Both the position numbers and the translations under genes were made by a program. Shown here one piece after another: positions 1 through 58,888 of a stretch of 58,888 bases of DNA (positions are counted from its first letter, which is position 1; every line of letters starts with the position of its first letter). The notes beneath the pieces were generated by a model. The model saw only the letters and a list, made by a program, of their open reading frames with translations, was not told where the DNA came from and did no database searches. This DNA comes from a virus: positions 1 through 58,888 of the IMG/VR virus record IMGVR_UViG_3300044612_001932; one strand, written 5' to 3'.

Positions 1-190
1 ATCCAGAAATACTAATTACTGGAGTAATCGTAAGTGCAGAAGAAGAATAGTTTGGAGTAAATGAAAGTGTACTTTCATCTTTTGTAAAAATTTGTTGAGT
101 CCCACCACTTGAAGATAAGTATGCAGCAATTGAACGTGCATCGTTATTATCTACAATGGTAATTTGACCAGTTGAAACTAATGTTGCCAT
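1..190 (-). CDS. Tail fibre/tail protein, N-terminal part (runs off window)
   Basis: An open frame starts at ATG 188-190 and is still open at base 1, so only the first 63 residues are visible. It opens MATLVSTGQITIVDNND, followed by a beta-rich Ser/Thr-rich stretch. GAGGA lies 9 bases upstream of the ATG and a CTAAATAA late-promoter-like box lies further upstream. It follows the J-like fibre gene (214-3324) on the same strand, and the composition is typical of phage tail-fibre N-termini. The exact role cannot be read from this fragment. Confidence 0.6.
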   Translation of the reverse strand, partial: MATLVSTGQITIVDNNDARSIAAYLSSSGGTQQIFTKDESTLSFTPNYSSSALTITPVISISG

Positions 191-213
191 GTATATATGT
201 CCTCTATTTTTAT

Positions 214-3200
214 TTAGGTTGGATTCACAATGTCACAGAAAAAACTTGCTTGTGAATTTACGTCATCTATATTTATGAAAATTTGCTTGTATCCGCTATT
301 ATATGCGGCATTCCAAGTTTCATCATCATTTGGAATTTCTTTTGGAATAACTGAAACACGCCGCCATCTAAACCAACTAGCAGGAGTAATTTCTGTTACA
401 TCAACGCCATTTAAAAATAAATGTGCTTTTAACGTTGATGTTTTTGATTGACCAACCCGAAATTCTGTGCCATTTGTTGATTCAATAATCAACAAATAAG
501 CCTCGCCATTTTTGCCATTAAATACTACATTAATAGTCTGTGAATCTAATAAAACCGCCCCGGATATAACACTTTGATTGTACAATTTTACAGTAACACT
601 GGATGCATTCGAATTACTTGGTAACGTTAAGACATAGGGCGATGTTGATACATCAATTGCAGTGGTTGCTTCAACCCCATTATTTGGAGTAACTGTAATC
701 CATCCGTAATATGATGTTGTATATGCAGCATTATCCGTCATTTTTCCGTAAATGGTAATTGGCGTGTAGTTACCTTCACTAACTGCATCTGCTGCACTTT
801 TGACAATAACGGCGGCATCGGTTTCTATGGAATATGATGGAGGAATAACTGCAGTTGTGCCAGCCTTTGATTTACTAAATGATTGATTGGTGATGATTGA
901 AAAATCGTCCCCATTCATTCGTTTACCAATAATAGTATATGTTATTGATGCACTATTAATATTAGCAGCCATGCCAGAATGATACCCAACCGTGACATAA
1001 TCACCAGAATCAATTAAACTACCAACTGTTATGTTTGTTGATATTGTTTCAACCCGCCATGTGCCAGCGGTGGTACCAGTTCCGTCGTATTCTAACTTAA
1101 TGGTCCCTTCAAAAACTGTTAGTGATGTTCCAGAATCAATATAAGATTCAGTTGGTACTGTACCATCTGAATAAGCTGATAGTGTGTGAGATTGATTAGG
1201 ATTTATTACACTAATAGCATCCAGTGATTTAGAGCCAGATGTAGTCCAAAATGAATTAGATTGCGCCGGTAATATAGGTAAAATATGATTGGATAGGTTT
1301 GAATTATGATTAGCCGTACATATCCAACTATAACCAGCATTGTCGGTGACAATATCCCCAACTGAATAATTATGTGATGGTTCCCAGAAGCCAACATATA
1401 CATTTCTGGTGGCATTACTTTGTGGTTTACCAGTGCCATATATATAATCCCATGCGGCACCACCGCTTGCCATTGTTACATTACCATCACTATCTTTAAT
1501 AATAATAGAATTAAAGATAGCAGTACCGCTTTTATCAATACGCCAACCTGAAAATGTTCCACTATCAGAATAGTTTTCAGATTGGATATATTCGCCAATA
1601 TGAGCATTAGTTATTGAAGCATTCTGGATATACGCACTATCCATGTAAATACCAGGATCAATTAACACACCATTAATGGTAGTTGGTGTGGTTTGTACAA
1701 CGAATGGTACGATTGGGTTGAATAAATCCCACGAAATGCCATTATATAAATAGGTATGTTTGGTAGTCGAATTGAACCAAGTATCGCCGTTGTTAGGTGA
1801 TACTGGAGTGGTTGGTGATGAAAATGTAGTCGGTGCCGAAATCCAAAATGTGTCGGCATTAACACCAAACGCCGATTCTGTTGCAGATGATGCCAATCCA
1901 AACCCAGAAATCCTACCATTAACATCAACTTTTAATGTATATTGTGCATATAAACTACTAATGTCTTCGGAAACGGTAGTGAACTTTTGCTCAATAGTTG
2001 CATCGGTGTTATCAACACCATTCAATCTGGAACTAATCTGTGTGACTAAATCTGCCATATCTGCATTAGTTAACGCAAGAGTAGTAATCTGTGAACTATT
2101 GGATTCTGATGTTGTTACTAGTTGATTGAGTGTGCTAGAATAATTTGCAGTAGTGGTATTAATGGACGTAATAGCTGATTGCATGTTATCAACTTTGGTC
2201 AGCATTTGTCCAAGGGATTCAGCTTGGGTTGCAGAAGCAGTATTAAGACTTGATATACTAGATTCAGCGTTAGCAGTTCTTGATAACAGACTTGTAAATG
2301 TCTGTGCTTGTTCGGCTACTGTAGTATTAAGACTTGATATACTAGATTCAGCGTTAGTTGTTCTTGTTAATAAATTATTTAATGTTTGCGCTTGTGCTGC
2401 AGTGGTAGTACTAACATCAGTAATTGCAGATTCATTTGTACCAACCCTGGCCAACAGTTGAGACAATTCTGTGGCTTGTGCTTGGGTTACTTGTGAAAGA
2501 TTAACTATTGATGATGACATATTCCCAACATTCACCCCCAATGTTGATAAATCACTCGCAATTGCGGTATCTCCTGCTATTCGGGCAGTACTTTCATTAG
2601 ATACAAATGCTTCGGCGGTAAACCCAGAATTATTGAAATTGTTTAATCTTGTTGCGACTGTTGTAATATCAGAAGCTAATGCAGTAGTCGCGGTAGTTCT
2701 TGATATTGATTCTTGTTCAATAGCACTAGCATTGCCAGCAAGGGATGAATGTATGGTTGTTATATCAGACGCTAATGATTCATAGCTGTTTTGTCTAATT
2801 AATTTTTCTGCATCAATCGCTGCTCTTCTATTAGTTGCTTCATTTAATATTTCAGTTGCGCGAGTTTGTGATTCTTCAAGTAATGAATCAGATAATGTGG
2901 CATATGTATTAACCAGTGAGGTGACATTATCTGCTACTATTTTTATGCGAGATGCAACACTATTTGCTAATGTATAATCGCCATCAATTAAATTAATTCG
3001 ATCATGTAAATCTTTATACAAATGTGTTTCGGTTATCTTGCCCGATAATAGTGCTAGAATATTTTCAGGTGTTAGCTCATTAGACCCAGTTGACCCAGAT
3101 GCACCACTAGCACCGCTAGCACCGCTAGCTCCCCCAGATCCAGATCCACCACCTGATCCACTACCAGAGCCAACTGGTAACCCACCATAAGTAGCGCCAT

Positions 3201-3324
3201 CGCCAACGAATATTTGTTTTAATGTGGTATCATAGATTATTTCGCCTGCCAATGGGCAAAATGCTAGTCTATCAGTAGTTGGACCACGTCTGAGTAAAAT
3301 GCTTCCTTTAGAATTAGTTGTCAT
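214..3324 (-). CDS. Tail fibre protein with DUF1983 (lambda J-like) region
   Basis: 1036 aa. Residues about 5-52 match the short anchor domain seen on many fibres here (Mtd-N type: R-R-G ... G-E-I-I-Y-D ... I-F-V-G-D-G). A Gly/Ser-rich linker with GAS triplets follows (about 53-80). Next comes a long heptad-like coiled coil with repeated NAESSISSLNT units (about 100-440), then a DUF1983-type segment (FWISAPTTF ... PFVVQTTPTTINGVLIDPG), then Ig-like beta domains to the C-terminus. The N-terminal 11 bases overlap the upstream gene. It probably forms a trimeric distal tail fibre that contacts the host. The domain calls rest on family knowledge and receptor specificity is unknown. Confidence 0.8.
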   Translation of the reverse strand: MTTNSKGSILLRRGPTTDRLAFCPLAGEIIYDTTLKQIFVGDGATYGGLPVGSGSGSGGGSGSGGASGASGASGASGSTGSNELTPENILALLSGKITETHLYKDLHDRINLIDGDYTLANSVASRIKIVADNVTSLVNTYATLSDSLLEESQTRATEILNEATNRRAAIDAEKLIRQNSYESLASDITTIHSSLAGNASAIEQESISRTTATTALASDITTVATRLNNFNNSGFTAEAFVSNESTARIAGDTAIASDLSTLGVNVGNMSSSIVNLSQVTQAQATELSQLLARVGTNESAITDVSTTTAAQAQTLNNLLTRTTNAESSISSLNTTVAEQAQTFTSLLSRTANAESSISSLNTASATQAESLGQMLTKVDNMQSAITSINTTTANYSSTLNQLVTTSESNSSQITTLALTNADMADLVTQISSRLNGVDNTDATIEQKFTTVSEDISSLYAQYTLKVDVNGRISGFGLASSATESAFGVNADTFWISAPTTFSSPTTPVSPNNGDTWFNSTTKHTYLYNGISWDLFNPIVPFVVQTTPTTINGVLIDPGIYMDSAYIQNASITNAHIGEYIQSENYSDSGTFSGWRIDKSGTAIFNSIIIKDSDGNVTMASGGAAWDYIYGTGKPQSNATRNVYVGFWEPSHNYSVGDIVTDNAGYSWICTANHNSNLSNHILPILPAQSNSFWTTSGSKSLDAISVINPNQSHTLSAYSDGTVPTESYIDSGTSLTVFEGTIKLEYDGTGTTAGTWRVETISTNITVGSLIDSGDYVTVGYHSGMAANINSASITYTIIGKRMNGDDFSIITNQSFSKSKAGTTAVIPPSYSIETDAAVIVKSAADAVSEGNYTPITIYGKMTDNAAYTTSYYGWITVTPNNGVEATTAIDVSTSPYVLTLPSNSNASSVTVKLYNQSVISGAVLLDSQTINVVFNGKNGEAYLLIIESTNGTEFRVGQSKTSTLKAHLFLNGVDVTEITPASWFRWRRVSVIPKEIPNDDETWNAAYNSGYKQIFINIDDVNSQASFFCDIVNPT

Positions 3325-3571
3325 AGAATACCGTCACTATATCTTCAGGGCCATAAATTTTAGATGGATAGTAGGATGCAGTTCCGGCGAGCGGGATTTC
3401 ACCCCCATCATGTAAAATTTCTGTTGGTAGTCCTTGAGTAAAATCGCCTCCATCCATACTTTGAACTATGGCAGATTCATATAGTACTTTTATTGGACCA
3501 GCATCCAATCCAGATGTGGTGAAAAGATTGTTTTTGTCGAAAGGTGCACCTGCTAATATTTTATAACCCAT
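3314..3571 (-). CDS. Hypothetical protein upstream of J-like fibre
   Basis: 85 aa, not recognised; the sequence is acidic and Gly-rich with no clear domain. Its stop overlaps the start of the fibre gene by 11 bases, so the two are translationally coupled and it may be a fibre-associated structural protein. GATAAATA (3583-3576) sits only 4 bases before the ATG and no Shine-Dalgarno is visible. The mRNA would therefore be leaderless or nearly so if that box is a late promoter. Confidence 0.6.
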   Translation of the reverse strand: MGYKILAGAPFDKNNLFTTSGLDAGPIKVLYESAIVQSMDGGDFTQGLPTEILHDGGEIPLAGTASYYPSKIYGPEDIVTVFYDN

Positions 3572-3634
3572 GACTTATTTATCAGAAATATTGAGTACAT
3601 TATTTCTGAATTAGGTATTAGCAGGTGCTTGTGA

Positions 3635-3922
3635 TTAAACGATGATACCAGTTGTTGATTTGGTATATTGAGAAGCTGATTCTTTATCAGAAGGTTCAAG
3701 AACAACGATAGTTGATCTAGCCAACTTGATATCCCTATCGGGATCTACTGTGAATAAATATGGGACCATGCCAATTCCATTATGACCACTTGCTAATACT
3801 TTTGGTTTTGAAACTTTGATGAAATCATTACGTTCTTCAACTAATGATGCAATCAATTCCTCGCCGGAGGTTAATTTTACGGTGACTACTTCACCAGGTG
3901 AAACGCCTTTATCTATAATCAT
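3635..3922 (-). CDS. Lsm/SH3-like small beta-barrel protein
   Basis: 95 aa. The pattern VVTVKLTSGEELIASLVEE followed by hydrophobic strands (IKVSKPKVLA; GMVPYLFTVDPDRDIKL) resembles Sm-like or SH3-like barrels. To my knowledge similar small proteins are common in T4-like marine phages. The start overlaps the glutaredoxin stop by 4 bases (ATGA), so the two are co-translated. Molecular role is unknown; RNA or protein binding is inferred only from the fold guess. Confidence 0.6.
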   Translation of the reverse strand: MIIDKGVSPGEVVTVKLTSGEELIASLVEERNDFIKVSKPKVLASGHNGIGMVPYLFTVDPDRDIKLARSTIVVLEPSDKESASQYTKSTTGIIV

Positions 3923-4221
3923 ACTGCTTCCTGTAAATATTGTCTTAATTCTGTGAACCCGCCGATATAATTGCCATCGACGAAAATTTGTGGAACGGCT
4001 CGTGCGGTGGGAACGGCTTCGAGCAAATCTTCACGAGTCCATCTATCACCTGAAATGTTACGTTCTTCATATTCATAACCTTTCATTCGTAATAATGCTT
4101 TTGCTTGATCACAGAATGTGCATTGATCCTTTGACCAAACAATTGCTACATTTTTTGAATATGGCTTTGTTAAAAATCCTTCAGCATTGACCACATAATC
4201 TGCTGGAACTTGATCTGACAT
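3919..4221 (-). CDS. grx: Glutaredoxin
   Basis: 100 aa. The active site is C34-T-F-C37 in the context WSKDQCTFCDQAK. The usual downstream glutaredoxin features are present: the TxxVPQIF cis-proline segment (RAVPQIFVDG) and the GG-x-x-E/D helix (IGGFTELRQYL). Residues 1-22 are an extra N-terminal extension. It presumably re-reduces the phage ribonucleotide reductase, whose NrdA C-terminus carries a CxxC a few genes upstream. It overlaps the Lsm-like gene by 4 bases and is transcribed with the 55-aa gene from the promoter at 4426-4454. Confidence 0.93.
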   Translation of the reverse strand: MSDQVPADYVVNAEGFLTKPYSKNVAIVWSKDQCTFCDQAKALLRMKGYEYEERNISGDRWTREDLLEAVPTARAVPQIFVDGNYIGGFTELRQYLQEAV

Positions 4222-4222
4222 T

Positions 4223-4390
4223 TTATGCTCTCTCTACTTCTACAATAACATTACTACCGACTAATTCTTGAACAATTGATTCAACAGTTGATTCAAACTC
4301 TTCTCCAATTAGCGATTCTTTTAACGCATCATCATTTTTTACCAATTTGCTTAATTTAATTACTACTACTTCTTCTTGAACTTGTGCCAT
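4223..4390 (-). CDS. Small acidic hypothetical protein (55 aa)
   Basis: Start ATG 4388-4390, stop TAA 4223-4225. AAGGA lies 7 bases upstream of the ATG. The sequence opens MAQVQEEVVVIKLSKL and is rich in Glu and Val. It lies one base upstream of the glutaredoxin gene and is the first gene after a consensus sigma70 promoter, so it is very likely expressed. I do not recognise its function. Confidence 0.7.
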   Translation of the reverse strand: MAQVQEEVVVIKLSKLVKNDDALKESLIGEEFESTVESIVQELVGSNVIVEVERA

Positions 4391-4413
4391 TTTTATTTCC
4401 TTATATTTGTGTT

Positions 4414-4454
4414 GTGTGAAGTACTATTATACATCATACTTCACACGTTGTCAA
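4414..4454 (-). promoter_or_regulatory. Consensus sigma70 promoter inside an inverted repeat
   Basis: On the minus strand TTGACA (4454-4449) and TATAAT (4431-4426) are separated by exactly 17 bases, a full consensus host promoter. A perfect 10-bp inverted repeat (4414-4423 and 4437-4446, GTGTGAAGTA and its complement) brackets the -10 box. This suggests an operator or an RNA hairpin. It drives the 55-aa gene, glutaredoxin and the Lsm-like gene. The transcript of the upstream nrd genes also passes through it. Confidence 0.75.
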
Positions 4455-4459
4455 ATCTA

Positions 4460-5014
4460 TTATGCGTTTTTGAACGCATTTACTTTTGCTTTAATTCGGT
4501 CTAATTTGGATGGTTTAGCCTCCAAATAATTAACAGAAATATTCCTGAACTTCACCATTTCTTCGCGATCTTTTCGTCGTTGTTCTAGATACACTGTATT
4601 TTCTGGAATACCACCATGCTGTGGCATTGGCGGCAATTCTGGTTTAGGACTACCTACTATACTACAGACGGGTGCATTAATTTTGGTGATTGTATATTCA
4701 CGTATGTTTTTCGCTAATGATTTTGAAATAGATCTTGGTCTATCAAAAAAATCAGCTACTGCAAACATAAATTTAACTGTGCGACACTCATACTTATCAT
4801 CTACTGCTTTTATGTGTCCTTTGATTACTTTCATTTCTGATGCAATTTGCTCTAAATTTTGTAGTTCTAATGATTTGAATTTTTCAACTTCAGCTTTTGC
4901 TTTTATTAACTGTTCTTCAAGGGATTCTTTCCAAGCATCACTGATATCAGCACCTTTTAACTCTTCTTCTAACTTTTTAACTTTTTCTTTTGCTTTTTTT
5001 AACAAATAACTCAT
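4460..5014 (-). CDS. Coiled-coil hypothetical protein in nrd operon
   Basis: 184 aa from ATG 5012-5014, chosen because TGAGG at 5021-5025 is ideally spaced for it; an ATG 12 bases upstream (5026) overlaps the nrdB stop and has no ribosome site. Residues 1-60 are a highly charged Lys/Glu coiled coil (KKAKEKVKKLEEELKG). The remainder has no motif I recognise. It is co-transcribed immediately after nrdB. Function unknown. Confidence 0.7.
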   Translation of the reverse strand: MSYLLKKAKEKVKKLEEELKGADISDAWKESLEEQLIKAKAEVEKFKSLELQNLEQIASEMKVIKGHIKAVDDKYECRTVKFMFAVADFFDRPRSISKSLAKNIREYTITKINAPVCSIVGSPKPELPPMPQHGGIPENTVYLEQRRKDREEMVKFRNISVNYLEAKPSKLDRIKAKVNAFKNA

Positions 5015-5022
5015 AATATACC

Positions 5023-6135
5023 TCAAATGTTTGGTAGTTCATCATAATTTAATTCGCTGCTCATCACACCAATTACATAACTAATCGATTCGCTTTCTTG
5101 TAAAGCGGTTTGTTTTTTACTAGGATCAGTATGACGTGTAAACCATGGTATTGGAGTGGTTTTTGGTGCAGTTCCTTGGTACTTAATACCAATTTCTTTT
5201 AATGAACCAACTGCTGTGTAATCGACAAAATCTTTTAAGATATTGGCATTTAACCCGATCACTGGTCCTTTCATAAACAAGTAATCTGCCCAAGATTTTT
5301 CTTCTCTGATCACTGATTCGTAGATACCATATACTTCACGTTCTAACCGTACTTTAGCTGCTGCAAATCTTGGATCATCTTTAACTAATTGATTAATAAT
5401 ATAAGCAGTCCAGTCTTTGTGTAATAATTCATCTTGTAAAATTAATGAAATTATATTACCATTTCCGATGAATAGTTTATTCTCTACCATGGCTAAACTA
5501 GTAGCAAATGATACCATAAATCGGAAAGCTTCTAATGCATAACTAGCATGTAAAGCCAACCAAATGTGATCTATATGTGCTTCTTCGTTGTAGAGGAAGT
5601 TAACAGTATCTTTTACTTCTGCTAGGCAGTTATATTTGTGAAGTTTGTCATAATATTTACCAACACTAGATGCCATGTCGATAATTTCTTTTGTGTCATG
5701 AATGGTATTGAATACTTCTTTTGGCACATTGTAAATATTTCTAATAATATGGCTATAACTGCGGCTATGAATGTTTGTTTCAAAAAACCCCCAATTATAC
5801 ATTAATGCTTCGACTTCTGGAACCGAGCATACTGGTGTGAACACTTGGGTTGGCCCACGTCCCTGTAAACTGTCTAATGCAGTTTGTCTTAATACATTGC
5901 TAGTGAAAATATGTTTAACAGCATCACTTGCATCTTTGAAATCATTGGCATCTTTACTCAATGAAATTTCTTCTGGTACCCAAAAGAAACCACGAGCAGT
6001 TTGTTCAAATTTTTGAATTTTGGGATATCGGACTTCTTCAAACCGTTGAATAGTTACTGGCCCTGCTGGGTCAAGGAACATTTTACGATTTAAATAATCT
6101 GTTTGTGTTTTTAAGTTATATTGTTGTTCTGACAT
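5023..6135 (-). CDS. nrdB: Ribonucleoside-diphosphate reductase, class Ia beta subunit
   Basis: 370 aa, normal length for NrdB. It houses the diiron centre and tyrosyl radical that start catalysis in the alpha subunit. Visible ligands are D88 (TALDSLQGR), E119 and H123 in FFETNIHSRSYSHI with the radical Y127, E202 (YALEAFRF), and E236/H239 (DELLHKDW). The first Glu and His are four residues apart (E-T-N-I-H), where E. coli has E-T-I-H. The gene lies downstream of the split nrdA and two small genes, and its stop overlaps the ribosome site of the coiled-coil gene. Confidence 0.95.
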   Translation of the reverse strand: MSEQQYNLKTQTDYLNRKMFLDPAGPVTIQRFEEVRYPKIQKFEQTARGFFWVPEEISLSKDANDFKDASDAVKHIFTSNVLRQTALDSLQGRGPTQVFTPVCSVPEVEALMYNWGFFETNIHSRSYSHIIRNIYNVPKEVFNTIHDTKEIIDMASSVGKYYDKLHKYNCLAEVKDTVNFLYNEEAHIDHIWLALHASYALEAFRFMVSFATSLAMVENKLFIGNGNIISLILQDELLHKDWTAYIINQLVKDDPRFAAAKVRLEREVYGIYESVIREEKSWADYLFMKGPVIGLNANILKDFVDYTAVGSLKEIGIKYQGTAPKTTPIPWFTRHTDPSKKQTALQESESISYVIGVMSSELNYDELPNI

Positions 6136-6144
6136 TCCTTGTCC

Positions 6145-6291
6145 TTATTCGTCTGGTAATCTTCTTTCGTGATAAATTACTAATGCATCTTCTAGTAATT
6201 CGATTTGTTTTTCAATCCTCCATTTTACTAGAGGATCGGTTTCTGTTTCTAATTTTTGTTTTAGATGTTCTATATCAGGTATTTTGTTCAT
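6145..6291 (-). CDS. Small hypothetical protein between nrdA and nrdB
   Basis: 48 aa if started at ATG 6289-6291 (MNKIPDIEHLKQKL); a longer start at 6333 gives 62 aa but would overlap the preceding gene much more. The protein is predicted to be helical and charged (LETETDPLVKWRIEKQIELL). It overlaps the end of the 92-aa gene by 17 bases. A weak AAGGG lies far upstream, so the start is uncertain. Function unknown. Confidence 0.5.
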   Translation of the reverse strand: MNKIPDIEHLKQKLETETDPLVKWRIEKQIELLEDALVIYHERRLPDE

Positions 6292-6553
6292 CGATATAAG
6301 CTTGCAACCCTTCATTAAAAATATTCCCACCATTTGTAGCCATATAGCCGGTTACTGAACTATGGTCTTCAAATTTAACAATCCATTTTTTATTTAATTT
6401 ACTAAATCTAAAAACAAATAATTTAGAACCTAATTCGGTCATTGGGATCTTCTTTCCATATCTAACTTTAAATCCAAAACTTCTTGTATCAGACAACGGA
6501 TAAAAATTAAATCCATTATGTAGTTTATTTCCTTCTTTTAAAATGTGAATCAT
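6275..6553 (-). CDS. Hypothetical protein in nrd operon
   Basis: 92 aa from ATG 6551-6553, chosen because GGAG lies at correct spacing; an upstream ATG at 6586 lies inside the end of nrdA. It is basic and aromatic-rich (GFNFYPLSDTRSFGFKVRYG, FVFRFSKLNKKWIVKFED), so probably a small beta-rich protein. Not recognised. Its position between nrdA and nrdB suggests a role in nucleotide metabolism, but that is only context. Confidence 0.65.
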   Translation of the reverse strand: MIHILKEGNKLHNGFNFYPLSDTRSFGFKVRYGKKIPMTELGSKLFVFRFSKLNKKWIVKFEDHSSVTGYMATNGGNIFNEGLQAYIDEQNT

Positions 6554-6564
6554 ATTATTCTCCA

Positions 6565-7524
6565 TTATAATTTGCAAGATTCGCAATCTGCTTCACCTTC
6601 ATCAATACCGCTTGGTAAATCAACTTCATCTTCTGCTTTTGAACCAGCTTTATCTATAAGTGAGTAATAAAAGGTTTTTAGTCCCCATTTATGTCCTAAC
6701 ATCAAATTTTTCGCAATTAATGTTCCTGGTACTTTTCTATCTGGAAAGTGTTTAGGCGAATAAAAAGTATTCACTGAGATTGCTTGATCGACATATGCTG
6801 CTAAAACAGATGCAGTTTTTAAGTAACCTATGCAATCAGTCTGGTCCCATAGTAACTGATATTTATTTTTCAGTTTATGGTATTCTGGAACTACTTGCGT
6901 TAATGATGCAGCTTTTGATTCTTTGGTTTGAATTAACTGCATTGGCATTTCAATTCCATTTGTGCTATTGATAACAACAGAACTGGATTCAACTGGTGCG
7001 ATAGCCATTTGTGTGGCATTTCTAACTCCATATTGTTTCATACTAGCTCGTAAGGTTTCCCAGTCTAATTCTGGTGTGAAATCAGTTAACTCATTAACAC
7101 CCTCTGCACGTAATTCCCATGGGAATATACCTTGGCCGTATCTCGTTAAATGACTATGCTCACACGCACCGCGTTCTTTTGCTAATTCAACACTGGATTC
7201 GGTGGTATAATATGCTAGATGTTCAATCCAACTTTTTACTTCTGATAGCATATCTGAATCACCGTATTTGAATCCACGTTTAGCAGCCCAGTATGCAAGA
7301 TTTGTAATACCAATTCCTAGCGGTCTAATTTCATCATTAGATAATTTAGATTGGATTGATAAGAAGTCTTGGTAATCCAAAATATTGTTAAGACTGCGGT
7401 GTAGAATACGACACGCCCTACGCATATCTTCTGGGTTTCTGAAAGCCCCCCAGTTGATACTTCCAAGTGTGCATAAACTGATTTTTGGCACAGCACGGGT
7501 GCATTCTTTTTTAATTATTTTCAT
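6565..7524 (-). CDS. nrdA: Ribonucleotide reductase alpha subunit, C-terminal half (split gene)
   Basis: 319 aa with its own ribosome site (AAGGAA, 7 bases before ATG 7522-7524). After about 14 extra residues it enters conserved NrdA at ISLCTLGSINWGAF, whose Cys pairs with the active-site Cys of the other half. It continues through RPLGIGITNLAYWAAKRG, the substrate loop VESSSVVINSTNGIEMP and the Y-Y radical-transfer region, and ends with the C-x-x-C tail (CESCKL) reduced by glutaredoxin. The 5' half is at 8363-9892, separated by an endonuclease. The two polypeptides presumably assemble into one active subunit, as shown for phage Aeh1 (established case); that is inferred here. Confidence 0.9.
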   Translation of the reverse strand: MKIIKKECTRAVPKISLCTLGSINWGAFRNPEDMRRACRILHRSLNNILDYQDFLSIQSKLSNDEIRPLGIGITNLAYWAAKRGFKYGDSDMLSEVKSWIEHLAYYTTESSVELAKERGACEHSHLTRYGQGIFPWELRAEGVNELTDFTPELDWETLRASMKQYGVRNATQMAIAPVESSSVVINSTNGIEMPMQLIQTKESKAASLTQVVPEYHKLKNKYQLLWDQTDCIGYLKTASVLAAYVDQAISVNTFYSPKHFPDRKVPGTLIAKNLMLGHKWGLKTFYYSLIDKAGSKAEDEVDLPSGIDEGEADCESCKL

Positions 7525-7534
7525 TAATTATTCC

Positions 7535-8311
7535 TTAATTATTCCTTAATAATTTTCCGTATTTTATTAAAATATATCTACTCTTTCCAGTACTAATAGA
7601 TGCATCGACTAGTGAATTATAAATAATGCCATCAAATTCTATTTTTGGCAACGCTTTCAATCTCTTTGCAGTTTTAACAGATTCACTATTAATTTTATTT
7701 TTTTCTTCTGATGTCAGGTATCGATATGTGGCATATTCGTAAGGTACATTTCTAATATTTGTAAGTTTTTTACATTTATAGCCATGGTGATGACCACGCT
7801 TTCCTCTAGCAACAGCACTCATAGTTGATGGATTTAATGAATGTGTTTTACAAAAATCTAACATATTCCTTACTATAAGTGTGTCCCCGTCTGGTGTTAT
7901 AATCTCCCAGGTATCTATTGATAAATTGGCTTTTTGGTTGCAGGTTAGGGTGCATCCTTTGTTCCAAGCTTTGCGAGTTCCAGTTTCAAATGCAATTTTA
8001 TGTGCTTTGCTAATTTTATGACCAGACCCAGTATCCCCACCACCCGCTGATGGTGAAATGTTATAGTAAGTTTTACTATTAGCACAATCACGGGCGGTTA
8101 GATAAAATTGTTCTCGAATAAACAATTGTTCTTCGGATTGTACATATTCAACTATAACCCGGGTGAATATATCTATTCCATATTTTCTAACCGCATTTAA
8201 AAATCTATAACCACTGCCGGTATATCCATCGTCTATAGTTCCTTTATGTGACCCTAAATATTTCATACCATTTACATTATTAGTCCATTCGTAAATAAAC
8301 CCAATATACAT
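7535..8311 (-). CDS. GIY-YIG homing endonuclease interrupting nrdA
   Basis: 258 aa. The N-terminal GIY-YIG-type domain reads GFIYEWTNNVNGMKYLGSHKG, then YTGSGYRFLNAVRKYGID (Seg-like). The C-terminal half carries NUMOD/IENR-type DNA-binding repeats: RNMLDFCKTHSLNPSTMSAV and IEFDGIIYNSLVDASISTGKS. A strong AAGGAGAA site lies 6 bases upstream of the ATG and a CATAAATA late-promoter box at 8334-8341, so it is a free-standing gene. It would cleave intact nrdA alleles at the split point and spread by homing. Its last codons contain the AAGGAATAATTA direct repeat that supplies the ribosome site of the nrdA 3' half. Confidence 0.9.
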   Translation of the reverse strand: MYIGFIYEWTNNVNGMKYLGSHKGTIDDGYTGSGYRFLNAVRKYGIDIFTRVIVEYVQSEEQLFIREQFYLTARDCANSKTYYNISPSAGGGDTGSGHKISKAHKIAFETGTRKAWNKGCTLTCNQKANLSIDTWEIITPDGDTLIVRNMLDFCKTHSLNPSTMSAVARGKRGHHHGYKCKKLTNIRNVPYEYATYRYLTSEEKNKINSESVKTAKRLKALPKIEFDGIIYNSLVDASISTGKSRYILIKYGKLLRNN

Positions 8312-8333
8312 TATACATTCTCCTTTTATAATG

Positions 8334-8341
8334 TATTTATG
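8334..8341 (-). promoter_or_regulatory. T4-type late promoter box (CATAAATA) for homing endonuclease
   Basis: CATAAATA on the minus strand lies 22 bases upstream of the endonuclease ATG, between the nrdA 5' half and the endonuclease. It matches the recurring late-promoter pattern of this genome, so the endonuclease may be expressed late and separately from nrdA. Motif match only. Confidence 0.5.
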
Positions 8342-8362
8342 TACATTAGGTTATGTTAACTA

Positions 8363-9892
8363 TTACATTAGTAAATCTTTAATATCATCATCTTCGGTTA
8401 GTTCTCTAACTTTTTTCTTATCACCGTTAGCTAACAGAACTTTATGCTGTCCTGGTAATACCACATCAACGCCATTATCCAATGTTAATTTAAACTCACC
8501 TTCATCGTTTAATGACTTAAATGGAACTGAAGGCAACACTATCTCTGCACATAAATTTGATTGATAGATTGGGTGAATGTTAGTATCAAATGGTCCTTGA
8601 TTTTGGACATTATCAACATACATTAGGTAAATACGCCCGGTATCAGTGCGTTCTTTAAGTAATCCACCTTTGAATACTTCTTCTGCTGAAATAACTTTTT
8701 TTCTTAAATCTTTGCGTTTTTCGTATTTTACGTATAATTCTTCAAATTGTGCATTATTTCTATAGAATGCTTCGTACAATTCTGGAACTTCATTTGGATC
8801 AAAGAATGTGATATTTTCTTTAGCTTTGAATCGTCTCCAAAATAGCGCCGATAATACAACCCCATAGTCCATATGTCTAACACGGGTTTCTTCTGTGCCT
8901 TGGTTATTTTTTAATACAATCAAATCATCAAATTGATAGTGCCAGATTGGGAAATATACTGTACAAGACGCATTTCTGATACCACCTTGGCTACAGCTTT
9001 TCAGATCACCAAACCATTTTTTTAAGAATGGAATCATGCCGGTATGCATGATTTCTCCACCTCTGATAGGCGAACCTAACGGACGTAATCTACCAACTTC
9101 TAATCCGATGCCAGCACGTTTGCTAGCATATTTGGCCATCATTTCTCCAGAGGCGAATATACTATCAAGATCGTCGTCGCTGCGTATAAGAACGCAACTG
9201 CTAAATTGTTTTGTGGGGGTTCCGAGGCCAGCGAGAACAGGAGTAGCCAAAGTAAAAAGGCCATCAGATGCGGCATTGTAATATTCCTTTATGTATTTCA
9301 TTCTAGCAGAATTTGGTTCTTCTTTATGGAAGACAGTAGCTGCCGCAACCATGTATCGTATTTGAGGTGTTTCAAATACTTCTTTTGTTGAACGATTTCT
9401 GATCAGATATTTTTCAATCAACTGCTCAATTGCAGCATATGAATATTGCTCATCTTTGTCATGATCAATAAACGAGTCCATTTTATTCCAATCATCTTCA
9501 CTGTACCATGATAATAATTCAGGTGTATAAAGACCAATTGCTATATTGTTTTGCACAATTGAATAGAGGCTCGGTGGGTTGTATTGTCCGTATACATCTT
9601 TGCGAAGCATAGATAACCGTTGTTTACCGGCTACAAATTGATAGTTAGTGTGACCAATATCAGGATTAGCTTCAACATCAATAAGATCAACGATTGCACG
9701 TAATGTTATTTCATCGATTTCTTTGGTTGTGATACCATCATAATAGTGTGGCTGACTCTTGATTTCAATCATTGATTGACTGACATCTGCTATTCCCGCG
9801 CATACTTTAGCGATTTGGGACTGCCATTTTTCAATGGTCAATGGCTCTCTTTGGCCATTTCTTTTTATTACTGTAATTTTGTTCATATCCAT
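8363..9892 (-). CDS. nrdA: Ribonucleotide reductase alpha subunit, N-terminal half (split gene)
   Basis: 509 aa. It starts with an ATP-cone (ITVIKRNGQREPLTIEKWQS, about 5-95). It contains the redox Cys in KQFSSCVLIRSDDD and the catalytic N446-L-C448-A-E450 motif. Conserved NrdA stops at about SLNDEGE. A further 43 residues resembling a Hint/intein block-B strand pattern (H-K-V-L ... V-R-E-L-T-E-D-D-D-I) follow before TAA. In intact homologues GE is followed directly by (I)xLCTL, which is exactly where the 3' half resumes. It is preceded by the promoter and inverted-repeat region at 9937-10055. Confidence 0.92.
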   Translation of the reverse strand: MDMNKITVIKRNGQREPLTIEKWQSQIAKVCAGIADVSQSMIEIKSQPHYYDGITTKEIDEITLRAIVDLIDVEANPDIGHTNYQFVAGKQRLSMLRKDVYGQYNPPSLYSIVQNNIAIGLYTPELLSWYSEDDWNKMDSFIDHDKDEQYSYAAIEQLIEKYLIRNRSTKEVFETPQIRYMVAAATVFHKEEPNSARMKYIKEYYNAASDGLFTLATPVLAGLGTPTKQFSSCVLIRSDDDLDSIFASGEMMAKYASKRAGIGLEVGRLRPLGSPIRGGEIMHTGMIPFLKKWFGDLKSCSQGGIRNASCTVYFPIWHYQFDDLIVLKNNQGTEETRVRHMDYGVVLSALFWRRFKAKENITFFDPNEVPELYEAFYRNNAQFEELYVKYEKRKDLRKKVISAEEVFKGGLLKERTDTGRIYLMYVDNVQNQGPFDTNIHPIYQSNLCAEIVLPSVPFKSLNDEGEFKLTLDNGVDVVLPGQHKVLLANGDKKKVRELTEDDDIKDLLM

Positions 9893-9938
9893 ATGTTGTT
9901 ACTCTCGCTTATCTGTCTACTTAAATCCGTTTAGGTAG

Positions 9939-10055
9939 TATTTATTGATGATAAGCAAGATGTTAAAAAATTGATAAGTTATTGAAAATTAAGGATTATT
10001 AATTAACTTATCACCTAATACAGAGTATTATACACTACAATTGGTGATAAGTCTA
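9939..10055 (-). promoter_or_regulatory. nrdA promoter region with inverted repeat
   Basis: On the minus strand TATAAT (10032-10027) has a weak -35 (TAGACT, 10055-10050) at 17 bases. The -10 sits in the loop of a perfect 10-bp inverted repeat, ACTTATCACC at 10006-10015 and its complement at 10043-10052. A second box, AATAAATA (9946-9939), resembles a late promoter. Partial copies of the GATAAG core recur at 9973 and 9951. This is a plausible operator controlling the nrd operon and resembles the arrangement at 4414-4454. Confidence 0.6.
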
Positions 10056-10064
10056 GTAAAATTT

Positions 10065-12608
10065 TTACTGAATCGATGATTTATACGTAAACGAGAAGAT
10101 ACCAATATCGTCTAGTAGACTGTTTGTATAATAGATACCGATGGCGGATTGACCACCTGAAAATGCTGCTGTAAAATCAAGCCAACCAAGAAAATCCTCA
10201 TTTCCTACGTAATCATATTCATCTGACGAATGGATTTGTGAATTGGCTATATCAGCAATTACTGTGATAATGCCTTTTCTTGTAAACTCTCCTACTGTAC
10301 TGGAGTATACATATTCTATTTCGTGAATAATTGATCGTTGTTGAACACCCTCGATTGACACGGATGATGGTAGATTAAACAATTTTCTACTAGTCAATGT
10401 ATATATCAATGGTAGAGCTATAGTTTCATCTACCTCGTACAGACCCTTGCCACTAAATTCAGGTACATAAGTTGATCTGATTGGTAATGAATAATAATCC
10501 CAGCGGTCAGATTTGATATTTCTAATTATATTGCCAAAATTATCAGAATAAATTTGAGGAATAAGGACCCCATCATTATCACCAACATTCGCTAGGATGA
10601 TATTATCGATTATGTTTTTTACACCAGTCTTAATCCAAATTGCTTGTTTTATAATATTAGAAAATTTTAAATTGCTAATTAATGTATTTCTAGCGCCATA
10701 TTCTTTTCCTACAATTGATGGATTGAAAAATTCACCAAAGACCATGCCATAAGTACCAGATGAAATAGTACCATCAACAAATTTATTATTATCGATATCG
10801 TAATCGGAGTAAACACCATAACCAAAATTATTAATAATTATATTTTTGAATAAGTTATTAGTAGTGGTAACACTCTCACTTACAGCCGCCATTGAAATAC
10901 CATAATTGGTGGTTCTTGTGCCAGAACTCCATGTACTAGACAATGCGATATTTTCAAATATACTATCTTTTACTGCATCTAATTGTAACCCATCTGACAC
11001 ATTATCTAACACGCTAATAGATAAATTTTTGAATATAATATTTTTCGGTTGATTTAATGATGTGGTATTCTCAATAGAATTAGGTGATCCAGGACGTGAT
11101 AATTCATTTACAAATTTAACAACAGCGGTGTCTTGAACCATTGTTAAAACAAATTCGCCATTAGTTACATCATCTGTAGCAACGTTATTTAATATTAAAC
11201 TTTCAGAATCAATGACGTCTACGACAATAGTGCCGGGTGAGATTGATGGCCCTGATACTATTGCACCAATCATATATTCTGCTGCACTAATAGTAGATAT
11301 TGTAAAACTATTATAGTTTGCATTTCCTGTAATGTGTCTATCTCTGTTAAATTTTAAAATGGTTTTATCAATACCAGCACCTACTATTGTTGCATAACTG
11401 GGAACATATAATGTATTGGAGATATTATATGTTCCAGGTGGTATTTCAAGGATAGATCTAAATTCTGGATTAGCTGATGCCAAACTCCCGGCTGCTGGTA
11501 ATATGATATCAAAAATTTGCGGATCGGTTTCTGTGCTAGAAGATGGATTATCCATTGTAATACTAATACCTGGTATTACTGATAAAATAACGGTATCAAC
11601 TGGAATTCCTGGGCCACCTATTTCTGCTCCAACATACGAATAACTAGCACTAGCAGTATTGATTGTATAACTTCCTGGCGCTGATACAGCATTGATTGTA
11701 ATAACGGGTGGAACATTCAGAAATAATTGATTAATAGCATTTTGTAAGCTAACAGTGTCGTCAACTATGCCATTCCCATATGTGCCAAAATCGGCAGTAT
11801 TCACTCTATCATCCAAGCGAGACTGTATGGTTCGTAAAGCAGTATACTTGACCGGCACTGATGGACCAGTTACCGATATTGCCCGTAACAAAAAGTCAAC
11901 ACTTCTAGTGTTCAAATTTACTGTTTGATCAGATATAATGTTGGAATTATTTGAAATAGTTACAGAAGAACTCCCGATTTCAGTTACCACTGAATTATTC
12001 AGGATACCGGTGCCATATATCTCCATTCCAACCACAAATTTATCTATATTTTGTGTGATATTTGTTATTATATTTGATCCTGGATGAACAGTTCCTGTAG
12101 ATGTAAAACCTGTTCTGATATTATCCAATCCTAATGCGTTAGTTGGTACCGTAAATTGTGATCCATACGATATCCCATAACCAATCGATGTAATGTTTAC
12201 AGTTACGACCGCGCCATTAAATACCGTGATAGTTGCGGTTGGTAATGATATTGGCCGATCACCATATGTAACCCACTCTAATTCAACATTATTGTAAGTA
12301 CCATCTGTATAATCAGTGCCAGGTGCTACGATTTCGACTCTTTGTATTGATCCACTTGCTTTATAGATATAATCTAAATTGCCAAGTAAATTAGCTGATT
12401 CGCCTTTTAAATTTGGTACATCAAGTTCAGTTAACAATCGAGTGTTGCCAACATGTGGTGCACCTTCGGCAACAGAGCCATTGCCAATATATAATTCTTG
12501 GGAATCAATCGCCCACCCTAATTCACCACTTGCTAATTGTGGTAATCCAGTGCCACTGAATTTTCTTCCGCGACGCTGTTGTATTCTTGAAATGGAAACT
12601 ATTGCCAT
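10065..12608 (-). CDS. Tailspike with pectate-lyase-like beta-helix
   Basis: 847 aa. The N-terminal anchor (about 5-60) is of the shared Mtd-N type (QQRRGRKFSGTGLPQLASGE, ELYIGNG). Residues about 265-290 carry the Pectate_lyase_3 signature (VNTADFGTYGNGIVDDTVSL Q), where the parallel beta-helix begins; repetitive strand-turn sequence follows to about 720 and ends in a beta-rich C-terminal domain. Such spikes often degrade capsule or O-antigen, but no catalytic residues can be assigned by eye. CATAAATA at 12629-12636 and GAGGA serve its start. The nrd promoter region follows immediately. Confidence 0.85.
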   Translation of the reverse strand: MAIVSISRIQQRRGRKFSGTGLPQLASGELGWAIDSQELYIGNGSVAEGAPHVGNTRLLTELDVPNLKGESANLLGNLDYIYKASGSIQRVEIVAPGTDYTDGTYNNVELEWVTYGDRPISLPTATITVFNGAVVTVNITSIGYGISYGSQFTVPTNALGLDNIRTGFTSTGTVHPGSNIITNITQNIDKFVVGMEIYGTGILNNSVVTEIGSSSVTISNNSNIISDQTVNLNTRSVDFLLRAISVTGPSVPVKYTALRTIQSRLDDRVNTADFGTYGNGIVDDTVSLQNAINQLFLNVPPVITINAVSAPGSYTINTASASYSYVGAEIGGPGIPVDTVILSVIPGISITMDNPSSSTETDPQIFDIILPAAGSLASANPEFRSILEIPPGTYNISNTLYVPSYATIVGAGIDKTILKFNRDRHITGNANYNSFTISTISAAEYMIGAIVSGPSISPGTIVVDVIDSESLILNNVATDDVTNGEFVLTMVQDTAVVKFVNELSRPGSPNSIENTTSLNQPKNIIFKNLSISVLDNVSDGLQLDAVKDSIFENIALSSTWSSGTRTTNYGISMAAVSESVTTTNNLFKNIIINNFGYGVYSDYDIDNNKFVDGTISSGTYGMVFGEFFNPSIVGKEYGARNTLISNLKFSNIIKQAIWIKTGVKNIIDNIILANVGDNDGVLIPQIYSDNFGNIIRNIKSDRWDYYSLPIRSTYVPEFSGKGLYEVDETIALPLIYTLTSRKLFNLPSSVSIEGVQQRSIIHEIEYVYSSTVGEFTRKGIITVIADIANSQIHSSDEYDYVGNEDFLGWLDFTAAFSGGQSAIGIYYTNSLLDDIGIFSFTYKSSIQ

Positions 12609-12628
12609 AAATAAATCCTCTTTAGTAT

Positions 12629-12636
12629 TATTTATG
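12629..12636 (-). promoter_or_regulatory. Late promoter box (CATAAATA) for tailspike
   Basis: CATAAATA on the minus strand is followed by AGAGGA and then the tailspike ATG. It is one of the recurring one-base variants of TATAAATA found upstream of minus-strand genes here. Confidence 0.5.
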
Positions 12637-12665
12637 CAATACTTGGTGTCTAAAAGGTATTGAGT

Positions 12666-13379
12666 TTAAATATTAGAAAAATATTGATCAACCCGATCCC
12701 ACATTTTTGATTCATATAACTGCCATTCTGAACCTTCTATAATGAATTCTTGGTATTGTGGATTACTTAAATTCGAACCAACCAATTCAGGCTTAACGCA
12801 CATTAGGATTACTCCCTTTTTAATATTAGTTCCATGAATTTTATTATGAGCAGTCCCATAAAAAACCAATTGTATTAAGTAATCTTCGATATATTCTAGT
12901 TTTTTTGGTTTGTTGGTTTGTTTGTAATCAAAAATTGATTCTGAATCTTTGTGGACACCAACTGCATCTGCTGTACCTGCGTACAGACCTGGGTAGTATA
13001 ACCCAACTTCGGTTCCCCAGATTTCATTGATATTAACTAATCCCTGATTTATGATAGTTGACGCCATTAAATGACTTTGTTTACTATACGGATTAGTACC
13101 GGGGGTTGATAATTGACCGGTCATGACAAAATCTTCAAGGTACTTGTGCATTCGTGTACCCCTTCCAGCAGATTCGAGTGTTATTTCTTGTGCTTTCTTA
13201 TCACCAACAGACTTTCGCCATGCTTGCAATGCAGCTACTTTTTCTACTGGTTTAGTTGAATCTAGGATAGTAGTTACTGATGGGACTTTTGATCCGTCTG
13301 GGCAAACATAAAGACGTTTGCCTTCGACGGATTCTCTGTTGATTTGTGTATAATTGAATCGTTCTTGTAATAATTTCAT
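12666..13379 (-). CDS. PD-(D/E)XK exonuclease (MGME1/Cas4-like)
   Basis: 237 aa. The nuclease core is visible: GRGTRMHKYLE helix (about 72-82), E124 (WGTEVGLYYPG), D138 (YAGTADAVG), then D151-Y-K153 (IFDYKQTNKPKK) and the helix YLIQLVFYGTAHN. This order is that of the RecB/MGME1-type PD-(D/E)XK exonucleases found in T4-like marine phages. It probably acts on ssDNA ends in phage DNA replication or recombination. It is placed among structural genes, just upstream of the tailspike. Confidence 0.85.
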   Translation of the reverse strand: MKLLQERFNYTQINRESVEGKRLYVCPDGSKVPSVTTILDSTKPVEKVAALQAWRKSVGDKKAQEITLESAGRGTRMHKYLEDFVMTGQLSTPGTNPYSKQSHLMASTIINQGLVNINEIWGTEVGLYYPGLYAGTADAVGVHKDSESIFDYKQTNKPKKLEYIEDYLIQLVFYGTAHNKIHGTNIKKGVILMCVKPELVGSNLSNPQYQEFIIEGSEWQLYESKMWDRVDQYFSNI

Positions 13380-13416
13380 ACAGTATTATATGATAATAAT
13401 TAAAGAATGTCAACTT

Positions 13417-13785
13417 TTATTTTGATTTTAGTGCATGCATTGCAGTTTGTGTAACCGTACCGTGTGTTGGATCAATTGGTGGTTGCCCTGGATTACCTCC
13501 GCTATTTGTAGTGGCTGTTGTACTGTTTAGGTCAAATTCTACTCCATCACCATCTACTCTGCCGGTTTTATTGTCAATCATATTTTGCAGAACTGGTGTA
13601 CTATCCAATAATTTAGTAAATTCATCATACCCAGGTATCCTTGGTGCGCCTGTATTGGCATCTTCTAATGCTCTATTCATTGCATCCCATGTTAATGTAA
13701 CTGGTTTACCGGTTCTTTCAGATGCTGCACGAGCCGCCAAAAATAAATCTGCTAGCGGCTCAATAGATTCACGAAGTTGATTTAC
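13417..13785 (-). CDS. -1 frame extension of the 313-aa head/core protein (candidate programmed frameshift)
   Basis: This frame encodes 122 residues (VNQLRESIEPLADLFLAARA ... ending HALKSK). It has no ATG and no ribosome site; the only local start would be TTG 13740. It is open through the A9 run that ends the upstream gene. There the 0-frame reads TCA AAA AAA AAG TAA, containing the dnaX-type slippery heptamer A-AAA-AAG directly before the stop. A -1 slip fuses this frame to give about 435 aa. A perfect 7-bp inverted repeat (GAGCCGC/GCGGCTC) lies 23 bases downstream of the heptamer. The alternative is an indel, biological or sequencing, in the A-run. Confidence 0.65.
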   Translation of the reverse strand, partial: VNQLRESIEPLADLFLAARAASERTGKPVTLTWDAMNRALEDANTGAPRIPGYDEFTKLLDSTPVLQNMIDNKTGRVDGDGVEFDLNSTTATTNSGGNPGQPPIDPTHGTVTQTAMHALKSK

Positions 13786-13796
13786 TTTTTTTTTGA
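13763..13796 (-). promoter_or_regulatory. Slippery heptamer A-AAA-AAG plus stop
   Basis: Minus-strand TCA-AAA-AAA-AAG-TAA: nine A residues (13794-13786), then G (13785) and UAA. A-AAA-AAG is the E. coli dnaX-type -1 frameshift heptamer. GAGCCGC and GCGGCTC further downstream could form a stem, although the 23-base spacing is longer than usual. No strong internal Shine-Dalgarno stimulator is seen; a TAGGGT lies about 15 bases upstream. Confidence 0.55.
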
Positions 13797-14723
13797 GCTT
13801 AACAATAACCCTAGTTTACGGCTATACTCAACACTTTCTCTTTTCATTCTACCTGCTTCTGCAGCTGGTGGTGGTAATTCTTCACCTTCTGGTGCAGGGG
13901 GTAATCCGCCTTCTTCACCTGGGATTTGTGGTGGTTCTTCACCTAACCCTGAAGCCACCGCTGACCCCGGTGTGCCACCGCCCATGGTTTCTGCTTGTTC
14001 ACCTGAAACGATAGCCAATCCATTTGATAATCCTTCACGAGCTGACACCAATGCACTATATAAGCCTTCTAATGCACCACCTACCACTTCACTGAATTGT
14101 TGTGATACATCACTGCCTTGTTCTCTACGAATGGCATCTAACAATTCTAATAATTGGTCTGCTTTCATGGCAGCTGTATCTTCAATCCAGTTAGTAATTT
14201 TACTAACCATATCTTTGGTTGATAAGATGTTTTCAGCTTTTTGTTCTTCGCCTTCTAATAAAACCCAACTAGCTTGTGCTTCATTAAGATCATAGCGTAA
14301 TGATAATTCAGCCGATAATTCTTCTCTATCTGATTCACCCAATTTCATACGTTTGATAGCATTGTTGATCCAACTTTCTGGAACTGACATGTTTTGTGCT
14401 CTATGGCGGATTGCTGTATACATAGCTTGTTCACTCACTTGTCTTGTTTCAACTGGTTCTTCAACCGATTCTGATCTTTCAAAGATTTCTTGGTTGATAA
14501 CATCCAATAACGCTTTTGTTTTTTGATATGATTCATTTTCTAAAATAGAATCATAGCTTTCTGATAATTCAAATTGACTGATATCAGTTCTTAATTTATT
14601 ACGTGCGTCTTCTAATTGCACGTCACTAAACTGCTCTAATTTTAATTTATAACCAAATGTTTTACTTAAACTTTCGTTAAGTTTTTTGCTGGTTACCGGT
14701 TGTGATAAATCTTTAATTTGCAT
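13782..14723 (-). CDS. Structural protein, possible prohead core/scaffold
   Basis: 313 aa from ATG 14721-14723, chosen for AAGGAA 7 bases upstream (an ATG at 14741 is possible). It is mostly helical and acidic: MQIKDLSQPVTSKKLNESLS, then DARNKLRTDISQFELSESYD, a helical middle (YTAIRHRAQNMSVPESWINN), and a Pro/Glu/Gly-rich tail (about 255-295). The N-terminal part resembles a family I associate with T4-like marine phage head-assembly clusters; the assignment is tentative. It has its own TATAAATA late promoter. Its 3' end carries the slippery A9 described for 13417-13785. Confidence 0.65.
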   Translation of the reverse strand: MQIKDLSQPVTSKKLNESLSKTFGYKLKLEQFSDVQLEDARNKLRTDISQFELSESYDSILENESYQKTKALLDVINQEIFERSESVEEPVETRQVSEQAMYTAIRHRAQNMSVPESWINNAIKRMKLGESDREELSAELSLRYDLNEAQASWVLLEGEEQKAENILSTKDMVSKITNWIEDTAAMKADQLLELLDAIRREQGSDVSQQFSEVVGGALEGLYSALVSAREGLSNGLAIVSGEQAETMGGGTPGSAVASGLGEEPPQIPGEEGGLPPAPEGEELPPPAAEAGRMKRESVEYSRKLGLLLSSKKK

Positions 14724-14752
14724 GTTAGGTTCCTTAAACATATTTTATAATG

Positions 14753-14760
14753 TATTTATA
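14753..14760 (-). promoter_or_regulatory. Late promoter TATAAATA
   Basis: Exact TATAAATA followed by C on the minus strand, 30 bases upstream of ATG 14723. It overlaps the stop codon of the 145-aa gene. An exact match to the T4 gp55-type late promoter core. Confidence 0.7.
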
Positions 14761-15193
14761 CAAAAGTATTCTTAAATAGTTTAGAAATTCTGTTTTTGTA
14801 AAGCGATGCTCTATAATCACATTCTTCTAGTTTGGTTAGTAGTATTGGGTATTGTTCATTATTTGATGATTTTATGTAATTCTTTGAGATCATAAAATCA
14901 GTATAGTTGGACCAATAACTATTATCTAACTCTTTAATTTCAGAACATTTGCTGAAAAATCTATGATGATATGCATTAGCAGCCATCAATGCACAGCTTT
15001 TCAAATGATATTGATTAATCAAATCTTTATTGCTGGTATTGTAAACTCCCCAATTTTGATTGGGTAATTGTCTAACCAAAAAGTTTTTATATAACAATGA
15101 CCCATTTGGGAGTATATTTATTGGCAATTTTTGTTGTAATTCTGCATCAAAATAGGATGCTAAATCTTTAATTGTATTTGTTGATTTCTTCAT
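14756..15193 (-). CDS. Hypothetical T4-like marine phage protein
   Basis: 145 aa. Recognisable segments are KLPINILPNGSLLYKNFLVR, NWGVYNTSNKDLINQYHLKS and ANAYHHRFFSKCSEIKELDN. I associate this pattern with an unannotated family in T4-like marine phages. It starts inside the end of the 71-aa gene (26-base overlap) and ends in the late promoter of the next gene. Function unknown. Confidence 0.65.
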   Translation of the reverse strand: MKKSTNTIKDLASYFDAELQQKLPINILPNGSLLYKNFLVRQLPNQNWGVYNTSNKDLINQYHLKSCALMAANAYHHRFFSKCSEIKELDNSYWSNYTDFMISKNYIKSSNNEQYPILLTKLEECDYRASLYKNRISKLFKNTFV

Positions 15194-15383
15194 TGGCTAT
15201 AACAACTGGATTTTCAAATCCTCTTTTTATTACTAGATTTTTTCTTATCATATATTCCAATTTTACTCTATCGTGACTATTGAATGAAGATAATAATCTG
15301 GGTGATTTAATTTTTTTTAAAATATCAGCTTCTTCATTTGTTATCCAAATATCAATTGGATTAATTAAATCACAAATTCGCAT
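15168..15383 (-). CDS. Hypothetical protein
   Basis: 71 aa from ATG 15381-15383 (a TTG start six codons upstream would overlap the previous gene). It opens MRICDLINPIDIWITNEEAD. The rest is charged and helical. It sits between the nucleotidyltransferase gene (1 base away) and the 145-aa gene (26-base overlap), so it is translationally coupled. Not recognised. Confidence 0.6.
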   Translation of the reverse strand: MRICDLINPIDIWITNEEADILKKIKSPRLLSSFNSHDRVKLEYMIRKNLVIKRGFENPVVIANEEINKYN

Positions 15384-15384
15384 A

Positions 15385-16491
15385 TTATTTAATTCCGGCA
15401 ATAGTTAACATTTTATATAATAGATCAGATTCAGCCAGTTTTTTATTATTACTCATTGCTGATCTAGCACTTCTTTCAAACTCTTTATCAGTGATATCTG
15501 TAATAAAATCATCACCTTTATCACCACCAACTTTACGATTGTGTCTGCCTTTTTTAATTAAATCTTTGTTAAGTTCATCCTCCATCGATTCCGATGTAGT
15601 TTGATCTCCCATAGTTACAACAGAGCCTGGTTTAATTGATGCTGGGTCCATTGATGGTGCTTTAAGCTGTCCGGGATGTTCTTGGTCGGGTGTTAAGGTT
15701 TTAGCATCTATTTGTTGGCCGTTTGATAATTCAGCTTTATCGCCACTGATTCCTTTGACTGTGATGGCGTTATCTTCGCCTAGAATATCTTTGATTTTCA
15801 TTTGTTCTCCAAGGCTGAGTTCAGCACTTTGTAATTTGTCTATATGTTTGAATAATTTATCTAATTGCCCACGCGAACGAAGCAATTTATATGCTAAATT
15901 TTCAACTGATTGTTCACCGCCTTGCTCAAGCCCAGCTTTACGTAATCTACGTATGTCATCTAATGTATCTTGTGCAGATGCGATATCATTCGATTTTAAT
16001 ACTTTGATAATTCTGGAAGAATAGTTACGTGCTTTATTTTTAATTTCTTGTGGACTTGCATTTGGTTCTTCTCTGGAAGGTTTAACTGACCATTTATTAT
16101 CCAAAATGCTATAAATGCCAGCAGAATAGTGATGTTGTTTACTATCCTGTACATATACTTCAACTGGGATACTTTTAATTTTTAAATCATACTTGAAATT
16201 ATAATTGTTTTTCTTTGAATTGAAGTAATCTTCTAATTCTGGATTATCAATATCAACTATTAAGTGAAGATCAATATCTGACACATTTGAATAATTAAAA
16301 CTGGCATTTGACCCACTGATGGTTATATCTCGTAATTTTAAATTTTTGACTTTTAACGTTTCTAAAAAATTTCTCGCAATCATCAGTAATTTATGACGTA
16401 CTTCTGGTCGTAAATCTGTATCTTTCCATAGTACTGGATTTAATATGTCATTGATTGTGAATGATGGAGTTGATTTTTCTGAGATGTGCAT
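15385..16491 (-). CDS. Nucleotidyltransferase-fold protein with C-terminal extension
   Basis: 368 aa. The polymerase-beta/minimal nucleotidyltransferase motif is clear: G60-S61 in DITISGSNASFNY and D72-x-D74 in SDIDLHLIVD, followed by a strand that could supply the third acid (IPVEVYVQD). A helical region (about 155-235) and a small barrel-like stretch (ITVKGISGDKAELSNGQQ) follow, then an acidic tail. It may nucleotidylate RNA, protein or a small molecule; nothing here fixes the substrate. It lies in the head/structural block, so it could be a virion protein. Confidence 0.8.
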   Translation of the reverse strand: MHISEKSTPSFTINDILNPVLWKDTDLRPEVRHKLLMIARNFLETLKVKNLKLRDITISGSNASFNYSNVSDIDLHLIVDIDNPELEDYFNSKKNNYNFKYDLKIKSIPVEVYVQDSKQHHYSAGIYSILDNKWSVKPSREEPNASPQEIKNKARNYSSRIIKVLKSNDIASAQDTLDDIRRLRKAGLEQGGEQSVENLAYKLLRSRGQLDKLFKHIDKLQSAELSLGEQMKIKDILGEDNAITVKGISGDKAELSNGQQIDAKTLTPDQEHPGQLKAPSMDPASIKPGSVVTMGDQTTSESMEDELNKDLIKKGRHNRKVGGDKGDDFITDITDKEFERSARSAMSNNKKLAESDLLYKMLTIAGIK

Positions 16492-16492
16492 A

Positions 16493-16732
16493 TTAAAATT
16501 TCATTATAATGGTGACAACAGTTGATAATAAACCAGCGATAATTGTTGCAGTAGCCCCAATGATTACTTTGCTCATACTTGATTTGCTTTCTTCAATTTT
16601 TTCAAATAAGGTTTCAACTTTTGTTTCAATTACTTGCAAACGTGATTCTAAATTTTGGTATCTTAATGCACATAATTCTACGTGGCTTTCTAAATTTTCT
16701 TTCTCAATATCAGTTGGTTTTAATGTTGTCAT
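16493..16732 (-). CDS. Small coiled-coil membrane protein (XhlA/holin-like architecture)
   Basis: 79 aa. Residues about 10-52 form a heptad-type coiled coil (ESRLQVIETKVETLFEKIEE) and about 55-77 form one transmembrane helix (VIIGATATIIAGLLSTVVTI). This order matches XhlA-type haemolysin/holin accessory proteins, but simple architecture alone cannot prove that. GGAGAA lies 7 bases before the ATG, and an exact TATAAATA late promoter (16769-16776) lies upstream. Confidence 0.6.
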   Translation of the reverse strand: MTTLKPTDIEKENLESHVELCALRYQNLESRLQVIETKVETLFEKIEESKSSMSKVIIGATATIIAGLLSTVVTIIMKF

Positions 16733-16768
16733 CGAATTCTCCGTTGACCCTGCTCAAGGGTATAGGTG

Positions 16769-16776
16769 TATTTATA
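16769..16776 (-). promoter_or_regulatory. Late promoter TATAAATA
   Basis: Exact TATAAATACA on the minus strand, 36 bases upstream of the coiled-coil membrane protein ATG. It overlaps the end of the 134-aa gene. Confidence 0.7.
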
Positions 16777-17176
16777 GAATTTTACTGAAAACAATATTCT
16801 TACCTGGTCCATCAGTAACAAATACTGCATATTTTTGCTCTAGTAATTCGTCCAACCCATTGATATATGGGACCAATTCAAAATCATCTTTTAAAAACCC
16901 AATTGGATCACCATCTTTTTCGTATACGCCATCACGTTCGGATTCAAAATCAAAACGCCATACTCTGATGATTTCATCAGTATCAAACCCCACTAATCTT
17001 CCTTTAGTTTCTGTAATTATTGGACTATTCAAAAACATAATATTGGATCGTATACCTAATGTTTGAATAATTGTGTTAAAATTCTGTTCCTTCCATCGGG
17101 CTGATTCCTTTCCAATTTCTGCTCGATATTGACCGGTATGTGTAATGTCTACAAGAGTATATAATTTATAATTCAT
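16772..17176 (-). CDS. Hypothetical T4-like phage protein
   Basis: 134 aa from ATG 17174-17176 (MNYKLYTLVDITHTGQYRAE); upstream ATGs lie inside the terminator region. I associate the opening and the segment QNFNTIIQTLGIRSNIMFLN with an unannotated T4-like marine phage family. The middle is acidic with many Phe/Asp (RVWRFDFESERDGVYEKDGD). It follows a strong terminator, so it must have its own promoter or depend on readthrough; GGTAAATACA just upstream is a weak late-box candidate. Confidence 0.6.
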   Translation of the reverse strand: MNYKLYTLVDITHTGQYRAEIGKESARWKEQNFNTIIQTLGIRSNIMFLNSPIITETKGRLVGFDTDEIIRVWRFDFESERDGVYEKDGDPIGFLKDDFELVPYINGLDELLEQKYAVFVTDGPGKNIVFSKIL

Positions 17177-17194
17177 GTTGTATTTACCATGCAT

Positions 17195-17222
17195 AAAAAA
17201 AGCCCACAAATTTGTGGGCTTT
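17195..17222 (-). terminator. Rho-independent terminator after 149-aa gene
   Basis: A perfect 24-bp palindrome (17199-17222, AAAGCCCACAAA and its complement) is followed on the minus strand by a run of T. It lies 27 bases past the stop of the 149-aa gene and would end that transcript. Confidence 0.85.
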
Positions 17223-17248
17223 ATATGTACTAAAGTGAAAGTTATTGC

Positions 17249-17698
17249 TTAAGAGAAAGCAATAGAAGCACCAGTCCAAACACCTTCGGTGATAGCAACA
17301 GCGCCGTCGTATTTGTCTGCACTGTCAACACCTTTGATAGCTGCCAAGATTGCAGCTTCTGCATCACCCCATGTTGGAGGAACAGTTACTTCATTTGTAT
17401 TGACATCTGAATCATTTGCAGTATTATCAGCAATCAATGCAACGAATGCAGTTGAGCTAGGCGCATAAATTGCATAGATTTCGGCATTTAATTGTAATGC
17501 ACGTACTGCAGCTGAATAATAACTATTAGAATCGGTATAAGCACCAGTTGCACCAGATTGTTTTGTCAAATCTTTGTCATTGCTGCCACTGTTGGTAATA
17601 GTTACAGAAATAGTACGTAATTTACGTGTACCGAATTGTGTGCTTGGGCTAGTTTTTACGTAGTTAGCAGCTACGATTGTATTTAATAATGAAGGCAT
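17249..17698 (-). CDS. Probably abundant small virion protein
   Basis: 149 aa from ATG 17696-17698 with a strong AAGGAGAAAG site; a longer start at 17731 overlaps the leader hairpin. The sequence is Ala/Ser/Thr-rich with few charged residues (MPSLLNTIVAANYVKTSPST; AAVRALQLNAEIYAIYAPSS), typical of structural proteins. It is monocistronic: a late promoter box (17750-17757), a hairpin at the 5' end of the mRNA (17723-17740) and a strong terminator (17195-17222). That arrangement implies high expression. Family not recognised with certainty. Confidence 0.7.
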   Translation of the reverse strand: MPSLLNTIVAANYVKTSPSTQFGTRKLRTISVTITNSGSNDKDLTKQSGATGAYTDSNSYYSAAVRALQLNAEIYAIYAPSSTAFVALIADNTANDSDVNTNEVTVPPTWGDAEAAILAAIKGVDSADKYDGAVAITEGVWTGASIAFS

Positions 17699-17722
17699 AA
17701 TCTTTCTCCTTGTATGCTTTTC

Positions 17723-17757
17723 ACCCACCACTCCGTGGGTTTGTAATATTATTTATC
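17723..17757 (-). promoter_or_regulatory. Late promoter GATAAATA with 5'-end mRNA hairpin
   Basis: GATAAATA (17757-17750) predicts a start near 17744. The hairpin ACCCAC-CACTCC-GTGGGT (as read on the plus strand, 17723-17740) would be the very first part of the mRNA. A 5'-terminal stem is a known way to stabilise bacterial transcripts. Confidence 0.55.
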
Positions 17758-17785
17758 TTTTTGCTAAAAAATGTGGTTTAAATGG

Positions 17786-18037
17786 TTACTTGTTAGAGTT
17801 ACTTAATTTTTTAATTCCACGTTTAAATTTGCTATTATCACCAGATTTTATACTATTAATAAAACGCCTCTCTAAATCGATGGCAGTTTCTGGATCATAA
17901 TTTTCTCTAATTAATTCAAGTATATTGATAGCACTTTGAATAATGTTTGAGCCACGACTTTCTATAACTAAATTTGTATCTCTACTAATGCCAATTTGAC
18001 TTAATTCTTCAAGAATTGAACGTGTTGATTTTTTCAT
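17786..18037 (-). CDS. Hypothetical T4-like phage protein
   Basis: 83 aa, opening MKKSTRSILEELSQIGISRD and containing VIESRGSNIIQSAINILELI and INSIKSGDNSKFKRGIKKL. I associate this with a conserved unannotated family in T4-like marine phages. It is helical and basic at the C-terminus. CATAAATA at 18057-18064 precedes it. Function unknown. Confidence 0.65.
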   Translation of the reverse strand: MKKSTRSILEELSQIGISRDTNLVIESRGSNIIQSAINILELIRENYDPETAIDLERRFINSIKSGDNSKFKRGIKKLSNSNK

Positions 18038-18056
18038 AACCTGTTTCCATATATTG

Positions 18057-18064
18057 TATTTATG
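18057..18064 (-). promoter_or_regulatory. Late promoter box CATAAATA
   Basis: CATAAATACAA on the minus strand, 19 bases before ATG 18037. It lies back to back with the early-type plus-strand promoter at 18083-18110. Confidence 0.5.
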
Positions 18065-18082
18065 GACATTGTGTTAAATTGG

Positions 18083-18110
18083 TTGACTTTTTTCAAAAGT
18101 GTGGTATAAT
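18083..18110 (+). promoter_or_regulatory. Sigma70-type promoter for 74-aa gene
   Basis: TTGACT (18083-18088), 16-base spacer, TATAAT (18105-18110). A near-consensus host promoter 36 bases upstream of ATG 18147, with GGAG in the leader. Confidence 0.75.
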
Positions 18111-18146
18111 TCATTTCTCATATAACAGACATACACTGGAGAACTT

Positions 18147-18371
18147 ATGTCAACAATCACAAACAAACTTCCACAAGCTGGTAAAACTGGCTACGATATT
18201 AGATCTGATATTTTAATGATGGCCAAAGAATTGGCTATTAAGGAATTTGATGCTGAATTTAAGTATTGGGAAATTCAGCAACAGGGAATGGAACACAAGC
18301 CAGAATTCCCATCTATAGATAAAATTCTTGAAATTGCCAATCGAATGAATGAGTTTGTGGGCAAGAAATGA
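18147..18371 (+). CDS. Hypothetical early-type protein
   Basis: 74 aa, MSTITNKLPQAGKTGYDIRS then DILMMAKELAIKEFDAEFKY. I associate it with an unannotated T4-like phage family. It is an isolated plus-strand gene inside the late minus-strand block, with its own sigma70-like promoter, a GGAG ribosome site and a perfect bidirectional terminator right after its stop. It is therefore probably made early. Function unknown. Confidence 0.75.
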   Translation: MSTITNKLPQAGKTGYDIRSDILMMAKELAIKEFDAEFKYWEIQQQGMEHKPEFPSIDKILEIANRMNEFVGKK

Positions 18372-18376
18372 TGTTG

Positions 18377-18400
18377 AAAAGGGCTCTCGAGAGCCCTTTT
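18377..18400. terminator. Bidirectional terminator
   Basis: Perfect 24-bp palindrome (AAAAGGGCTCTC and its complement) between the convergent stops at 18371 (+) and 18401 (-). A-run and T-run flanks make it work in both directions. Confidence 0.9.
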
Positions 18401-18808
18401 CTATTCTATTGATTCAAAGCCAAAAAATTCTGGATGTAATTTGCCCCATCTACGCATGGATACAGCTGCCCGAGAATTTGCTTCATTTTCCTGTGGGCTA
18501 CCGTCTTTGCCACTGTCATTAGTTAGCTCACCTTTAAGGTCTTGTATATAGTGGATTAGTTCATGTGTGAGAGTTCTCATGACATCTTGTATGTGACGAT
18601 TGGATATCATAACGTTGATACTTTTGTCTGCTGGTCTATATCCACCGAATGAACTATTTTTTACACTATAATCACTATTTTTTATTAAATGAATAGTTGG
18701 TAGTTCGTCTAATTCTAAATCAGTTTTTAAAAAACTTAAAAATTCTTTAAGTAGTTTTTCTGCTTGATTGTGTGATAGACTTTCGGTTAGTATTTCTCGT
18801 ATTTTCAT
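18401..18808 (-). CDS. Zinc metallopeptidase (HExxH), possibly head-packaged
   Basis: 135 aa. The zinc site is H82-E83-L-I-H86 (RTLTHELIHYIQDLKG), with a downstream ENEANSRA helix whose Glu could be the third ligand. It resembles small SprT-like/phage metallopeptidases. The first ten residues MKIREILTES resemble T4 capsid-targeting peptides, with a candidate prohead-protease site after I-L-T-E. It may be carried in the head and injected, or act in virion maturation; this is inference. A GCTAAATA late-like box precedes it. Confidence 0.75.
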   Translation of the reverse strand: MKIREILTESLSHNQAEKLLKEFLSFLKTDLELDELPTIHLIKNSDYSVKNSSFGGYRPADKSINVMISNRHIQDVMRTLTHELIHYIQDLKGELTNDSGKDGSPQENEANSRAAVSMRRWGKLHPEFFGFESIE

Positions 18809-18826
18809 TTGATATCCTGATAACTA

Positions 18827-19147
18827 TTATTTAGCAATCTGAGCCCGTGCTTGTTCTGCTAATAATTCTGAAACCTTTGCATTTAATGCAACGTTATCCC
18901 AGGTATTTTTAATAGCGTCATATGCAGAACCCTCCCAAACTACTAACATGCGTTGTGAAATACCACGGTTAGTTGTAGTTCCATCTGGCATTTCTTCTAT
19001 TTGGAATGGTCCCATTTCTACTTCAACTTTGATTGTTTTTTCTTTGATATCTTCATGAATTGCAGTAATCAAAAATTCACTAGATGAGATATTTTCTGAT
19101 AAAATGATTTCACCTGTGAAAGATTGAATATTAGTTAGATCTGTCAT
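18827..19147 (-). CDS. Hypothetical protein
   Basis: 106 aa, beta-rich N-terminal two thirds (TGEIILSENISSSEFLITAI; KTIKVEVEMGPFQIEEMPDG) and a helical Ala-rich end (NAKVSELLAEQARAQIAK). Between a fibre gene and the metallopeptidase, with its own GATAAATA box (19175-19182) and AGGAAT ribosome site. Not recognised; possibly a small virion or fibre-accessory protein. Confidence 0.6.
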   Translation of the reverse strand: MTDLTNIQSFTGEIILSENISSSEFLITAIHEDIKEKTIKVEVEMGPFQIEEMPDGTTTNRGISQRMLVVWEGSAYDAIKNTWDNVALNAKVSELLAEQARAQIAK

Positions 19148-19174
19148 AATAATTCCTATAATTGTTTGTTATGG

Positions 19175-19182
19175 TATTTATC
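19175..19182 (-). promoter_or_regulatory. Late promoter box GATAAATA
   Basis: GATAAATACC on the minus strand, 28 bases before ATG 19147. Confidence 0.5.
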
Positions 19183-19191
19183 CAATAAGCT

Positions 19192-19222
19192 AACAGCCTA
19201 ATTCCAAAGTAACTAGGCTGTT
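19192..19222 (-). terminator. Hairpin after S74 fibre gene
   Basis: Perfect 9-bp inverted repeat (AACAGCCTA at 19192-19200 and its complement at 19214-19222) with a 13-base loop, 12 bases past the stop of the 1936-aa fibre. No T-run follows, so it may be a weak terminator or an RNA-processing/stability hairpin. Confidence 0.5.
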
Positions 19223-19234
19223 GGGTATTAGGTT

Positions 19235-22200
19235 TTAATTATTTTCCAATTTTTCAACTCTTTCAATTAATTCTTTAATTGCTTCTATTAATACTGGAAC
19301 CAATCTTGCATAATCAACGGTTAAATAATTCTCACCAGATTTTGATGTAATAATTCCATCAAATTCCGAAGTTTCCATATCAAATGGCGCTAATGATACT
19401 ATTTCTGGTAATACTTGTTGCACTTCTTGTGCAGATACCCCTAACTGAATTTCTTCTTTAGAATACCCAACTGATTTTGCTAATTCATTATTTACATATC
19501 TAAATCCATTCAATGATTTTATAATATCAATTGAATTGGATATATTTCCTAAATTAGTTTTTAATCTTTCATCAGAATAGTATGCAGTTATATTACCAGT
19601 AGCAGCAATTTCATTTGCAACATATAACGCTTTTGAATTATATATTCGAACCCAAACGGTATCTATCTGATAGATACCACCACCATATGAATCATTAAAC
19701 CACCCGGTAGTTCCATTACTTCTAAACCATGCAGAACAACTTATTGAATTTGAAACACCAGAATCGAACCCAGTATAAATCCTACCAGCCGCACCAATCA
19801 CATTTAGATACGATGAACTATTTGGGTCGCAATAATATCCAGTATTATTATAATCATAAAATATAGTTCCAGTTAAACTACTAGTCATTGTTAATGAACC
19901 AGTATAAGTTCTACCGCCAGTGCTTAAATATTCAACCCATGATGACCAGGTACCGGATGACACATTGCGCTGGCACAATCTATTTGAGTTATCTTCCCAA
20001 CCCCATGCGATTTGAGTACCCCAGTAGTTACTCGTATTGGAATGTCTATAATGGTCGTAAAACCACCAAGTACCACCTGGGCTATTAGTAACAGATGCAT
20101 CATCACCGGCATGTCTCATACTCCCTGCAGGTGTATTATTGAAGTCAGTATTTAAATTACTGGAAGTGCCTGATCTAGCCCATCCATTTGGATATATTAT
20201 ATTAAATCTAGACCAACTAGATGGGTCGCAATAATAATATGTGTCATCAGAATCATAAAATATCGGTGCTCGCAAAGAGCTAGTTGCAGTTAGATAGTTT
20301 CTAGTGGTCTGTACAACTCCAGTATGATCGATTGATAAAGCAGTCTTTGATCCTGTTGCAAACGAATCTGTTGTAGCAATGTATATTTTGGTGCCATAAG
20401 ATCCAGATGATTGTACATAAATACCGGCTTGTGCCCCAGATGATGACCACCCCCATGTAATTGCTTGAGCATAGTCAGCTGTAGATTGACCGGTAAAATT
20501 CAATTGATATAAAGCTGTTCCTGGAGTAGTAGTGTTTATTGTTTGTGCACCAGCTGGTAAACTGACAATATTTAAAGTAGAAGTACTTGCTGGATCTACA
20601 TAATATGCAGTATTATCAGAATCATAAAAACTAGGAGCTCTAAATTGAGTAGATGCTTGTAAGTATCCATTATAACCCAATAATGAAGTCCATTGCGTAT
20701 TTTGTGCATAATTAACCCATTGTAAAATACTATTAGTTCCAGTACTAGATGGAACCATTCTAATAGCATTTCCAGAAGGATCATTATTAATGAAATATGA
20801 ATTTCCTCCCAAAAATCCGGCAGAATATAATAATGAATTACTTGCTGGATCTACATAATATGAAGTATTACTTCCATCATAAAAAACCCCAGCATATAAA
20901 TTCCCAGTAGAACCACCGCCATTCGCACCATATAATGGTATTGAATACCAAGAATTCCACGTTGAATCAATACCTTTTCTAATATTAAGCCACGGATATC
21001 CAGTGCCATTTGTTGCCGTTGAACCAAATGCTAATTGATATGACGCATCACCTGTACTAGCAGTTGTACCAGTCCATGGAGCGTATGTCATAACACCTGC
21101 ATAATTTCCACTAGTACCAGTTGTACTTGCATTAGCAAAATCAAATCTTACTGCTTGTGGGGTAGTAGTTGGTAATTTTTCAGCAGCATTTCTGTTAACA
21201 CTATCCACTGAAGCAATATAGGTAGCCGTTCCGCTAGTCGGTCCAGTGGCACCATTAGTTCCATTAGTTCCATTAGTTCCAGCAGGTCCAGTGGCACCAT
21301 TAGTTCCATTAGTTCCAGCAGGTCCAGTAGCACCGGTATACCCAATTACACCACTTGCACCTTGAATTCCTTGAACACCTGTTGCACCTGTATACCCAAT
21401 TACACCACTTGCACCTTGAACTCCAGTTGCACCACCAACACCAGCCGCCCAAGATACGGTAGATCCATTTGTCGATAAATATTTTCCATTTTGGCCAGAA
21501 ACCGATGGTATACCAACTGCTTGTGTCACCCCATCTGGGAATCTTACACCGGTAGTAGTTTCAATAGTCCCATTTACTAATAATTTTGAACTGTTGACAT
21601 TGGTGGTAGAGCCAATTAATACATTACCAGAAGCATCAATTCTTAATTTTTCAGTGGGTGCCGCACCATTACTAGTTAAAAATGCTAGATAATTCGATGT
21701 ATTACCACCTGAAACTATTTGTGCATATCTATTATCACTATAATCAACCGATCCGGTAATAAAAGTTAATGCAGATAATGGTGTGCCAGTTCCATTTCTA
21801 TTTTGGATTATTGTGTTAGTCACTCCATCAACATCACGTCTAATATGAACTGCACCAGCTATAGTTGAACCTATTGTTCCAATTCCTAATGTGCCTGTAT
21901 AGATAGATAAAGTACCATTGCCAGCAGTCCCATTACCGGAAGTGGCCATAATTCTTGTATCATAATCTACTGTTGTAGCACCACTATTGAAATCAAGATA
22001 AGGAGATGAAGCAGTATTATCTAATCTACCTAATGTAATACTACCACCACTATCAGTGCCGATACCAACTCTACTTGTAGCACCCCAAATTGCAGTTGAG
22101 CCATATATATTAGTTGTAGTAGTACCAGTACTACTGCCAATATTAATACCAGTTGTTGAACCACTTACGCCACCTGTGCCAATAGCAATATTTTTAGTTG

Positions 22201-25045
22201 CACCGCTAATAGTAGCACCAGTATCAATATTAAGTGTATGGGTAGCAGTTGATTGACCAATTTGAATTAATCCAGTTTGACCTGTACCACCTAAAGTTAA
22301 TGTACCTGTACTAGCTGCTGTTCCCAAAGAAGTTGTAGTTGTAGTTGCACCAACTAACGATATTGTATTAGATGCAGTTAATGTACTAATAAATGATGCA
22401 CCAGCTGCAACTGACAATGAAGATTGTAATGCAACAGGGTTATAAAAATAAGCATTGCCTCTACCAATTAATTCATTATTAAATATAGTTTTAGGATCAA
22501 CTATAACATGATTACCGATAACTTTTAATGCATTAGTATTTGTTGTAAATTGATATACTCTATCAGCACTATTATCAATTAATAAGGCAATATTATTACT
22601 AATATCAATATAGATATCACTGATATTACCAATATTAACACCACCTGCTGCAGCAATTAATCTACTATCATAGACCGCAGTTGTTATATTCCATGGTGTA
22701 GATAAATTATATTGTAATATTGCATCTGCAACTAAACCAACAATATACATTTTAGTGCCATCGCTATTAAATTCAATACCGTTTGGTGCAGTTTCTTGAG
22801 TAGCAACTGAGAATGTATAAGTAGGAGTTGTAGCAGTAGTTGTTAAATCCCATGGTGTAGATAATGCGAATTGATAAACAGTATTATTAGTATCTCCAAT
22901 AAGATGCATTTTAGTGCCATCTGGACTAAATTCTAACCCAGCTGGAACTGTATCTTGAGTAAATGTATATGAAGTTACATAACTAGCAGTAGAAATATTC
23001 CATGCAGTTGATAAATTAAACTGTTGAACTGTATCAGTAGTTGAATCATTAACAATATAAAAAGCTGTGCCATCTGGTTTAAAGAATAACGAATGTGGTG
23101 TTCCAGCAGTTGTAGTTACACTAAATGATAATCCTGAATAAACAGCAGTAGAAACATCGAATGCAGTAGATAAAGTATATTGATAGACTGTATCATTGGT
23201 TGATCCAATAATATACATTTTAGTGCCATCTGTTGACATACTTAATCCTAATGCATTGGTTTCTTGTCCAGTAATAGAAATACTATTAACATATCCCCAT
23301 CCTTCAACACCACTAGTTTTAGTTAAGATTTCTTGCGTGTTAGATATTTTAAAATTACCATCTACTTCTAATTTAACACTTGGACTTGTTGTTCCTATAC
23401 CAACATTACCAGTTCCTTTTGGTGTCAATAATATATTGATATTAGTATCAGACCCTTGAGCGGATAAAACCGGACTATTTCCTGTTGCAGATCCAGTTAT
23501 TTGAACATAATTAACAGCAGATGTGGTATGCGATATTCTAAATTGCTCGTCTGATACATTAGATGACGTATAAAATCTAACGCTACCTCCACCCGTTGCA
23601 TATAGACCAAAATTTGCCGAACCCATTGCTCCTAATTTTTGAATATTATTCGAATTGTCGCGAGAAAATAAGGTATATTGGCCCGTTGTTGTTGCATCGT
23701 CAAATTGTACCTGAGTATTAGAACTTGACCCAGTTTTTATCTTAACTGAACCCGTGCCTTTAGCTGCAATATTAAAATCAATATTCGAATCACTACCCTG
23801 TGCAGATATAGTAGGACCAGAACCAGTCGCTGCTCCAGTAACGTTAACATAATTAACAGCAGATGTGGTATGCGATACCCTTAATTGACTATTACTGCCA
23901 GCACCCCCCGTTCCAAAATTATGAACTCCCGTACCTTTAGTAACGAAGTTAAAAGTTACATTTGTATCAGAACCAGTCGCTAATAAAGTTGGCCAATTAG
24001 TAGTTGATGCGCCATTCGCTTGAATATAGTTAACAGCAGAATCAACATTAGCTACCAAAAATTGAATGCCGGAACTTGACCCCGTACGCAATCGAACAGG
24101 ACCCGTGCCTTTGGTAATCAAATCCAACCCAACATTAGCATCACTACCAGCAACATTAATGGCTGGATAATTACCAGTTGTTTGACCGTTCAACTGTAAA
24201 TAGTTTACAGCGGACGATTGACCTGAAACTATAGTCTGAAGAGCGGCACGGGTATAGAATGAGAGTATGCCAGTTCCTTTAGTTGCAATATTAAAATCTA
24301 TATTAGTATCCGAACCTTGTGCGGATAATGTAGGACCAGAACCTGTTGCTGCGCCAGTTGCTTGGGCGTAGTTAACTGTAGAAGCAGTATGAGAAACCTG
24401 AAATTGTTTATTACCAACCGTATTAGTCCAAAACTCGACAGGTAGATTTCCTTTAGATGATAAAACCAAACCAACATTAGTATCGCTACCTTGCGCCATC
24501 ATACCAACGGTATATCCAGTTTGACTACCAAATGCTCTAGGGTAATTTACAATAGAACCACCAGTACTATACGGATGGTCAGTTGCAGTAAATACAACTC
24601 CATTAGCAACTGCTAATTTAGTAATTCCGGTACTAACAGCACTTAATGTTAAATCAGTAGAGGGGGCAGTAACAGAAGGTGTAATAACAGCAGAAGCATT
24701 GGCAGTTCCAGACACATCTAATTTATACGCTGGTGAGCTAGTTCCGATACCAACATTGCCTGAATATTGTGCAAATTTTATAGTACCAGTATCTAATACT
24801 TCGATACTAGGAATACCAGACACATCATTAACAGCAAATATAGTACCAGACAAACTATTAGTGATACTGAATAATTGGCCAGCCGATCCTTCAAAACTTA
24901 ATGTTCCGCTAGAAGTTGGGTATGCTTTTAATGTAATATTCTGAGCTGCAGTTGATGAGTCTGCCCCAGAAAATACAATCTTTGGATCTTCGGTAGACGA
25001 ACCAATATTTGGTGTAATTACGATGTTACGATCATTATATGACAT
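19235..25045 (-). CDS. Giant tail fibre with S74 intramolecular chaperone
   Basis: 1936 aa. N-terminal beta domain, then at least six repeats of the pattern ATGxxPxxxAxGSDxNhxhxhxxKGTG (about 170-560). Five beta-propeller-like blades follow (SxDGTKMYIIG ... VYQYTLST, about 590-830). After that come more beta repeats, a short collagen-like stretch (GYTGATGPAGTNG), modules with a recurring F-Y-D-x-D-N-T-x-Y-Y-x-D-P motif, and a pyocin-knob-like segment (GGTWWFYDHYRHSNTSNYWG). The last 113 residues are an S74 peptidase/chaperone: S1824-D-E-R-L-K, then LGVSAQEVQQVLPEIV and a C-terminal coiled coil. It should trimerise and then self-cleave before S1824. Receptor-binding role inferred. Confidence 0.88.
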   Translation of the reverse strand: MSYNDRNIVITPNIGSSTEDPKIVFSGADSSTAAQNITLKAYPTSSGTLSFEGSAGQLFSITNSLSGTIFAVNDVSGIPSIEVLDTGTIKFAQYSGNVGIGTSSPAYKLDVSGTANASAVITPSVTAPSTDLTLSAVSTGITKLAVANGVVFTATDHPYSTGGSIVNYPRAFGSQTGYTVGMMAQGSDTNVGLVLSSKGNLPVEFWTNTVGNKQFQVSHTASTVNYAQATGAATGSGPTLSAQGSDTNIDFNIATKGTGILSFYTRAALQTIVSGQSSAVNYLQLNGQTTGNYPAINVAGSDANVGLDLITKGTGPVRLRTGSSSGIQFLVANVDSAVNYIQANGASTTNWPTLLATGSDTNVTFNFVTKGTGVHNFGTGGAGSNSQLRVSHTTSAVNYVNVTGAATGSGPTISAQGSDSNIDFNIAAKGTGSVKIKTGSSSNTQVQFDDATTTGQYTLFSRDNSNNIQKLGAMGSANFGLYATGGGSVRFYTSSNVSDEQFRISHTTSAVNYVQITGSATGNSPVLSAQGSDTNINILLTPKGTGNVGIGTTSPSVKLEVDGNFKISNTQEILTKTSGVEGWGYVNSISITGQETNALGLSMSTDGTKMYIIGSTNDTVYQYTLSTAFDVSTAVYSGLSFSVTTTAGTPHSLFFKPDGTAFYIVNDSTTDTVQQFNLSTAWNISTASYVTSYTFTQDTVPAGLEFSPDGTKMHLIGDTNNTVYQFALSTPWDLTTTATTPTYTFSVATQETAPNGIEFNSDGTKMYIVGLVADAILQYNLSTPWNITTAVYDSRLIAAAGGVNIGNISDIYIDISNNIALLIDNSADRVYQFTTNTNALKVIGNHVIVDPKTIFNNELIGRGNAYFYNPVALQSSLSVAAGASFISTLTASNTISLVGATTTTTSLGTAASTGTLTLGGTGQTGLIQIGQSTATHTLNIDTGATISGATKNIAIGTGGVSGSTTGINIGSSTGTTTTNIYGSTAIWGATSRVGIGTDSGGSITLGRLDNTASSPYLDFNSGATTVDYDTRIMATSGNGTAGNGTLSIYTGTLGIGTIGSTIAGAVHIRRDVDGVTNTIIQNRNGTGTPLSALTFITGSVDYSDNRYAQIVSGGNTSNYLAFLTSNGAAPTEKLRIDASGNVLIGSTTNVNSSKLLVNGTIETTTGVRFPDGVTQAVGIPSVSGQNGKYLSTNGSTVSWAAGVGGATGVQGASGVIGYTGATGVQGIQGASGVIGYTGATGPAGTNGTNGATGPAGTNGTNGTNGATGPTSGTATYIASVDSVNRNAAEKLPTTTPQAVRFDFANASTTGTSGNYAGVMTYAPWTGTTASTGDASYQLAFGSTATNGTGYPWLNIRKGIDSTWNSWYSIPLYGANGGGSTGNLYAGVFYDGSNTSYYVDPASNSLLYSAGFLGGNSYFINNDPSGNAIRMVPSSTGTNSILQWVNYAQNTQWTSLLGYNGYLQASTQFRAPSFYDSDNTAYYVDPASTSTLNIVSLPAGAQTINTTTPGTALYQLNFTGQSTADYAQAITWGWSSSGAQAGIYVQSSGSYGTKIYIATTDSFATGSKTALSIDHTGVVQTTRNYLTATSSLRAPIFYDSDDTYYYCDPSSWSRFNIIYPNGWARSGTSSNLNTDFNNTPAGSMRHAGDDASVTNSPGGTWWFYDHYRHSNTSNYWGTQIAWGWEDNSNRLCQRNVSSGTWSSWVEYLSTGGRTYTGSLTMTSSLTGTIFYDYNNTGYYCDPNSSSYLNVIGAAGRIYTGFDSGVSNSISCSAWFRSNGTTGWFNDSYGGGIYQIDTVWVRIYNSKALYVANEIAATGNITAYYSDERLKTNLGNISNSIDIIKSLNGFRYVNNELAKSVGYSKEEIQLGVSAQEVQQVLPEIVSLAPFDMETSEFDGIITSKSGENYLTVDYARLVPVLIEAIKELIERVEKLENN

Positions 25046-25070
25046 TTAAAATCCTACTTTTTATATTCTA

Positions 25071-25078
25071 TATTTATC
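25071..25078 (-). promoter_or_regulatory. Late promoter box GATAAATA for S74 fibre
   Basis: GATAAATATA on the minus strand overlapping the stop of the upstream LamG gene, 26 bases before ATG 25045. Confidence 0.5.
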
Positions 25079-26327
25079 ACAATCCATATCGGCCTCTTAA
25101 CGCATTGAAACTTTGTACGATATCAGCAGCTGATAATGCTCGATTGTAAATATTAGTAACACCAATTCTACCGTCAAAACGATTACCGCCACGCACACCT
25201 ATTGTTAATGTTTTAACGGTATTAGTAATAGCACCAGTTGATGCACTACTAGTGGAAACATAGGACCCATTTCTATATATTCGCAATAAACTACCATCAT
25301 AGGTTGCTACAATATGATGCCATGCATTTACTGACACACTTTCATATAATGTTATCCAAGTAGCAGAAGCTGTACCCGCAGAAAATCGTTCGGCAGTAAT
25401 TTGGGTAGTAGCCCCAGCAGTACCACCAAGAAAGTATAAATTATACCCATCTCGTCCAGACCCAGGATTGCTTTCACGGTCAAAAATACCAGTATAATTT
25501 GATGCTCCTGGATTTCTAGTAGGATATATCCATGCTTCTAATGTATATGGTGAATTACCCAAGAATTGTAGATTAGGGTTATTAGCAAAGGTTAATTGTT
25601 GCGATTTAGTATAATCATAACTAAAATATCCGCTTGAGTTGTATACAGGCGAATTAACTATAGTTGCAGTATTGTTGTTATTACTAATATCAGATACTGT
25701 AGTAGATTGAGTAATTATAGAACCAGTAGTTGGTGTGTAAGCTGTTAACCCTGTTTTTTTAGTTAATTGTGGACCAGAAACATATAATCGTTTACCGATT
25801 GCTAACGGAGTTGTCCATATTATTGACATGATTGCAGTACCCGCTTGATCTGCAACGGCAGTTAATGATAACCGATACCACCCATCACCAATATATTTAA
25901 GTTGTTTATCAACAATTACGCCACTATAATCGACCATAGTACTGGATGACAACGTATAATCAACTTGGCGTTGGGTTGTCCATGCTCTGCCAGTACCTGT
26001 CCAAAATCTTAATGATATAATATTAATAGAATCTATATCTCTAACATACCAACTTTGTGTTACTGTATCGCCTGCAGCAACTGATGATGCCCCTTCATAA
26101 ATATATTGCGCCCCAGAATTATCAGATATGGTTATGATAGTATATGAGTTATTAACTGGGCCGCCGGTTGATATTAATGTTTTATAACATCGAGTAGCAT
26201 TTAGAGAACTTAAACTTTCGCTATCGGGATACAAATTTTCCGATTGATTATAACTTTTAAGATTCACGGGGTCTAACGATAATACCAATCCAGAACTTGA
26301 TAGTTCTGGTCCACTATAACAACTCAT
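25077..26327 (-). CDS. LamG/concanavalin-like adhesin 3
   Basis: 416 aa. The N-terminus (GLVLSLDPVNLKSYNQSENL YP) is shared with the next two genes. The C-terminal half is a laminin-G-like jellyroll: SPYTLEAWIYPTRNPG, NAWHHIVATYDGSLLRIYRN G and GRIGVTNIYNRALSAADIVQ, ending NALRGRYGL. The LamG_3 family binds glycans. It overlaps the second adhesin by 4 bases. It is one of three tandem paralogues that probably form alternative or co-assembled receptor-binding tips. Confidence 0.85.
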   Translation of the reverse strand: MSCYSGPELSSSGLVLSLDPVNLKSYNQSENLYPDSESLSSLNATRCYKTLISTGGPVNNSYTIITISDNSGAQYIYEGASSVAAGDTVTQSWYVRDIDSINIISLRFWTGTGRAWTTQRQVDYTLSSSTMVDYSGVIVDKQLKYIGDGWYRLSLTAVADQAGTAIMSIIWTTPLAIGKRLYVSGPQLTKKTGLTAYTPTTGSIITQSTTVSDISNNNNTATIVNSPVYNSSGYFSYDYTKSQQLTFANNPNLQFLGNSPYTLEAWIYPTRNPGASNYTGIFDRESNPGSGRDGYNLYFLGGTAGATTQITAERFSAGTASATWITLYESVSVNAWHHIVATYDGSLLRIYRNGSYVSTSSASTGAITNTVKTLTIGVRGGNRFDGRIGVTNIYNRALSAADIVQSFNALRGRYGL

Positions 26328-27616
26328 AATCCAAATCTCCCACGTAGCGCATTGAAGTTTTGTTTGATTTCTAATTCAGTTAATGTACGATTATACATCT
26401 TAACATTGCTAATATTGGATTTGGAATAATACGAATAACTACCAACATTAGCAGCACCAACACGCAATACACTTTGAACCCCAGTAAATGGAATAGTATC
26501 TATAGTATCAGTTTTTTTCAACACACCATTTAGATAAGTTTTAAAAATTGAACCGCTTTTAGTAACCGCAACTTGGAACCAATTTCCAACTATTATATCG
26601 GTACCAATAACCAAACTAGTTGTATTAGGATTAGCTGGTCCGGTATTAGTCCACACACTATATCGAAGTGTGGTAGAATTATATAAGAACATACAATGAA
26701 ACCCTTGATATGCAATTAATGCGCTAAAAGATTCGGTTGCATCATAATTTCCAGGAGCAGAATCATTAATTCTAGCCCATACTTCTGTGGTATGATCATT
26801 ATACAAATAGGTTTGAGAGCTTAATAATCCGCTTGTTGTTACTTTAGCATAACCACCAATTTTGGTAGATGCGTCACGAGTAAAATTGATTGAGTTAGTA
26901 GTATTGTCATAAGAATAATACGATGGATTATTTAATGTAAAATTATAACCATTTCCACTAGTATCTAATAATGAGGTACTTCTAGCTATAGCTGTGGATA
27001 TGGTTTTTGTATAATCGGTTAATGATGTGTCGATTTCTAATTGTGCACCCCATAAATAAATACCGGATACACCATCCCCGGTGGCAGTCCAATTCCCATT
27101 AGCGTCGCCCAAACTAATTTGAAGATTATATGAACCTGATACTGTAGCAGTAAAAGTAATATAACATCTATACCAACCATTTGACGCATTAACGATTGTA
27201 GTTTGCGAACCAGCAACAGTGCCTGCGGCCAGGTTAATTAAACTACCTGCACCCATGTATGCATTTGGTGATGAATTAGCAGTATCAAACCATATCATCG
27301 CATTGGTGAACCCAGCTTGTTTTAAATATATACTAAAAATGTAAGTAGTACCAGCAGTAAACTCTGAATAAGTTTGGTATGTAGATTTCCTGCTAGTTAT
27401 ACCATTATTACCAATTAATTTATCAGCAGTAAAATAGCCATTAGGATCAACCGCAGCATTTGCGGAAATTGTTGTACTAGTTCTACTCCAAACAACATTG
27501 CTAAAATCTTCACTATATCGCAATAAATTTTCATACTTATTATAACTTTTCGGATTAGCAGCATCTAAACATAATAATAGATTACTGGTAACGACAGATG
27601 GAGAATGAGATAACAT
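26324..27616 (-). CDS. LamG/concanavalin-like adhesin 2
   Basis: 430 aa. Same layout as its neighbours: the N-terminal SNLLLCLDAANPKSYNKYEN motif, a carbohydrate-binding-like middle (SGSYNLQISLGDANGNWTAT), a LamG-like domain (GNWFQVAVTKSGSIFKTYLN G, VKMYNRTLTELEIKQNFNA) and the terminal ALRGRFGL. Start and stop overlap the flanking paralogues (1 and 4 bases), so the three are translated together. Confidence 0.85.
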   Translation of the reverse strand: MLSHSPSVVTSNLLLCLDAANPKSYNKYENLLRYSEDFSNVVWSRTSTTISANAAVDPNGYFTADKLIGNNGITSRKSTYQTYSEFTAGTTYIFSIYLKQAGFTNAMIWFDTANSSPNAYMGAGSLINLAAGTVAGSQTTIVNASNGWYRCYITFTATVSGSYNLQISLGDANGNWTATGDGVSGIYLWGAQLEIDTSLTDYTKTISTAIARSTSLLDTSGNGYNFTLNNPSYYSYDNTTNSINFTRDASTKIGGYAKVTTSGLLSSQTYLYNDHTTEVWARINDSAPGNYDATESFSALIAYQGFHCMFLYNSTTLRYSVWTNTGPANPNTTSLVIGTDIIVGNWFQVAVTKSGSIFKTYLNGVLKKTDTIDTIPFTGVQSVLRVGAANVGSYSYYSKSNISNVKMYNRTLTELEIKQNFNALRGRFGL

Positions 27617-28779
27617 TATAACCCAACCCTTCCGCGAATTGCGTTAAAATTCTGTTGAATTTCCGTCTGAGATAATTGCTTATTGTATATTTTAAATGTT
27701 ATCAAATCCATAGGAATTTTATAACTAGAATTATCCAACCAACCAGATATTCTACCAGTACCTGCAGTAAAATTACGAGGCGTTGCGTGTTGAGTACCAG
27801 CCGTTTGTGATAATGTTTGATTAACAGTATCAATGTACATTTTATTACTTGTATAGGGGTTACTTGATAGTGATGTATTATTGACCATTACAAAACAATA
27901 ATGTTTCCAGGTATTCAATAACCCAAGATTTGTTGTTTGAGTTGACGTTAACCCATATCGATCGCTTGCTCCGGTATTAAATCCCATGTACCCTCCAACC
28001 GCATAAACATTATAACCAGAGAAGCCAAATGGCATAACACCATTTAAACTTTTTAATTTTGCTACCATTTCAACAGTAATAACATCACCTAACGTTCCTG
28101 CGGAAAAATCTGCGTAATTAGTAGAACCATCAAACGTTAACATATTTGAACCAAATACCGGACTAGCATACAAAGTTGCATTTGTTGGAGTTATAAGATT
28201 AGTCCAGTTTGCTCTATTTGGATTAGTAAATGAATTAAAGGTGGTAGCAGATGAAGAACGTTCTACTTGAACGCCATCCCACCAAATAATATTTCCAGTG
28301 CCGCCAGAATTAGTTCCGTCTAATCGAATAGCAATACCTACTGTATTAGCATTTGAAAAAGTAGTTGTAAACGATACTCGCATCCAATCTGGAGTTATAT
28401 TAATTGCCCCAGATGGTGCTTCAACATATCCATTGGATGAATTTAATCCTAATATAAACAATTGTCCTGTTGTAGTTACAGAACCTTTTACATATGCGCT
28501 AACAGTCCAGGATTGACCAGATGCAGCATCAGCTAATTTTATATCTGTTGTATTTTGAAAGGGATCGTCCCCGGTAATTACCATTTTCATCGGTGTATTA
28601 CCAACAGGTGAACTCATAGATGTATCACGAGATATTGTAGCACGAGATGCACTAGTCTTCCATCCATACAAATCCGTTGGGTTAGGATGTACGTTTGGAC
28701 TAAAACTTTTTGGATTAGCTGCATCTAAATGCAATACTAATCCATCTGTGACAATAGATGGATTATAAGATATTCCCAT
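27616..28779 (-). CDS. LamG/concanavalin-like adhesin 1
   Basis: 387 aa. Opens SYNPSIVTDGLVLHLDAANP KSF. The middle domain (GQSWTVSAYVKGSVTTTGQL, IIWWDGVQVERSSSATTF) resembles a carbohydrate-binding module. The C-terminal LamG-like domain ends LITFKIYNKQLSQTEIQQNF NAIRGRVGL. It is the first of three tandem paralogues and begins one base before the end of the collagen-like fibre gene, suggesting co-translation with that fibre. Confidence 0.85.
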   Translation of the reverse strand: MGISYNPSIVTDGLVLHLDAANPKSFSPNVHPNPTDLYGWKTSASRATISRDTSMSSPVGNTPMKMVITGDDPFQNTTDIKLADAASGQSWTVSAYVKGSVTTTGQLFILGLNSSNGYVEAPSGAINITPDWMRVSFTTTFSNANTVGIAIRLDGTNSGGTGNIIWWDGVQVERSSSATTFNSFTNPNRANWTNLITPTNATLYASPVFGSNMLTFDGSTNYADFSAGTLGDVITVEMVAKLKSLNGVMPFGFSGYNVYAVGGYMGFNTGASDRYGLTSTQTTNLGLLNTWKHYCFVMVNNTSLSSNPYTSNKMYIDTVNQTLSQTAGTQHATPRNFTAGTGRISGWLDNSSYKIPMDLITFKIYNKQLSQTEIQQNFNAIRGRVGL

Positions 28780-31700
28780 CTAAAACTCCACTTCCATATC
28801 GTCTATATCTTTTCTAATAGCAGTAAATGACCAATAAAATGCATATTCTTTTCGATCAAAACAATTCCTATTCATACCAACTGTAAAACAATCATTTTCA
28901 ATATCTATGCTATCAACCCAAAGAACTTTATTATGTTTAATATTGGTTATTTGAACTTGGCTTCCTGCTATTTTTACCAACCCATGAATATAATCGGGCA
29001 ATTTAATAATTACCGATATGCCAGATATTGTAGCTTCCCCAGTTAATCTAACGCCATGGTATGGCGATTCCAAACTACCATATCGCAAACTCATATTTGG
29101 TTTAATTGGATGTTCAATCAAAAATGATTTACTGGTGGCTGCAAAAGACCCATTTACATGTAATTTATATAATGGCGTAATCCCGATACCAACAGTGCCA
29201 TCTGCTGTAATGACAAATGGTGTTGAATCAGGGTTGGCTTCGTCTTCTACTACTAACGCATTGCCTGATCCAGTTTGAGTGATTCTTAATGCATCACCAG
29301 CTCCCGAACTAGCCACCCGCACTTGTTGGAAAAAATCTGTTGCCGTACCAACCGCTGCCGTATAAGTAGCTATACCAGTAGTACCGTCGGTACTACCATC
29401 ATAATAGGTTGCTGCAGTTAATCCATTACTTTCGGTATATAATTGGATAGTTATTAAATATTCTTGCCATTGTTTTTCATTGGAGACTTGGATTTCATAA
29501 TTACCAGTGCTTAATTTAACTGCTCGAATATGACTACCAGGACCGCTGATATAACAAGCATCTGGTGTGTCTAAAGTAGTCCCTTCAGTGCGAATACACG
29601 CAATATAATATACGTATGTGTCTGCATTAATACTTCCTTGTACCGCGTGATTGGCATTTGGATCAACTATAACAATTTTATATCCAGCCGATGTATAGGT
29701 AGCAGTTCCCAGCGCAACAGTGACTATTTTACGCCAAGTTCCTGCTGTAGCACTACCGAAATCCAATTTTGTTTGATACATTGACAATGATACTGGTCCT
29801 GTAGCACCTTGAATACCAGTAGCTCCAGTGAGGCCAACTAATCCAGATGCACCACTAGCTCCTTGCGATCCAGTAGGGCCAGTTGATCCACTAGCACCTT
29901 GAATACCACTAGCTCCTTGAATGCCTGTTGCACCACTAGCTCCTTGTACACCACTAGCACCTCTAATACCAGTTGCGCCACTGGCGCCTTGAATGCCACT
30001 GGTACCTTGAATACCAGTTGCACCACTAGCGCCTTGAATACCAGTTGCACCACTAGCTCCTTGGGGACCATACGCATATAATGCTGCTGAAATCCAGGTG
30101 CCTGATCCCGATCCGTTGATATTTTGTGAAGTGGTGTTTGCTGTATATGCAGTAACTTCTACATAGTCGGTTGTGCCGTTAAAATAAGCAATTGTAGATA
30201 AATTTTGACCATACCCTGCACCTGTTAAAATCTGTGTTTGATCAATTCCAAGTTGTGTACTTCCGTTCTTTCTTAATTGGATATTAGATTGTTGGGTTGT
30301 GATAGCACCAGCATCCCACCACACTGCAACATTGATATTATAATAACCAGCAATATTAGGTTTAAATTGACTGGATGTTAACCAGTTATTAGGATCAAAA
30401 TCATCAACGAATGTAACAACTTGATCAGATCCGCTGGTGATAGTTTGAGCTGTTCCATTTTTAACACCGCGAACTACATACGAGCCAGCAGTTAAAAATC
30501 CGCCATTTGCACCGCTTGCTCCCTGTATACCAGTTGCACCGCTTGCACCAACTCCAGTTGCACCAACACCACTTGCGCCTTGGGTCCCGGTTGCACCTTG
30601 CAATCCTTGTACCCCAGTAGCACCAGTGATACCAGTAGAACCACTAGCACCTTGTGTTCCAGTAGCACCAGTTAATCCTACAGATCCACTAGCACCTTGA
30701 ATACCACTTGCACCTCTAATACCGGTTGCACCACTAGCACCTTGAATACCACTAGCACCTTGAATACCGGTTGCACCACTAGCACCTTGGATGCCACTAG
30801 CACCTTGAATACCACTAACGCCTTGTGTTCCAGTTGCACCACTTGCACCTTGGATGCCACTTGCACCTTGGATGCCACTAGCTCCTTGTATCCCACTTGC
30901 TCCCTGTGTGCCAGATGCGCCGCGAATACCACTAGCACCTTGAACACCCTGAATACCAGTAGACCCGCTTGCACCAACGCCGCTTGCACCAATCACCCCG
31001 GTAGCACCACTAGCTCCATTCGGACCAATTGGTCCCGCAGCTCCAGTTGGACCAATTGGTCCGATCTCACCATCAATACCTTGTGAACCAGCTGGTCCAG
31101 TTGCCCCAATATACCCGATTGAACCAGATGCGCCACGACTGCCTGATGCGCCAGGTAAACTTACACCACTCGCTCCTTGTAAACCAGCTGTGCCTTGGAC
31201 ACCAGTTGCCCCAATTAGGCCAATTATCCCACTGGCACCGGCTACTCCGGTGGATCCACTAGCGCCTTGTATACCTTGTACCCCAGATGCACCCATCTCA
31301 CCTTTATCGCCAGTTCTAGCAAAGGTAATAATAACGTCCAAGTTGTCATCATATGATGTTGCTCCTGATAGATGAGTGATAGGAACGGTGATGTAATCAT
31401 CATGAATTATGATATTGCCTGTTATTGCAAACATGGCATATACAGCTTGATTTGTTTTGTTTGAAACTGAAAAATGACCTTTTATCGCGGAAGTAGAATC
31501 ATCAATTGTCACCAAATAATTGTAGGTGGACACTCCATAATGGTCAAGTGTACTGATATGTAATAAACTAGCATTATTAAATAAAGTATTATTGAATCGA
31601 AAAACACCAGATCCAGGATTTGAATCATCAGTTAATATATTATAAAAATAATCAAATGCTTCACCACCAAATGTACCAGCAGGTCCAGTAGCACCATCAA

Positions 31701-32358
31701 CACCAATAATTCCATCAACGCCAGCAGGACCAGTAGCACCATCTACGCCAATAATTCCATCAATACCAGCAGGTCCAGTAGCACCATCAACACCAATAAT
31801 TCCGTCAACGCCAGCAGGACCAGTAGCACCATCAATACCAGCAGGTCCAGTAGCACCATCAACACCAATAATTCCGTCAACGCCAGCAGGACCAGTAGCA
31901 CCATCAATACCAGCAGGTCCAGTAGCACCATCTACGCCAATAATTCCATCAACACCAGCAGGTCCAGTAGCACCATCTACGCCAATAATTCCATCAACAC
32001 CAGCAGGTCCAGTGGCACCATCAACACCAGCAGGTCCATCAACACCAGCAGGTCCAGTGGCACCATCAACACCAGCAGGTCCAGTAGCACCATCAACACC
32101 AGCAGGTCCAGTAGCACCATCAACACCAATAATTCCGTCAACACCAGCAGGTCCAGTAGCACCATCGATACCGGCAGGTCCAGTTGCTCCGACATTGCCA
32201 CCAGCACCAGTATTCAATGGGATACCACCTGGGGTTATTCCATCACTTATACGTAAATCACCAACTGATTCATTATAAAATATTGTACCTTTTTCGCCTA
32301 CATATTGGTCGGCTGATAGCGAAGTCACACGACCCGATTTGATTTTATGAATTGTCAT
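28780..32358 (-). CDS. Collagen-like tail fibre with C-terminal chaperone-type domain
   Basis: 1192 aa. The N-terminal anchor is Mtd-N-like (SGRVTSLSADQYVGEKGTIF ... LRISDGITPGG). Collagen-like Gly-X-Y tracts follow in two blocks: 15-residue units GATGPAGVDGIIGVD (about 60-230) and GASGIQ/GATGIQ hexads (about 360-610 and 760-850). A beta-sandwich C1q/TNF-like insert (SDQVVTFVDDFDPNNW ... YFNGTTDYVEVTAY) separates the hexad tracts. The C-terminal domain (KSFLIEHPIKPNMSLRYGSL E, HGVRLTGEATISG) is a fibre-tip/chaperone type seen in other T4-like and algal viruses. It is a triple-helical long fibre. Confidence 0.85.
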   Translation of the reverse strand: MTIHKIKSGRVTSLSADQYVGEKGTIFYNESVGDLRISDGITPGGIPLNTGAGGNVGATGPAGIDGATGPAGVDGIIGVDGATGPAGVDGATGPAGVDGATGPAGVDGPAGVDGATGPAGVDGIIGVDGATGPAGVDGIIGVDGATGPAGIDGATGPAGVDGIIGVDGATGPAGIDGATGPAGVDGIIGVDGATGPAGIDGIIGVDGATGPAGVDGIIGVDGATGPAGTFGGEAFDYFYNILTDDSNPGSGVFRFNNTLFNNASLLHISTLDHYGVSTYNYLVTIDDSTSAIKGHFSVSNKTNQAVYAMFAITGNIIIHDDYITVPITHLSGATSYDDNLDVIITFARTGDKGEMGASGVQGIQGASGSTGVAGASGIIGLIGATGVQGTAGLQGASGVSLPGASGSRGASGSIGYIGATGPAGSQGIDGEIGPIGPTGAAGPIGPNGASGATGVIGASGVGASGSTGIQGVQGASGIRGASGTQGASGIQGASGIQGASGIQGASGATGTQGVSGIQGASGIQGASGATGIQGASGIQGASGATGIRGASGIQGASGSVGLTGATGTQGASGSTGITGATGVQGLQGATGTQGASGVGATGVGASGATGIQGASGANGGFLTAGSYVVRGVKNGTAQTITSGSDQVVTFVDDFDPNNWLTSSQFKPNIAGYYNINVAVWWDAGAITTQQSNIQLRKNGSTQLGIDQTQILTGAGYGQNLSTIAYFNGTTDYVEVTAYTANTTSQNINGSGSGTWISAALYAYGPQGASGATGIQGASGATGIQGTSGIQGASGATGIRGASGVQGASGATGIQGASGIQGASGSTGPTGSQGASGASGLVGLTGATGIQGATGPVSLSMYQTKLDFGSATAGTWRKIVTVALGTATYTSAGYKIVIVDPNANHAVQGSINADTYVYYIACIRTEGTTLDTPDACYISGPGSHIRAVKLSTGNYEIQVSNEKQWQEYLITIQLYTESNGLTAATYYDGSTDGTTGIATYTAAVGTATDFFQQVRVASSGAGDALRITQTGSGNALVVEDEANPDSTPFVITADGTVGIGITPLYKLHVNGSFAATSKSFLIEHPIKPNMSLRYGSLESPYHGVRLTGEATISGISVIIKLPDYIHGLVKIAGSQVQITNIKHNKVLWVDSIDIENDCFTVGMNRNCFDRKEYAFYWSFTAIRKDIDDMEVEF
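29800..30080 (-). repeat. Collagen-coding 18-bp tandem repeats
   Basis: Degenerate tandem 18-bp units encode GASGIQ/GATGIQ hexads. They lie within the collagen-like fibre gene; a larger similar block is at 30530-31300. Prone to length change by recombination. Confidence 0.8.
30530..31300 (-). repeat. Collagen-coding tandem repeats (second block)
   Basis: Repeated 18-bp units coding Gly-Ala-Ser-Gly-Ile-Gln and variants across about 770 bases of the fibre gene. It differs from the first block by GPTG/GEIG substitutions near 31030-31080. Confidence 0.8.
31672..32195 (-). repeat. 45-bp near-perfect tandem repeats in fibre gene
   Basis: About ten near-identical units of 45 bp (or 18/27-bp parts of it) code GATGPAGVDGIIGVD. 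Differences are mostly single silent changes, implying recent expansion. Confidence 0.85.
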
Positions 32359-32378
32359 TTAACTTCCAAAAATGTAAA

Positions 32379-32804
32379 TTAATGCTTTTTAGAATTTCTG
32401 AATTCTTGTTCTAGCCAGTCAAAATTTTCGAGAAAATCGTATGATTGATTTTCTTTTTCAACCATTACTTTTTTATCAGTAAAAACATCTTTTTCAGATA
32501 ATGTATCTCTGGTAGGTGGAAGTTGCACGGTTTCTGACTGTGTTTTGTCAGATAACGCACCTTTGTCATGCAATATTTGATTGATAACAGGGTTAGAAGC
32601 ACCTGCCTGATGTTTCTTCAATTCAAATTCTTGTTGTAGTGGAAATACATGAATTGGAACTTCTGGTAATTCACCTTTTTCAACAGGATCATTAGTTGAC
32701 GTAACAATTCCACCTCCATCCGATGGGATTGTTATAGAAATTGGTATGTTTATGGTCACCGGGCTACCGCTGGCGTTCTCTATTAAAAATTCTTTAGCTC
32801 TCAT
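32379..32804 (-). CDS. Virion-associated hypothetical protein with capsid-targeting-like N-terminus
   Basis: 141 aa. It opens MRAKEFLIENASGSPVTINI, like T4 capsid-targeting peptides, with a candidate protease cut after F-L-I-E. The middle has HVFPLQQEFELKKHQAG, shared with the 68-aa protein at 38662 (FVPPLQQKIELMKKSSG). The C-terminus is charged. A GCTAAATA late box (32810-32817) is placed so that transcription would begin at the A of the ATG, giving a leaderless mRNA. Function unknown. Confidence 0.65.
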   Translation of the reverse strand: MRAKEFLIENASGSPVTINIPISITIPSDGGGIVTSTNDPVEKGELPEVPIHVFPLQQEFELKKHQAGASNPVINQILHDKGALSDKTQSETVQLPPTRDTLSEKDVFTDKKVMVEKENQSYDFLENFDWLEQEFRNSKKH

Positions 32805-32809
32805 AGTAG

Positions 32810-32817
32810 TATTTAGC
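32810..32817 (-). promoter_or_regulatory. Late promoter box GCTAAATA, leaderless spacing
   Basis: GCTAAATA then CTACT then ATG on the minus strand. The expected start, six bases past the box, is the A of the ATG. The arrangement matches 38874-38881. Confidence 0.5.
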
Positions 32818-32821
32818 AGGT

Positions 32822-32860
32822 GAGCCGTGATACCCTGTCTTTTAAGGCAATGTAGTTCAC
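32822..32860 (+). mobile_element. Mini-element or scar related to the TnpB element ends
   Basis: Bases 32822-32848 match the left end of the TnpB element (55151-55177) at 26 of 27 positions, and 32853-32860 (TAGTTCAC) match the sequence at its right end (56432-56439). Nothing else of the element is present. It lies between the 74-aa and 141-aa genes. It could be a deletion relic or a tiny non-autonomous copy. Confidence 0.6.
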
Positions 32861-32874
32861 CCTCAAAATATTAT

Positions 32875-33099
32875 TTACTTTGGGATTGACGACATGTTTT
32901 TTAAATATTCATTAAACTCATCAATATTACCTATGAAACGGTCATTGGTTTCTTTATGCTGCCATACCCAGTCAGTATTATTGACCGGATCAACTGTGTA
33001 ATTATTAGTAATTCTAATATCAGAAACTGGAAAATTAGTATAAAATTCCTCCATTTCTGGACTTATTTGTGATTCTTCTGTTGATTTAATATCTTCCAT
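32875..33099 (-). CDS. Hypothetical protein
   Basis: 74 aa, acidic N-terminus (MEDIKSTEESQISPEMEEFY) and a Trp-rich middle (NNTDWVWQHKETNDRFIGN). Follows the duplicated 100-aa gene directly. Not recognised; probably a minor virion protein from its location only. Confidence 0.6.
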   Translation of the reverse strand: MEDIKSTEESQISPEMEEFYTNFPVSDIRITNNYTVDPVNNTDWVWQHKETNDRFIGNIDEFNEYLKNMSSIPK

Positions 33100-33100
33100 G

Positions 33101-33403
33101 TTAACTCCAATATATATAATTATTTAATCTTCTAAATGTTTCATTCGGTAATGCTAATGTATCGGCAACTACTGAAAATCCGATATTTAATGGGTAAAAG
33201 ATTTTCTTGACAACATTATCATCTAAAATTGCTGTATAGGTAGATGATGGCACATAACTAGTTGCACTTGCATCTAATGCTACTGAAAATCCGATATTTA
33301 ATGGGTAAAAGATTTTCTTGACAACATTATCATCTAAAATTGCTGTATAGGTTGTTGAACTACTTCGAGTTGCGGTAATACTACCGATATCTACTAATGC
33401 CAT
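33101..33403 (-). CDS. Small protein with recent internal duplication
   Basis: 100 aa. The segment YTAILDDNVVKKIFYPLNIG FSV occurs twice, 37 residues apart, encoded by a 73-bp perfect direct repeat (33169-33241 and 33280-33352). It starts a few bases after the 1022-aa structural gene and overlaps nothing. It is probably a small beta-rich virion protein. Perfect identity at DNA level shows the duplication is very recent. Confidence 0.65.
   Translation of the reverse strand: MALVDIGSITATRSSSTTYTAILDDNVVKKIFYPLNIGFSVALDASATSYVPSSTYTAILDDNVVKKIFYPLNIGFSVVADTLALPNETFRRLNNYIYWS
33169..33352. repeat. 73-bp perfect direct repeat, 111-bp period
   Basis: Bases 33169-33241 are repeated exactly at 33280-33352. 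The period is in frame (37 codons) within the 100-aa gene. Confidence 0.9.
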
Positions 33404-33407
33404 AATA

Positions 33408-36400
33408 TTATCCTTTTAGTATTAATCTACCACATGCAGTACCATCTGTTTTATTCATATTATATAAGTTATTCAAGTAATAGATATAACCATTTATGTT
33501 TCTTAATGCCACTGTTCCATTTGTATACATACTGCGATATTGATAATTATTGAATAAAGTATTGGCTGCAGTTGACAACGAATAATTTCCAGATAATGCT
33601 TGAGTATTCGTTACATAACTAGTTACGACTGGGTTTGTTTGCAAATTAGTAACGCCATATATGATATCAGCAAGAGTATATGTTAAATTGAAAGGATTAG
33701 ACGATCCGTTGTTTAAATATGTTCCCATGCTCATTACTAATGTTCCGTTGTATGGAAATATTGATTGAAGAATCCCATAAGTAAGGGTACTACTACTACT
33801 ACTGCCTTGAAAACCAGTCAACCCTGCAACGGTATCAGCAGCTAAAGAAGTTGATGATAAGCCACTCGTGTATGAATATGTAGTTAATGTAGTATAACTC
33901 AATGTATTATTAGAATATGAATGAACATATATATTATGATATAAACTATAACTGTTAAATTTTGCTACTGATATATTATTGTTTGTATGCGAAATTATAG
34001 ACATTAAATAATTTGATATAGGATCATAATAAAATGCAATAGCATGTACAGGGTAATTCTGGCTGGTTAATGGTGGTAATGAATATGAGGCGCCCAATCT
34101 TCCCCTGGTAGGAATACCTGAAACTGAAACTTTATCAATCCCTATTGCACCAGTACCAGCACTACCATATTGTGAAGATGCTGAAATAGTTAAATTAAAT
34201 GTAGAATGATATGTATATGTTATGTATATACATCCACGATAATCTGGGAATATATTTGCAATATATGAACCAGTTACTCCCGAAGCATATGTGGATGCAA
34301 GTGTAAACCCAGATCCAGTTGAACCATCAGTAGTAGTCCACCGGTTAATAATTGCAACTCGTGGAGAAGTAGATGCACCATTAATCCCAACATAAACATA
34401 TTGTCCGTCAATCGCTATTTGATGAGCAGCATATGCAAGAGTTATGGTTGCGGAATTGTATGTTTCGGTATCTATTCTAGCTAACGTAGTTCCACCAGAA
34501 CCAGCATTAACATAAATGGCATAAATTGTTCTAAAACCATCGAAAATTAATTTATCGTAATTACCCGCTAATCGTTGAACTAATGTGCCACTCGAAACAG
34601 TTTGGGTTGTGTCATATGTTTTAATACCACCAGAACCACAAGCACACCAGGCATTAACACCGATTAATAACATATCAACAACGCCAGCTGCTGAATATCC
34701 GTTATTTTGTGGTCTACCAGAAGCATTGACTGTATTTAATGAACTATATACCCCACTTTCTGCACCGCCATTTAATGGTAATATTAAACAAGTTGAATTA
34801 GTGCCACTAGTATCTGCCCATCCTCCAGGTGCTAATGGAACGGTTGTGGTATCTAATCCAGCACCAAACGGTTTAGTGATTGAGCAATTATACGCTCTAC
34901 CTTGTGGTTGTAAGTTAGTAGCATGATCAATAGAAAAAGAAGTTATAACAGATTTGGTTATATCCCATCCATAAGTATAATTATAAGAATCACCTAATGT
35001 AGTTGTTATACCTTTATTGGTCACTGCTCGCATATCTTTATTAAGTGAGCTATTTGGTAATCTAGGGAATACAAATTGATAAGAAGAATTATCAGATGTA
35101 TAACCTAAAATAACAGAGTTAGTCCATGCAAAATTTGGCATACCAGCTGCTGCTGAATCCTCTACAGCTACCCGTTCAAATTCAAAAATAGCAGTCCATA
35201 ATCCCATGGATTGTCTAACCCAAGGCCAAATCATAAAATGTGAGGAAGTAGCTGATACTAATATTTGGCAATCTTTTAAATCATATCCCTGCCCAAATGT
35301 TCCATTAAATCCATATGTTTCATTAAGTGGTTGTTTAGTTGACGTATCCCATCCCTCGGCTGCTGCTGTAAAAAACTGTTGTTTAGTAGGATCCCATCTA
35401 ATAATTAAATATTTGTAATTAGTATTATCTGCACATATTGCTCGATAAACATAAGTGTATAAAGGTGACCAAGTATTTAAGTTTGATTGTACTATATTTG
35501 TAACAGTTCCAGATGTTGGCGGAGTCCCGTTATTTATTGTATATGTTATCGATGATGAGCTAACGATATTATTTACCACGATTGAATCAGGTGTCCCACC
35601 ATACAATGTACCAGTACCAGCTGTTGCAGCAATTGATGACCCTGCTCCAAACCCGGTAGTTGAACTCATGCCGGTGATAACTGCGGTATTTTGATAATTT
35701 GATTTTACAGCACCAACTGTTATTGTTAAATTATTAGTTGGAGTTGTACCACCTAAATTTGCTCCCGCTATTACAATGGTATCACCAACTGCATACCCAG
35801 TACCTGATGATAAAACAACTATTGTAGTAAATCCGCTGTATGCAGTTCCGGCACCAGTTTTGATGATTTGAAATACAGCACCTGTTCCAGAACCACTAGT
35901 AGATAGTGGAGTTACGATATAGTTGTTAGCTGCGGTAACACTAGTTCCACTCACAGCCGAACTACTGACATATCCATTAATAGTATTTGTAAGTACTGAA
36001 CCACCGATGGTCAATGTTAAATTATTAGTTGGAGTTGTACCACCTAAATTTGCTCCCGCTATTACAATGGTATTACCAACTACATACCCAGTACCGGACA
36101 AATACATAGTTGCGGTTGTTACTCCAGAATATGTTGTGCCGCTGCCCGTCTTTGTGACAGTAATATATCCCCCTGAACCTACACCGCTTGTTGATGCAAT
36201 TCCTGAAGTATATGTGCCTGCGGATGTACTACTAGTCCCAGTTGGGGTTCCGAATGTTGTTAACGAACTAAACCCACCAGTAGGAGTAATGGTCCCAGTA
36301 GTGCTAGTAGCTGTGGTAAATACCGTTGATGAATTTGGTGCAATATAATCATATTGAGACCAACCCAATGATGTAATAGCGGTATCAACCGCTGAAATGA

Positions 36401-36476
36401 TATTAGCTGGGGTTGTTTCATTTGAAACAGTAATTTTTATACTATTAGTAGTATAACTTTCTGAAGAAACTGTCAT
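33408..36476 (-). CDS. Large beta-rich tail/structural protein
   Basis: 1022 aa, Ser/Thr/Gly/Tyr-rich with very few charged residues. An N-terminal helix (ETTPANIISAVDTAITSLGW) is followed by Gly/Thr repeats, including GYVVGNTIVIAGANLGGTTP twice (DNA repeats 35724-35804 and 36015-36095). Next is a conserved-looking domain (YVYRAICADNTNYKYLIIRW D, WPWVRQSMGLWTAIFEFER), then beta-propeller-like sequence to the end. It is probably a distal tail or receptor-binding component. Domain family not recognised. Confidence 0.7.
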   Translation of the reverse strand: MTVSSESYTTNSIKITVSNETTPANIISAVDTAITSLGWSQYDYIAPNSSTVFTTATSTTGTITPTGGFSSLTTFGTPTGTSSTSAGTYTSGIASTSGVGSGGYITVTKTGSGTTYSGVTTATMYLSGTGYVVGNTIVIAGANLGGTTPTNNLTLTIGGSVLTNTINGYVSSSAVSGTSVTAANNYIVTPLSTSGSGTGAVFQIIKTGAGTAYSGFTTIVVLSSGTGYAVGDTIVIAGANLGGTTPTNNLTITVGAVKSNYQNTAVITGMSSTTGFGAGSSIAATAGTGTLYGGTPDSIVVNNIVSSSSITYTINNGTPPTSGTVTNIVQSNLNTWSPLYTYVYRAICADNTNYKYLIIRWDPTKQQFFTAAAEGWDTSTKQPLNETYGFNGTFGQGYDLKDCQILVSATSSHFMIWPWVRQSMGLWTAIFEFERVAVEDSAAAGMPNFAWTNSVILGYTSDNSSYQFVFPRLPNSSLNKDMRAVTNKGITTTLGDSYNYTYGWDITKSVITSFSIDHATNLQPQGRAYNCSITKPFGAGLDTTTVPLAPGGWADTSGTNSTCLILPLNGGAESGVYSSLNTVNASGRPQNNGYSAAGVVDMLLIGVNAWCACGSGGIKTYDTTQTVSSGTLVQRLAGNYDKLIFDGFRTIYAIYVNAGSGGTTLARIDTETYNSATITLAYAAHQIAIDGQYVYVGINGASTSPRVAIINRWTTTDGSTGSGFTLASTYASGVTGSYIANIFPDYRGCIYITYTYHSTFNLTISASSQYGSAGTGAIGIDKVSVSGIPTRGRLGASYSLPPLTSQNYPVHAIAFYYDPISNYLMSIISHTNNNISVAKFNSYSLYHNIYVHSYSNNTLSYTTLTTYSYTSGLSSTSLAADTVAGLTGFQGSSSSSTLTYGILQSIFPYNGTLVMSMGTYLNNGSSNPFNLTYTLADIIYGVTNLQTNPVVTSYVTNTQALSGNYSLSTAANTLFNNYQYRSMYTNGTVALRNINGYIYYLNNLYNMNKTDGTACGRLILKG
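35724..36095 (-). repeat. 81-bp direct repeats in structural gene
   Basis: Bases 35724-35804 and 36015-36095 match except for about two positions. The period is 291 bp (97 codons), so a module of about 97 residues was duplicated. Confidence 0.8.
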
Positions 36477-36479
36477 AGT

Positions 36480-36956
36480 TTAATTCCTTGTATAAGTAAA
36501 TGATAAAATAGCATCAAATGTATAATTTGTAGCAGTAACGTCTACTGTAATATAATCCGTTGTTAAAACTGTGGTATTCAATGTAGTTGTTAATGAAATA
36601 TATTGTCCTGCTGTTAATGATACTGTAGCAATAGTAGAACCTGAATTTTTAATTACTAATGTTAATGGTCCACCAGATGGTGGAGTTCCAGCAGAGATAA
36701 AAACTGATGTAATATTTATAGATGTATCAGGGTACCATCTTAAAGTTCCAGTTCCAATATTAACTGGACCAACAAAATTAAGTTGCTTTGTATAGATAGC
36801 GGAACTACCGCCTAATGATTTGATTTGATCTGATGTATTTTTAAAATACATTTTTTCATCGGCATAATTCAACGCGATCTCGCCATAATCTAAATCAGTA
36901 GCGAGTGGGATTTTGCCGATTACTGATGATTTTTTCAGTAATACTTTATTTGCCAT
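36480..36956 (-). CDS. Short tail fibre with shared N-terminal anchor
   Basis: 158 aa. Anchor domain at residues 1-50 (VLLKKSSVIGKIPLATDLDY GEIALNYADEKMYFKN), then a beta-sandwich (GPVNIGTGTLRWYPDTSINI, SLTAGQYISLTTTLNTTV). Probably a small fibre or fibre tip attached through the same anchor as the larger fibres. It precedes the 1022-aa protein by 3 bases. Confidence 0.75.
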   Translation of the reverse strand: MANKVLLKKSSVIGKIPLATDLDYGEIALNYADEKMYFKNTSDQIKSLGGSSAIYTKQLNFVGPVNIGTGTLRWYPDTSINITSVFISAGTPPSGGPLTLVIKNSGSTIATVSLTAGQYISLTTTLNTTVLTTDYITVDVTATNYTFDAILSFTYTRN

Positions 36957-36994
36957 TTTAAATCCTATAGAGGAAAGTTCTGCAATAATTGCAA

Positions 36995-37016
36995 GGGTAG
37001 AATAGAAATTCTACCC
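36995..37016 (-). terminator. Hairpin after 423-aa fibre gene
   Basis: 9-bp perfect stem (GGGTAGAAT and complement) with a 4-base loop in the 71-base gap between two fibre genes. Followed on the minus strand by a T-containing stretch rather than a pure T-run, so termination is likely partial. Confidence 0.55.
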
Positions 37017-37027
37017 ATTTTATCTAT

Positions 37028-38299
37028 TTAGTAGGTACCACCATCAATATCACCAACCGATAACACACCTGATGAATATAATAGCCCACTACCAGCAATG
37101 GTTGATTTTAATTGTAGGTTATCAGCTGCAATTTCAATACCACCATCAGTTGCAACATTAACAATAAATGTTGAACCGGATAATGTCAACCCATCACCAC
37201 CTGAATAGGCACCACCGCCATTGAATTGTACCCATTGCTGACCTGAAAAACTGGTCAAATAATGATTACCTTGTACCCAACCAGATTTACCATAATTGGT
37301 ACCTTCTAATATGAATATTGAAGCACCTTTTAATTCAGCGTAAGTATCTGCGTCAGCTGATCTAGATAATGTATAATTAGAACCATTATCGCTATATGTA
37401 TATATACCATTTTCTGATGCAGTTGATTGATTTTTTAATAAAATTCTATAACCATCGCCGTGTGCTTGGGTTAATGCACCATGACCATCAATAACCAAAG
37501 TCCCAGTTGTTCCAGTTAATGCTACATTAGAATCTGCTAATAAATAAGCAGCATCTTTCCATGTTAACCCAGTAACTGCATTATCAACATAATCTTTATT
37601 AGCAGCATCACTACCAACTTCTGGTGTACCAACATTAGTTATTTTCGCACCATTGACATCAACATTCCCTAACCCATTTGGGTCTAATGAAATATCGCCA
37701 TTTGTATTTGTGGATGAAATAATATTGCCATTGAAGTTTAAATTATCAATTGTTAGTTCGGTTAATCCAGCTAATGAAGTGGAGGTTGCGCCTAATGATA
37801 TAGATGTTGAGCCAATGGTTATTGAGCCACTAACTGGTATTGCAGCCCAAGATACAACACCAGCTCCATTAGTGGTTAAAACATAATTGGCAGTACCATC
37901 TACTCTAGGTAATGTATAAGCACCAGCAATAGAAACTTTTCCAGTACCATTAGGTGATAATAATAAATTTCCATTAGTATCAGTAGTGCTAATAGTGTTG
38001 CCATTTAATTCAATGTTATCAACTAATAAATCATCGATTTTTTTATTAGAATCTACCACAATAGCAGACGATGCAGTTAATGTGCCAGCAGTATGATCTA
38101 ATCTATCGGTAAAAAATTTACCACCGATAACAACATGGGTTGCGGCATTTCCACTAGTTTCTGAACCCATACCAATGTATAATCGGTCACCACCATTGCT
38201 ACCATTATCGGTTAATCCAGAATATGCTAATTCACCATTACCTAATGTTGATGGATTACCCGAAGTTTCTGAACGTTTTATTCTAATAATGTTACTCAT
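37028..38299 (-). CDS. Tail fibre protein with shared N-terminal anchor
   Basis: 423 aa. The anchor is RIKRSETSGNPSTLGNGELA Y ... DRLYIGMG (about 5-50). The shaft contains two copies of an (I/L)xNGNxISxTxTNGxhxLxPNGxGxV motif (about 95-210). NDVN-type hinge GAKITNVGTPEVGSDAANKD YVDNAV is a classic tail-fibre repeat. The tip domain (TWKDAAYLLADSNVALTGTT; YRILLKNQSTASENGIYTYS) is common in phage fibres. Confidence 0.82.
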   Translation of the reverse strand: MSNIIRIKRSETSGNPSTLGNGELAYSGLTDNGSNGGDRLYIGMGSETSGNAATHVVIGGKFFTDRLDHTAGTLTASSAIVVDSNKKIDDLLVDNIELNGNTISTTDTNGNLLLSPNGTGKVSIAGAYTLPRVDGTANYVLTTNGAGVVSWAAIPVSGSITIGSTSISLGATSTSLAGLTELTIDNLNFNGNIISSTNTNGDISLDPNGLGNVDVNGAKITNVGTPEVGSDAANKDYVDNAVTGLTWKDAAYLLADSNVALTGTTGTLVIDGHGALTQAHGDGYRILLKNQSTASENGIYTYSDNGSNYTLSRSADADTYAELKGASIFILEGTNYGKSGWVQGNHYLTSFSGQQWVQFNGGGAYSGGDGLTLSGSTFIVNVATDGGIEIAADNLQLKSTIAGSGLLYSSGVLSVGDIDGGTY

Positions 38300-38308
38300 T
38301 TAAATTCC

Positions 38309-38659
38309 TTAATAATGACCGCCATCTAAATTTTGATTGCTGCCAAGCGATAATAACACATTTGTGTTATCTGTTAATTGACTAATATCAGTTGGTGCAA
38401 GTGAACTAATAACTCCATTATTAATAGTAATAGTATTTCCATCAATTTTGACACCACCTTTAATAGTAGTAGAGGCAGTTGGTAGTATATAAGTACCGCC
38501 GCCTGAACCACCAATGATAATTCCACCTGGAGTTTCTCCATCCGATATTCGTATAGTATTGGTATTACTATCGTACCAAAGACGATTGCGATCACCAATC
38601 CGAGTTTCCCCGTCATCATATCCGCGATAACTAGTAAAAAAATCTTGGGTAAAGGCCAC
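38309..38659 (-). CDS. Short fibre/anchor protein, GTG start
   Basis: 116 aa starting with GTG 38657-38659, directly after the stop of the 68-aa gene; GAGGA is correctly spaced. It contains the anchor signature late in its N-terminal part (RNRLWYDSNTNTIRISDGET PGG), the same as in the collagen-like fibre. The C-terminal TDISQLTDNTNVL also recurs in phage fibres. Probably a minor fibre. Confidence 0.7.
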   Translation of the reverse strand: MAFTQDFFTSYRGYDDGETRIGDRNRLWYDSNTNTIRISDGETPGGIIIGGSGGGTYILPTASTTIKGGVKIDGNTITINNGVISSLAPTDISQLTDNTNVLLSLGSNQNLDGGHY

Positions 38660-38661
38660 GA

Positions 38662-38868
38662 TTAATCCTCAAAAGGACCATCATCATCTGCCTGATCAAA
38701 GACAGATTGAATACCTGATGATTTTTTCATCAATTCGATCTTTTGTTGTAATGGTGGAACAAACACTGGATTATCTTCTAATTCAGATGGGTCTTTTTTA
38801 TTTTCTTTGTCGCCATCTAATGTATCAATTACATCAGCCAACGCTCTCATAAATTCTGCAGCTCTCAT
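38662..38868 (-). CDS. Virion-associated hypothetical protein with capsid-targeting-like N-terminus
   Basis: 68 aa, MRAAEFMRALADVIDTLDGD then an acidic linker and VPPLQQKIELMKKSSG. The latter motif is shared with the 141-aa protein at 32379. The N-terminus resembles the other short M-(R/K)-x-x-E-F/I peptides here. GATAAATA (38874-38881) is spaced to start transcription at the A of the ATG. Confidence 0.65.
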   Translation of the reverse strand: MRAAEFMRALADVIDTLDGDKENKKDPSELEDNPVFVPPLQQKIELMKKSSGIQSVFDQADDDGPFED

Positions 38869-38873
38869 AATAG

Positions 38874-38881
38874 TATTTATC
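38874..38881 (-). promoter_or_regulatory. Late promoter box GATAAATA, leaderless spacing
   Basis: GATAAATA-CTATT-ATG on the minus strand. The extended T4 late consensus TATAAATACTATT is matched except at the first base, and the predicted start is the A of the initiation codon. Confidence 0.6.
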
Positions 38882-38882
38882 C

Positions 38883-40484
38883 TTAATAGATTTCACGCCA
38901 TTGCATACTAACACCAACATTAGTTGATTGTGCACCTAAATTAGTTGCAACTACTAGAAATATCTCAGAATCCGTGCTATCAAAATTTTGTACTATATAA
39001 TTTTTCTTTGCGGATGAAGGGATATTACTTGCTGGCGCTCCACCGGCTTTTTGACTACCTTGCGTTGATGCACCCACAAAACCACTATCCATTTCTTGCC
39101 CATCTGTCCATGCGGTAGCAGTTACGTTGTATTGAATACCTGAATCATTGTGCACATCTACCCATGAATTACCTGTTAGAAATGCTTGTGCTGGTAATTT
39201 TATCAGTCTCCATTTAATATTATCACCATCACTGAATATATTCAAATTACCCATACGAACAATCATTCTATTTGAATATGTATGAAATGTATTTTTTAAT
39301 CTAATTGCCATAACTGGCGCAGTAATTCCAGCATCTATCACTTTTAATGTAGGTGTAGTAGCAGCCCAATCCTGTCCCGCTTCAACATAACCACCTTCGC
39401 TGAAAACAGTTGAACATATTTGATCCATAGATCCACCCGTAGTTGTGCCAATATTTCTTATTTCACATCTAATTGGAAGATTTGGATTACTCATGTAAAC
39501 AGTTGGTAAATTATTGCTATGTAAAAATTCATGAACATAAACTACAATACCATTATGTGCGAATCCAACTCTAACTCTACCAACGCCCAGCCACTGGAAA
39601 TCAATCGCTACTAATTGTGTATTAAGTATGTTCAACCATGATACAGTATCTAAATTCCATTGTGATTGAGTTTTCCTGACTTCAATGGGAGCGCCAGAAA
39701 CAAAACTTCTTATTACCCATGATAAAGTCCCATCGCCTGCTTGTTCGAAATAAATTCCATCGTTGTCATCAAAGTATCCAGTTCGTTTAACTACGTTCGG
39801 TGTAGCTGCTCCAAAATTTATACTACTAAAAATTACTTGAGATTTACCAGGCATATAATGATGATAAAATTTTGTTTGATGGATGATAAAACTAGATGGA
39901 TTAGAAGTAGTGGTTAATGTACAACATGCTTTATTTTTTACAAATTCAATGGCACCACCATTTCCAGCATAATCAATAAAAGCGGGGTCGATACCATATA
40001 AGTGCTTATAATCACCTAAAGTAAAAGGTTCTGAAATTCTTTGTCTACCGAATGCATCTAGGGCACCAGTTGAAAATGAAATAGGGATAGGATTTCCACT
40101 ATCATTTTTTATTTCTACTTCTGGTAAACTACTAATTGAAACACTGCCATCTACTGTAATAGAACCACCATTATCACTAATTGCCCAAGGGGTAGTACCT
40201 TGTTTAACAGTCCAATCACCATCTTGCTGAACTTTTCCTATAACTGCTGAACTCGTTTTTAATGTTACTTGACCATTAGTACCGATTGATACTGGTGCAG
40301 AATGATTTTCATCCCATACATTCCCTAATGAATCAATTTGAACTCGCACTTTGTCAACCAGAACATCACCTTGCAGTGATATTCCATCAACATGTGTGCG
40401 AACAACCGGTTCACCTGCGTCATTATATTGCATAGCTTTATGCAGATTTTTTAAATTATTATCATTTGGGTGTATATATGTCAT
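38883..40484 (-). CDS. Structural protein (DAFGRQR-type)
   Basis: 533 aa. The N-terminal region includes RTHVDGISLQGDVLVDKVRV and GTTPWAISDNGGSITVDGSV. A hallmark stretch GALDAFGRQRISEPFTLGDY (about 142-161) is one I associate with phage virion proteins. The rest is a beta-rich domain (WLGVGRVRVGFAHNGIVVYV HEF; FLVVATNLGAQSTNVGVSMQ W). Probably a tail/fibre-associated structural protein. It is next to the 70-aa gene (1-base gap). Confidence 0.75.
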   Translation of the reverse strand: MTYIHPNDNNLKNLHKAMQYNDAGEPVVRTHVDGISLQGDVLVDKVRVQIDSLGNVWDENHSAPVSIGTNGQVTLKTSSAVIGKVQQDGDWTVKQGTTPWAISDNGGSITVDGSVSISSLPEVEIKNDSGNPIPISFSTGALDAFGRQRISEPFTLGDYKHLYGIDPAFIDYAGNGGAIEFVKNKACCTLTTTSNPSSFIIHQTKFYHHYMPGKSQVIFSSINFGAATPNVVKRTGYFDDNDGIYFEQAGDGTLSWVIRSFVSGAPIEVRKTQSQWNLDTVSWLNILNTQLVAIDFQWLGVGRVRVGFAHNGIVVYVHEFLHSNNLPTVYMSNPNLPIRCEIRNIGTTTGGSMDQICSTVFSEGGYVEAGQDWAATTPTLKVIDAGITAPVMAIRLKNTFHTYSNRMIVRMGNLNIFSDGDNIKWRLIKLPAQAFLTGNSWVDVHNDSGIQYNVTATAWTDGQEMDSGFVGASTQGSQKAGGAPASNIPSSAKKNYIVQNFDSTDSEIFLVVATNLGAQSTNVGVSMQWREIY

Positions 40485-40485
40485 C

Positions 40486-40698
40486 TTAAACCTCTGGACC
40501 TAATTCCCATGGATGTCCTGTAGCTGGACTAACTGTTCCTGGGCTATTATAAACATTATATGGTCTATAACCAATTTTAGTAATATCAACTGGATCAGTA
40601 TTAATAAGTTTTCCTTGACGTTTTAATTCAGCCAATTCTAATTTTAAATCTCTACGTTCGGATTTTGGGATATGTGTTGAAATACCATTTTCTGCCAT
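40486..40698 (-). CDS. Small hypothetical structural-block protein
   Basis: 70 aa, basic helical N-terminus (HIPKSERRDLKLELAELKRQ G) and Pro/Gly/Tyr-rich end (YRPYNVYNSPGTVSPATGHP). Strong AAAAGG ribosome site, and a CTAAATATA late-like box upstream. It is the first gene of the leftward block and is divergent from ALAS. Not recognised. Confidence 0.6.
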   Translation of the reverse strand: MAENGISTHIPKSERRDLKLELAELKRQGKLINTDPVDITKIGYRPYNVYNSPGTVSPATGHPWELGPEV

Positions 40699-40735
40699 AA
40701 TTTTTTTCCTTTTGTATATTTAGTTAAATATCGGT

Positions 40736-41923
40736 ATGATTAACAAAGAACCATTTAATAAACTTATCGATAATTTAAAAGAAACTGGAAAGTATAGAGT
40801 TTTCAATGACATACTACGAGAACAAGGTAAATTTCCAAATGCAATCTGGTATGGGCCATATGCCATTAAAAATATTGTCAATTGGTGTAGTAATGATTAT
40901 CTATCACTTGGACAGCATAAAGTAGTACTAGATGCAATGCGAACAGCATTAGATATGACAGGTGCTGGATCCGGTGGTACGAGAAATATATCAGGTACTA
41001 CCCATTATCATGTTGCATTAGAACATGAATTGGCATCATTGCATAAAAAAGAGAGTGCATTATTATTTACTTCGGCTTATGTAGCGAATACGTCAAGTTT
41101 AATAGCATTGGCTAAAATTATCCCAAATATTGAATTTATAAGTGATAGCAAAAACCATAATAGTCTAATAATGGGTATTGTTCATAGTCGTGCATCTAAA
41201 CAAATATTCAAGCATAATGATTTAGTAGAGTTGGAAAATTGTTTGAAGAAATCGGTTCAAAATGAAAATATTCCCTGTATTGTATTTGAAAGCATATACA
41301 GTATGGAAGGTGATATCAGTCCTATTAAACAAATTTGTGATTTAGCTGACAAATATAATGCTATTACATACTGTGATGAAGTTCATGCAGTAGGAGTTAG
41401 AGGATTTACTGGTGCTGGTGAGTTAGAAGAAATGGATTTGCAAGATCGAGTTGATATTGTTAATGGTACTCTTGGCAAAGCATTTGGTGTACAAGGTGGT
41501 TATATCGCAGGGGATTCTATAGTAATTGATGCTATTCGAAGCATCGCGGATGGATTCATCTTTAGTACGTCATTGAGCCCAGTTATTGTCGCTGGAGCAT
41601 TAGCTGCAGTTAAATATTCAAAAGCTCATAATGAATTAAGAGAAAAACACCAAGAACGAGCTAGTAAATTAAAAAAAATGATGAAGGAAGCTGGAATACC
41701 AGTGATGGATTCAGTTACACATATCGTACCTGTTTTGATTGGTGATGCTAAAAGAGCTAGAGAAATTAGTGATAGATTATTAAATGATTATAGTATTTAC
41801 GTACAAGCAATTAATTCTCCAACAGTAGATGTTGGCACTGAACGATTGCGATTTGCACCAACTCCGTTTCATGATGATGGAATGATTGAAGATTTAATCG
41901 ATGCATTAAAATCAATTTTGTAA
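40736..41923 (+). CDS. hemA: 5-aminolevulinate synthase
   Basis: 395 aa, full length. It condenses glycine and succinyl-CoA to 5-aminolevulinate, the first step of the C4 haem pathway (cytosolic, PLP-dependent). Family signatures are intact: WCSNDYLSLGQH (51-61), GAGSGGTRNISGTTHYH (76-92), D214-E-V-H217-AVG and the PLP lysine K248 in GTLGKAFGVQGG. This pattern separates ALAS from the related BioF and Kbl. The gene lies opposite to its late neighbours and lacks a clear Shine-Dalgarno. A stable hairpin follows. Probably acquired from an alphaproteobacterial host as a metabolic gene. Confidence 0.92.
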   Translation: MINKEPFNKLIDNLKETGKYRVFNDILREQGKFPNAIWYGPYAIKNIVNWCSNDYLSLGQHKVVLDAMRTALDMTGAGSGGTRNISGTTHYHVALEHELASLHKKESALLFTSAYVANTSSLIALAKIIPNIEFISDSKNHNSLIMGIVHSRASKQIFKHNDLVELENCLKKSVQNENIPCIVFESIYSMEGDISPIKQICDLADKYNAITYCDEVHAVGVRGFTGAGELEEMDLQDRVDIVNGTLGKAFGVQGGYIAGDSIVIDAIRSIADGFIFSTSLSPVIVAGALAAVKYSKAHNELREKHQERASKLKKMMKEAGIPVMDSVTHIVPVLIGDAKRAREISDRLLNDYSIYVQAINSPTVDVGTERLRFAPTPFHDDGMIEDLIDALKSIL

Positions 41924-41987
41924 ATGTTTACGTACTTCTTAAACACTATAATATGTTTCTTTTGAACAGTTAATAAAACCATTGAGG

Positions 41988-42014
41988 CGATATCCCTAAC
42001 AATTAGGGATATCG
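41988..42014. terminator. 12-bp hairpin between convergent genes
   Basis: Perfect stem CGATATCCCTAA/TTAGGGATATCG with a 3-base CAA loop, between the ALAS stop (41923, +) and the 94-aa gene stop (42026, -). No T-run on either side, so it may be a transcription barrier or 3'-end stabiliser rather than a classic terminator. Confidence 0.6.
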
Positions 42015-42025
42015 AGTATGACTGG

Positions 42026-42310
42026 TTAGCAGTCTTCTGCACCAGTGAACTCTGGGCGTTGCTTGATGATTTCATATAATGTTGCACGATCTGCACCAGC
42101 AACATATTCTTCACCAGTTATTTGAAATTTTCCGGCAGATAGTGGTTGTTTTTCATTATCTCTTGCTTCTTTGGATGCATATCCATAGATAGTGATTTCA
42201 GTGCCCTTTCCTTTGAAATCCTCTTGTACTGCGCCAATATTCCAATATTGAGCATATACTGGTGATTCTTCAGTACCGAATTCAGTATTAATATTAATTT
42301 GTAATGCCAT
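42026..42310 (-). CDS. Hypothetical phage protein
   Basis: 94 aa, MALQININTEFGTEESPVYA at the N-terminus and ATLYEIIKQRPEFTGAEDC at the C-terminus. The ending resembles that of a small unannotated phage family often found near DUF7936-like genes, one of which lies at 44656. GGAAAATAC precedes the ATG. Function unknown. Confidence 0.65.
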   Translation of the reverse strand: MALQININTEFGTEESPVYAQYWNIGAVQEDFKGKGTEITIYGYASKEARDNEKQPLSAGKFQITGEEYVAGADRATLYEIIKQRPEFTGAEDC

Positions 42311-42319
42311 TGTATTTTC

Positions 42320-42541
42320 CTATTTGTTGTTAATTATTCTTTCAATATTATTTATTTTAGATTTTAGAATTGCTATATCATTATTTTGTTTAGCATCATC
42401 ATCTTTTGCATGAAGTACACTTCTAGCTAAAAACTGTAATAATGATTCATCCTCAGTATCTGTTTCTGGATAGTGTTTTTTCGCATCACTTTTTAACTGT
42501 GCTAGATAGTTTGATGTCTCTATTAATTCACTAATCTTCAT
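42320..42541 (-). CDS. Hypothetical protein with capsid-targeting-like N-terminus
   Basis: 73 aa from ATG 42539-42541, chosen because AAGGAATCC lies at correct spacing (an upstream ATG at 42568 is less likely). It opens MKISELIETSNYLAQLKSDA, with a candidate cut after E-L-I-E. The rest is acidic and helical, ending in a coiled coil (DIAILKSKINNIERIINNK). One half of a divergent palindromic late promoter (42614-42625) serves it. Confidence 0.6.
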   Translation of the reverse strand: MKISELIETSNYLAQLKSDAKKHYPETDTEDESLLQFLARSVLHAKDDDAKQNNDIAILKSKINNIERIINNK

Positions 42542-42613
42542 ACAGGATTCCTTCCAATCCACATCCAAATTTTGACAATACGTAATAAATGTAGTATAAT
42601 ATTTTCATAGTAC

Positions 42614-42625
42614 TATTTATAAATA
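42614..42625. promoter_or_regulatory. Palindromic divergent late promoter
   Basis: TATTTATAAATA reads TATAAATA on both strands: minus 42621-42614 toward the 73-aa gene and plus 42618-42625 toward the homing endonuclease at 42686. The two boxes overlap by 4 bases, so both promoters cannot be occupied at once. Confidence 0.65.
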
Positions 42626-42685
42626 ATGGTGTAGATCGCGGAATTGGCGTTCCCATCTACTTTAATACTGAAAAGGAGTATCAAC

Positions 42686-43615
42686 ATGGATATTTATTCC
42701 ATTTATAAAATTACAAATACAATTAATGAGAAAATTTATATAGGTTTTACAAATAACTTTGAAAGAAGGATCGTAGAACATACTAGAAACTCAAGAAAAC
42801 TAAATTCGCATTTATACTATGCTATTAAAAAGTATGGCATCGATAAATTTACCTTTGAAATAATATATCAATCGTTAGAAGGGGATTATTTAAAAAATGC
42901 AATGGAGACATATTTTATCAATTTATATGATAGTTACCATTCTGGATACAATATGACCCTCGGTGGGGATGGTACATTAGGAAGATTATGGACCGATAAG
43001 CAAAAACAAATGATTAGTATACGAAATAAAGGTCAACTATCAAATAATAAGGGAAAAACATATATTGAATTATATGGGGAAGAAAAAGCATTAGAAAAAA
43101 TCAATAAATTAAAAAAGACATGGATTTATAAAGAATCATTAAAACCGATGAAGATTATTCACAAAACATCTAGGTTAGGGAGAAGTTATAATGAAATATT
43201 CGGTGAAGAAAAGGCTAAAGAAATATCTGAGAAAAAACGTATAAAAATGTTAGGTGATAAAAATCATAGATATGGAAAACCTGGTGCTTTTACGGGTAAG
43301 AAACATTCTCCGGAAACGATTGCATTGCGTAAAGGAAAGACCTTCGATGAAATATACGGGGTAGAACGAGCAAAAGAGCTCAAGGAAAAACTGAGTGAAG
43401 CTAACACTGGTGAAAATAACCCAATGTATGGAAAAGTAGGGGCCATGGCCGGTAGAACACATACCGAAGAATCTAAATTGAAAATGAGTTTGTCAAGAAA
43501 GGGCAAAAAACTAACACCACAGGAAATATTGATTTGTCCGTATTGTGGTAATGCCAGCAATGCATCGAACGCAAAACGCTGGCATTTTGATAATTGTAAA
43601 TATAAACCTGGTTAG
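42686..43615 (+). CDS. GIY-YIG homing endonuclease with NUMOD3 repeats
   Basis: 309 aa from ATG 42686 with AAGGAG 9 bases upstream. GIY-YIG domain: YSIYKITNTINEKIYIGFTN and R-R-I-V-E-H (about 3-90). It is followed by NUMOD3 repeats with the G-x-x-N-x-x-x-G pattern (GDKNHRYGKPGAFTGKKHSP; GENNPMYGKVGAMAGRTHTE) and SRLGRSYNEIFGEEKAKEI-type units. The C-terminus has a zinc-finger-like C-x-x-C...H...C (CPYCGNASNASNAKRWHFDN C). It is free-standing and oriented against its neighbours; its 3' end overlaps the nuclease gene stop by 4 bases. Target gene unknown. Confidence 0.9.
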   Translation: MDIYSIYKITNTINEKIYIGFTNNFERRIVEHTRNSRKLNSHLYYAIKKYGIDKFTFEIIYQSLEGDYLKNAMETYFINLYDSYHSGYNMTLGGDGTLGRLWTDKQKQMISIRNKGQLSNNKGKTYIELYGEEKALEKINKLKKTWIYKESLKPMKIIHKTSRLGRSYNEIFGEEKAKEISEKKRIKMLGDKNHRYGKPGAFTGKKHSPETIALRKGKTFDEIYGVERAKELKEKLSEANTGENNPMYGKVGAMAGRTHTEESKLKMSLSRKGKKLTPQEILICPYCGNASNASNAKRWHFDNCKYKPG

Positions 43616-44427
43616 TTAGCGTTGCCTTTGCATGCAGCTCTTTTCGCTTCGGTTAATGCTTTATAATCAACAGGCCATAAATAATTTAATGGTAATTCAA
43701 CCGCATTCGCTGGGTATGCAAATTGGACTCCTGATAATTGTTGGATTTGATCAATTGGCGCTCTAACTTTTGTCAAGTCATTTCCTTGATTTCCGACATG
43801 TGGTATTAGAAATCCAGCAACTTCATTAGTTGTTGTGTCAATTACTATTTTATAAAATGCATGAGGAACGACTATTTGGTTTAAACCAATAGTTTTATCA
43901 CCTGGTCCATATAATGGACCAGAATAAATTACATATGGATGATTTCTCTGTGTTACCCATCCACGAATATTAGTTTCGGTCAATTTAATTATTCCTCTAT
44001 TAGTTCCTGGTAATTGAGCCACCATATTAGTTAATAAGAAACTTTCTTTTTCTGTTTGATCGAACCTTGATTGATCTGCATTGGGTACTACGTGACCAAT
44101 ATCATAGCCGCTGCCTTTAAAATCGATTAGCTCTGCCCTACTACCTTTTGGTAAGCTTTGATCGGGGGCAAAGCCATTAGAACGTGGAACACATCCTAAC
44201 GCATATTCAGGATATAATGTATAAGAAACCCAAACTGGTAATTTTGCAGTAGTATCGTTTAATGTAACATAACCAGCACGACATATTGCTACACCTTGTT
44301 TAGAAGTTTGTGGAAAGCCATACGGTGATTGTACTTGACATTTTTCAATTGGATATGGGGCAACTTGTTCCCAAGCATGCACCATTCCTGATGACATTAA
44401 TAAGATTAATGCAAATAATTTTTTCAT
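43612..44427 (-). CDS. Secreted DNA/RNA non-specific endonuclease
   Basis: 271 aa. A typical signal peptide (MKKLFALILLMSSGMVHA, cleavage before W19) directs it to the periplasm or outside. The catalytic betabeta-alpha-Me motif is D109-I-G-H112-VVPNAD (variant of DRGHxxP), with the metal Asn region TNMVAQLPGTNRGIIKLTE and W157. Four or more Cys may form disulphides. It could digest host or competitor DNA outside the cytoplasm. A late phage gene with an export signal is notable. GGAG lies just upstream of the ATG. Confidence 0.88.
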   Translation of the reverse strand: MKKLFALILLMSSGMVHAWEQVAPYPIEKCQVQSPYGFPQTSKQGVAICRAGYVTLNDTTAKLPVWVSYTLYPEYALGCVPRSNGFAPDQSLPKGSRAELIDFKGSGYDIGHVVPNADQSRFDQTEKESFLLTNMVAQLPGTNRGIIKLTETNIRGWVTQRNHPYVIYSGPLYGPGDKTIGLNQIVVPHAFYKIVIDTTTNEVAGFLIPHVGNQGNDLTKVRAPIDQIQQLSGVQFAYPANAVELPLNYLWPVDYKALTEAKRAACKGNAN

Positions 44428-44443
44428 TTATAATACTCCGTTT

Positions 44444-44620
44444 TTATACTAATTTATCGGTTAATGGCCCAGATGGGTGTTGTTGCAACTGTGTTTTTAG
44501 TTGTTCATCCAATTCAGCAATTAATTTTGCAACATTTTTATATGGCTGATCGGTTAATGCTGCAAATATTAAATTTACTTGGTTTACATCAAGGGTTACT
44601 GTTACTAGTGTTTTATCCAT
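44444..44620 (-). CDS. Small hypothetical phage protein (58 aa)
   Basis: Start ATG 44618-44620 with AAGGAT upstream; stop TAA 44444-44446. Sequence MDKTLVTVTLDVNQVNLIFA, then ALTDQPYKNVAKLIAELDEQ. The pattern strand-V-N-L-I/V-hh-A-L-x-x-x-P-Y matches small unannotated phage proteins common in minor-structural clusters. Function unknown. Confidence 0.75.
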   Translation of the reverse strand: MDKTLVTVTLDVNQVNLIFAALTDQPYKNVAKLIAELDEQLKTQLQQHPSGPLTDKLV

Positions 44621-44655
44621 TTTTAATCCTTTGTTTTAAATTTTTATTTATGGAG

Positions 44656-45015
44656 TTACACAAAATGATCAGAAATTTCTGGAGTTACCCATGGCATAGC
44701 TGTATCTATAACTGGATTAATCTTATCGATAATTTGCTTTAAAATTTGTTCATTAACATGTTCTTCGTAATGTCCAACGACGGTGGATTTAATCCAATCT
44801 AGTACATTTTCTTCAGTTAATCCTGAAAATGGAATAAAAGGACCTGAGTTATCAGTAGAATCTGCGGTAAATGGAGTAGCACCATTAAAGATGCCTTCAT
44901 TACCATTTTCATCAGTGCCAATTTTTTTCCAATAGGCTTGTACTACTACATTTGCAGTAGATCCAATTGTAGTAGTTTTTAAACTGGTTACTTCCCATGT
45001 ATATGTAATTGTCAT
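44656..45015 (-). CDS. DUF7936-like phage protein
   Basis: 119 aa. MTITYTWEVTSLKTTTIGST, VVQAYWKKIGTDENGNEGIF and GLTEENVLDWIKSTVVGHYE make it a clear member of the small phage family I know as DUF7936. AAGGAT precedes the ATG. In other phages this family sits with minor structural genes. Role unknown. Confidence 0.75.
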   Translation of the reverse strand: MTITYTWEVTSLKTTTIGSTANVVVQAYWKKIGTDENGNEGIFNGATPFTADSTDNSGPFIPFSGLTEENVLDWIKSTVVGHYEEHVNEQILKQIIDKINPVIDTAMPWVTPEISDHFV

Positions 45016-45018
45016 AAT

Positions 45019-45205
45019 TTATCCTTTTAATTTCAATTGTTCAATATCTTTATCTAATTTATCGATATGCAGTTGTTGTTCTTTAATTGCTTCTATTAAT
45101 ACAGTGCAATCAGTCAAGTCAATTGGTGTGTTTTTGATTTTTCCACGAGAACGTAAATGTCCAAGTATCGCCTCGTTTTACGGGTGGTAAAATATTATTT
45201 CTCAT
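45019..45205 (-). pseudogene. Frameshifted chimaeric remnant (RGDTW protein N-terminus + S74-like C-terminus)
   Basis: From ATG 45203-45205 the frame reads MRNNILPPVKRGDTWTFTFS WKNQ and then hits TGA after KHTN. Removing one A from the A5 run restores NTPIDLTDC-TVLIEAIKEQQLHIDKLDKD to TAA 45019-45021 (187 bases, not divisible by three). The first part matches a small phage family (KRGDTW). The tail matches the C-terminal coiled coil of S74 fibres, such as VLIEAIKELIERVEKL in the 1936-aa protein. GATAAATA (45234-45241) precedes it. Confidence 0.6.
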
Positions 45206-45233
45206 TAGGACTACCTTATTTTTGTAATTCTAA

Positions 45234-45241
45234 TATTTATC
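45234..45241 (-). promoter_or_regulatory. Late promoter box GATAAATA
   Basis: GATAAATATTAG on the minus strand between the DUF454 stop (45250) and the chimaeric remnant; it can also serve the DUF7936-like and nuclease genes downstream. Confidence 0.5.
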
Positions 45242-45249
45242 TTTTTACA

Positions 45250-45660
45250 TTATTTGAACCAGCCTATTTTCTTACCAGATGATTCTCTTTCATAATATTC
45301 ATTAAGACTTCCAGGAAATCTCCAAGCCCATATTGAGACTAATATCATAAAACCACCAGAATATGCGATTGTGGTAGAATTGTGTGTAGTAAACCATAAA
45401 ATAACTAATGAACTAGACATGACAGCTAACATCATGTATTTCATTTTTGTTGGAAACACTTTATTATTGACCCAATTACTTAAAAACGGACCAAAAAATT
45501 TGTGATTATATAACCATTTATGCATAGCTGGACTACTTTTGCTAAAACATATAGCAGAACCGACAATAAATGGACTGAATGGCAATCCTGGGGTTATAAT
45601 ACCGAGATACCCAATACCTAGTAATATGAATCCAGATATTTTCCATAACCAATTTTTCAT
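45250..45660 (-). CDS. DUF454 (YbaN-like) inner-membrane protein
   Basis: 136 aa. The DUF454 signature is present: FILLGIGYLGIITPGLPFSP F, CFSKSSPAMHKWLYNHKFFG P, then two further transmembrane helices (MMLAVMSSSLVILWFTTH and an Ala/Gly/Trp-rich one). Three to four membrane segments. Cellular function of the family is not established. An unusual item in a phage, probably host-derived; AAGGATATATA precedes the ATG. Confidence 0.88.
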   Translation of the reverse strand: MKNWLWKISGFILLGIGYLGIITPGLPFSPFIVGSAICFSKSSPAMHKWLYNHKFFGPFLSNWVNNKVFPTKMKYMMLAVMSSSLVILWFTTHNSTTIAYSGGFMILVSIWAWRFPGSLNEYYERESSGKKIGWFK

Positions 45661-45669
45661 TATATATCC

Positions 45670-46218
45670 TTATGATAATATGCTTTGTGAAAATTCTTCT
45701 GCAGCTTTTTCTAATGCTTTATTCCATTGTACTTTGGTGTCATGATTAAACACTAAATCTGTGTCGCTATTGGTAAAACACCAACTAGTGTTCTTATCTT
45801 CTGGTTCAATGCCATTAATTTCTTTATGTAGTTTACCAGGTGGCCATCCACAAATTCCAAAAAATAACCTCCACTTTTTTGGTAAGTCATTATTAGAAAA
45901 TCGTCGCATGATTTCTTTTGATGAGCTTAATGAGAAGTTTTCATTAAGCCGAAGTGTATTATCGCAACTCCATTCATTAGAATGAATTAAACTAATACTA
46001 TTCGGATTGACTGGACCACCTATATAGACATATCCTGGTATATCAAAATCTAAATCAAGTTGATCACCTAATTCATTTATAGTATAGTTACTTCGTTTAT
46101 TAAGAACTATACCAATACTTCCTTGATTATGATGTTCAACAATCATTGCGACTGTTTTATACCAGAAATTGCCTTTTACTGATGGCGGGGATATAATTAA
46201 ATTACCTATTAAATTCAT
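45670..46218 (-). CDS. UPF0301/YqgE/AlgH-family protein
   Basis: 182 aa. Diagnostic stretches are GNLIISPPSVKGNFWYKTVA, QGSIGIVLNKRSNYTINEL, YIGGPVNPNSISLIHS and FFGICGWPPGKLHKEI. Family members occur in many Gram-negative bacteria and in T4-like marine phages. Biochemical role is unclear (linked to transcription control in Pseudomonas as AlgH). Follows the transglycosylase gene with a 12-base gap. Confidence 0.9.
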   Translation of the reverse strand: MNLIGNLIISPPSVKGNFWYKTVAMIVEHHNQGSIGIVLNKRSNYTINELGDQLDLDFDIPGYVYIGGPVNPNSISLIHSNEWSCDNTLRLNENFSLSSSKEIMRRFSNNDLPKKWRLFFGICGWPPGKLHKEINGIEPEDKNTSWCFTNSDTDLVFNHDTKVQWNKALEKAAEEFSQSILS

Positions 46219-46230
46219 AAAGTTATTTAA

Positions 46231-46854
46231 CTATACAAACCTTGATACAGATTTTTTTACATCTCCCACAGTGATTGTTCCATCTTTATTTCTATCTAAT
46301 CCTGCATTTTGGTTATAAACTTTGTTTCCGCGTGAACTGATTACATAATTATCAGGTTGTCCTGCAGCGGCTGGATAAAATGTTGCCACATACATATCAC
46401 CGGCATCGGACCCAGGTTTAAGTTTAACACTTTTGTAATATAAGTAAACATAATCTAGTTGTTCAACAGCTGACATTTTAGCTAATGCATCGGTAGTAGT
46501 TCCAAGTCTTCTAGCAGTATCTGGCATGAATTGAATAAGGCCAGTTGCGTTAGATGTTGAATTAACTCTTGATGGATCAACACCTGATTCTTGCTTCATA
46601 ATAGCAAGCAAATCATTAGCTCTAACACCTAACTTATTTGCAACCTTTTCTAATTTTCTGTTAAAATCTGGGTCTTGAATAGTTGCTATATCAGCAGTCG
46701 ATGATCCAGCACCAGCCGAATCGGTAGAAGTAGTACCAGTAATATTATCTAATGCACCGAGTGGATTAGATAACATACTAATAATATTACCTGCAGATGA
46801 TATCGCGCTACCCGCATCAAATTCTGTTAATTTTGAAAATTCACGAAATCGCAT
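46231..46854 (-). CDS. Lytic transglycosylase (SLT) with Ca-binding loop
   Basis: 207 aa. The SLT domain starts at about residue 62: catalytic E89 in LLAIMKQESGVDPSRVNSTS, then NATGLIQFMPDTARRLG and a YVATFYPAA motif. The C-terminus carries an EF-hand-like loop D-R-N-K-D-G-T-I-T-V-G-D-V. The N-terminal MRFREFSKLTEFDAG resembles the short targeting peptides of other proteins here, with a candidate protease site after K-L-T-E. It degrades peptidoglycan, probably from within the virion during entry. The start overlaps the preceding gene by one base. Confidence 0.9.
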   Translation of the reverse strand: MRFREFSKLTEFDAGSAISSAGNIISMLSNPLGALDNITGTTSTDSAGAGSSTADIATIQDPDFNRKLEKVANKLGVRANDLLAIMKQESGVDPSRVNSTSNATGLIQFMPDTARRLGTTTDALAKMSAVEQLDYVYLYYKSVKLKPGSDAGDMYVATFYPAAAGQPDNYVISSRGNKVYNQNAGLDRNKDGTITVGDVKKSVSRFV

Positions 46855-47213
46855 TAGTTACCTTTCCATTTTGGTAATGGTCCACCATAATCACTTGATT
46901 TCACATATTTACCATCAATTGATTGAACTTTCTTACCAATTCTAAATTTTCGTTTTGTTTTTCTTTTACGTAAGCCCTGTGCTTGACATGATGATAATTG
47001 GCTTGCACCTAATTCACCATCAGTTTTTTTAGAAAGACACAGCTTTTTAGGAGCCTTTCCAGCTTCATCAATTTCGAATTCTTCATCCACACTATATTGC
47101 GTTTCTGGTTTGTGACCACGTGGACCAACTTGGTCTTCGCGAGATCCAGGTCGTGCAGGGCGTTTTTTTCCTACTCCAAAATTATCTTCATTTAAAAATT
47201 CACTTGCTCTCAT
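46854..47213 (-). CDS. Basic hypothetical protein with capsid-targeting-like N-terminus
   Basis: 119 aa. MRASEFLNEDNFGVGKKRPA with a candidate cut after F-L-N-E. The remainder is Lys/Arg-rich with KKLCLSKKTDGELGASQLSS CQAQGL and RKTKRKFRIGKKVQSIDGKY, a pattern seen in unannotated T4-like phage proteins. A basic, head-targeted protein would fit a DNA-binding internal protein (inference). Promoter box 47232-47239, ribosome site GAGGAAG. Confidence 0.65.
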   Translation of the reverse strand: MRASEFLNEDNFGVGKKRPARPGSREDQVGPRGHKPETQYSVDEEFEIDEAGKAPKKLCLSKKTDGELGASQLSSCQAQGLRKRKTKRKFRIGKKVQSIDGKYVKSSDYGGPLPKWKGN

Positions 47214-47231
47214 GTTACTTCCTCTGTCAAG

Positions 47232-47239
47232 TATTTATC
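47232..47239 (-). promoter_or_regulatory. Late promoter box GATAAATA
   Basis: GATAAATACTTGACAGAGGAAGT on the minus strand, split here only for position: the box overlaps the epimerase stop codon and precedes ATG 47213 by 18 bases. Confidence 0.5.
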
Positions 47240-48050
47240 ACAATCCACGATCAATCCATTCGTAAACTGATAACCATTTGCGTTTTCCGATAGTTGATTT
47301 CAATAAGGTTAAGTCGGCTTTTGTATTATATTGTTCAGTTGGTTTTGGTGAGGCAAATTCAATTTGTACCCCTTCTTGAATTGCAATTTCTTCCGCTAAA
47401 TCTAAATAACTGTGTGATAGTCCAGAGCCAACATTCCAGATGCCTGAACCATTGATAGTTTTAATGAAATCAATATGTAATTTGCATACGTCTCCGACCC
47501 AAACCCAATCACGTTTGATGCGATCAGCATTTGCCCAAATAGTGATCTTTCCTTCATTTTTGGCCTCTTCTCGCCACTTACATAAGATATCAGCTCGTTC
47601 TCCTTTGGTATGCATATATTTTCCATACACGTTGAAGTATCGAAATCCTTGAACATAGATGTTATGCTCTTGCTGCAATACCCATCTATCAAATAAGTAT
47701 TTCGACCACGCATATGGTGTTTCTGGATGACAAGGAGCAAATTCCGAAAAATTCTTATTATTTCCATAAACAGCGCTGGAACTGGCATATTGCATATGCA
47801 CTTTATTCTTATTGCATTCAGTAAAAAGCCATTGACTGAACTCATAGTTCTTATGTATAATCGTATCAACGTCAGCATCACTGGTATCTGTAACAGCACC
47901 CAGATGTATGACCCATTTATATTTTTTTACATCAGGTAAATTATTAGGATCCCATTCCCATGTCTCGATTTCCCAGAATTCTTCTTGGGATAGCCATTCG
48001 AGCATATTACGTCCAACAAATCCGTTGGCACCGGTGACTAGTATTCTCAT
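47238..48050 (-). CDS. NAD-dependent sugar epimerase, HldD (heptose 6-epimerase)-like
   Basis: 270 aa from ATG 48048-48050 (AGAGG upstream; the frame is open further upstream, but MRILVTG is the conserved start). Extended SDR: NAD site G7-A-N-G10-F-V-G13, S-S in YASSSAVYG, catalytic Y113-x-x-x-K117 (TPYAWSKYLFD). FRYFNVYGKYMHTKGERA and KRDWVWVGDVCKLHIDF are typical of ADP-L-glycero-D-manno-heptose 6-epimerase. It probably remodels host LPS or makes a sugar for virion or DNA modification; substrate is inferred. Shorter than E. coli HldD (about 310). Confidence 0.85.
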   Translation of the reverse strand: MRILVTGANGFVGRNMLEWLSQEEFWEIETWEWDPNNLPDVKKYKWVIHLGAVTDTSDADVDTIIHKNYEFSQWLFTECNKNKVHMQYASSSAVYGNNKNFSEFAPCHPETPYAWSKYLFDRWVLQQEHNIYVQGFRYFNVYGKYMHTKGERADILCKWREEAKNEGKITIWANADRIKRDWVWVGDVCKLHIDFIKTINGSGIWNVGSGLSHSYLDLAEEIAIQEGVQIEFASPKPTEQYNTKADLTLLKSTIGKRKWLSVYEWIDRGL

Positions 48051-48073
48051 TTGTATGCCTCTGTAATTATTTA

Positions 48074-48102
48074 TTGACATCCACCATAAGAAGGAGTATA
48101 AT
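48074..48102 (+). promoter_or_regulatory. Perfect sigma70 promoter opening the plus-strand cassette
   Basis: TTGACA (48074-48079), 17-base spacer, TATAAT (48097-48102). The predicted start is about 48109, the A of the first ATG, so the first gene would be leaderless. AAGGAG lies inside the spacer and would not be in the mRNA. Confidence 0.8.
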
Positions 48103-48108
48103 TCATAC

Positions 48109-48420
48109 ATGAATATAGCGATATCAAAGTTAGACAAGCGATACACCGGTCATCAATACTTCAAATACAGCATGGTTTTCAGATGGCAACCTTCTTGGCA
48201 ACAAGGTGATCGAACAGCAAAATTCTGTGAAATGCGTCAATGGTGTTGGGAAACATTTGGTCCTAGTTGCTCATTAAATGAATTCATGGAGTTAATGATT
48301 CATAACAAGCCAATAGTCAATGAAAGATGGTGTTGGACTAGTCCATATGAGGGAACTCCTGCTAGAATACTTATAAAAAGTGAAGAAGATAAGAACTGGT
48401 TTGCATTACGGTGGGGCTGA
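48109..48420 (+). CDS. WF-(K/R)W family small protein 1
   Basis: 103 aa. N-terminus MNIAISKLDKRYTGHQYFKY is shared with the family member at 57982. The middle has MRQWCWETFGPSCS and the C-terminus RILIKSEEDKNWFALRWG, the family signature. First gene after the consensus promoter. The TGG GGC codons plus TGATG overlap (1 base) provide the ribosome site and coupling for gene 2. Function unknown. Confidence 0.75.
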   Translation: MNIAISKLDKRYTGHQYFKYSMVFRWQPSWQQGDRTAKFCEMRQWCWETFGPSCSLNEFMELMIHNKPIVNERWCWTSPYEGTPARILIKSEEDKNWFALRWG

Positions 48421-48656
48421 TGAAAAAACAATATAAGATAAGTACTGAATTTTTTTCAGCAAACGTGCATCCATATGCAGTTTATTTAGGGGATGGTTTT
48501 TATGACGAATATCCTGAAATAATTGAATGGGCATCACAACAATTTGGTGGTGATGGTTGGTGTGAGACCCAAAATGAGAGATGGTCATATACATTTTCAT
48601 ATATATGGTTCGCAAATGAGATTGATAGGAATTGGTTTTTATTAAAATGGAGTTAA
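48420..48656 (+). CDS. WF-(K/R)W family small protein 2
   Basis: 78 aa from ATG 48420, sharing its A with the stop of gene 1 (TGATG). Family core: IIEWASQQFGGDGWCETQNE RW and YIWFANEIDRNWFLLKWS. The terminal TGG AGT supplies GGAG, five bases before the next ATG. Function unknown. Confidence 0.75.
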   Translation: MKKQYKISTEFFSANVHPYAVYLGDGFYDEYPEIIEWASQQFGGDGWCETQNERWSYTFSYIWFANEIDRNWFLLKWS

Positions 48657-48657
48657 C

Positions 48658-48864
48658 ATGAGAATTAAAAAAATGCCGTTTGAGCACAATAGTTTTATAT
48701 TGAGCAAAGATAATGGCAATAAAGGATTAGACACGAGAGAATGGAATGAAGTAGCAGAGTGGCTCACTGAACGAAAAATGAAGTTTAATATGCAAGGTGG
48801 CATTCTCACATTGTATAGAGAGATGGATTGCACTTTGTTCACATTAAGATGGATATCAGAATAA
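48658..48864 (+). CDS. WF-(K/R)W family small protein 3
   Basis: 68 aa. Contains EWNEVAEWLTERKMKFNMQG and ends EMDCTLFTLRWISE, a diverged signature with two extra residues and Thr-Leu in place of Trp at the first aromatic position. The ATG is one base after the previous stop. The following gene has its own AAGGAG and here the terminal codons do not provide it. Confidence 0.7.
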   Translation: MRIKKMPFEHNSFILSKDNGNKGLDTREWNEVAEWLTERKMKFNMQGGILTLYREMDCTLFTLRWISE

Positions 48865-48888
48865 TTATTAAAATCCAAGGAGTGGATT

Positions 48889-49245
48889 ATGAAAGAGTTA
48901 TCAAAACAATCAATTTTGTCAATGATACGCAGAGTACAACCAGAATTGATTGCACAAAATATCGTGGGGGTTCAACCAATGACAAGCCAAGCTGGTCAGA
49001 TATTTTCATTGAGAACGCGATATGATACAAGACCATTGCGTCAAGGCGATGATTATACTGATTACCAAGATTATGTATATTGGGTTAGTCCAAGTAGTAA
49101 GATCCATGTTCAAGACTGCGTTAAATGGTGTGAAGAAGTATTCGGAGAAATTCTAGGTGATCGGTGGAAATTAGTACCTGATGATCGATTTATTTTCCGA
49201 AATGCAGCTGACAGAAATTGGTTTATTATAAGATGGGGTGCTTGA
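48889..49245 (+). CDS. WF-(K/R)W family small protein 4
   Basis: 118 aa, the longest member. An N-terminal extension (MKELSKQSILSMIRRVQPEL) precedes the core VKWCEEVFGEILGDRWKLVP, then RFIFRNAADRNWFIIRWGA. Strong AAGGAG ribosome site. Ends TGG GGT GCT TGATG, coupling to gene 5. Function unknown. Confidence 0.75.
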   Translation: MKELSKQSILSMIRRVQPELIAQNIVGVQPMTSQAGQIFSLRTRYDTRPLRQGDDYTDYQDYVYWVSPSSKIHVQDCVKWCEEVFGEILGDRWKLVPDDRFIFRNAADRNWFIIRWGA

Positions 49246-49490
49246 TGAAAAAATTATCGCTTACTAGGGATGTCGCTGTTCGTAAAGCCAGTAAATATTC
49301 GGTTGCACATTCGCCGATGGTTGAATTCACTGGCAATCTTGATCAGGTATTCTCTAAACAAATGGAACTAGTTTATAAGCATTTTGAACAAGAAAATAAA
49401 TGTAAGATTAAGCCGTCATACGATGAGCCAAAATATGCAGAATTTGAGGACGATGCAAATTATACCTGGTTTTTACTGAGATGGTCATGA
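49245..49490 (+). CDS. WF-(K/R)W family small protein 5
   Basis: 81 aa from ATG 49245 (TGATG overlap with gene 4). Opens MKKLSLTRDVAVRKASKYSV; ends AEFEDDANYTWFLLRWS. Lys-rich, no WCxxxFG motif (VYKHFEQENKCKIKPSYDE instead). Overlaps the next gene by 4 bases (ATGA). Confidence 0.7.
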   Translation: MKKLSLTRDVAVRKASKYSVAHSPMVEFTGNLDQVFSKQMELVYKHFEQENKCKIKPSYDEPKYAEFEDDANYTWFLLRWS

Positions 49491-49780
49491 ATAAAATAGC
49501 AGAAAAAACACTTAAAGAATTAGCTGATGACACTAAACAGTATGCAAAAGAGTTAGAAAAACAGCGAACCTTTAGAAATCGAATGATTGTGGTATTACGA
49601 GAAATACGGGATGATTATGCAAATAGTAACAGTAACTGGAGTATCACTTCGTTACTATCACATATTAAAGACACCTATGGGTTGAACATACCAATGCGTG
49701 AAGGTCAAGTTGATGTAGATGCGGCAGTAATAGTAAACGAACACAAATATTTTTTGTTCAAAATAAAATATGGAATATGA
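49487..49780 (+). CDS. Diverged WF-(K/R)W family protein 6
   Basis: 97 aa. A long charged coiled coil (about 5-45) precedes HIKDTYGLNIPMREGQVDVD and the end VNEHKYFLFKIKYGI, where Trp positions are Phe/Tyr. Overlaps both neighbours by ATGA. Assignment to the family rests on position and the aromatic C-terminal pattern. Confidence 0.6.
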   Translation: MNKIAEKTLKELADDTKQYAKELEKQRTFRNRMIVVLREIRDDYANSNSNWSITSLLSHIKDTYGLNIPMREGQVDVDAAVIVNEHKYFLFKIKYGI

Positions 49781-49977
49781 AAACAGTAGATTTAAATCAG
49801 TTTGATCGACCAATGGAAATTTTCACTTGGATGTGTACTCATTGGGGTCCACCTGGATTAAATGATCGATGGGATTTACGAGAATTAACATATCTTGACT
49901 TAACTAATGAGTCAGATTTAACTTTTTTATTATTAAAATGGAATCTTAAAAAACATGATACATGGAATACAAAGTAA
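49777..49977 (+). CDS. WF-(K/R)W family small protein 7
   Basis: 66 aa. MKTVDLNQFDRPMEIFTWMC THWGPPGLNDRWD matches the W-C-x-x-x-F-G...RW core, then NESDLTFLLLKWN followed by an 11-residue extension. ATGA overlap with gene 6. The extension overlaps gene 8 by 23 bases. Confidence 0.7.
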   Translation: MKTVDLNQFDRPMEIFTWMCTHWGPPGLNDRWDLRELTYLDLTNESDLTFLLLKWNLKKHDTWNTK

Positions 49978-50287
49978 TAGCTCACATATATTGTGTCATT
50001 CAAATGGCAGTTCTTCAATAACATCCGGTTCATTACGAATACAAGATGGTCATTTAGAAGCATATACTGGTTATAGTTGGACACCAATAGCATCTGAGAA
50101 TGGGATAGTTGGGTTAACGTCAAACGCTGAACAGGCGTTAGATTGGGCATGTAAAAAAATGATTGAAGAAAAAGAAGAACAAATTTTAATCGAAAAATAT
50201 CCAGCATTAGCTAGTGCCAAAGGTCAATATGATATGATTAAGCAACTATGCAAAGCTGAAGAAGTGCTTGAAAAAAATAATGGGTGA
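49955..50287 (+). CDS. Hypothetical phage protein (not of the WF-KW family)
   Basis: 110 aa. SSSITSGSLRIQDGHLEAYT GYSW looks like a small beta domain and EEKEEQILIEKYPALASAKG QYD a helical tail; I associate this combination with unannotated T4-like phage proteins. The start lies inside gene 7 and no good ribosome site is visible, so the exact start is uncertain. Confidence 0.6.
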   Translation: MIHGIQSNSSHILCHSNGSSSITSGSLRIQDGHLEAYTGYSWTPIASENGIVGLTSNAEQALDWACKKMIEEKEEQILIEKYPALASAKGQYDMIKQLCKAEEVLEKNNG

Positions 50288-50290
50288 TAA

Positions 50291-50635
50291 ATGGGATTTA
50301 TAATTTTAGTACTGTTACAATTTAAACATTGGTACATTGATTTTGTTAATCAAACGAATATTGAAGTTATTAGCAAAGGACATTATGGTGAGTTACCTGG
50401 TATAATGCATAGTTTAAAACATGGCTTTGCCACTGGTCTGATTATTCTATTGATCAACCCATATCTTGCTGCATATATTGGTTTGTTGGATTTTATTCTT
50501 CATTATCATATTGATTGGACTAAACGAAACTTTGGTAATCAAGATATCCAGAATCCTAAATTTTGGCGAGATCTTGGACTTGATCAGATGGCGCATCAAT
50601 TGTGTTATATTGGATATATAGGAATGGTTTTATGA
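50291..50635 (+). CDS. DUF3307-like membrane protein
   Basis: 114 aa. Two to three hydrophobic segments (MGFIILVLLQF; GLIILLINPYLAAYIGLLDF I) with the family His/Asp pattern HSLKHGFATG, LHYHIDWTKRNFG and FWRDLGLDQMAHQLCYIGYI G. DUF3307 proteins are inner-membrane proteins of unknown function in bacteria and phages. The ATGA at its end starts the next gene. Confidence 0.82.
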   Translation: MGFIILVLLQFKHWYIDFVNQTNIEVISKGHYGELPGIMHSLKHGFATGLIILLINPYLAAYIGLLDFILHYHIDWTKRNFGNQDIQNPKFWRDLGLDQMAHQLCYIGYIGMVL

Positions 50636-50886
50636 GACGTTCAGTAGATATCAAACAACATGATTCTTGGACCAAAATTACCATCAATAGATCAGTTCCT
50701 GTTGGAGTATACGATGACATGATTACATGGTGTCGTGAGCAAAATAGTGATTCATTTTTTTATGCTAATCAAGGCAAACCGGTGATCGATCCTAACACTT
50801 TTGAAATTAAATTTTTGCGACATGAATTCTGGTTTGAAAGACCAGAAATGGCAAATTGGTTTAATTTACGTTGGAGTCATTCATGA
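50632..50886 (+). CDS. WF-(K/R)W family small protein 8
   Basis: 84 aa from ATG 50632 (ATGA overlap). Core DDMITWCREQNSDSFFYANQ G and FWFERPEMANWFNLRWSHS. The terminal TGG AGT codons give GGAG seven bases before the next ATG (50883). Function unknown. Confidence 0.75.
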   Translation: MRRSVDIKQHDSWTKITINRSVPVGVYDDMITWCREQNSDSFFYANQGKPVIDPNTFEIKFLRHEFWFERPEMANWFNLRWSHS

Positions 50887-51191
50887 TCAAATTTAATTTA
50901 CAAATAAAAAATCCTTTTTTCAAAAATAGTAATTTTGAGAATTTATGGTTCAAAAGCGGATCATTTAATCCACACAAGCATTGGGAATTACAACTGATGC
51001 ATTATGATTGGAACTTGTTTGAACTTAACCTGGTCATTAGTTGGTTAGGTGAAGATCACGCAGGTCCAAAGTTAGAGATTGGTATTTTAGGATATCAATT
51101 TGCAATATCAGTCTATGATAGTAGACATTGGGATTATTTAAATAATACATGGGAAGTATATGACAACAGAGAAGAAAACGAGAACACCTAA
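50883..51191 (+). CDS. Hypothetical phage protein
   Basis: 102 aa from ATG 50883. NLWFKSGSFNPHKHWELQLM, SWLGEDHAGPKLEIGILGYQ and YDSRHWDYLNNTW form a pattern I associate with a widespread unannotated phage family (DHAG ... Y-D-x-R-H-W). Not of the WF-KW type. Overlaps the next gene by 32 bases. Confidence 0.7.
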   Translation: MIKFNLQIKNPFFKNSNFENLWFKSGSFNPHKHWELQLMHYDWNLFELNLVISWLGEDHAGPKLEIGILGYQFAISVYDSRHWDYLNNTWEVYDNREENENT

Positions 51192-51438
51192 ACCACTAAT
51201 TGAACACCGAGACATTTTGGGACGTTTGTTAAAGATTGGTGATGTTGTAGCAGTCAGTTTACACAATAATATGAAGATAGCAAGAGTCACCAAATTGAAT
51301 CCCAAAATGGTTAAGGTACAATTGTTGAATGTGAAAACTAGTACATGGTATACTGGCTCTCACAATAAGTACCCTGAAGATTTAGTGATAGTTGATGGGC
51401 CATATGTTACAATGTACATTTTAAAAACCAGTGCGTAG
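51160..51438 (+). CDS. Small SH3-like hypothetical protein
   Basis: 92 aa. DILGRLLKIGDVVAVSLHNN and MKIARVTKLNPKMVKVQLL read as two to four strands of an SH3-like barrel. GGGAAG sits just before the ATG. I associate the family with T4-like phages; role unknown. Confidence 0.65.
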   Translation: MTTEKKTRTPKPLIEHRDILGRLLKIGDVVAVSLHNNMKIARVTKLNPKMVKVQLLNVKTSTWYTGSHNKYPEDLVIVDGPYVTMYILKTSA

Positions 51439-51697
51439 AAAAATAACAAATTTAGATGATGTCCACTCATACGAGGCTAATCAACTTGTGGAGTGGCTAA
51501 TTAAAAATGTAGGTCCAGAAGTATTGCAATTGTCCAATACATGGTATCGTGCAGGATATAATTGGGAATTATATTTAAAATCTGTATTTGACGATGATAC
51601 TGGGTATGTGATTAAAGAAAATATATATGTGAAATTTGATGCCAGAATAGTTAAAAGAGCGCAAATGACATGGTTTAAATTAAGGTGGATGGCATGA
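51431..51697 (+). CDS. WF-(K/R)W family small protein 9 (GTG start)
   Basis: 88 aa starting at GTG 51431 inside the end of the SH3-like gene. Core NQLVEWLIKNVGPEVLQLSN TWYRAGYNWELYL, ending YVKFDARIVKRAQMTWFKLR WMA. No clear Shine-Dalgarno; likely coupled to the upstream gene. ATGA overlap with the next gene. Confidence 0.65.
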   Translation: MRRKITNLDDVHSYEANQLVEWLIKNVGPEVLQLSNTWYRAGYNWELYLKSVFDDDTGYVIKENIYVKFDARIVKRAQMTWFKLRWMA

Positions 51698-52017
51698 AAC
51701 CTATATCAATTACAAAAGAACAATGGAAAAAGTTGTTGTTAGAATTACACAACGATTATCCTCCAAGTGTGCTAGCACTCAGAGAAAAAACAAAACGTGT
51801 ACTTGGGTTTACTCCGCGTGAACATACCGAATGGGTTGATAATCCTAAATATGCAGCGGAATATAAGAGTTACCTGGAAGCTGAACAGTCTTCATTCAGT
51901 TCATTATTTCTGTATGAACCTCAAAGAAAAGAGGCAAAAAAGATGATCAAATTAGATTTTTACGATGAAGCTAAACGCACGTTTTTCTTGATTAAATACA
52001 GCGAGTTTTTAAAATGA
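51694..52017 (+). CDS. Diverged WF-(K/R)W family protein 10
   Basis: 107 aa from ATG 51694. Helical, basic N-terminal two thirds (ITKEQWKKLLLELHNDYPPS; REKTKRVLGFTPREH). The end DFYDEAKRTFFLIKYSEFLK is a diverged signature with Phe/Tyr replacing Trp. ATGA overlaps at both ends. Confidence 0.6.
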   Translation: MKPISITKEQWKKLLLELHNDYPPSVLALREKTKRVLGFTPREHTEWVDNPKYAAEYKSYLEAEQSSFSSLFLYEPQRKEAKKMIKLDFYDEAKRTFFLIKYSEFLK

Positions 52018-52160
52018 GAGATTTAATACTAGAACGGATTGCTAACCACTGGGATGAATCCTTGGAAGAAATATTTGACATACGGGTTACTGATGTGTAT
52101 AATTTATCAGATGAAGAATTATTCAACCTTTACAACACAATCTTTGAATTAGGAATATAA
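52014..52160 (+). CDS. Small acidic hypothetical protein (48 aa)
   Basis: ATG 52014 overlaps the previous stop (ATGA); stop TAA 52158-52160. MRDLILERIANHWDESLEEI, then an acidic helix LSDEELFNLYNTIFELG. The S-D-E-E-L pattern is one I have seen in small phage proteins. Continuous with the cassette, so probably real. Function unknown. Confidence 0.65.
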   Translation: MRDLILERIANHWDESLEEIFDIRVTDVYNLSDEELFNLYNTIFELGI

Positions 52161-52161
52161 T

Positions 52162-52374
52162 ATGAAAATGGTACAGTGCGGCTTATTCAAACTTCCAGGT
52201 TTATCTTTTGATAAAGAGGAAATGACAGACGAATTACGTGACGAAATGATTGAATGGTCGGTTAGTTCAAAATGTGGTATTTTTATGACTGATCGTCTTT
52301 GGAGTTTTAAAAACGAAGGACATCGTGATTTCTTTATTTTGAGATGGACTGATCAGATTAATAAAAAAGCTTGA
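52162..52374 (+). CDS. WF-(K/R)W family small protein 11
   Basis: 70 aa. RDEMIEWSVSSKCGIFMTDR, then LWSFKNEGHRDFFILRWTDQ and six extra residues. The ATG follows the previous stop by one base. Its TGA shares an A with the next ATG (TGATG, 52374). Confidence 0.72.
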   Translation: MKMVQCGLFKLPGLSFDKEEMTDELRDEMIEWSVSSKCGIFMTDRLWSFKNEGHRDFFILRWTDQINKKA

Positions 52375-52568
52375 TGAAATACACAATTCTATGTTCATGT
52401 CTATGTGATGACGGGTATGTTTGGTACGCCATTCATACCCTTGATTCAGATATATGGCGGTGGATACGCAATCAATCTTCAGAAAAATGGGTTGATACTG
52501 CTGGTATATCATCATTTGACATCCGAGAAGATTTATTTACGATATTTGCGATACGATGGTCAGCTTAA
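52374..52568 (+). CDS. WF-(K/R)W family small protein 12
   Basis: 64 aa from ATG 52374. HTLDSDIWRWIRNQSSEKWV then IREDLFTIFAIRWSA. It belongs to a subgroup with members 16 and 19 (53129, 54098), all having I-x-x-W-(I/V) followed by (R/N)EEL-(F/Y)T before the terminal strand. Confidence 0.7.
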   Translation: MKYTILCSCLCDDGYVWYAIHTLDSDIWRWIRNQSSEKWVDTAGISSFDIREDLFTIFAIRWSA

Positions 52569-52579
52569 ATTGAGATTTT

Positions 52580-52711
52580 ATGAAAAAGAGTATTAAATTA
52601 AACACGTCGCAATATGAGCGATTGATATCTCTACGGGATCATGAAAAGCCGTCATTGACAATGACTGCCTATGTTAAAGAACGGTTTACTTGGTTTATGT
52701 TACACGTGTGA
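52580..52711 (+). CDS. Truncated WF-(K/R)W family protein 13 (43 aa)
   Basis: ATG 52580, TGA 52709-52711. MKKSIKLNTSQYERLISLRD, then KERFTWFMLHV. The terminal TWFML is retained, but the final Lys-Trp-Gly is replaced by His-Val-stop. This is the shortest member and possibly decaying. Confidence 0.55.
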   Translation: MKKSIKLNTSQYERLISLRDHEKPSLTMTAYVKERFTWFMLHV

Positions 52712-52715
52712 TAAT

Positions 52716-52934
52716 ATGATTACTAAAGCGATATATGAACTGCCAGATAAAGCAAGACATTCAATTCAAGAATTTTATTACGCCAATGCTGATCTCCTCA
52801 CTCACGAATATATGGAATTGTTTCACAAAACATTTAGATGCACTACTGAGGAAATTTCATTTGGTGAATGGACATTGACGTTCAAAGATGAGGATTACAC
52901 CTGGTTTATTTTAAAATGGGGATCTCATGGTTAG
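52716..52934 (+). CDS. WF-(K/R)W family small protein 14
   Basis: 72 aa from ATG 52716. EYMELFHKTFRCTTEEISFG, then EWTLTFKDEDYTWFILKWGS HG. It is a close paralogue of the next gene (FRCT/YRCT, DYTWFILKWG/NYTWFVLKWG), a recent tandem duplication. TGG GGA supplies GGGGA for the next ATG, which overlaps by 8 bases. Confidence 0.75.
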   Translation: MITKAIYELPDKARHSIQEFYYANADLLTHEYMELFHKTFRCTTEEISFGEWTLTFKDEDYTWFILKWGSHG

Positions 52935-53139
52935 ACTTAAATTGAATAATCATACTATATGGCCTATTTTGAATCGATATTTCATAGAACACAAAGGATT
53001 ATCCGATGGTAAGTTCATTGATCAGTTTGAAACTACTTACAGATGTACTGTCATTGAAATTGATGGGTTTTACGAAATCGAATTTACGGATGAAAATTAT
53101 ACATGGTTTGTATTGAAATGGGGATACCATGACCAATAA
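52927..53139 (+). CDS. WF-(K/R)W family small protein 15
   Basis: 70 aa. KFIDQFETTYRCTVIEIDGF, then YEIEFTDENYTWFVLKWGYH DQ. Nearest relative is gene 14 immediately upstream. Overlaps the next gene by 11 bases; TGG GGA again lies five bases before that ATG. Confidence 0.75.
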   Translation: MVRLKLNNHTIWPILNRYFIEHKGLSDGKFIDQFETTYRCTVIEIDGFYEIEFTDENYTWFVLKWGYHDQ

Positions 53140-53368
53140 AATAATCAGACCAATTGTTGCTAGTAATAAGAAATTCAATATGTATGAGATTGAAACCGAT
53201 AAGAATAATAACAAATGGTACTATTTACGCATATATTCAGCAGAAATACGTAGATGGGTTAAAACTTGTAATGTGTCATTATGGAAGAGGACCGAATGCA
53301 TGACTATTGTTGATTATGCTATTAAAGAAGAACTATACACAATGTTTGTGTTGAAATGGGAAGCATAA
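53129..53368 (+). CDS. WF-(K/R)W family small protein 16
   Basis: 79 aa. YLRIYSAEIRRWVKTCNVSL, then VDYAIKEELYTMFVLKWEA. Same subgroup as 52374 and 54098. TAATG overlap (1 base) with the next gene; TGG GAA GCA gives GGGAAG as its ribosome site. Confidence 0.72.
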   Translation: MTNKIIRPIVASNKKFNMYEIETDKNNNKWYYLRIYSAEIRRWVKTCNVSLWKRTECMTIVDYAIKEELYTMFVLKWEA

Positions 53369-53640
53369 TGCATACCCATTATACCCTTTTACAAAAATCA
53401 AAGAATTTTACACTTTTGCATTGTTGTGTTAAAAATAAAGAGTATTGGGCGGTTTCATTAACACCAACTGCAAAGGTTTGGTTATCTGAAAAAGAAATAG
53501 CAGATATTAAAGAGTTTTTTATATGTAATTCGTTAGTTAATTCATTGGGTCCAATGTCATGGAAGGTAGAATCGGAAGAATCAGCTCGGGCAATGTATAA
53601 TTGGGTTAATATAAAATGGTCTGGATATGATGAAAATTGA
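53368..53640 (+). CDS. WF-(K/R)W family small protein 17
   Basis: 90 aa from ATG 53368. Opens MHTHYTLLQKSKNFTLLHCC; a helix (SEKEIADIKEFFICNSLVNS) leads to ESARAMYNWVNIKWSGYDEN. Signature diverged (NWVNIKWS plus five residues). The tail overlaps the next start. Confidence 0.68.
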   Translation: MHTHYTLLQKSKNFTLLHCCVKNKEYWAVSLTPTAKVWLSEKEIADIKEFFICNSLVNSLGPMSWKVESEESARAMYNWVNIKWSGYDEN

Positions 53641-53821
53641 AACACAGCAACTTATAGAGTACCATGGATTACGAATTCGCAATTCACCCGGTGAAAAGTA
53701 TGATTGGTGCGCCAAGAACTTTGGAAATCTTGGTACTAGATGGTTCATTAAAAATAATTATATCTATTTCAAAAATGAAGCAGATTTTTCATGGTATGTA
53801 TTAATGTGGGGGGATAAATGA
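53630..53821 (+). CDS. WF-(K/R)W family small protein 18
   Basis: 63 aa (ATG 53630; ATG 53627 is directly upstream and equally possible). A compact member showing the whole core: YDWCAKNFGNLGTRWFIKNN, then YIYFKNEADFSWYVLMWGDK. TGG GGG GAT yields a GGGGGGA ribosome site overlapping the stop, followed by ATGA. Confidence 0.75.
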   Translation: MKIETQQLIEYHGLRIRNSPGEKYDWCAKNFGNLGTRWFIKNNYIYFKNEADFSWYVLMWGDK

Positions 53822-54087
53822 ATGAAATAATGTGTGTACATGAGTTTATAATATCCAATCTTTCATACATGTACCCAGCCACTATGAACGGTCCAGATTA
53901 TGACCCATATAACGAAATACTCGACAAATTCTATGAATCAGAAATTGGGCGATGGGTGAAACGACGAAGTAAATCAATTAGGGTTTTAGGAGTCGCCGAT
54001 TATGCATTTGATTGCAACAGATACCAAGTAATGGCAGAATTATCGGAAACTGACAAAACTTGGTTTTTATTGAAATGGGGAAAGTAA
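53818..54087 (+). CDS. WF-(K/R)W family small protein 20
   Basis: 89 aa. ESEIGRWVKRRSKSIRVLGV, then VMAELSETDKTWFLLKWGK. The I-x-R-W-V segment links it to the 52374/53129/54098 subgroup. ATGA overlap upstream; GGGGA before the next ATG comes from a short 10-base gap rather than its own codons. Confidence 0.72.
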   Translation: MNEIMCVHEFIISNLSYMYPATMNGPDYDPYNEILDKFYESEIGRWVKRRSKSIRVLGVADYAFDCNRYQVMAELSETDKTWFLLKWGK

Positions 54088-54097
54088 TGGGGATTAT

Positions 54098-54304
54098 ATG
54101 TTCACAGTAGTAGATAAGCATTATAACAGCTTAATGAATGATTATTGGTATCGTATAGACGTCCAGGATCATAAATTGATACACTGGATAGTAAAACAAC
54201 CACAAAGACTATGGTATCATATTGAACATTCTAATCACGGGGTTTCATATACTATCAATGAAGAATTATATACCGTACTTCAACTTACATGGGGAGACCA
54301 ATGA
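54098..54304 (+). CDS. WF-(K/R)W family small protein 19
   Basis: 68 aa. MFTVVDKHYNSLMNDYWYRI, DHKLIHWIVKQPQRLWYHIE, ending NEELYTVLQLTWGDQ. Signature diverged to VLQLTWG. TGG GGA GAC supplies GGGGAG, four bases before the thioesterase ATG (ATGA overlap). Confidence 0.68.
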   Translation: MFTVVDKHYNSLMNDYWYRIDVQDHKLIHWIVKQPQRLWYHIEHSNHGVSYTINEELYTVLQLTWGDQ

Positions 54305-54654
54305 AACAACACAAATTAGTTTTACAAAGCCATTTAAACCATTACGGGTTTCTTTTTGGCGGCGAGATGTTAAAGTGGATCGATACCGTTGGATATGTTG
54401 CAGTCAATGTTGAATTTCCAGGACACGAATTTGTCACAGTTGGATTGAACCAGGTTGTATTTCATAAAAGTATGCCAGCGGGTTCTATCCTTGAATTTGA
54501 CACAAAGTTGATAAAAAAAGGCACGACATCAGCGACTTTCAACATTGATGTATTCTGTTTAAACAGAAATAATGAATTAGTATTCACAACAGAAATCACA
54601 TTTGTAGCAATTGATAAAGACGGTAATAAAACACCAATCAAGGACACACCATGA
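54301..54654 (+). CDS. Acyl-CoA thioesterase (hotdog fold, YciA-like)
   Basis: 117 aa from ATG 54301. SHLNHYGFLFGGEMLKWIDT VGYVAV is the hotdog signature with catalytic-type D28; VTVGLNQVVFHKSMPAGSIL and TSATFNIDVFCLNRNNELVF T complete the fold. It would hydrolyse acyl-CoA; physiological substrate unknown. Located in the small-gene cassette with ATGA overlaps on both sides, so it is co-expressed with the WF-KW proteins. Confidence 0.87.
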   Translation: MKQHKLVLQSHLNHYGFLFGGEMLKWIDTVGYVAVNVEFPGHEFVTVGLNQVVFHKSMPAGSILEFDTKLIKKGTTSATFNIDVFCLNRNNELVFTTEITFVAIDKDGNKTPIKDTP

Positions 54655-54920
54655 CATTTATTCAAAAACATTTACATCACGGTTTTCTAATGCAAGCTTT
54701 TGGCTTCAAATCAGCAGCTGGTTATCCAGTTCTTATCGATTATGAAAAATGCACCGATGACAAGATTGTTGGGTATGTGTGCTTTGACTGTTATAATATG
54801 CCTTTAGAATGGGATATTAACGGTAGACCATTAAAATTACCATTACATCAAGGTCTGGGATTAGTACCAATCCGAAAAGTCGAAAGTTATGAAGTAATCC
54901 CAATTGAAGAACGAGTATAA
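54651..54920 (+). CDS. Hypothetical protein after thioesterase
   Basis: 89 aa. MTFIQKHLHHGFLMQAFGFK, then beta-rich YPVLIDYEKCTDDKIVGYVC FD. No family recognised and no WF-KW ending. ATGA overlap with the thioesterase; it is the last gene before the SD-sequestering hairpin at 54928-54961. Confidence 0.65.
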   Translation: MTFIQKHLHHGFLMQAFGFKSAAGYPVLIDYEKCTDDKIVGYVCFDCYNMPLEWDINGRPLKLPLHQGLGLVPIRKVESYEVIPIEERV

Positions 54921-54927
54921 CGATTGA

Positions 54928-54961
54928 ATTCCTCCTACCAATAAATAATGATAGGAGGAAT
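54928..54961 (+). promoter_or_regulatory. Hairpin sequestering a strong Shine-Dalgarno
   Basis: ATTCCTCCTA (54928-54937) is perfectly complementary to TAGGAGGAAT (54952-54961), a 10-bp stem with a 14-base loop. The right arm contains AGGAGG, six bases before ATG 54965. Folding would hide the ribosome site, so translation could depend on temperature, a ligand, a protein or ribosome coupling. Confidence 0.7.
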
Positions 54962-54964
54962 ATC

Positions 54965-55159
54965 ATGACCGAAGATGAATTCAAAACCAAATACCCAGAT
55001 CATGTCCATTGCATTTGTGTTGAACGAACCGAAGATGATTTAAAGTGGGTGGTTAAATTAGCTACTATTTTAAGACATATTGGGTGTAGAGTATTCAGGG
55101 AATATGCAATACAGAATAATCCTAAATCTTCAATTCCCATTTTATCAATCGAGCCGTAA
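54965..55159 (+). pseudogene. 5' part of a gene interrupted by the TnpB element
   Basis: 64 aa as read: MTEDEFKTKYPDHVHCICVE ... LKWVVKLATILRHIGC ... NPKSSIPILSIEP. The last codons and stop (GAG CCG TAA) come from the left end of the TnpB element. The frame resumes after the element (56441-56509, EQDHANKFNELVEYVKNEKN TR), giving a reconstructed product of about 85 aa. The truncated protein may still be made. Function unknown. Confidence 0.65.
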
Positions 55160-55242
55160 TACCCTGTCTTTTAAGGCGGGGATGAAAGGCGAATTATATA
55201 CCCAAAATTTAATCATGTCAAGCAATTACCACTAAATAACTA

Positions 55243-56424
55243 ATGCAAAACCTGAAATATAAATATCGATTGTACCCATCACAGGAACAGATCCAATTAT
55301 TAAACCAAGTAGTTGGTAACAATCGCTATGTCTGGAATCATTTCTTAAATCAAGAAATGCAACAATACCAGATCGATAACAAGTTCAGGTTTTTCAATAA
55401 AAACAGTGCAGATTTAACCAGTTTGAAAAAAGCTACTGAATGGTTGCAATCTTCACCATCAACGAGCTTACAACAAACTATCCGCTATCTTGATGTGGCA
55501 TTGAAAGCTAGTTTTAAAAAGAATTCTAAAGCTACTAAAGGATTTCCAAAGTTTAAAAAGAAACGAAACTTTTCCGGATCATTTACTCTAGCTATGGTCA
55601 ATTCTGATAGAAACTGTGATTTCAATTCAGGTAAATTTAAAATACCTAATATCGGATGGATTAAATGCCGTTATCATAGGGCATTACCTAGTGATTTCAA
55701 GACATGTCAAATAAAACAAGAAGCCCATAATTGGTTTGTTGTAGTTACATGTACAAAACCAAAATTACCTACGAGAACTACTACTACTAATTCAGTTGGT
55801 ATTGACATCAATTCATCTGAATACGTGTTAAGTAATGGCATTCGTTACCTAATTCCTAAATTTCTTCGTGAAAACCAAGCGAAAATTAAGAAATTACAAC
55901 GAAAGCTATCTCGTAAGAAAAAAGGCAGTCATAATTACTTGAAAGCTCAGTTGAAGTTAGCTAAAATTAATTATCGTGTTAAACTAAAACGATTAGATTA
56001 CTTTCATAAACTTTCTCGTCAGCTTGTCGATGATTATGATGTCATTTCATTAGAAGATTTAAATGTCAAATCAATACAACAATGGAATGGTCATATAATC
56101 AAAGATAACGGATTTGCTATGCTTCGACAGTTTATTGAATATAAGTCTGAATTATACGGTGGTAAAACGGTAATAATTGACCGTTATTACCCGTCTAGTA
56201 AGACTTGTTCAAACTGTGGTAGTATACAAGACATCGAGTTATCAAGTAGAACATATGACTGCAAGTCATGTGGAGAAGTAATAGATCGCGACTTAAATGC
56301 CGCGATTAATATTGATAGGGCAGGAACTGCCCGACTTAATGCCTGTGGAGATCCCCGGTATGATCAATTAGTAATGATTGGTCAATTACTAGGTATCAAT
56401 GAATCAGGAAGCCTCGTCCTTTAG
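55243..56424 (+). CDS. tnpB: TnpB RNA-guided nuclease
   Basis: 393 aa, full length. RuvC-like residues all present: D188 (SVGIDINSSEYVL), E271 (VISLEDLNVKSI), D348/D350 (VIDRDLNAAINI). Zinc finger C322-x2-C325 ... C340-x2-C343. The N-terminal domain starts NLKYKYRLYPSQEQIQLLNQ and includes the HTH R/K-rich region (KGFPKFKKKRNFSGSF). TnpB cleaves DNA next to a TAM, guided by an omegaRNA from the element's right end, which would favour element retention. Catalytically intact on inspection. Confidence 0.93.
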   Translation: MQNLKYKYRLYPSQEQIQLLNQVVGNNRYVWNHFLNQEMQQYQIDNKFRFFNKNSADLTSLKKATEWLQSSPSTSLQQTIRYLDVALKASFKKNSKATKGFPKFKKKRNFSGSFTLAMVNSDRNCDFNSGKFKIPNIGWIKCRYHRALPSDFKTCQIKQEAHNWFVVVTCTKPKLPTRTTTTNSVGIDINSSEYVLSNGIRYLIPKFLRENQAKIKKLQRKLSRKKKGSHNYLKAQLKLAKINYRVKLKRLDYFHKLSRQLVDDYDVISLEDLNVKSIQQWNGHIIKDNGFAMLRQFIEYKSELYGGKTVIIDRYYPSSKTCSNCGSIQDIELSSRTYDCKSCGEVIDRDLNAAINIDRAGTARLNACGDPRYDQLVMIGQLLGINESGSLVL

Positions 56425-56439
56425 GGCGAGTTAGTTCAC
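56400..56439 (+). ncRNA. Candidate omegaRNA 3' region and right-end hairpin
   Basis: The hairpin CTCGTCC/GGGCGAG at 56413-56430 overlaps the last tnpB codons and is followed by TTAGTTCAC. In characterised TnpB elements the omegaRNA scaffold ends at the right end and the guide is the adjoining flank, here beginning near AGAACAAGATC (56440). The 5' end of the RNA is not visible by eye. Confidence 0.5.
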
Positions 56440-56440
56440 A

Positions 56441-56509
56441 GAACAAGATCACGCGAACAAGTTTAACGAACTAGTGGAGTATGTGAAAAATGAAAAAAAT
56501 ACGCGATAA
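56441..56509 (+). pseudogene. 3' remnant of the gene split by the TnpB element
   Basis: 22 codons, EQDHANKFNELVEYVKNEKN TR then TAA. No start codon or ribosome site of its own. Joins in frame to the 54965 gene (ending ...ILSI) if the element is removed. Overlaps the start of the next gene (56490) by 20 bases, a typical spacing for this cassette. Confidence 0.65.
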
Positions 56510-56690
56510 CATTGTAACCATACATTTTACATTCGCAAAAGAAATCATGATCTTTATCAGGGAATTACGTGATATCGGGTTAATTCAAGGCATTGATTTT
56601 GATTTTGAAATAAAATCCTATCCACAAAGAGCATGTTTTTATTTTAAACGCCCTGAACATGCAACTTTCTACCGACTCAAATTGTCATAA
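56490..56690 (+). CDS. Diverged WF-(K/R)W family small protein 21
   Basis: 66 aa. MKKIRDNIVTIHFTFAKEIM, then FDFEIKSYPQRACFYFKRPE HATFYRLKLS. The position and preceding F-K-R-P-E match members such as 50632 (FERPEMANWFNLRWS), but Trp is lost. Notably, the next gene has its own promoter, so no ribosome site is needed from the terminal codons. Confidence 0.7.
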   Translation: MKKIRDNIVTIHFTFAKEIMIFIRELRDIGLIQGIDFDFEIKSYPQRACFYFKRPEHATFYRLKLS

Positions 56691-56719
56691 TTGACATTCT
56701 TAATTCAATTTGATATAAT
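56691..56719 (+). promoter_or_regulatory. Perfect sigma70 promoter
   Basis: TTGACA (56691-56696), 17-base spacer, TATAAT (56714-56719), one base after the stop of the previous gene. Leader with GGAG, then ATG 56746. Confidence 0.85.
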
Positions 56720-56745
56720 GAATTTTTATCATTTTGGAGTTAAGA

Positions 56746-57204
56746 ATGTCAATCACCTTTTATACCAAACAAGGCAGAAGATACAAGCCAGTCAGCGAGT
56801 ATGATGATAAACTACTGAGTTCATACCCAGATGGAGCACATTTGGTTGTTTGCAAGCCTGGTTCTACTAGTACAAAATACAATGTTGACCCAGCTTTTGC
56901 ACCAATGATTGCAGCTGGCAGATATGCTATCGATAAATTAGCCACCGCTATTGTAGAAGGCACTATTGCTAGACCATCTATAACATTAAACACTGAGCAA
57001 CAAGCTGCATGGGATGCTTTTGTCGCAACCATGAAAAAAGAAGATATTTCAATGATATCTTACCCGAGTGCAGCCCAAGCAGCAGAGACCATCATGAAAG
57101 ATCTAGAACAACAAACTGCTCAACTGTTAGAGAACCCAGCTGTGAAAATCAGCTACGACAACTTTCAACTTTTATCAAAACTTACATTGGAGAAACAAAA
57201 ATGA
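56746..57204 (+). CDS. Conserved phage hypothetical protein
   Basis: 152 aa from ATG 56746 (GGAG six bases upstream). MSITFYTKQGRRYKPVSEYD, YPDGAHLVVCKPGSTSTKYN and VDPAFAPMIAAGRYAIDKLA form a pattern I recognise from many phages as an unannotated early protein. The C-terminal half is helical and Ala/Gln-rich. First gene of a second early operon; overlaps the next gene by ATGA. Confidence 0.75.
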   Translation: MSITFYTKQGRRYKPVSEYDDKLLSSYPDGAHLVVCKPGSTSTKYNVDPAFAPMIAAGRYAIDKLATAIVEGTIARPSITLNTEQQAAWDAFVATMKKEDISMISYPSAAQAAETIMKDLEQQTAQLLENPAVKISYDNFQLLSKLTLEKQK

Positions 57205-57548
57205 TGATACTTGCAGTTATTATTGCATTCGTAATTGGGTTACTTATTGGTGGATATATCTTTTTCTGGTTAACTGTGACAGCTTATTCAATGAATAAAC
57301 AAGATGTTATTGATGCTTTAGATAAATCGATCAGTATAGATGATGATGAAAACCCAATCAGTGCAAAACCCACCGCAAATGCAATTGAAATCTTAATTGA
57401 GCAGCATGGTGCAAAATTTATTGGATGGGCAGCTGAATCGGATATGTTTGTTTCTCAGGGTAATACAATTGAAGAAGTTTTAAAATATGCAAGCGAACGA
57501 TTTCCTGGTACTGAATTTACATATCGATTAGCTGAATCTAAAAAATAA
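57201..57548 (+). CDS. Membrane-anchored phage protein A
   Basis: 115 aa from ATG 57201. One N-terminal transmembrane helix (MILAVIIAFVIGLLIGGYIF FW), an acidic linker, and a C-terminal alpha/beta domain (KFIGWAAESDMFVSQGNTIE EVLKYASERFPGTEF). The C-terminal domain matches that of the gene at 58320 (GQGLTIEEALEKAIVRFPDT KF). To my knowledge such TM-plus-small-domain proteins recur in T4-like phages. Function unknown. Confidence 0.75.
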   Translation: MMILAVIIAFVIGLLIGGYIFFWLTVTAYSMNKQDVIDALDKSISIDDDENPISAKPTANAIEILIEQHGAKFIGWAAESDMFVSQGNTIEEVLKYASERFPGTEFTYRLAESKK

Positions 57549-57781
57549 TGCAAGTTCATACAGAAGAATATGTTTATCAGGCTTTACTCTTTCATGATGA
57601 TAGAATAAAGCTTTATGATAGATATGGTGAAGACGAGGTGTTCCAAGATATGTTTGAATGGTGTGATACAACGTTTGGTGAACTAATGTGGTACAATTCG
57701 TATGCAGAGATTGATGATTGTGATATTTTCGCCTTCAGAAAAGAAGAGCACAGGAATTGGTTTGTAATCAAGTGGTCATGA
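57548..57781 (+). CDS. WF-(K/R)W family small protein 22
   Basis: 77 aa. Complete core: MFEWCDTTFGELMWYNSYAE, then IFAFRKEEHRNWFVIKWS. TAATG overlap (1 base) upstream and ATGA overlap with the next gene. Confidence 0.75.
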   Translation: MQVHTEEYVYQALLFHDDRIKLYDRYGEDEVFQDMFEWCDTTFGELMWYNSYAEIDDCDIFAFRKEEHRNWFVIKWS

Positions 57782-57978
57782 CTAAAATTAAAATATCCAA
57801 ACGTAATTATGTTGAAGTCTATCAATGGATGACTAAAAAATTCGGTTATCACAATGACGGTGCAAACTGGATGATTGTTACCTATGCAAAATTAAGTCCA
57901 GAAACAGACGAAACTTATCTTGAAATTTACCAAGGTGATCCAGTAAAAATAACATTAGCCATCATCAGATGGAGTTGA
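57778..57978 (+). CDS. WF-(K/R)W family small protein 23
   Basis: 66 aa from ATG 57778. VYQWMTKKFGYHNDGANWMI V, then DPVKITLAIIRWS. The terminal TGG AGT supplies GGAG nine bases before ATG 57982. Confidence 0.72.
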   Translation: MTKIKISKRNYVEVYQWMTKKFGYHNDGANWMIVTYAKLSPETDETYLEIYQGDPVKITLAIIRWS

Positions 57979-57981
57979 AAA

Positions 57982-58257
57982 ATGAAAGTAATTAAATTAG
58001 ACAAACGATATACAATGTCCAACTTTGGATTCACGCATGCTATCCAATTCGATGACTATAAATCTGCTGTTGGAAAAATAGCAAGATTTTTGTCATCCAA
58101 ATATGGCCCTGAGCCATATACTCATCTACAAAAAATACATCATCCATGGACTTGTGACAGCAAGTATATAAACAAAAAGCTCCGATGTCGGATCTTTGTT
58201 AAAAATGAAACAGTTATCACACTAGCTTTACTGAGTGTAGATCTTACCAATCCGTAA
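57982..58257 (+). CDS. Diverged WF-(K/R)W family small protein 24
   Basis: 91 aa. N-terminus MKVIKLDKRYTMSNFGFTHA is like gene 1 (48109: SKLDKRYTGHQYFKYS). The middle FLSSKYGPEPYTH resembles the WCxxxFG core, and the end RIFVKNETVITLALLSVDL lacks the Trp-Gly/Ser. It is the last gene before a terminator, so no downstream ribosome site is needed. Confidence 0.68.
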   Translation: MKVIKLDKRYTMSNFGFTHAIQFDDYKSAVGKIARFLSSKYGPEPYTHLQKIHHPWTCDSKYINKKLRCRIFVKNETVITLALLSVDLTNP

Positions 58258-58262
58258 TTTAC

Positions 58263-58288
58263 AAAACCCTCTTCGGAGGGTTTTTCTT
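58263..58288 (+). terminator. Rho-independent terminator with UUCG tetraloop
   Basis: AAAACCCTC-TTCG-GAGGGTTTT followed by TCTTT, directly after the last WF-KW gene. A classic strong terminator that ends the second early operon. Confidence 0.92.
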
Positions 58289-58319
58289 TGACTAAATATT
58301 ATAAACGGAGGATATATCC

Positions 58320-58640
58320 ATGGGACAGTTTTTAATATATTCAATCATATTCGCATGTGGTTGGTTAGCTAATCATTATATGTTTAAGTACCATATGATC
58401 GAGCATCCAGAAAAAATGCAAGATATGATTGAAGAACTCAAAGAAATAAAAAAGATCAATGATCAAAACAAATTTAATGCCAAAGAACCCGATGTAATTG
58501 TCAGGGTTGAATATCATGGAACATTGACCTATTTATTTAATACTGAATCTGGGCAATTCCTTGGGCAAGGGTTAACTATCGAAGAAGCATTGGAGAAGGC
58601 TATTGTTAGATTCCCTGATACCAAATTTTTTGTGGAATGA
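58320..58640 (+). CDS. Membrane-anchored phage protein B
   Basis: 106 aa. N-terminal transmembrane helix (LIYSIIFACGWLANHYMF), a coiled-coil linker (MQDMIEELKEIKKINDQNK), and a C-terminal domain (VRVEYHGTLTYLFNTESGQF LGQGLTIEEALEKAIVRFP) paralogous to the one at 57201. GGAGGATATATCC precedes the ATG, a strong ribosome site. Between two terminators; its promoter is not obvious. Function unknown. Confidence 0.72.
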   Translation: MGQFLIYSIIFACGWLANHYMFKYHMIEHPEKMQDMIEELKEIKKINDQNKFNAKEPDVIVRVEYHGTLTYLFNTESGQFLGQGLTIEEALEKAIVRFPDTKFFVE

Positions 58641-58647
58641 TAGATAC

Positions 58648-58675
58648 AAAAAAGCCCACATATGTGGGCTTTTTT
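58648..58675. terminator. Bidirectional terminator
   Basis: Perfect 28-bp palindrome (AAAAAAGCCCACAT and its complement) between convergent stops at 58640 (+) and 58677 (-). The stem GCCCACA is also used in the terminator at 17195-17222. Confidence 0.92.
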
Positions 58676-58676
58676 C

Positions 58677-58888
58677 TTAATGGCGGTTTGGATAGATCAC
58701 TTTGAATTCTTTACCAACTTTCTTTGCAAAATCATGGGTGTACCATGTTCCACCGGTTGGCTGAGGTGAATCCTCCCATGGGATGACCAACAGTATATCA
58801 GCTTCGTGAACAATATGGCGATTTCTTTCAAAATATGAGAATGGTTCACGTACTTCATCTGACTCATGAAATGCTCGTAGTGATGCAA
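58677..58888 (-). CDS. SLOG/DprA-like protein, C-terminal part (partial)
   Basis: The last 69 codons of a minus-strand gene that enters from beyond 58888; stop TAA 58677-58679. FSYFERNRHIVHEADILLVI P, then PTGGTWYTHDFAKKVGKEFK VIYPN shows the R-N-R-x-I-V ... D-x-L-L-x-x-P ... GGT-W-x-T ... A-x-K-x-G-K pattern of SLOG (DprA/lysine-decarboxylase-like) nucleotide-binding proteins. Function in phage unknown. A different frame over the same bases is a shadow. Confidence 0.7.
   Translation of the reverse strand, partial: ASLRAFHESDEVREPFSYFERNRHIVHEADILLVIPWEDSPQPTGGTWYTHDFAKKVGKEFKVIYPNRH

What the first reader, a model, noticed from the sequence alone, without database searches (positions are those of the whole stretch)
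48109..58257. Tandem array of about 24 small paralogues ending in a W-F-h-h-(K/R)-W-(G/S) signature
Seen directly: at least 24 consecutive or near-consecutive small genes (43-118 aa) end in variants of (N/T)-W-F-h-h-(K/R)-W-(G/S). Several also have a core W-C-x-x-x-F-G ... R-W ... (I/F)-x-F-(K/R)-x-E-x-D. Members have diverged well below easy recognition (for example TFYRLKLS, YFLFKIKYG), with one recent tandem duplication (52716/52927). I know no named family or function. Inference: repeated duplication and divergence in an early phage operon fits a battery of host-takeover or anti-defence proteins, each tuned to a different target.
Basis: partly seen in the sequence, partly recalled or inferred. 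Interest (0 to 1): 0.92.

Follow-up and report, generated by a model that had tools for sequence, protein, structure and literature searches.

The report
Giant array of small phage proteins
An uncultivated T4-like phage carries an unnamed family of small, probably early proteins, about twenty copies in this window and over a hundred in a sister contig, whose conserved tail also encodes the ribosome-binding site of the next gene; it may be a diversified toolkit for controlling the host, though that has not been tested.

Summary
A profile trained only on other phages finds 18 window ORFs (E at most 5.5e-3; best decoy 0.041), all on the + strand, 48.1-58.0 kb. A contig 99.97% identical over the window's last 11.3 kb holds 122 members, 80 in one run, covering 29% of its 94 kb. 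The family is common in environmental phage contigs and occurs in one isolate, Sinorhizobium phage Phosso. No Pfam, PHROGs or NCBIfam family describes it. Two models agree on a beta-alpha-beta-beta-alpha domain. The C-terminal codons L-R-W-S carry a Shine-Dalgarno sequence for the next gene (terminal Arg is AGG in 97 of 127, against 10% elsewhere). Exact sigma-70 promoters head the array in four phage records. Members show pooled dN/dS of 0.21-0.27, patchy gene-by-gene divergence and one clear chimera. One subfamily, in three lineages, carries a gp23 N-arm piece that probably covers the EF-Tu-binding Gol peptide. Host takeover or counter-defence is the best reading, but it is inference.

The parts
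48074..48102 (+). exact sigma-70 promoter TTGACA-N17-TATAAT at the head of the array, 7 nt before the first start codon
   Evidence: also exact at the array head in L013, L018 and L019
48109..48420 (+). family member (103 aa)
   Evidence: E 2.6e-11; orthologues 43% in G004 and 53% in G006, compared through G002
48420..48656 (+). family member; start overlaps the previous stop (TGATG)
   Evidence: E 5.2e-11
48658..48864 (+). family member; the junction tggagtTAAcATG supplies its Shine-Dalgarno
   Evidence: E 1.0e-6; orthologues 74% in G004 and 50% in G006
48889..49245 (+). family member fused behind a gp23 (major capsid) N-arm fragment, residues 7-54
   Evidence: searches (PF07068 5.6e-13; AF2: domain at residues 61-118), E 9.2e-12
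49245..49490 (+). family member; start overlaps the previous stop (TGATG)
   Evidence: E 1.2e-7
   Evidence: no match
49777..49977 (+). family member
   Evidence: E 6.5e-8; orthologues 47% in G004 and 53% in G006
50602..50886 (+). family member (GTG start, or ATG at 50632)
   Evidence: E 1.3e-8
51431..51697 (+). family member
   Evidence: E 1.3e-4; orthologue 40% in G004
51694..52017 (+). family member; ATGA overlap with the previous stop
   Evidence: E 5.5e-3; orthologue 52% in G004
52075..52103 (+). exact sigma-70 promoter before the second group of members
52162..52374 (+). family member
   Evidence: E 4.8e-6; orthologue 75% in G004
52374..52568 (+). probable member (ends FAIRWSA)
   Evidence: seed profile E 0.0021; independent profile 0.44
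52580..52711 (+). 43-aa ORF, doubtful member or fragment
   Evidence: E 0.044; E 2.3
52671..52934 (+). family member
   Evidence: E 4.8e-5
52927..53139 (+). family member
   Evidence: E 1.8e-3
53129..53368 (+). family member
   Evidence: E 5.3e-3
53368..53640 (+). probable member (ATG at 53368, or 53356)
   Evidence: seed profile E 0.031; one intermediate E 0.036; not found by the independent profile
53627..53821 (+). family member
   Evidence: E 1.4e-13; orthologue 40% in G004
53818..54087 (+). family member; ATGA overlap with the previous stop
   Evidence: E 1.1e-3
54098..54304 (+). possible member
   Evidence: seed profile E 0.82, not separable from chance; resembles a G002 member by eye
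56490..56690 (+). family member
   Evidence: E 3.3e-3
56691..56719 (+). exact sigma-70 promoter upstream of the last group
57548..57781 (+). family member used for the first structure model
   Evidence: pLDDT 87.1, pTM 0.75; E 1.1e-11; orthologue 44% in G004
57767..57781 (+). example of a double-use junction: codons I-K-W-S-stop, atcAAGTGGtcATGA, with the next ATG inside the stop overlap
57778..57978 (+). family member
   Evidence: E 2.7e-4
57982..58257 (+). probable decayed or diverged member
   Evidence: two intermediates, best E 0.0045

Best explanation
This is an expanded phage gene family of small single-domain proteins (beta-alpha-beta-beta-alpha core, variable N-terminal part), probably made early in infection from a translationally coupled array. 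Shown by sequence: common descent, a junction that carries the next gene's Shine-Dalgarno sequence, consensus promoters at the array heads, low pooled dN/dS, patchy gene-by-gene divergence and a chimera. Inferred: the constant C-terminal helix holds the fold or docks to a common partner while the variable part binds different host or defence proteins, so the array works as a diversified host-takeover and counter-defence toolkit. Near-identical gene ends would let recombination add, lose and reshuffle whole cassettes in frame and with a working translation start. One subfamily carries the gp23 N-arm region that probably holds the EF-Tu-binding Gol peptide, pointing to EF-Tu or a capsid-sensing defence as its target.
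For: Common descent: 18 window ORFs found by a profile built without this phage; same fold in the two members modelled. Scale: 122 members in G002 at E below 0.01, 80 in one run, 28.9% of the contig, collinear with the window. Early: exact consensus promoters, 7 in the window against 0.07 per shuffled window, one at the array head in the window, L013, L018 and L019. Coupling: of 217 distinct junctions 132 are ATGA overlaps and 20 TAATG/TGATG; terminal Arg is AGG in 97 of 127 against 10% of 840 elsewhere; anti-SD energy median -6.1 against -2.8 shuffled; AGG in 76 of 90 Arg of the ATGA class. Selection: pooled dN/dS 0.27, 0.22 and 0.21. Exchange: in L015 pS is 0.00 in 9 of 18 members and 0.41-0.51 in three; chimera G002 9001-9292. 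gp23 fragment in three lineages (the third by eye). Gol binds EF-Tu domains II and III and is described as the most conserved region of gp23 (passages of PMC3014915); capsid proteins can trigger defences (passages of PMC9712102).
Against: No function was tested. No member matches a known takeover or anti-defence protein; of 140 members scanned against PADLOC one matched, at E 0.0085. The fold is generic (best Z 6.5 and 5.2). The gp23-like tail has pLDDT 45-54, and one relative (L018) lacks VQPMT in it. Several G002 members ending LLQQ or LLKQ lack the Shine-Dalgarno, so it is not universal; 101 of 204 junctions have anti-SD energy weaker than -6. Loose promoter-like sites are not enriched in the array region (69 against 64.9); only exact ones are. 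The promoters are not measured starts, and the one at 48074 would start the transcript almost at the first ATG. Two members have dN/dS near or above 1 in L015 (0.90 and 1.72, on few changes), and non-members show ratios as low (0.20 and 0.34) except 1.09 on few changes in L006.
Confidence: 0.5

Rival explanations
1. A family of RNA- or ribosome-binding regulators: the small alpha/beta domain resembles EF-G domain III and KH-like folds and could tune translation of host or phage messages.
For: The gp23-Gol fusion also points towards translation.
Against: Foldseek E-values are 0.2 or worse and Z is below 8, which the tool says may be only a common arrangement. The second model's rows are led by a designed protein and secretion-system domains, EF-G being third at Z 5.1. 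By eye I saw no conserved GXXG loop in the consensus.
Confidence: 0.17
2. Mostly neutral or selfish amplification: near-identical gene ends that also act as ribosome-binding sites make the array prone to grow, and most copies do little.
For: Many G002 paralogue pairs share only their last 50-66 nt at 80-94% DNA identity (40 of 108 pairs listed); matches per record range from 0 to 42 outside G002 and 122-127 in G002; one 30-aa fragment ORF lies in the G002 run.
Against: Pooled dN/dS of 0.21-0.27; orthologous lineages kept at 40-75% identity between phages; about 27 kb is a large cost for a phage (inference). The search by ORF would not have seen broken copies, so decay is not measured.
Confidence: 0.12
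3. Capsid-associated or injected internal proteins; the gp23 N-arm fragment would target a member to the head.
For: gp23 fragment in three lineages; one unpinned member matches small terminase (phrog_426 9.1e-5, PF11985 8.3e-5).
Against: Consensus sigma-70 promoters at the array heads suggest early expression; only one subfamily is known to carry the fragment; the array is on the strand opposite to the tail genes in the window.
Confidence: 0.08
4. The C-terminal signature is only an embedded ribosome-binding site and the proteins are not related.
For: AGG-TGG with the ATGA overlap is a Shine-Dalgarno at many junctions.
Against: Conservation extends over about 50 residues (F-x-x-E, W-F, upstream W-C) that no ribosome-binding site explains; of 13 members without a nearby start 12 still contain the W/F-x-x-K/R-W-like pattern, the 13th being cut by the end of a stretch; two members have the same predicted fold.
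Confidence: 0.02

Closest known systems
SPO1 host takeover module (26 genes; abstract of PMC6873191 read)
   Same: Cluster of phage genes thought to act on host processes; at least one product (Gp53) is a protein adaptor
   Different: I recall no report that the SPO1 genes form one paralogous family; here one family reaches 122 copies, with embedded ribosome-binding sites at the junctions. Function here is not tested
T4 gp23 Gol region / Lit-EF-Tu exclusion (passages of PMC3014915)
   Same: Array member 48889 and relatives in two other lineages carry a piece matching the gp23 N-arm (residues 92-137 of the phage CGG4-1 gp23), probably covering Gol
   Different: Only a fragment, fused to the array domain; EF-Tu binding not tested; one relative lacks VQPMT
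Coupled overlapping gene pairs with an intragenic Shine-Dalgarno (passages of PMC6728339)
   Same: Overlapping stop and start with a Shine-Dalgarno inside the upstream gene's 3' end
   Different: Here the same junction recurs at scores of paralogous genes and coincides with the conserved protein C-terminus
Sinorhizobium phage Phosso hypothetical proteins (PV764938.1)
   Same: Same family by profile: 26 matches below E 0.01 in the record; of 25 CDS I picked around the matches in two regions, 19 score below 0.01 with the profile (E for 25 sequences)
   Different: C-terminus typically A-M-x-F-K-L-x-W-S rather than W-F-x-L-R-W-S; jumbo phage of 469 kb
EF-G domain III fold (PDB)
   Same: beta-alpha-beta-beta-alpha topology over 65 residues, Z 6.5
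   Different: 12% identity; generic small alpha/beta arrangement

Membership tests
The WF-LRW family defined here | C-terminal domain of about 50 residues matching a profile built from other phages | tested here: met
The WF-LRW family defined here | same predicted fold in diverged members | tested here: met
   two members, both beta-alpha-beta-beta-alpha with pLDDT about 90 in the core (the first with an extra helix); only two were modelled
Any named family in Pfam, PHROGs, NCBIfam or PADLOC | match by several members to the domain itself | tested here: not met
   Pfam and PHROGs: 240 members; NCBIfam: 100; PADLOC: 140; PHROGs also 10 Phosso members. Only gp23 models were hit by more than one member (2)
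Phage host takeover module (SPO1-like) | early transcription of the gene cluster | tested here: inconclusive
   consensus promoters at the heads; no expression data
Phage host takeover module (SPO1-like) | products act on host targets | not testable with these tools
   needs expression and pull-downs
Gp23 major capsid protein (PF07068) | full-length capsid protein | tested here: not met
   member 48889 matches model positions 5-48 of 376 only
Gol peptide | 29-residue gp23 region that binds EF-Tu | not testable with these tools
   fragment aligns to the conserved N-arm; the exact Gol boundaries were not seen in any text read; binding needs an experiment
KH domain | beta-alpha-alpha-beta core with GXXG loop (recalled definition) | tested here: inconclusive
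   first model has an extra helix, second does not; KH rows are weak
EF-G domain III fold | significant structural match | tested here: inconclusive
   Z 6.5 with one model, 5.1 with the other; below 8

The most novel reading that the evidence does not exclude
The arrays are a phage counter-defence repertoire: a constant C-terminal helix docks on a shared partner, variable N-terminal parts recognise different host sensors, and recombination at the shared gene ends (which also carry the translation start signal of the next cassette) generates new binders in frame. Members with pieces of the phage's own trigger proteins, such as the gp23 N-arm, would be decoys or antagonists of defences that sense those proteins.
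Probability: 0.22. Interest if true: 0.96.

Novelty: new variant of a known kind. Interest (0 to 1): 0.86.

Why it matters
I recall no other phage paralogue family of this size, and paper searches found no precedent in an open-licence library. If the members bind host or defence proteins, one array may be a catalogue of scores of inhibitors, and the orthologue groups would tell which targets are widespread. The junction, where a conserved protein end is also the next gene's ribosome-binding site and a repeated DNA end, would explain how such an array can grow without losing expression. The presence of the family in an isolated Sinorhizobium phage makes this testable now.

Tried and rejected
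Only-six-residues-alike hypothesis: rejected. Embedded ribosome-binding site as sole cause of the motif: rejected. KH or EF-G III membership: too weak to claim. A first profile iteration collapsed through a script error on my side (wrong coordinate columns) and was discarded and redone. The idea that terminal Ser would be AGT for a Shine-Dalgarno was wrong for G002: terminal Ser is TCA in 70 of 82 there, and the signal sits in AGG-TGG. The late-promoter argument failed: TATAAATA is rarer than chance in the whole window (8 against 13.6), so its absence before members says nothing. The member with the small-terminase match was not pinned down; it was not among the ten tested. Bacterial genomes: one pattern scan gave 51 stretches and no confirmed relative, weak evidence of absence. 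The megablast of the array region against named phages gave no match. tblastn against 50,697 named phage records was run with ten family queries: eight members or a consensus and two Phosso members. The first eight gave no significant match to the domain (one search matched capsid proteins through the gp23 piece); the Phosso hit (E 1) was at first taken for chance and proved real by profile. So absence by tblastn means little for this family, and only 7 named records were searched by profile, 6 of them without a match. Nine of 149 loci found by motif patterns had no member, and one of 23 further records none.
Full report
What is there. The window is a 58.9 kb virus record from a T4-like phage: NrdB, an NrdA gene in two parts and a tail-tip protein are on the - strand, with a glutaredoxin-like gene seen by eye. 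NrdB is closest, at 55-60% identity, to Xanthomonas phage X1 and Stenotrophomonas phages (12 best rows seen). From 48.1 kb a + strand run of overlapping small genes begins.

Checking the array. A profile of 12 members ranked eight further array genes above chance. I then collected relatives by single-protein, alignment and pattern scans of viral contigs and refined the profile (trained on window members too). The fair test is a profile from 300 of 829 members of other phages, the window's close relatives being left out. Of 769 six-frame segments in the window it finds 18 at E at most 5.5e-3, all in the array; the best reversed decoy is 0.041 and the next real segment 0.051. The conserved unit runs roughly W-C...F-G ... 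R-W ... I-x-F-x-x-E-x-D-x-x-W-F-x-L-R-W-S.

Fold. AlphaFold2 models of 57548 (100-row alignment, pLDDT 87, pTM 0.75) and of 48889 (53 rows, overall pLDDT 70; residues 61-118 at about 85-94) both give beta-alpha-beta-beta-alpha; the first has an extra helix. PDB neighbours are weak: EF-G domain III at Z 6.5 for one model, Z at most 5.2 for the other. The best viral-library matches are unnamed proteins of 55-85 residues from uncultured phages (best E 7e-3).

Extent. Contig G002 is 99.97% identical to the window over 11,341 bases and collinear; the window's right end falls at G002 65,742. It carries 122 members at E below 0.01 after removal of two duplicates made by overlapping stretches (best decoy 0.028), covering 27,245 of 94,375 bases, with 80 in one run at 2,084-20,959. 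The tool's own search counted 127. If the window's phage has the same order, that run lies about 45-64 kb beyond the window. The other 17 records hold 1-42 matches, 22 of 23 records have matches, up to 38 in a 240 kb contig. These records were chosen because a locus matched a motif or relative, so the tallies are not prevalences.

Known or not. Among 100 members only gp23 models were hit by more than one (two members) in Pfam and PHROGs, and NCBIfam gave one single-member hit, to RimP at 1.1e-3; 140 further members gave only single-member hits in PHROGs, Pfam and PADLOC. tblastn with eight queries against 50,697 named phages gave nothing significant for the domain. A profile search of seven named phages found the family in one, Sinorhizobium phage Phosso: 26 matches below E 0.01; the other six had none at E 1. 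Of 25 Phosso CDS that I picked around the matches, 19 score below 0.01; those 19 are annotated hypothetical protein.

Junctions. In the G002 run genes typically end TTG AGG TGG TCA TGA, and the ATG inside that overlap starts the next gene. Over 217 distinct junctions, 132 are ATGA overlaps, 20 TAATG/TGATG, 52 have another ATG close by and 13 none. Terminal Arg is AGG in 97 of 127, against 10% of 840 Arg codons elsewhere in members (Fisher p 2e-55, with the background taken as 84 of 840). Anti-Shine-Dalgarno energy is -6 or lower in 103 of 204, against 25 of 204 shuffled. Several window junctions use variants such as AAATGGAGTTAA or TGGGG. Of 13 members without a nearby start 12 keep the motif pattern, and some G002 members ending LLQQ or LLKQ lack the signal. 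So the protein constraint is real and the ribosome-binding site looks like an added use. Coupling itself was not measured.

Expression. Exact TTGACA-N(16-18)-TATAAT occurs 7 times in the window, four on the + strand of which three lie in the array region, against 0.07 expected from shuffling single bases. One copy lies at the array head, and the same is seen in L013, L018 and L019. Looser promoter-like sites are not enriched. The late motif TATAAATA is rarer than chance everywhere in the window, so it cannot be used either way. Early expression is likely, not shown.

Evolution. Eight window lineages have reciprocal best matches between G004 and G002 at 40-75% identity. Pooled dN/dS of members is 0.27 (L006), 0.22 (L015) and 0.21 (L013, pS 0.70, near saturation); L018 is saturated. 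Neighbouring non-members give 0.20 (L015), 0.34 (L013), 0.23 (L018) and 1.09 (L006, on nine changes). In L015 nine of 18 members are identical at synonymous sites while three differ at 0.41-0.51, which fits gene-by-gene allele exchange. G002 9001-9292 is a chimera: bases 1-90 are 93% identical to one paralogue, the rest 82-83% to two others. Many pairs share only their last 50-66 bases at 80-94% identity, a ready substrate for recombination (inference).

The gp23 subfamily. Member 48889 has, at residues 7-54, a piece of the T4-type major capsid protein (PF07068 5.6e-13), matching residues 92-137 of the phage CGG4-1 protein. The same piece precedes the domain in L019/L131, in L018/L091 (there without VQPMT) and, seen by eye only, in L177, three lineages in all. 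The review passages I read say that 29 residues of gp23 define Gol, that 100 residues from its first quarter bind EF-Tu more stably, that bound Gol lets Lit cut EF-Tu, and that Gol is the most conserved region of gp23 (PMC3014915). That the captured piece covers Gol is my inference, since I did not see the exact boundaries. Capsid proteins are known defence triggers (PMC9712102 passages).

Mechanism. The best reading is a battery of early binders, each lineage with its own target, made from a coupled message and diversified by cassette exchange. It would work like the SPO1 host takeover module (abstract of PMC6873191) but cannot be filed as one: activity on host targets was not tested and SPO1 genes are, as far as I recall, not one family. 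Rivals are RNA-binding regulators, neutral amplification and virion proteins.

Print. Searches listed no paper describing such an array, and 115 found none on Phosso; the library holds open-licence papers only.

Noticed in passing
window 40736-41923 (+): Phage-encoded 5-aminolevulinate synthase (TIGR01821, 563 bits, cut-off 338.55); 414 viral stretches encode relatives, best 80 kept. Phage AlaS from aquatic environments is already published (PMC11480375, passages).
   Followed up: partly
window 6565-9892 (-): NrdA gene in two ORFs (N-terminal/ATP-cone part and barrel part) with a group I intron type endonuclease-like gene (7535-8311, TIGR01453 below its cut-off) between them.
   Followed up: no
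window 55243-56424 (+): TnpB-type RNA-guided nuclease gene (NF040570, 283 bits) inside the array region; no TnpA or guide RNA was looked for.
   Followed up: no
window, 7 sites; other phages likewise: Many exact consensus sigma-70 promoters (7 against 0.07 expected), also frequent in relatives.
   Followed up: partly
window 48074-48111: The array-head promoter puts the expected start of transcription almost at the first ATG, and AAGGAG lies inside the promoter spacer; the first gene may be leaderless or also transcribed from upstream.
   Followed up: no
L044 17112-18450 (G002 37.1-38.5 kb) and L045 11258-11494: A subgroup of members ends FLLQQ or FLLKQ instead of LRWS (six of the seven here) and, in those read, no Shine-Dalgarno is seen at the junction.
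   Followed up: no
A5 members: One member, not identified, matches small terminase (phrog_426 9.1e-5), and one, perhaps the same, matches Mu Gp27 (PF11985 8.3e-5): perhaps a second captured virion-gene fragment.
   Followed up: partly
window 25077-28779 (-): Three consecutive proteins of 387-430 aa look by eye like tandem paralogues; the one tested matches a phage head-spike fibre domain.
   Followed up: no
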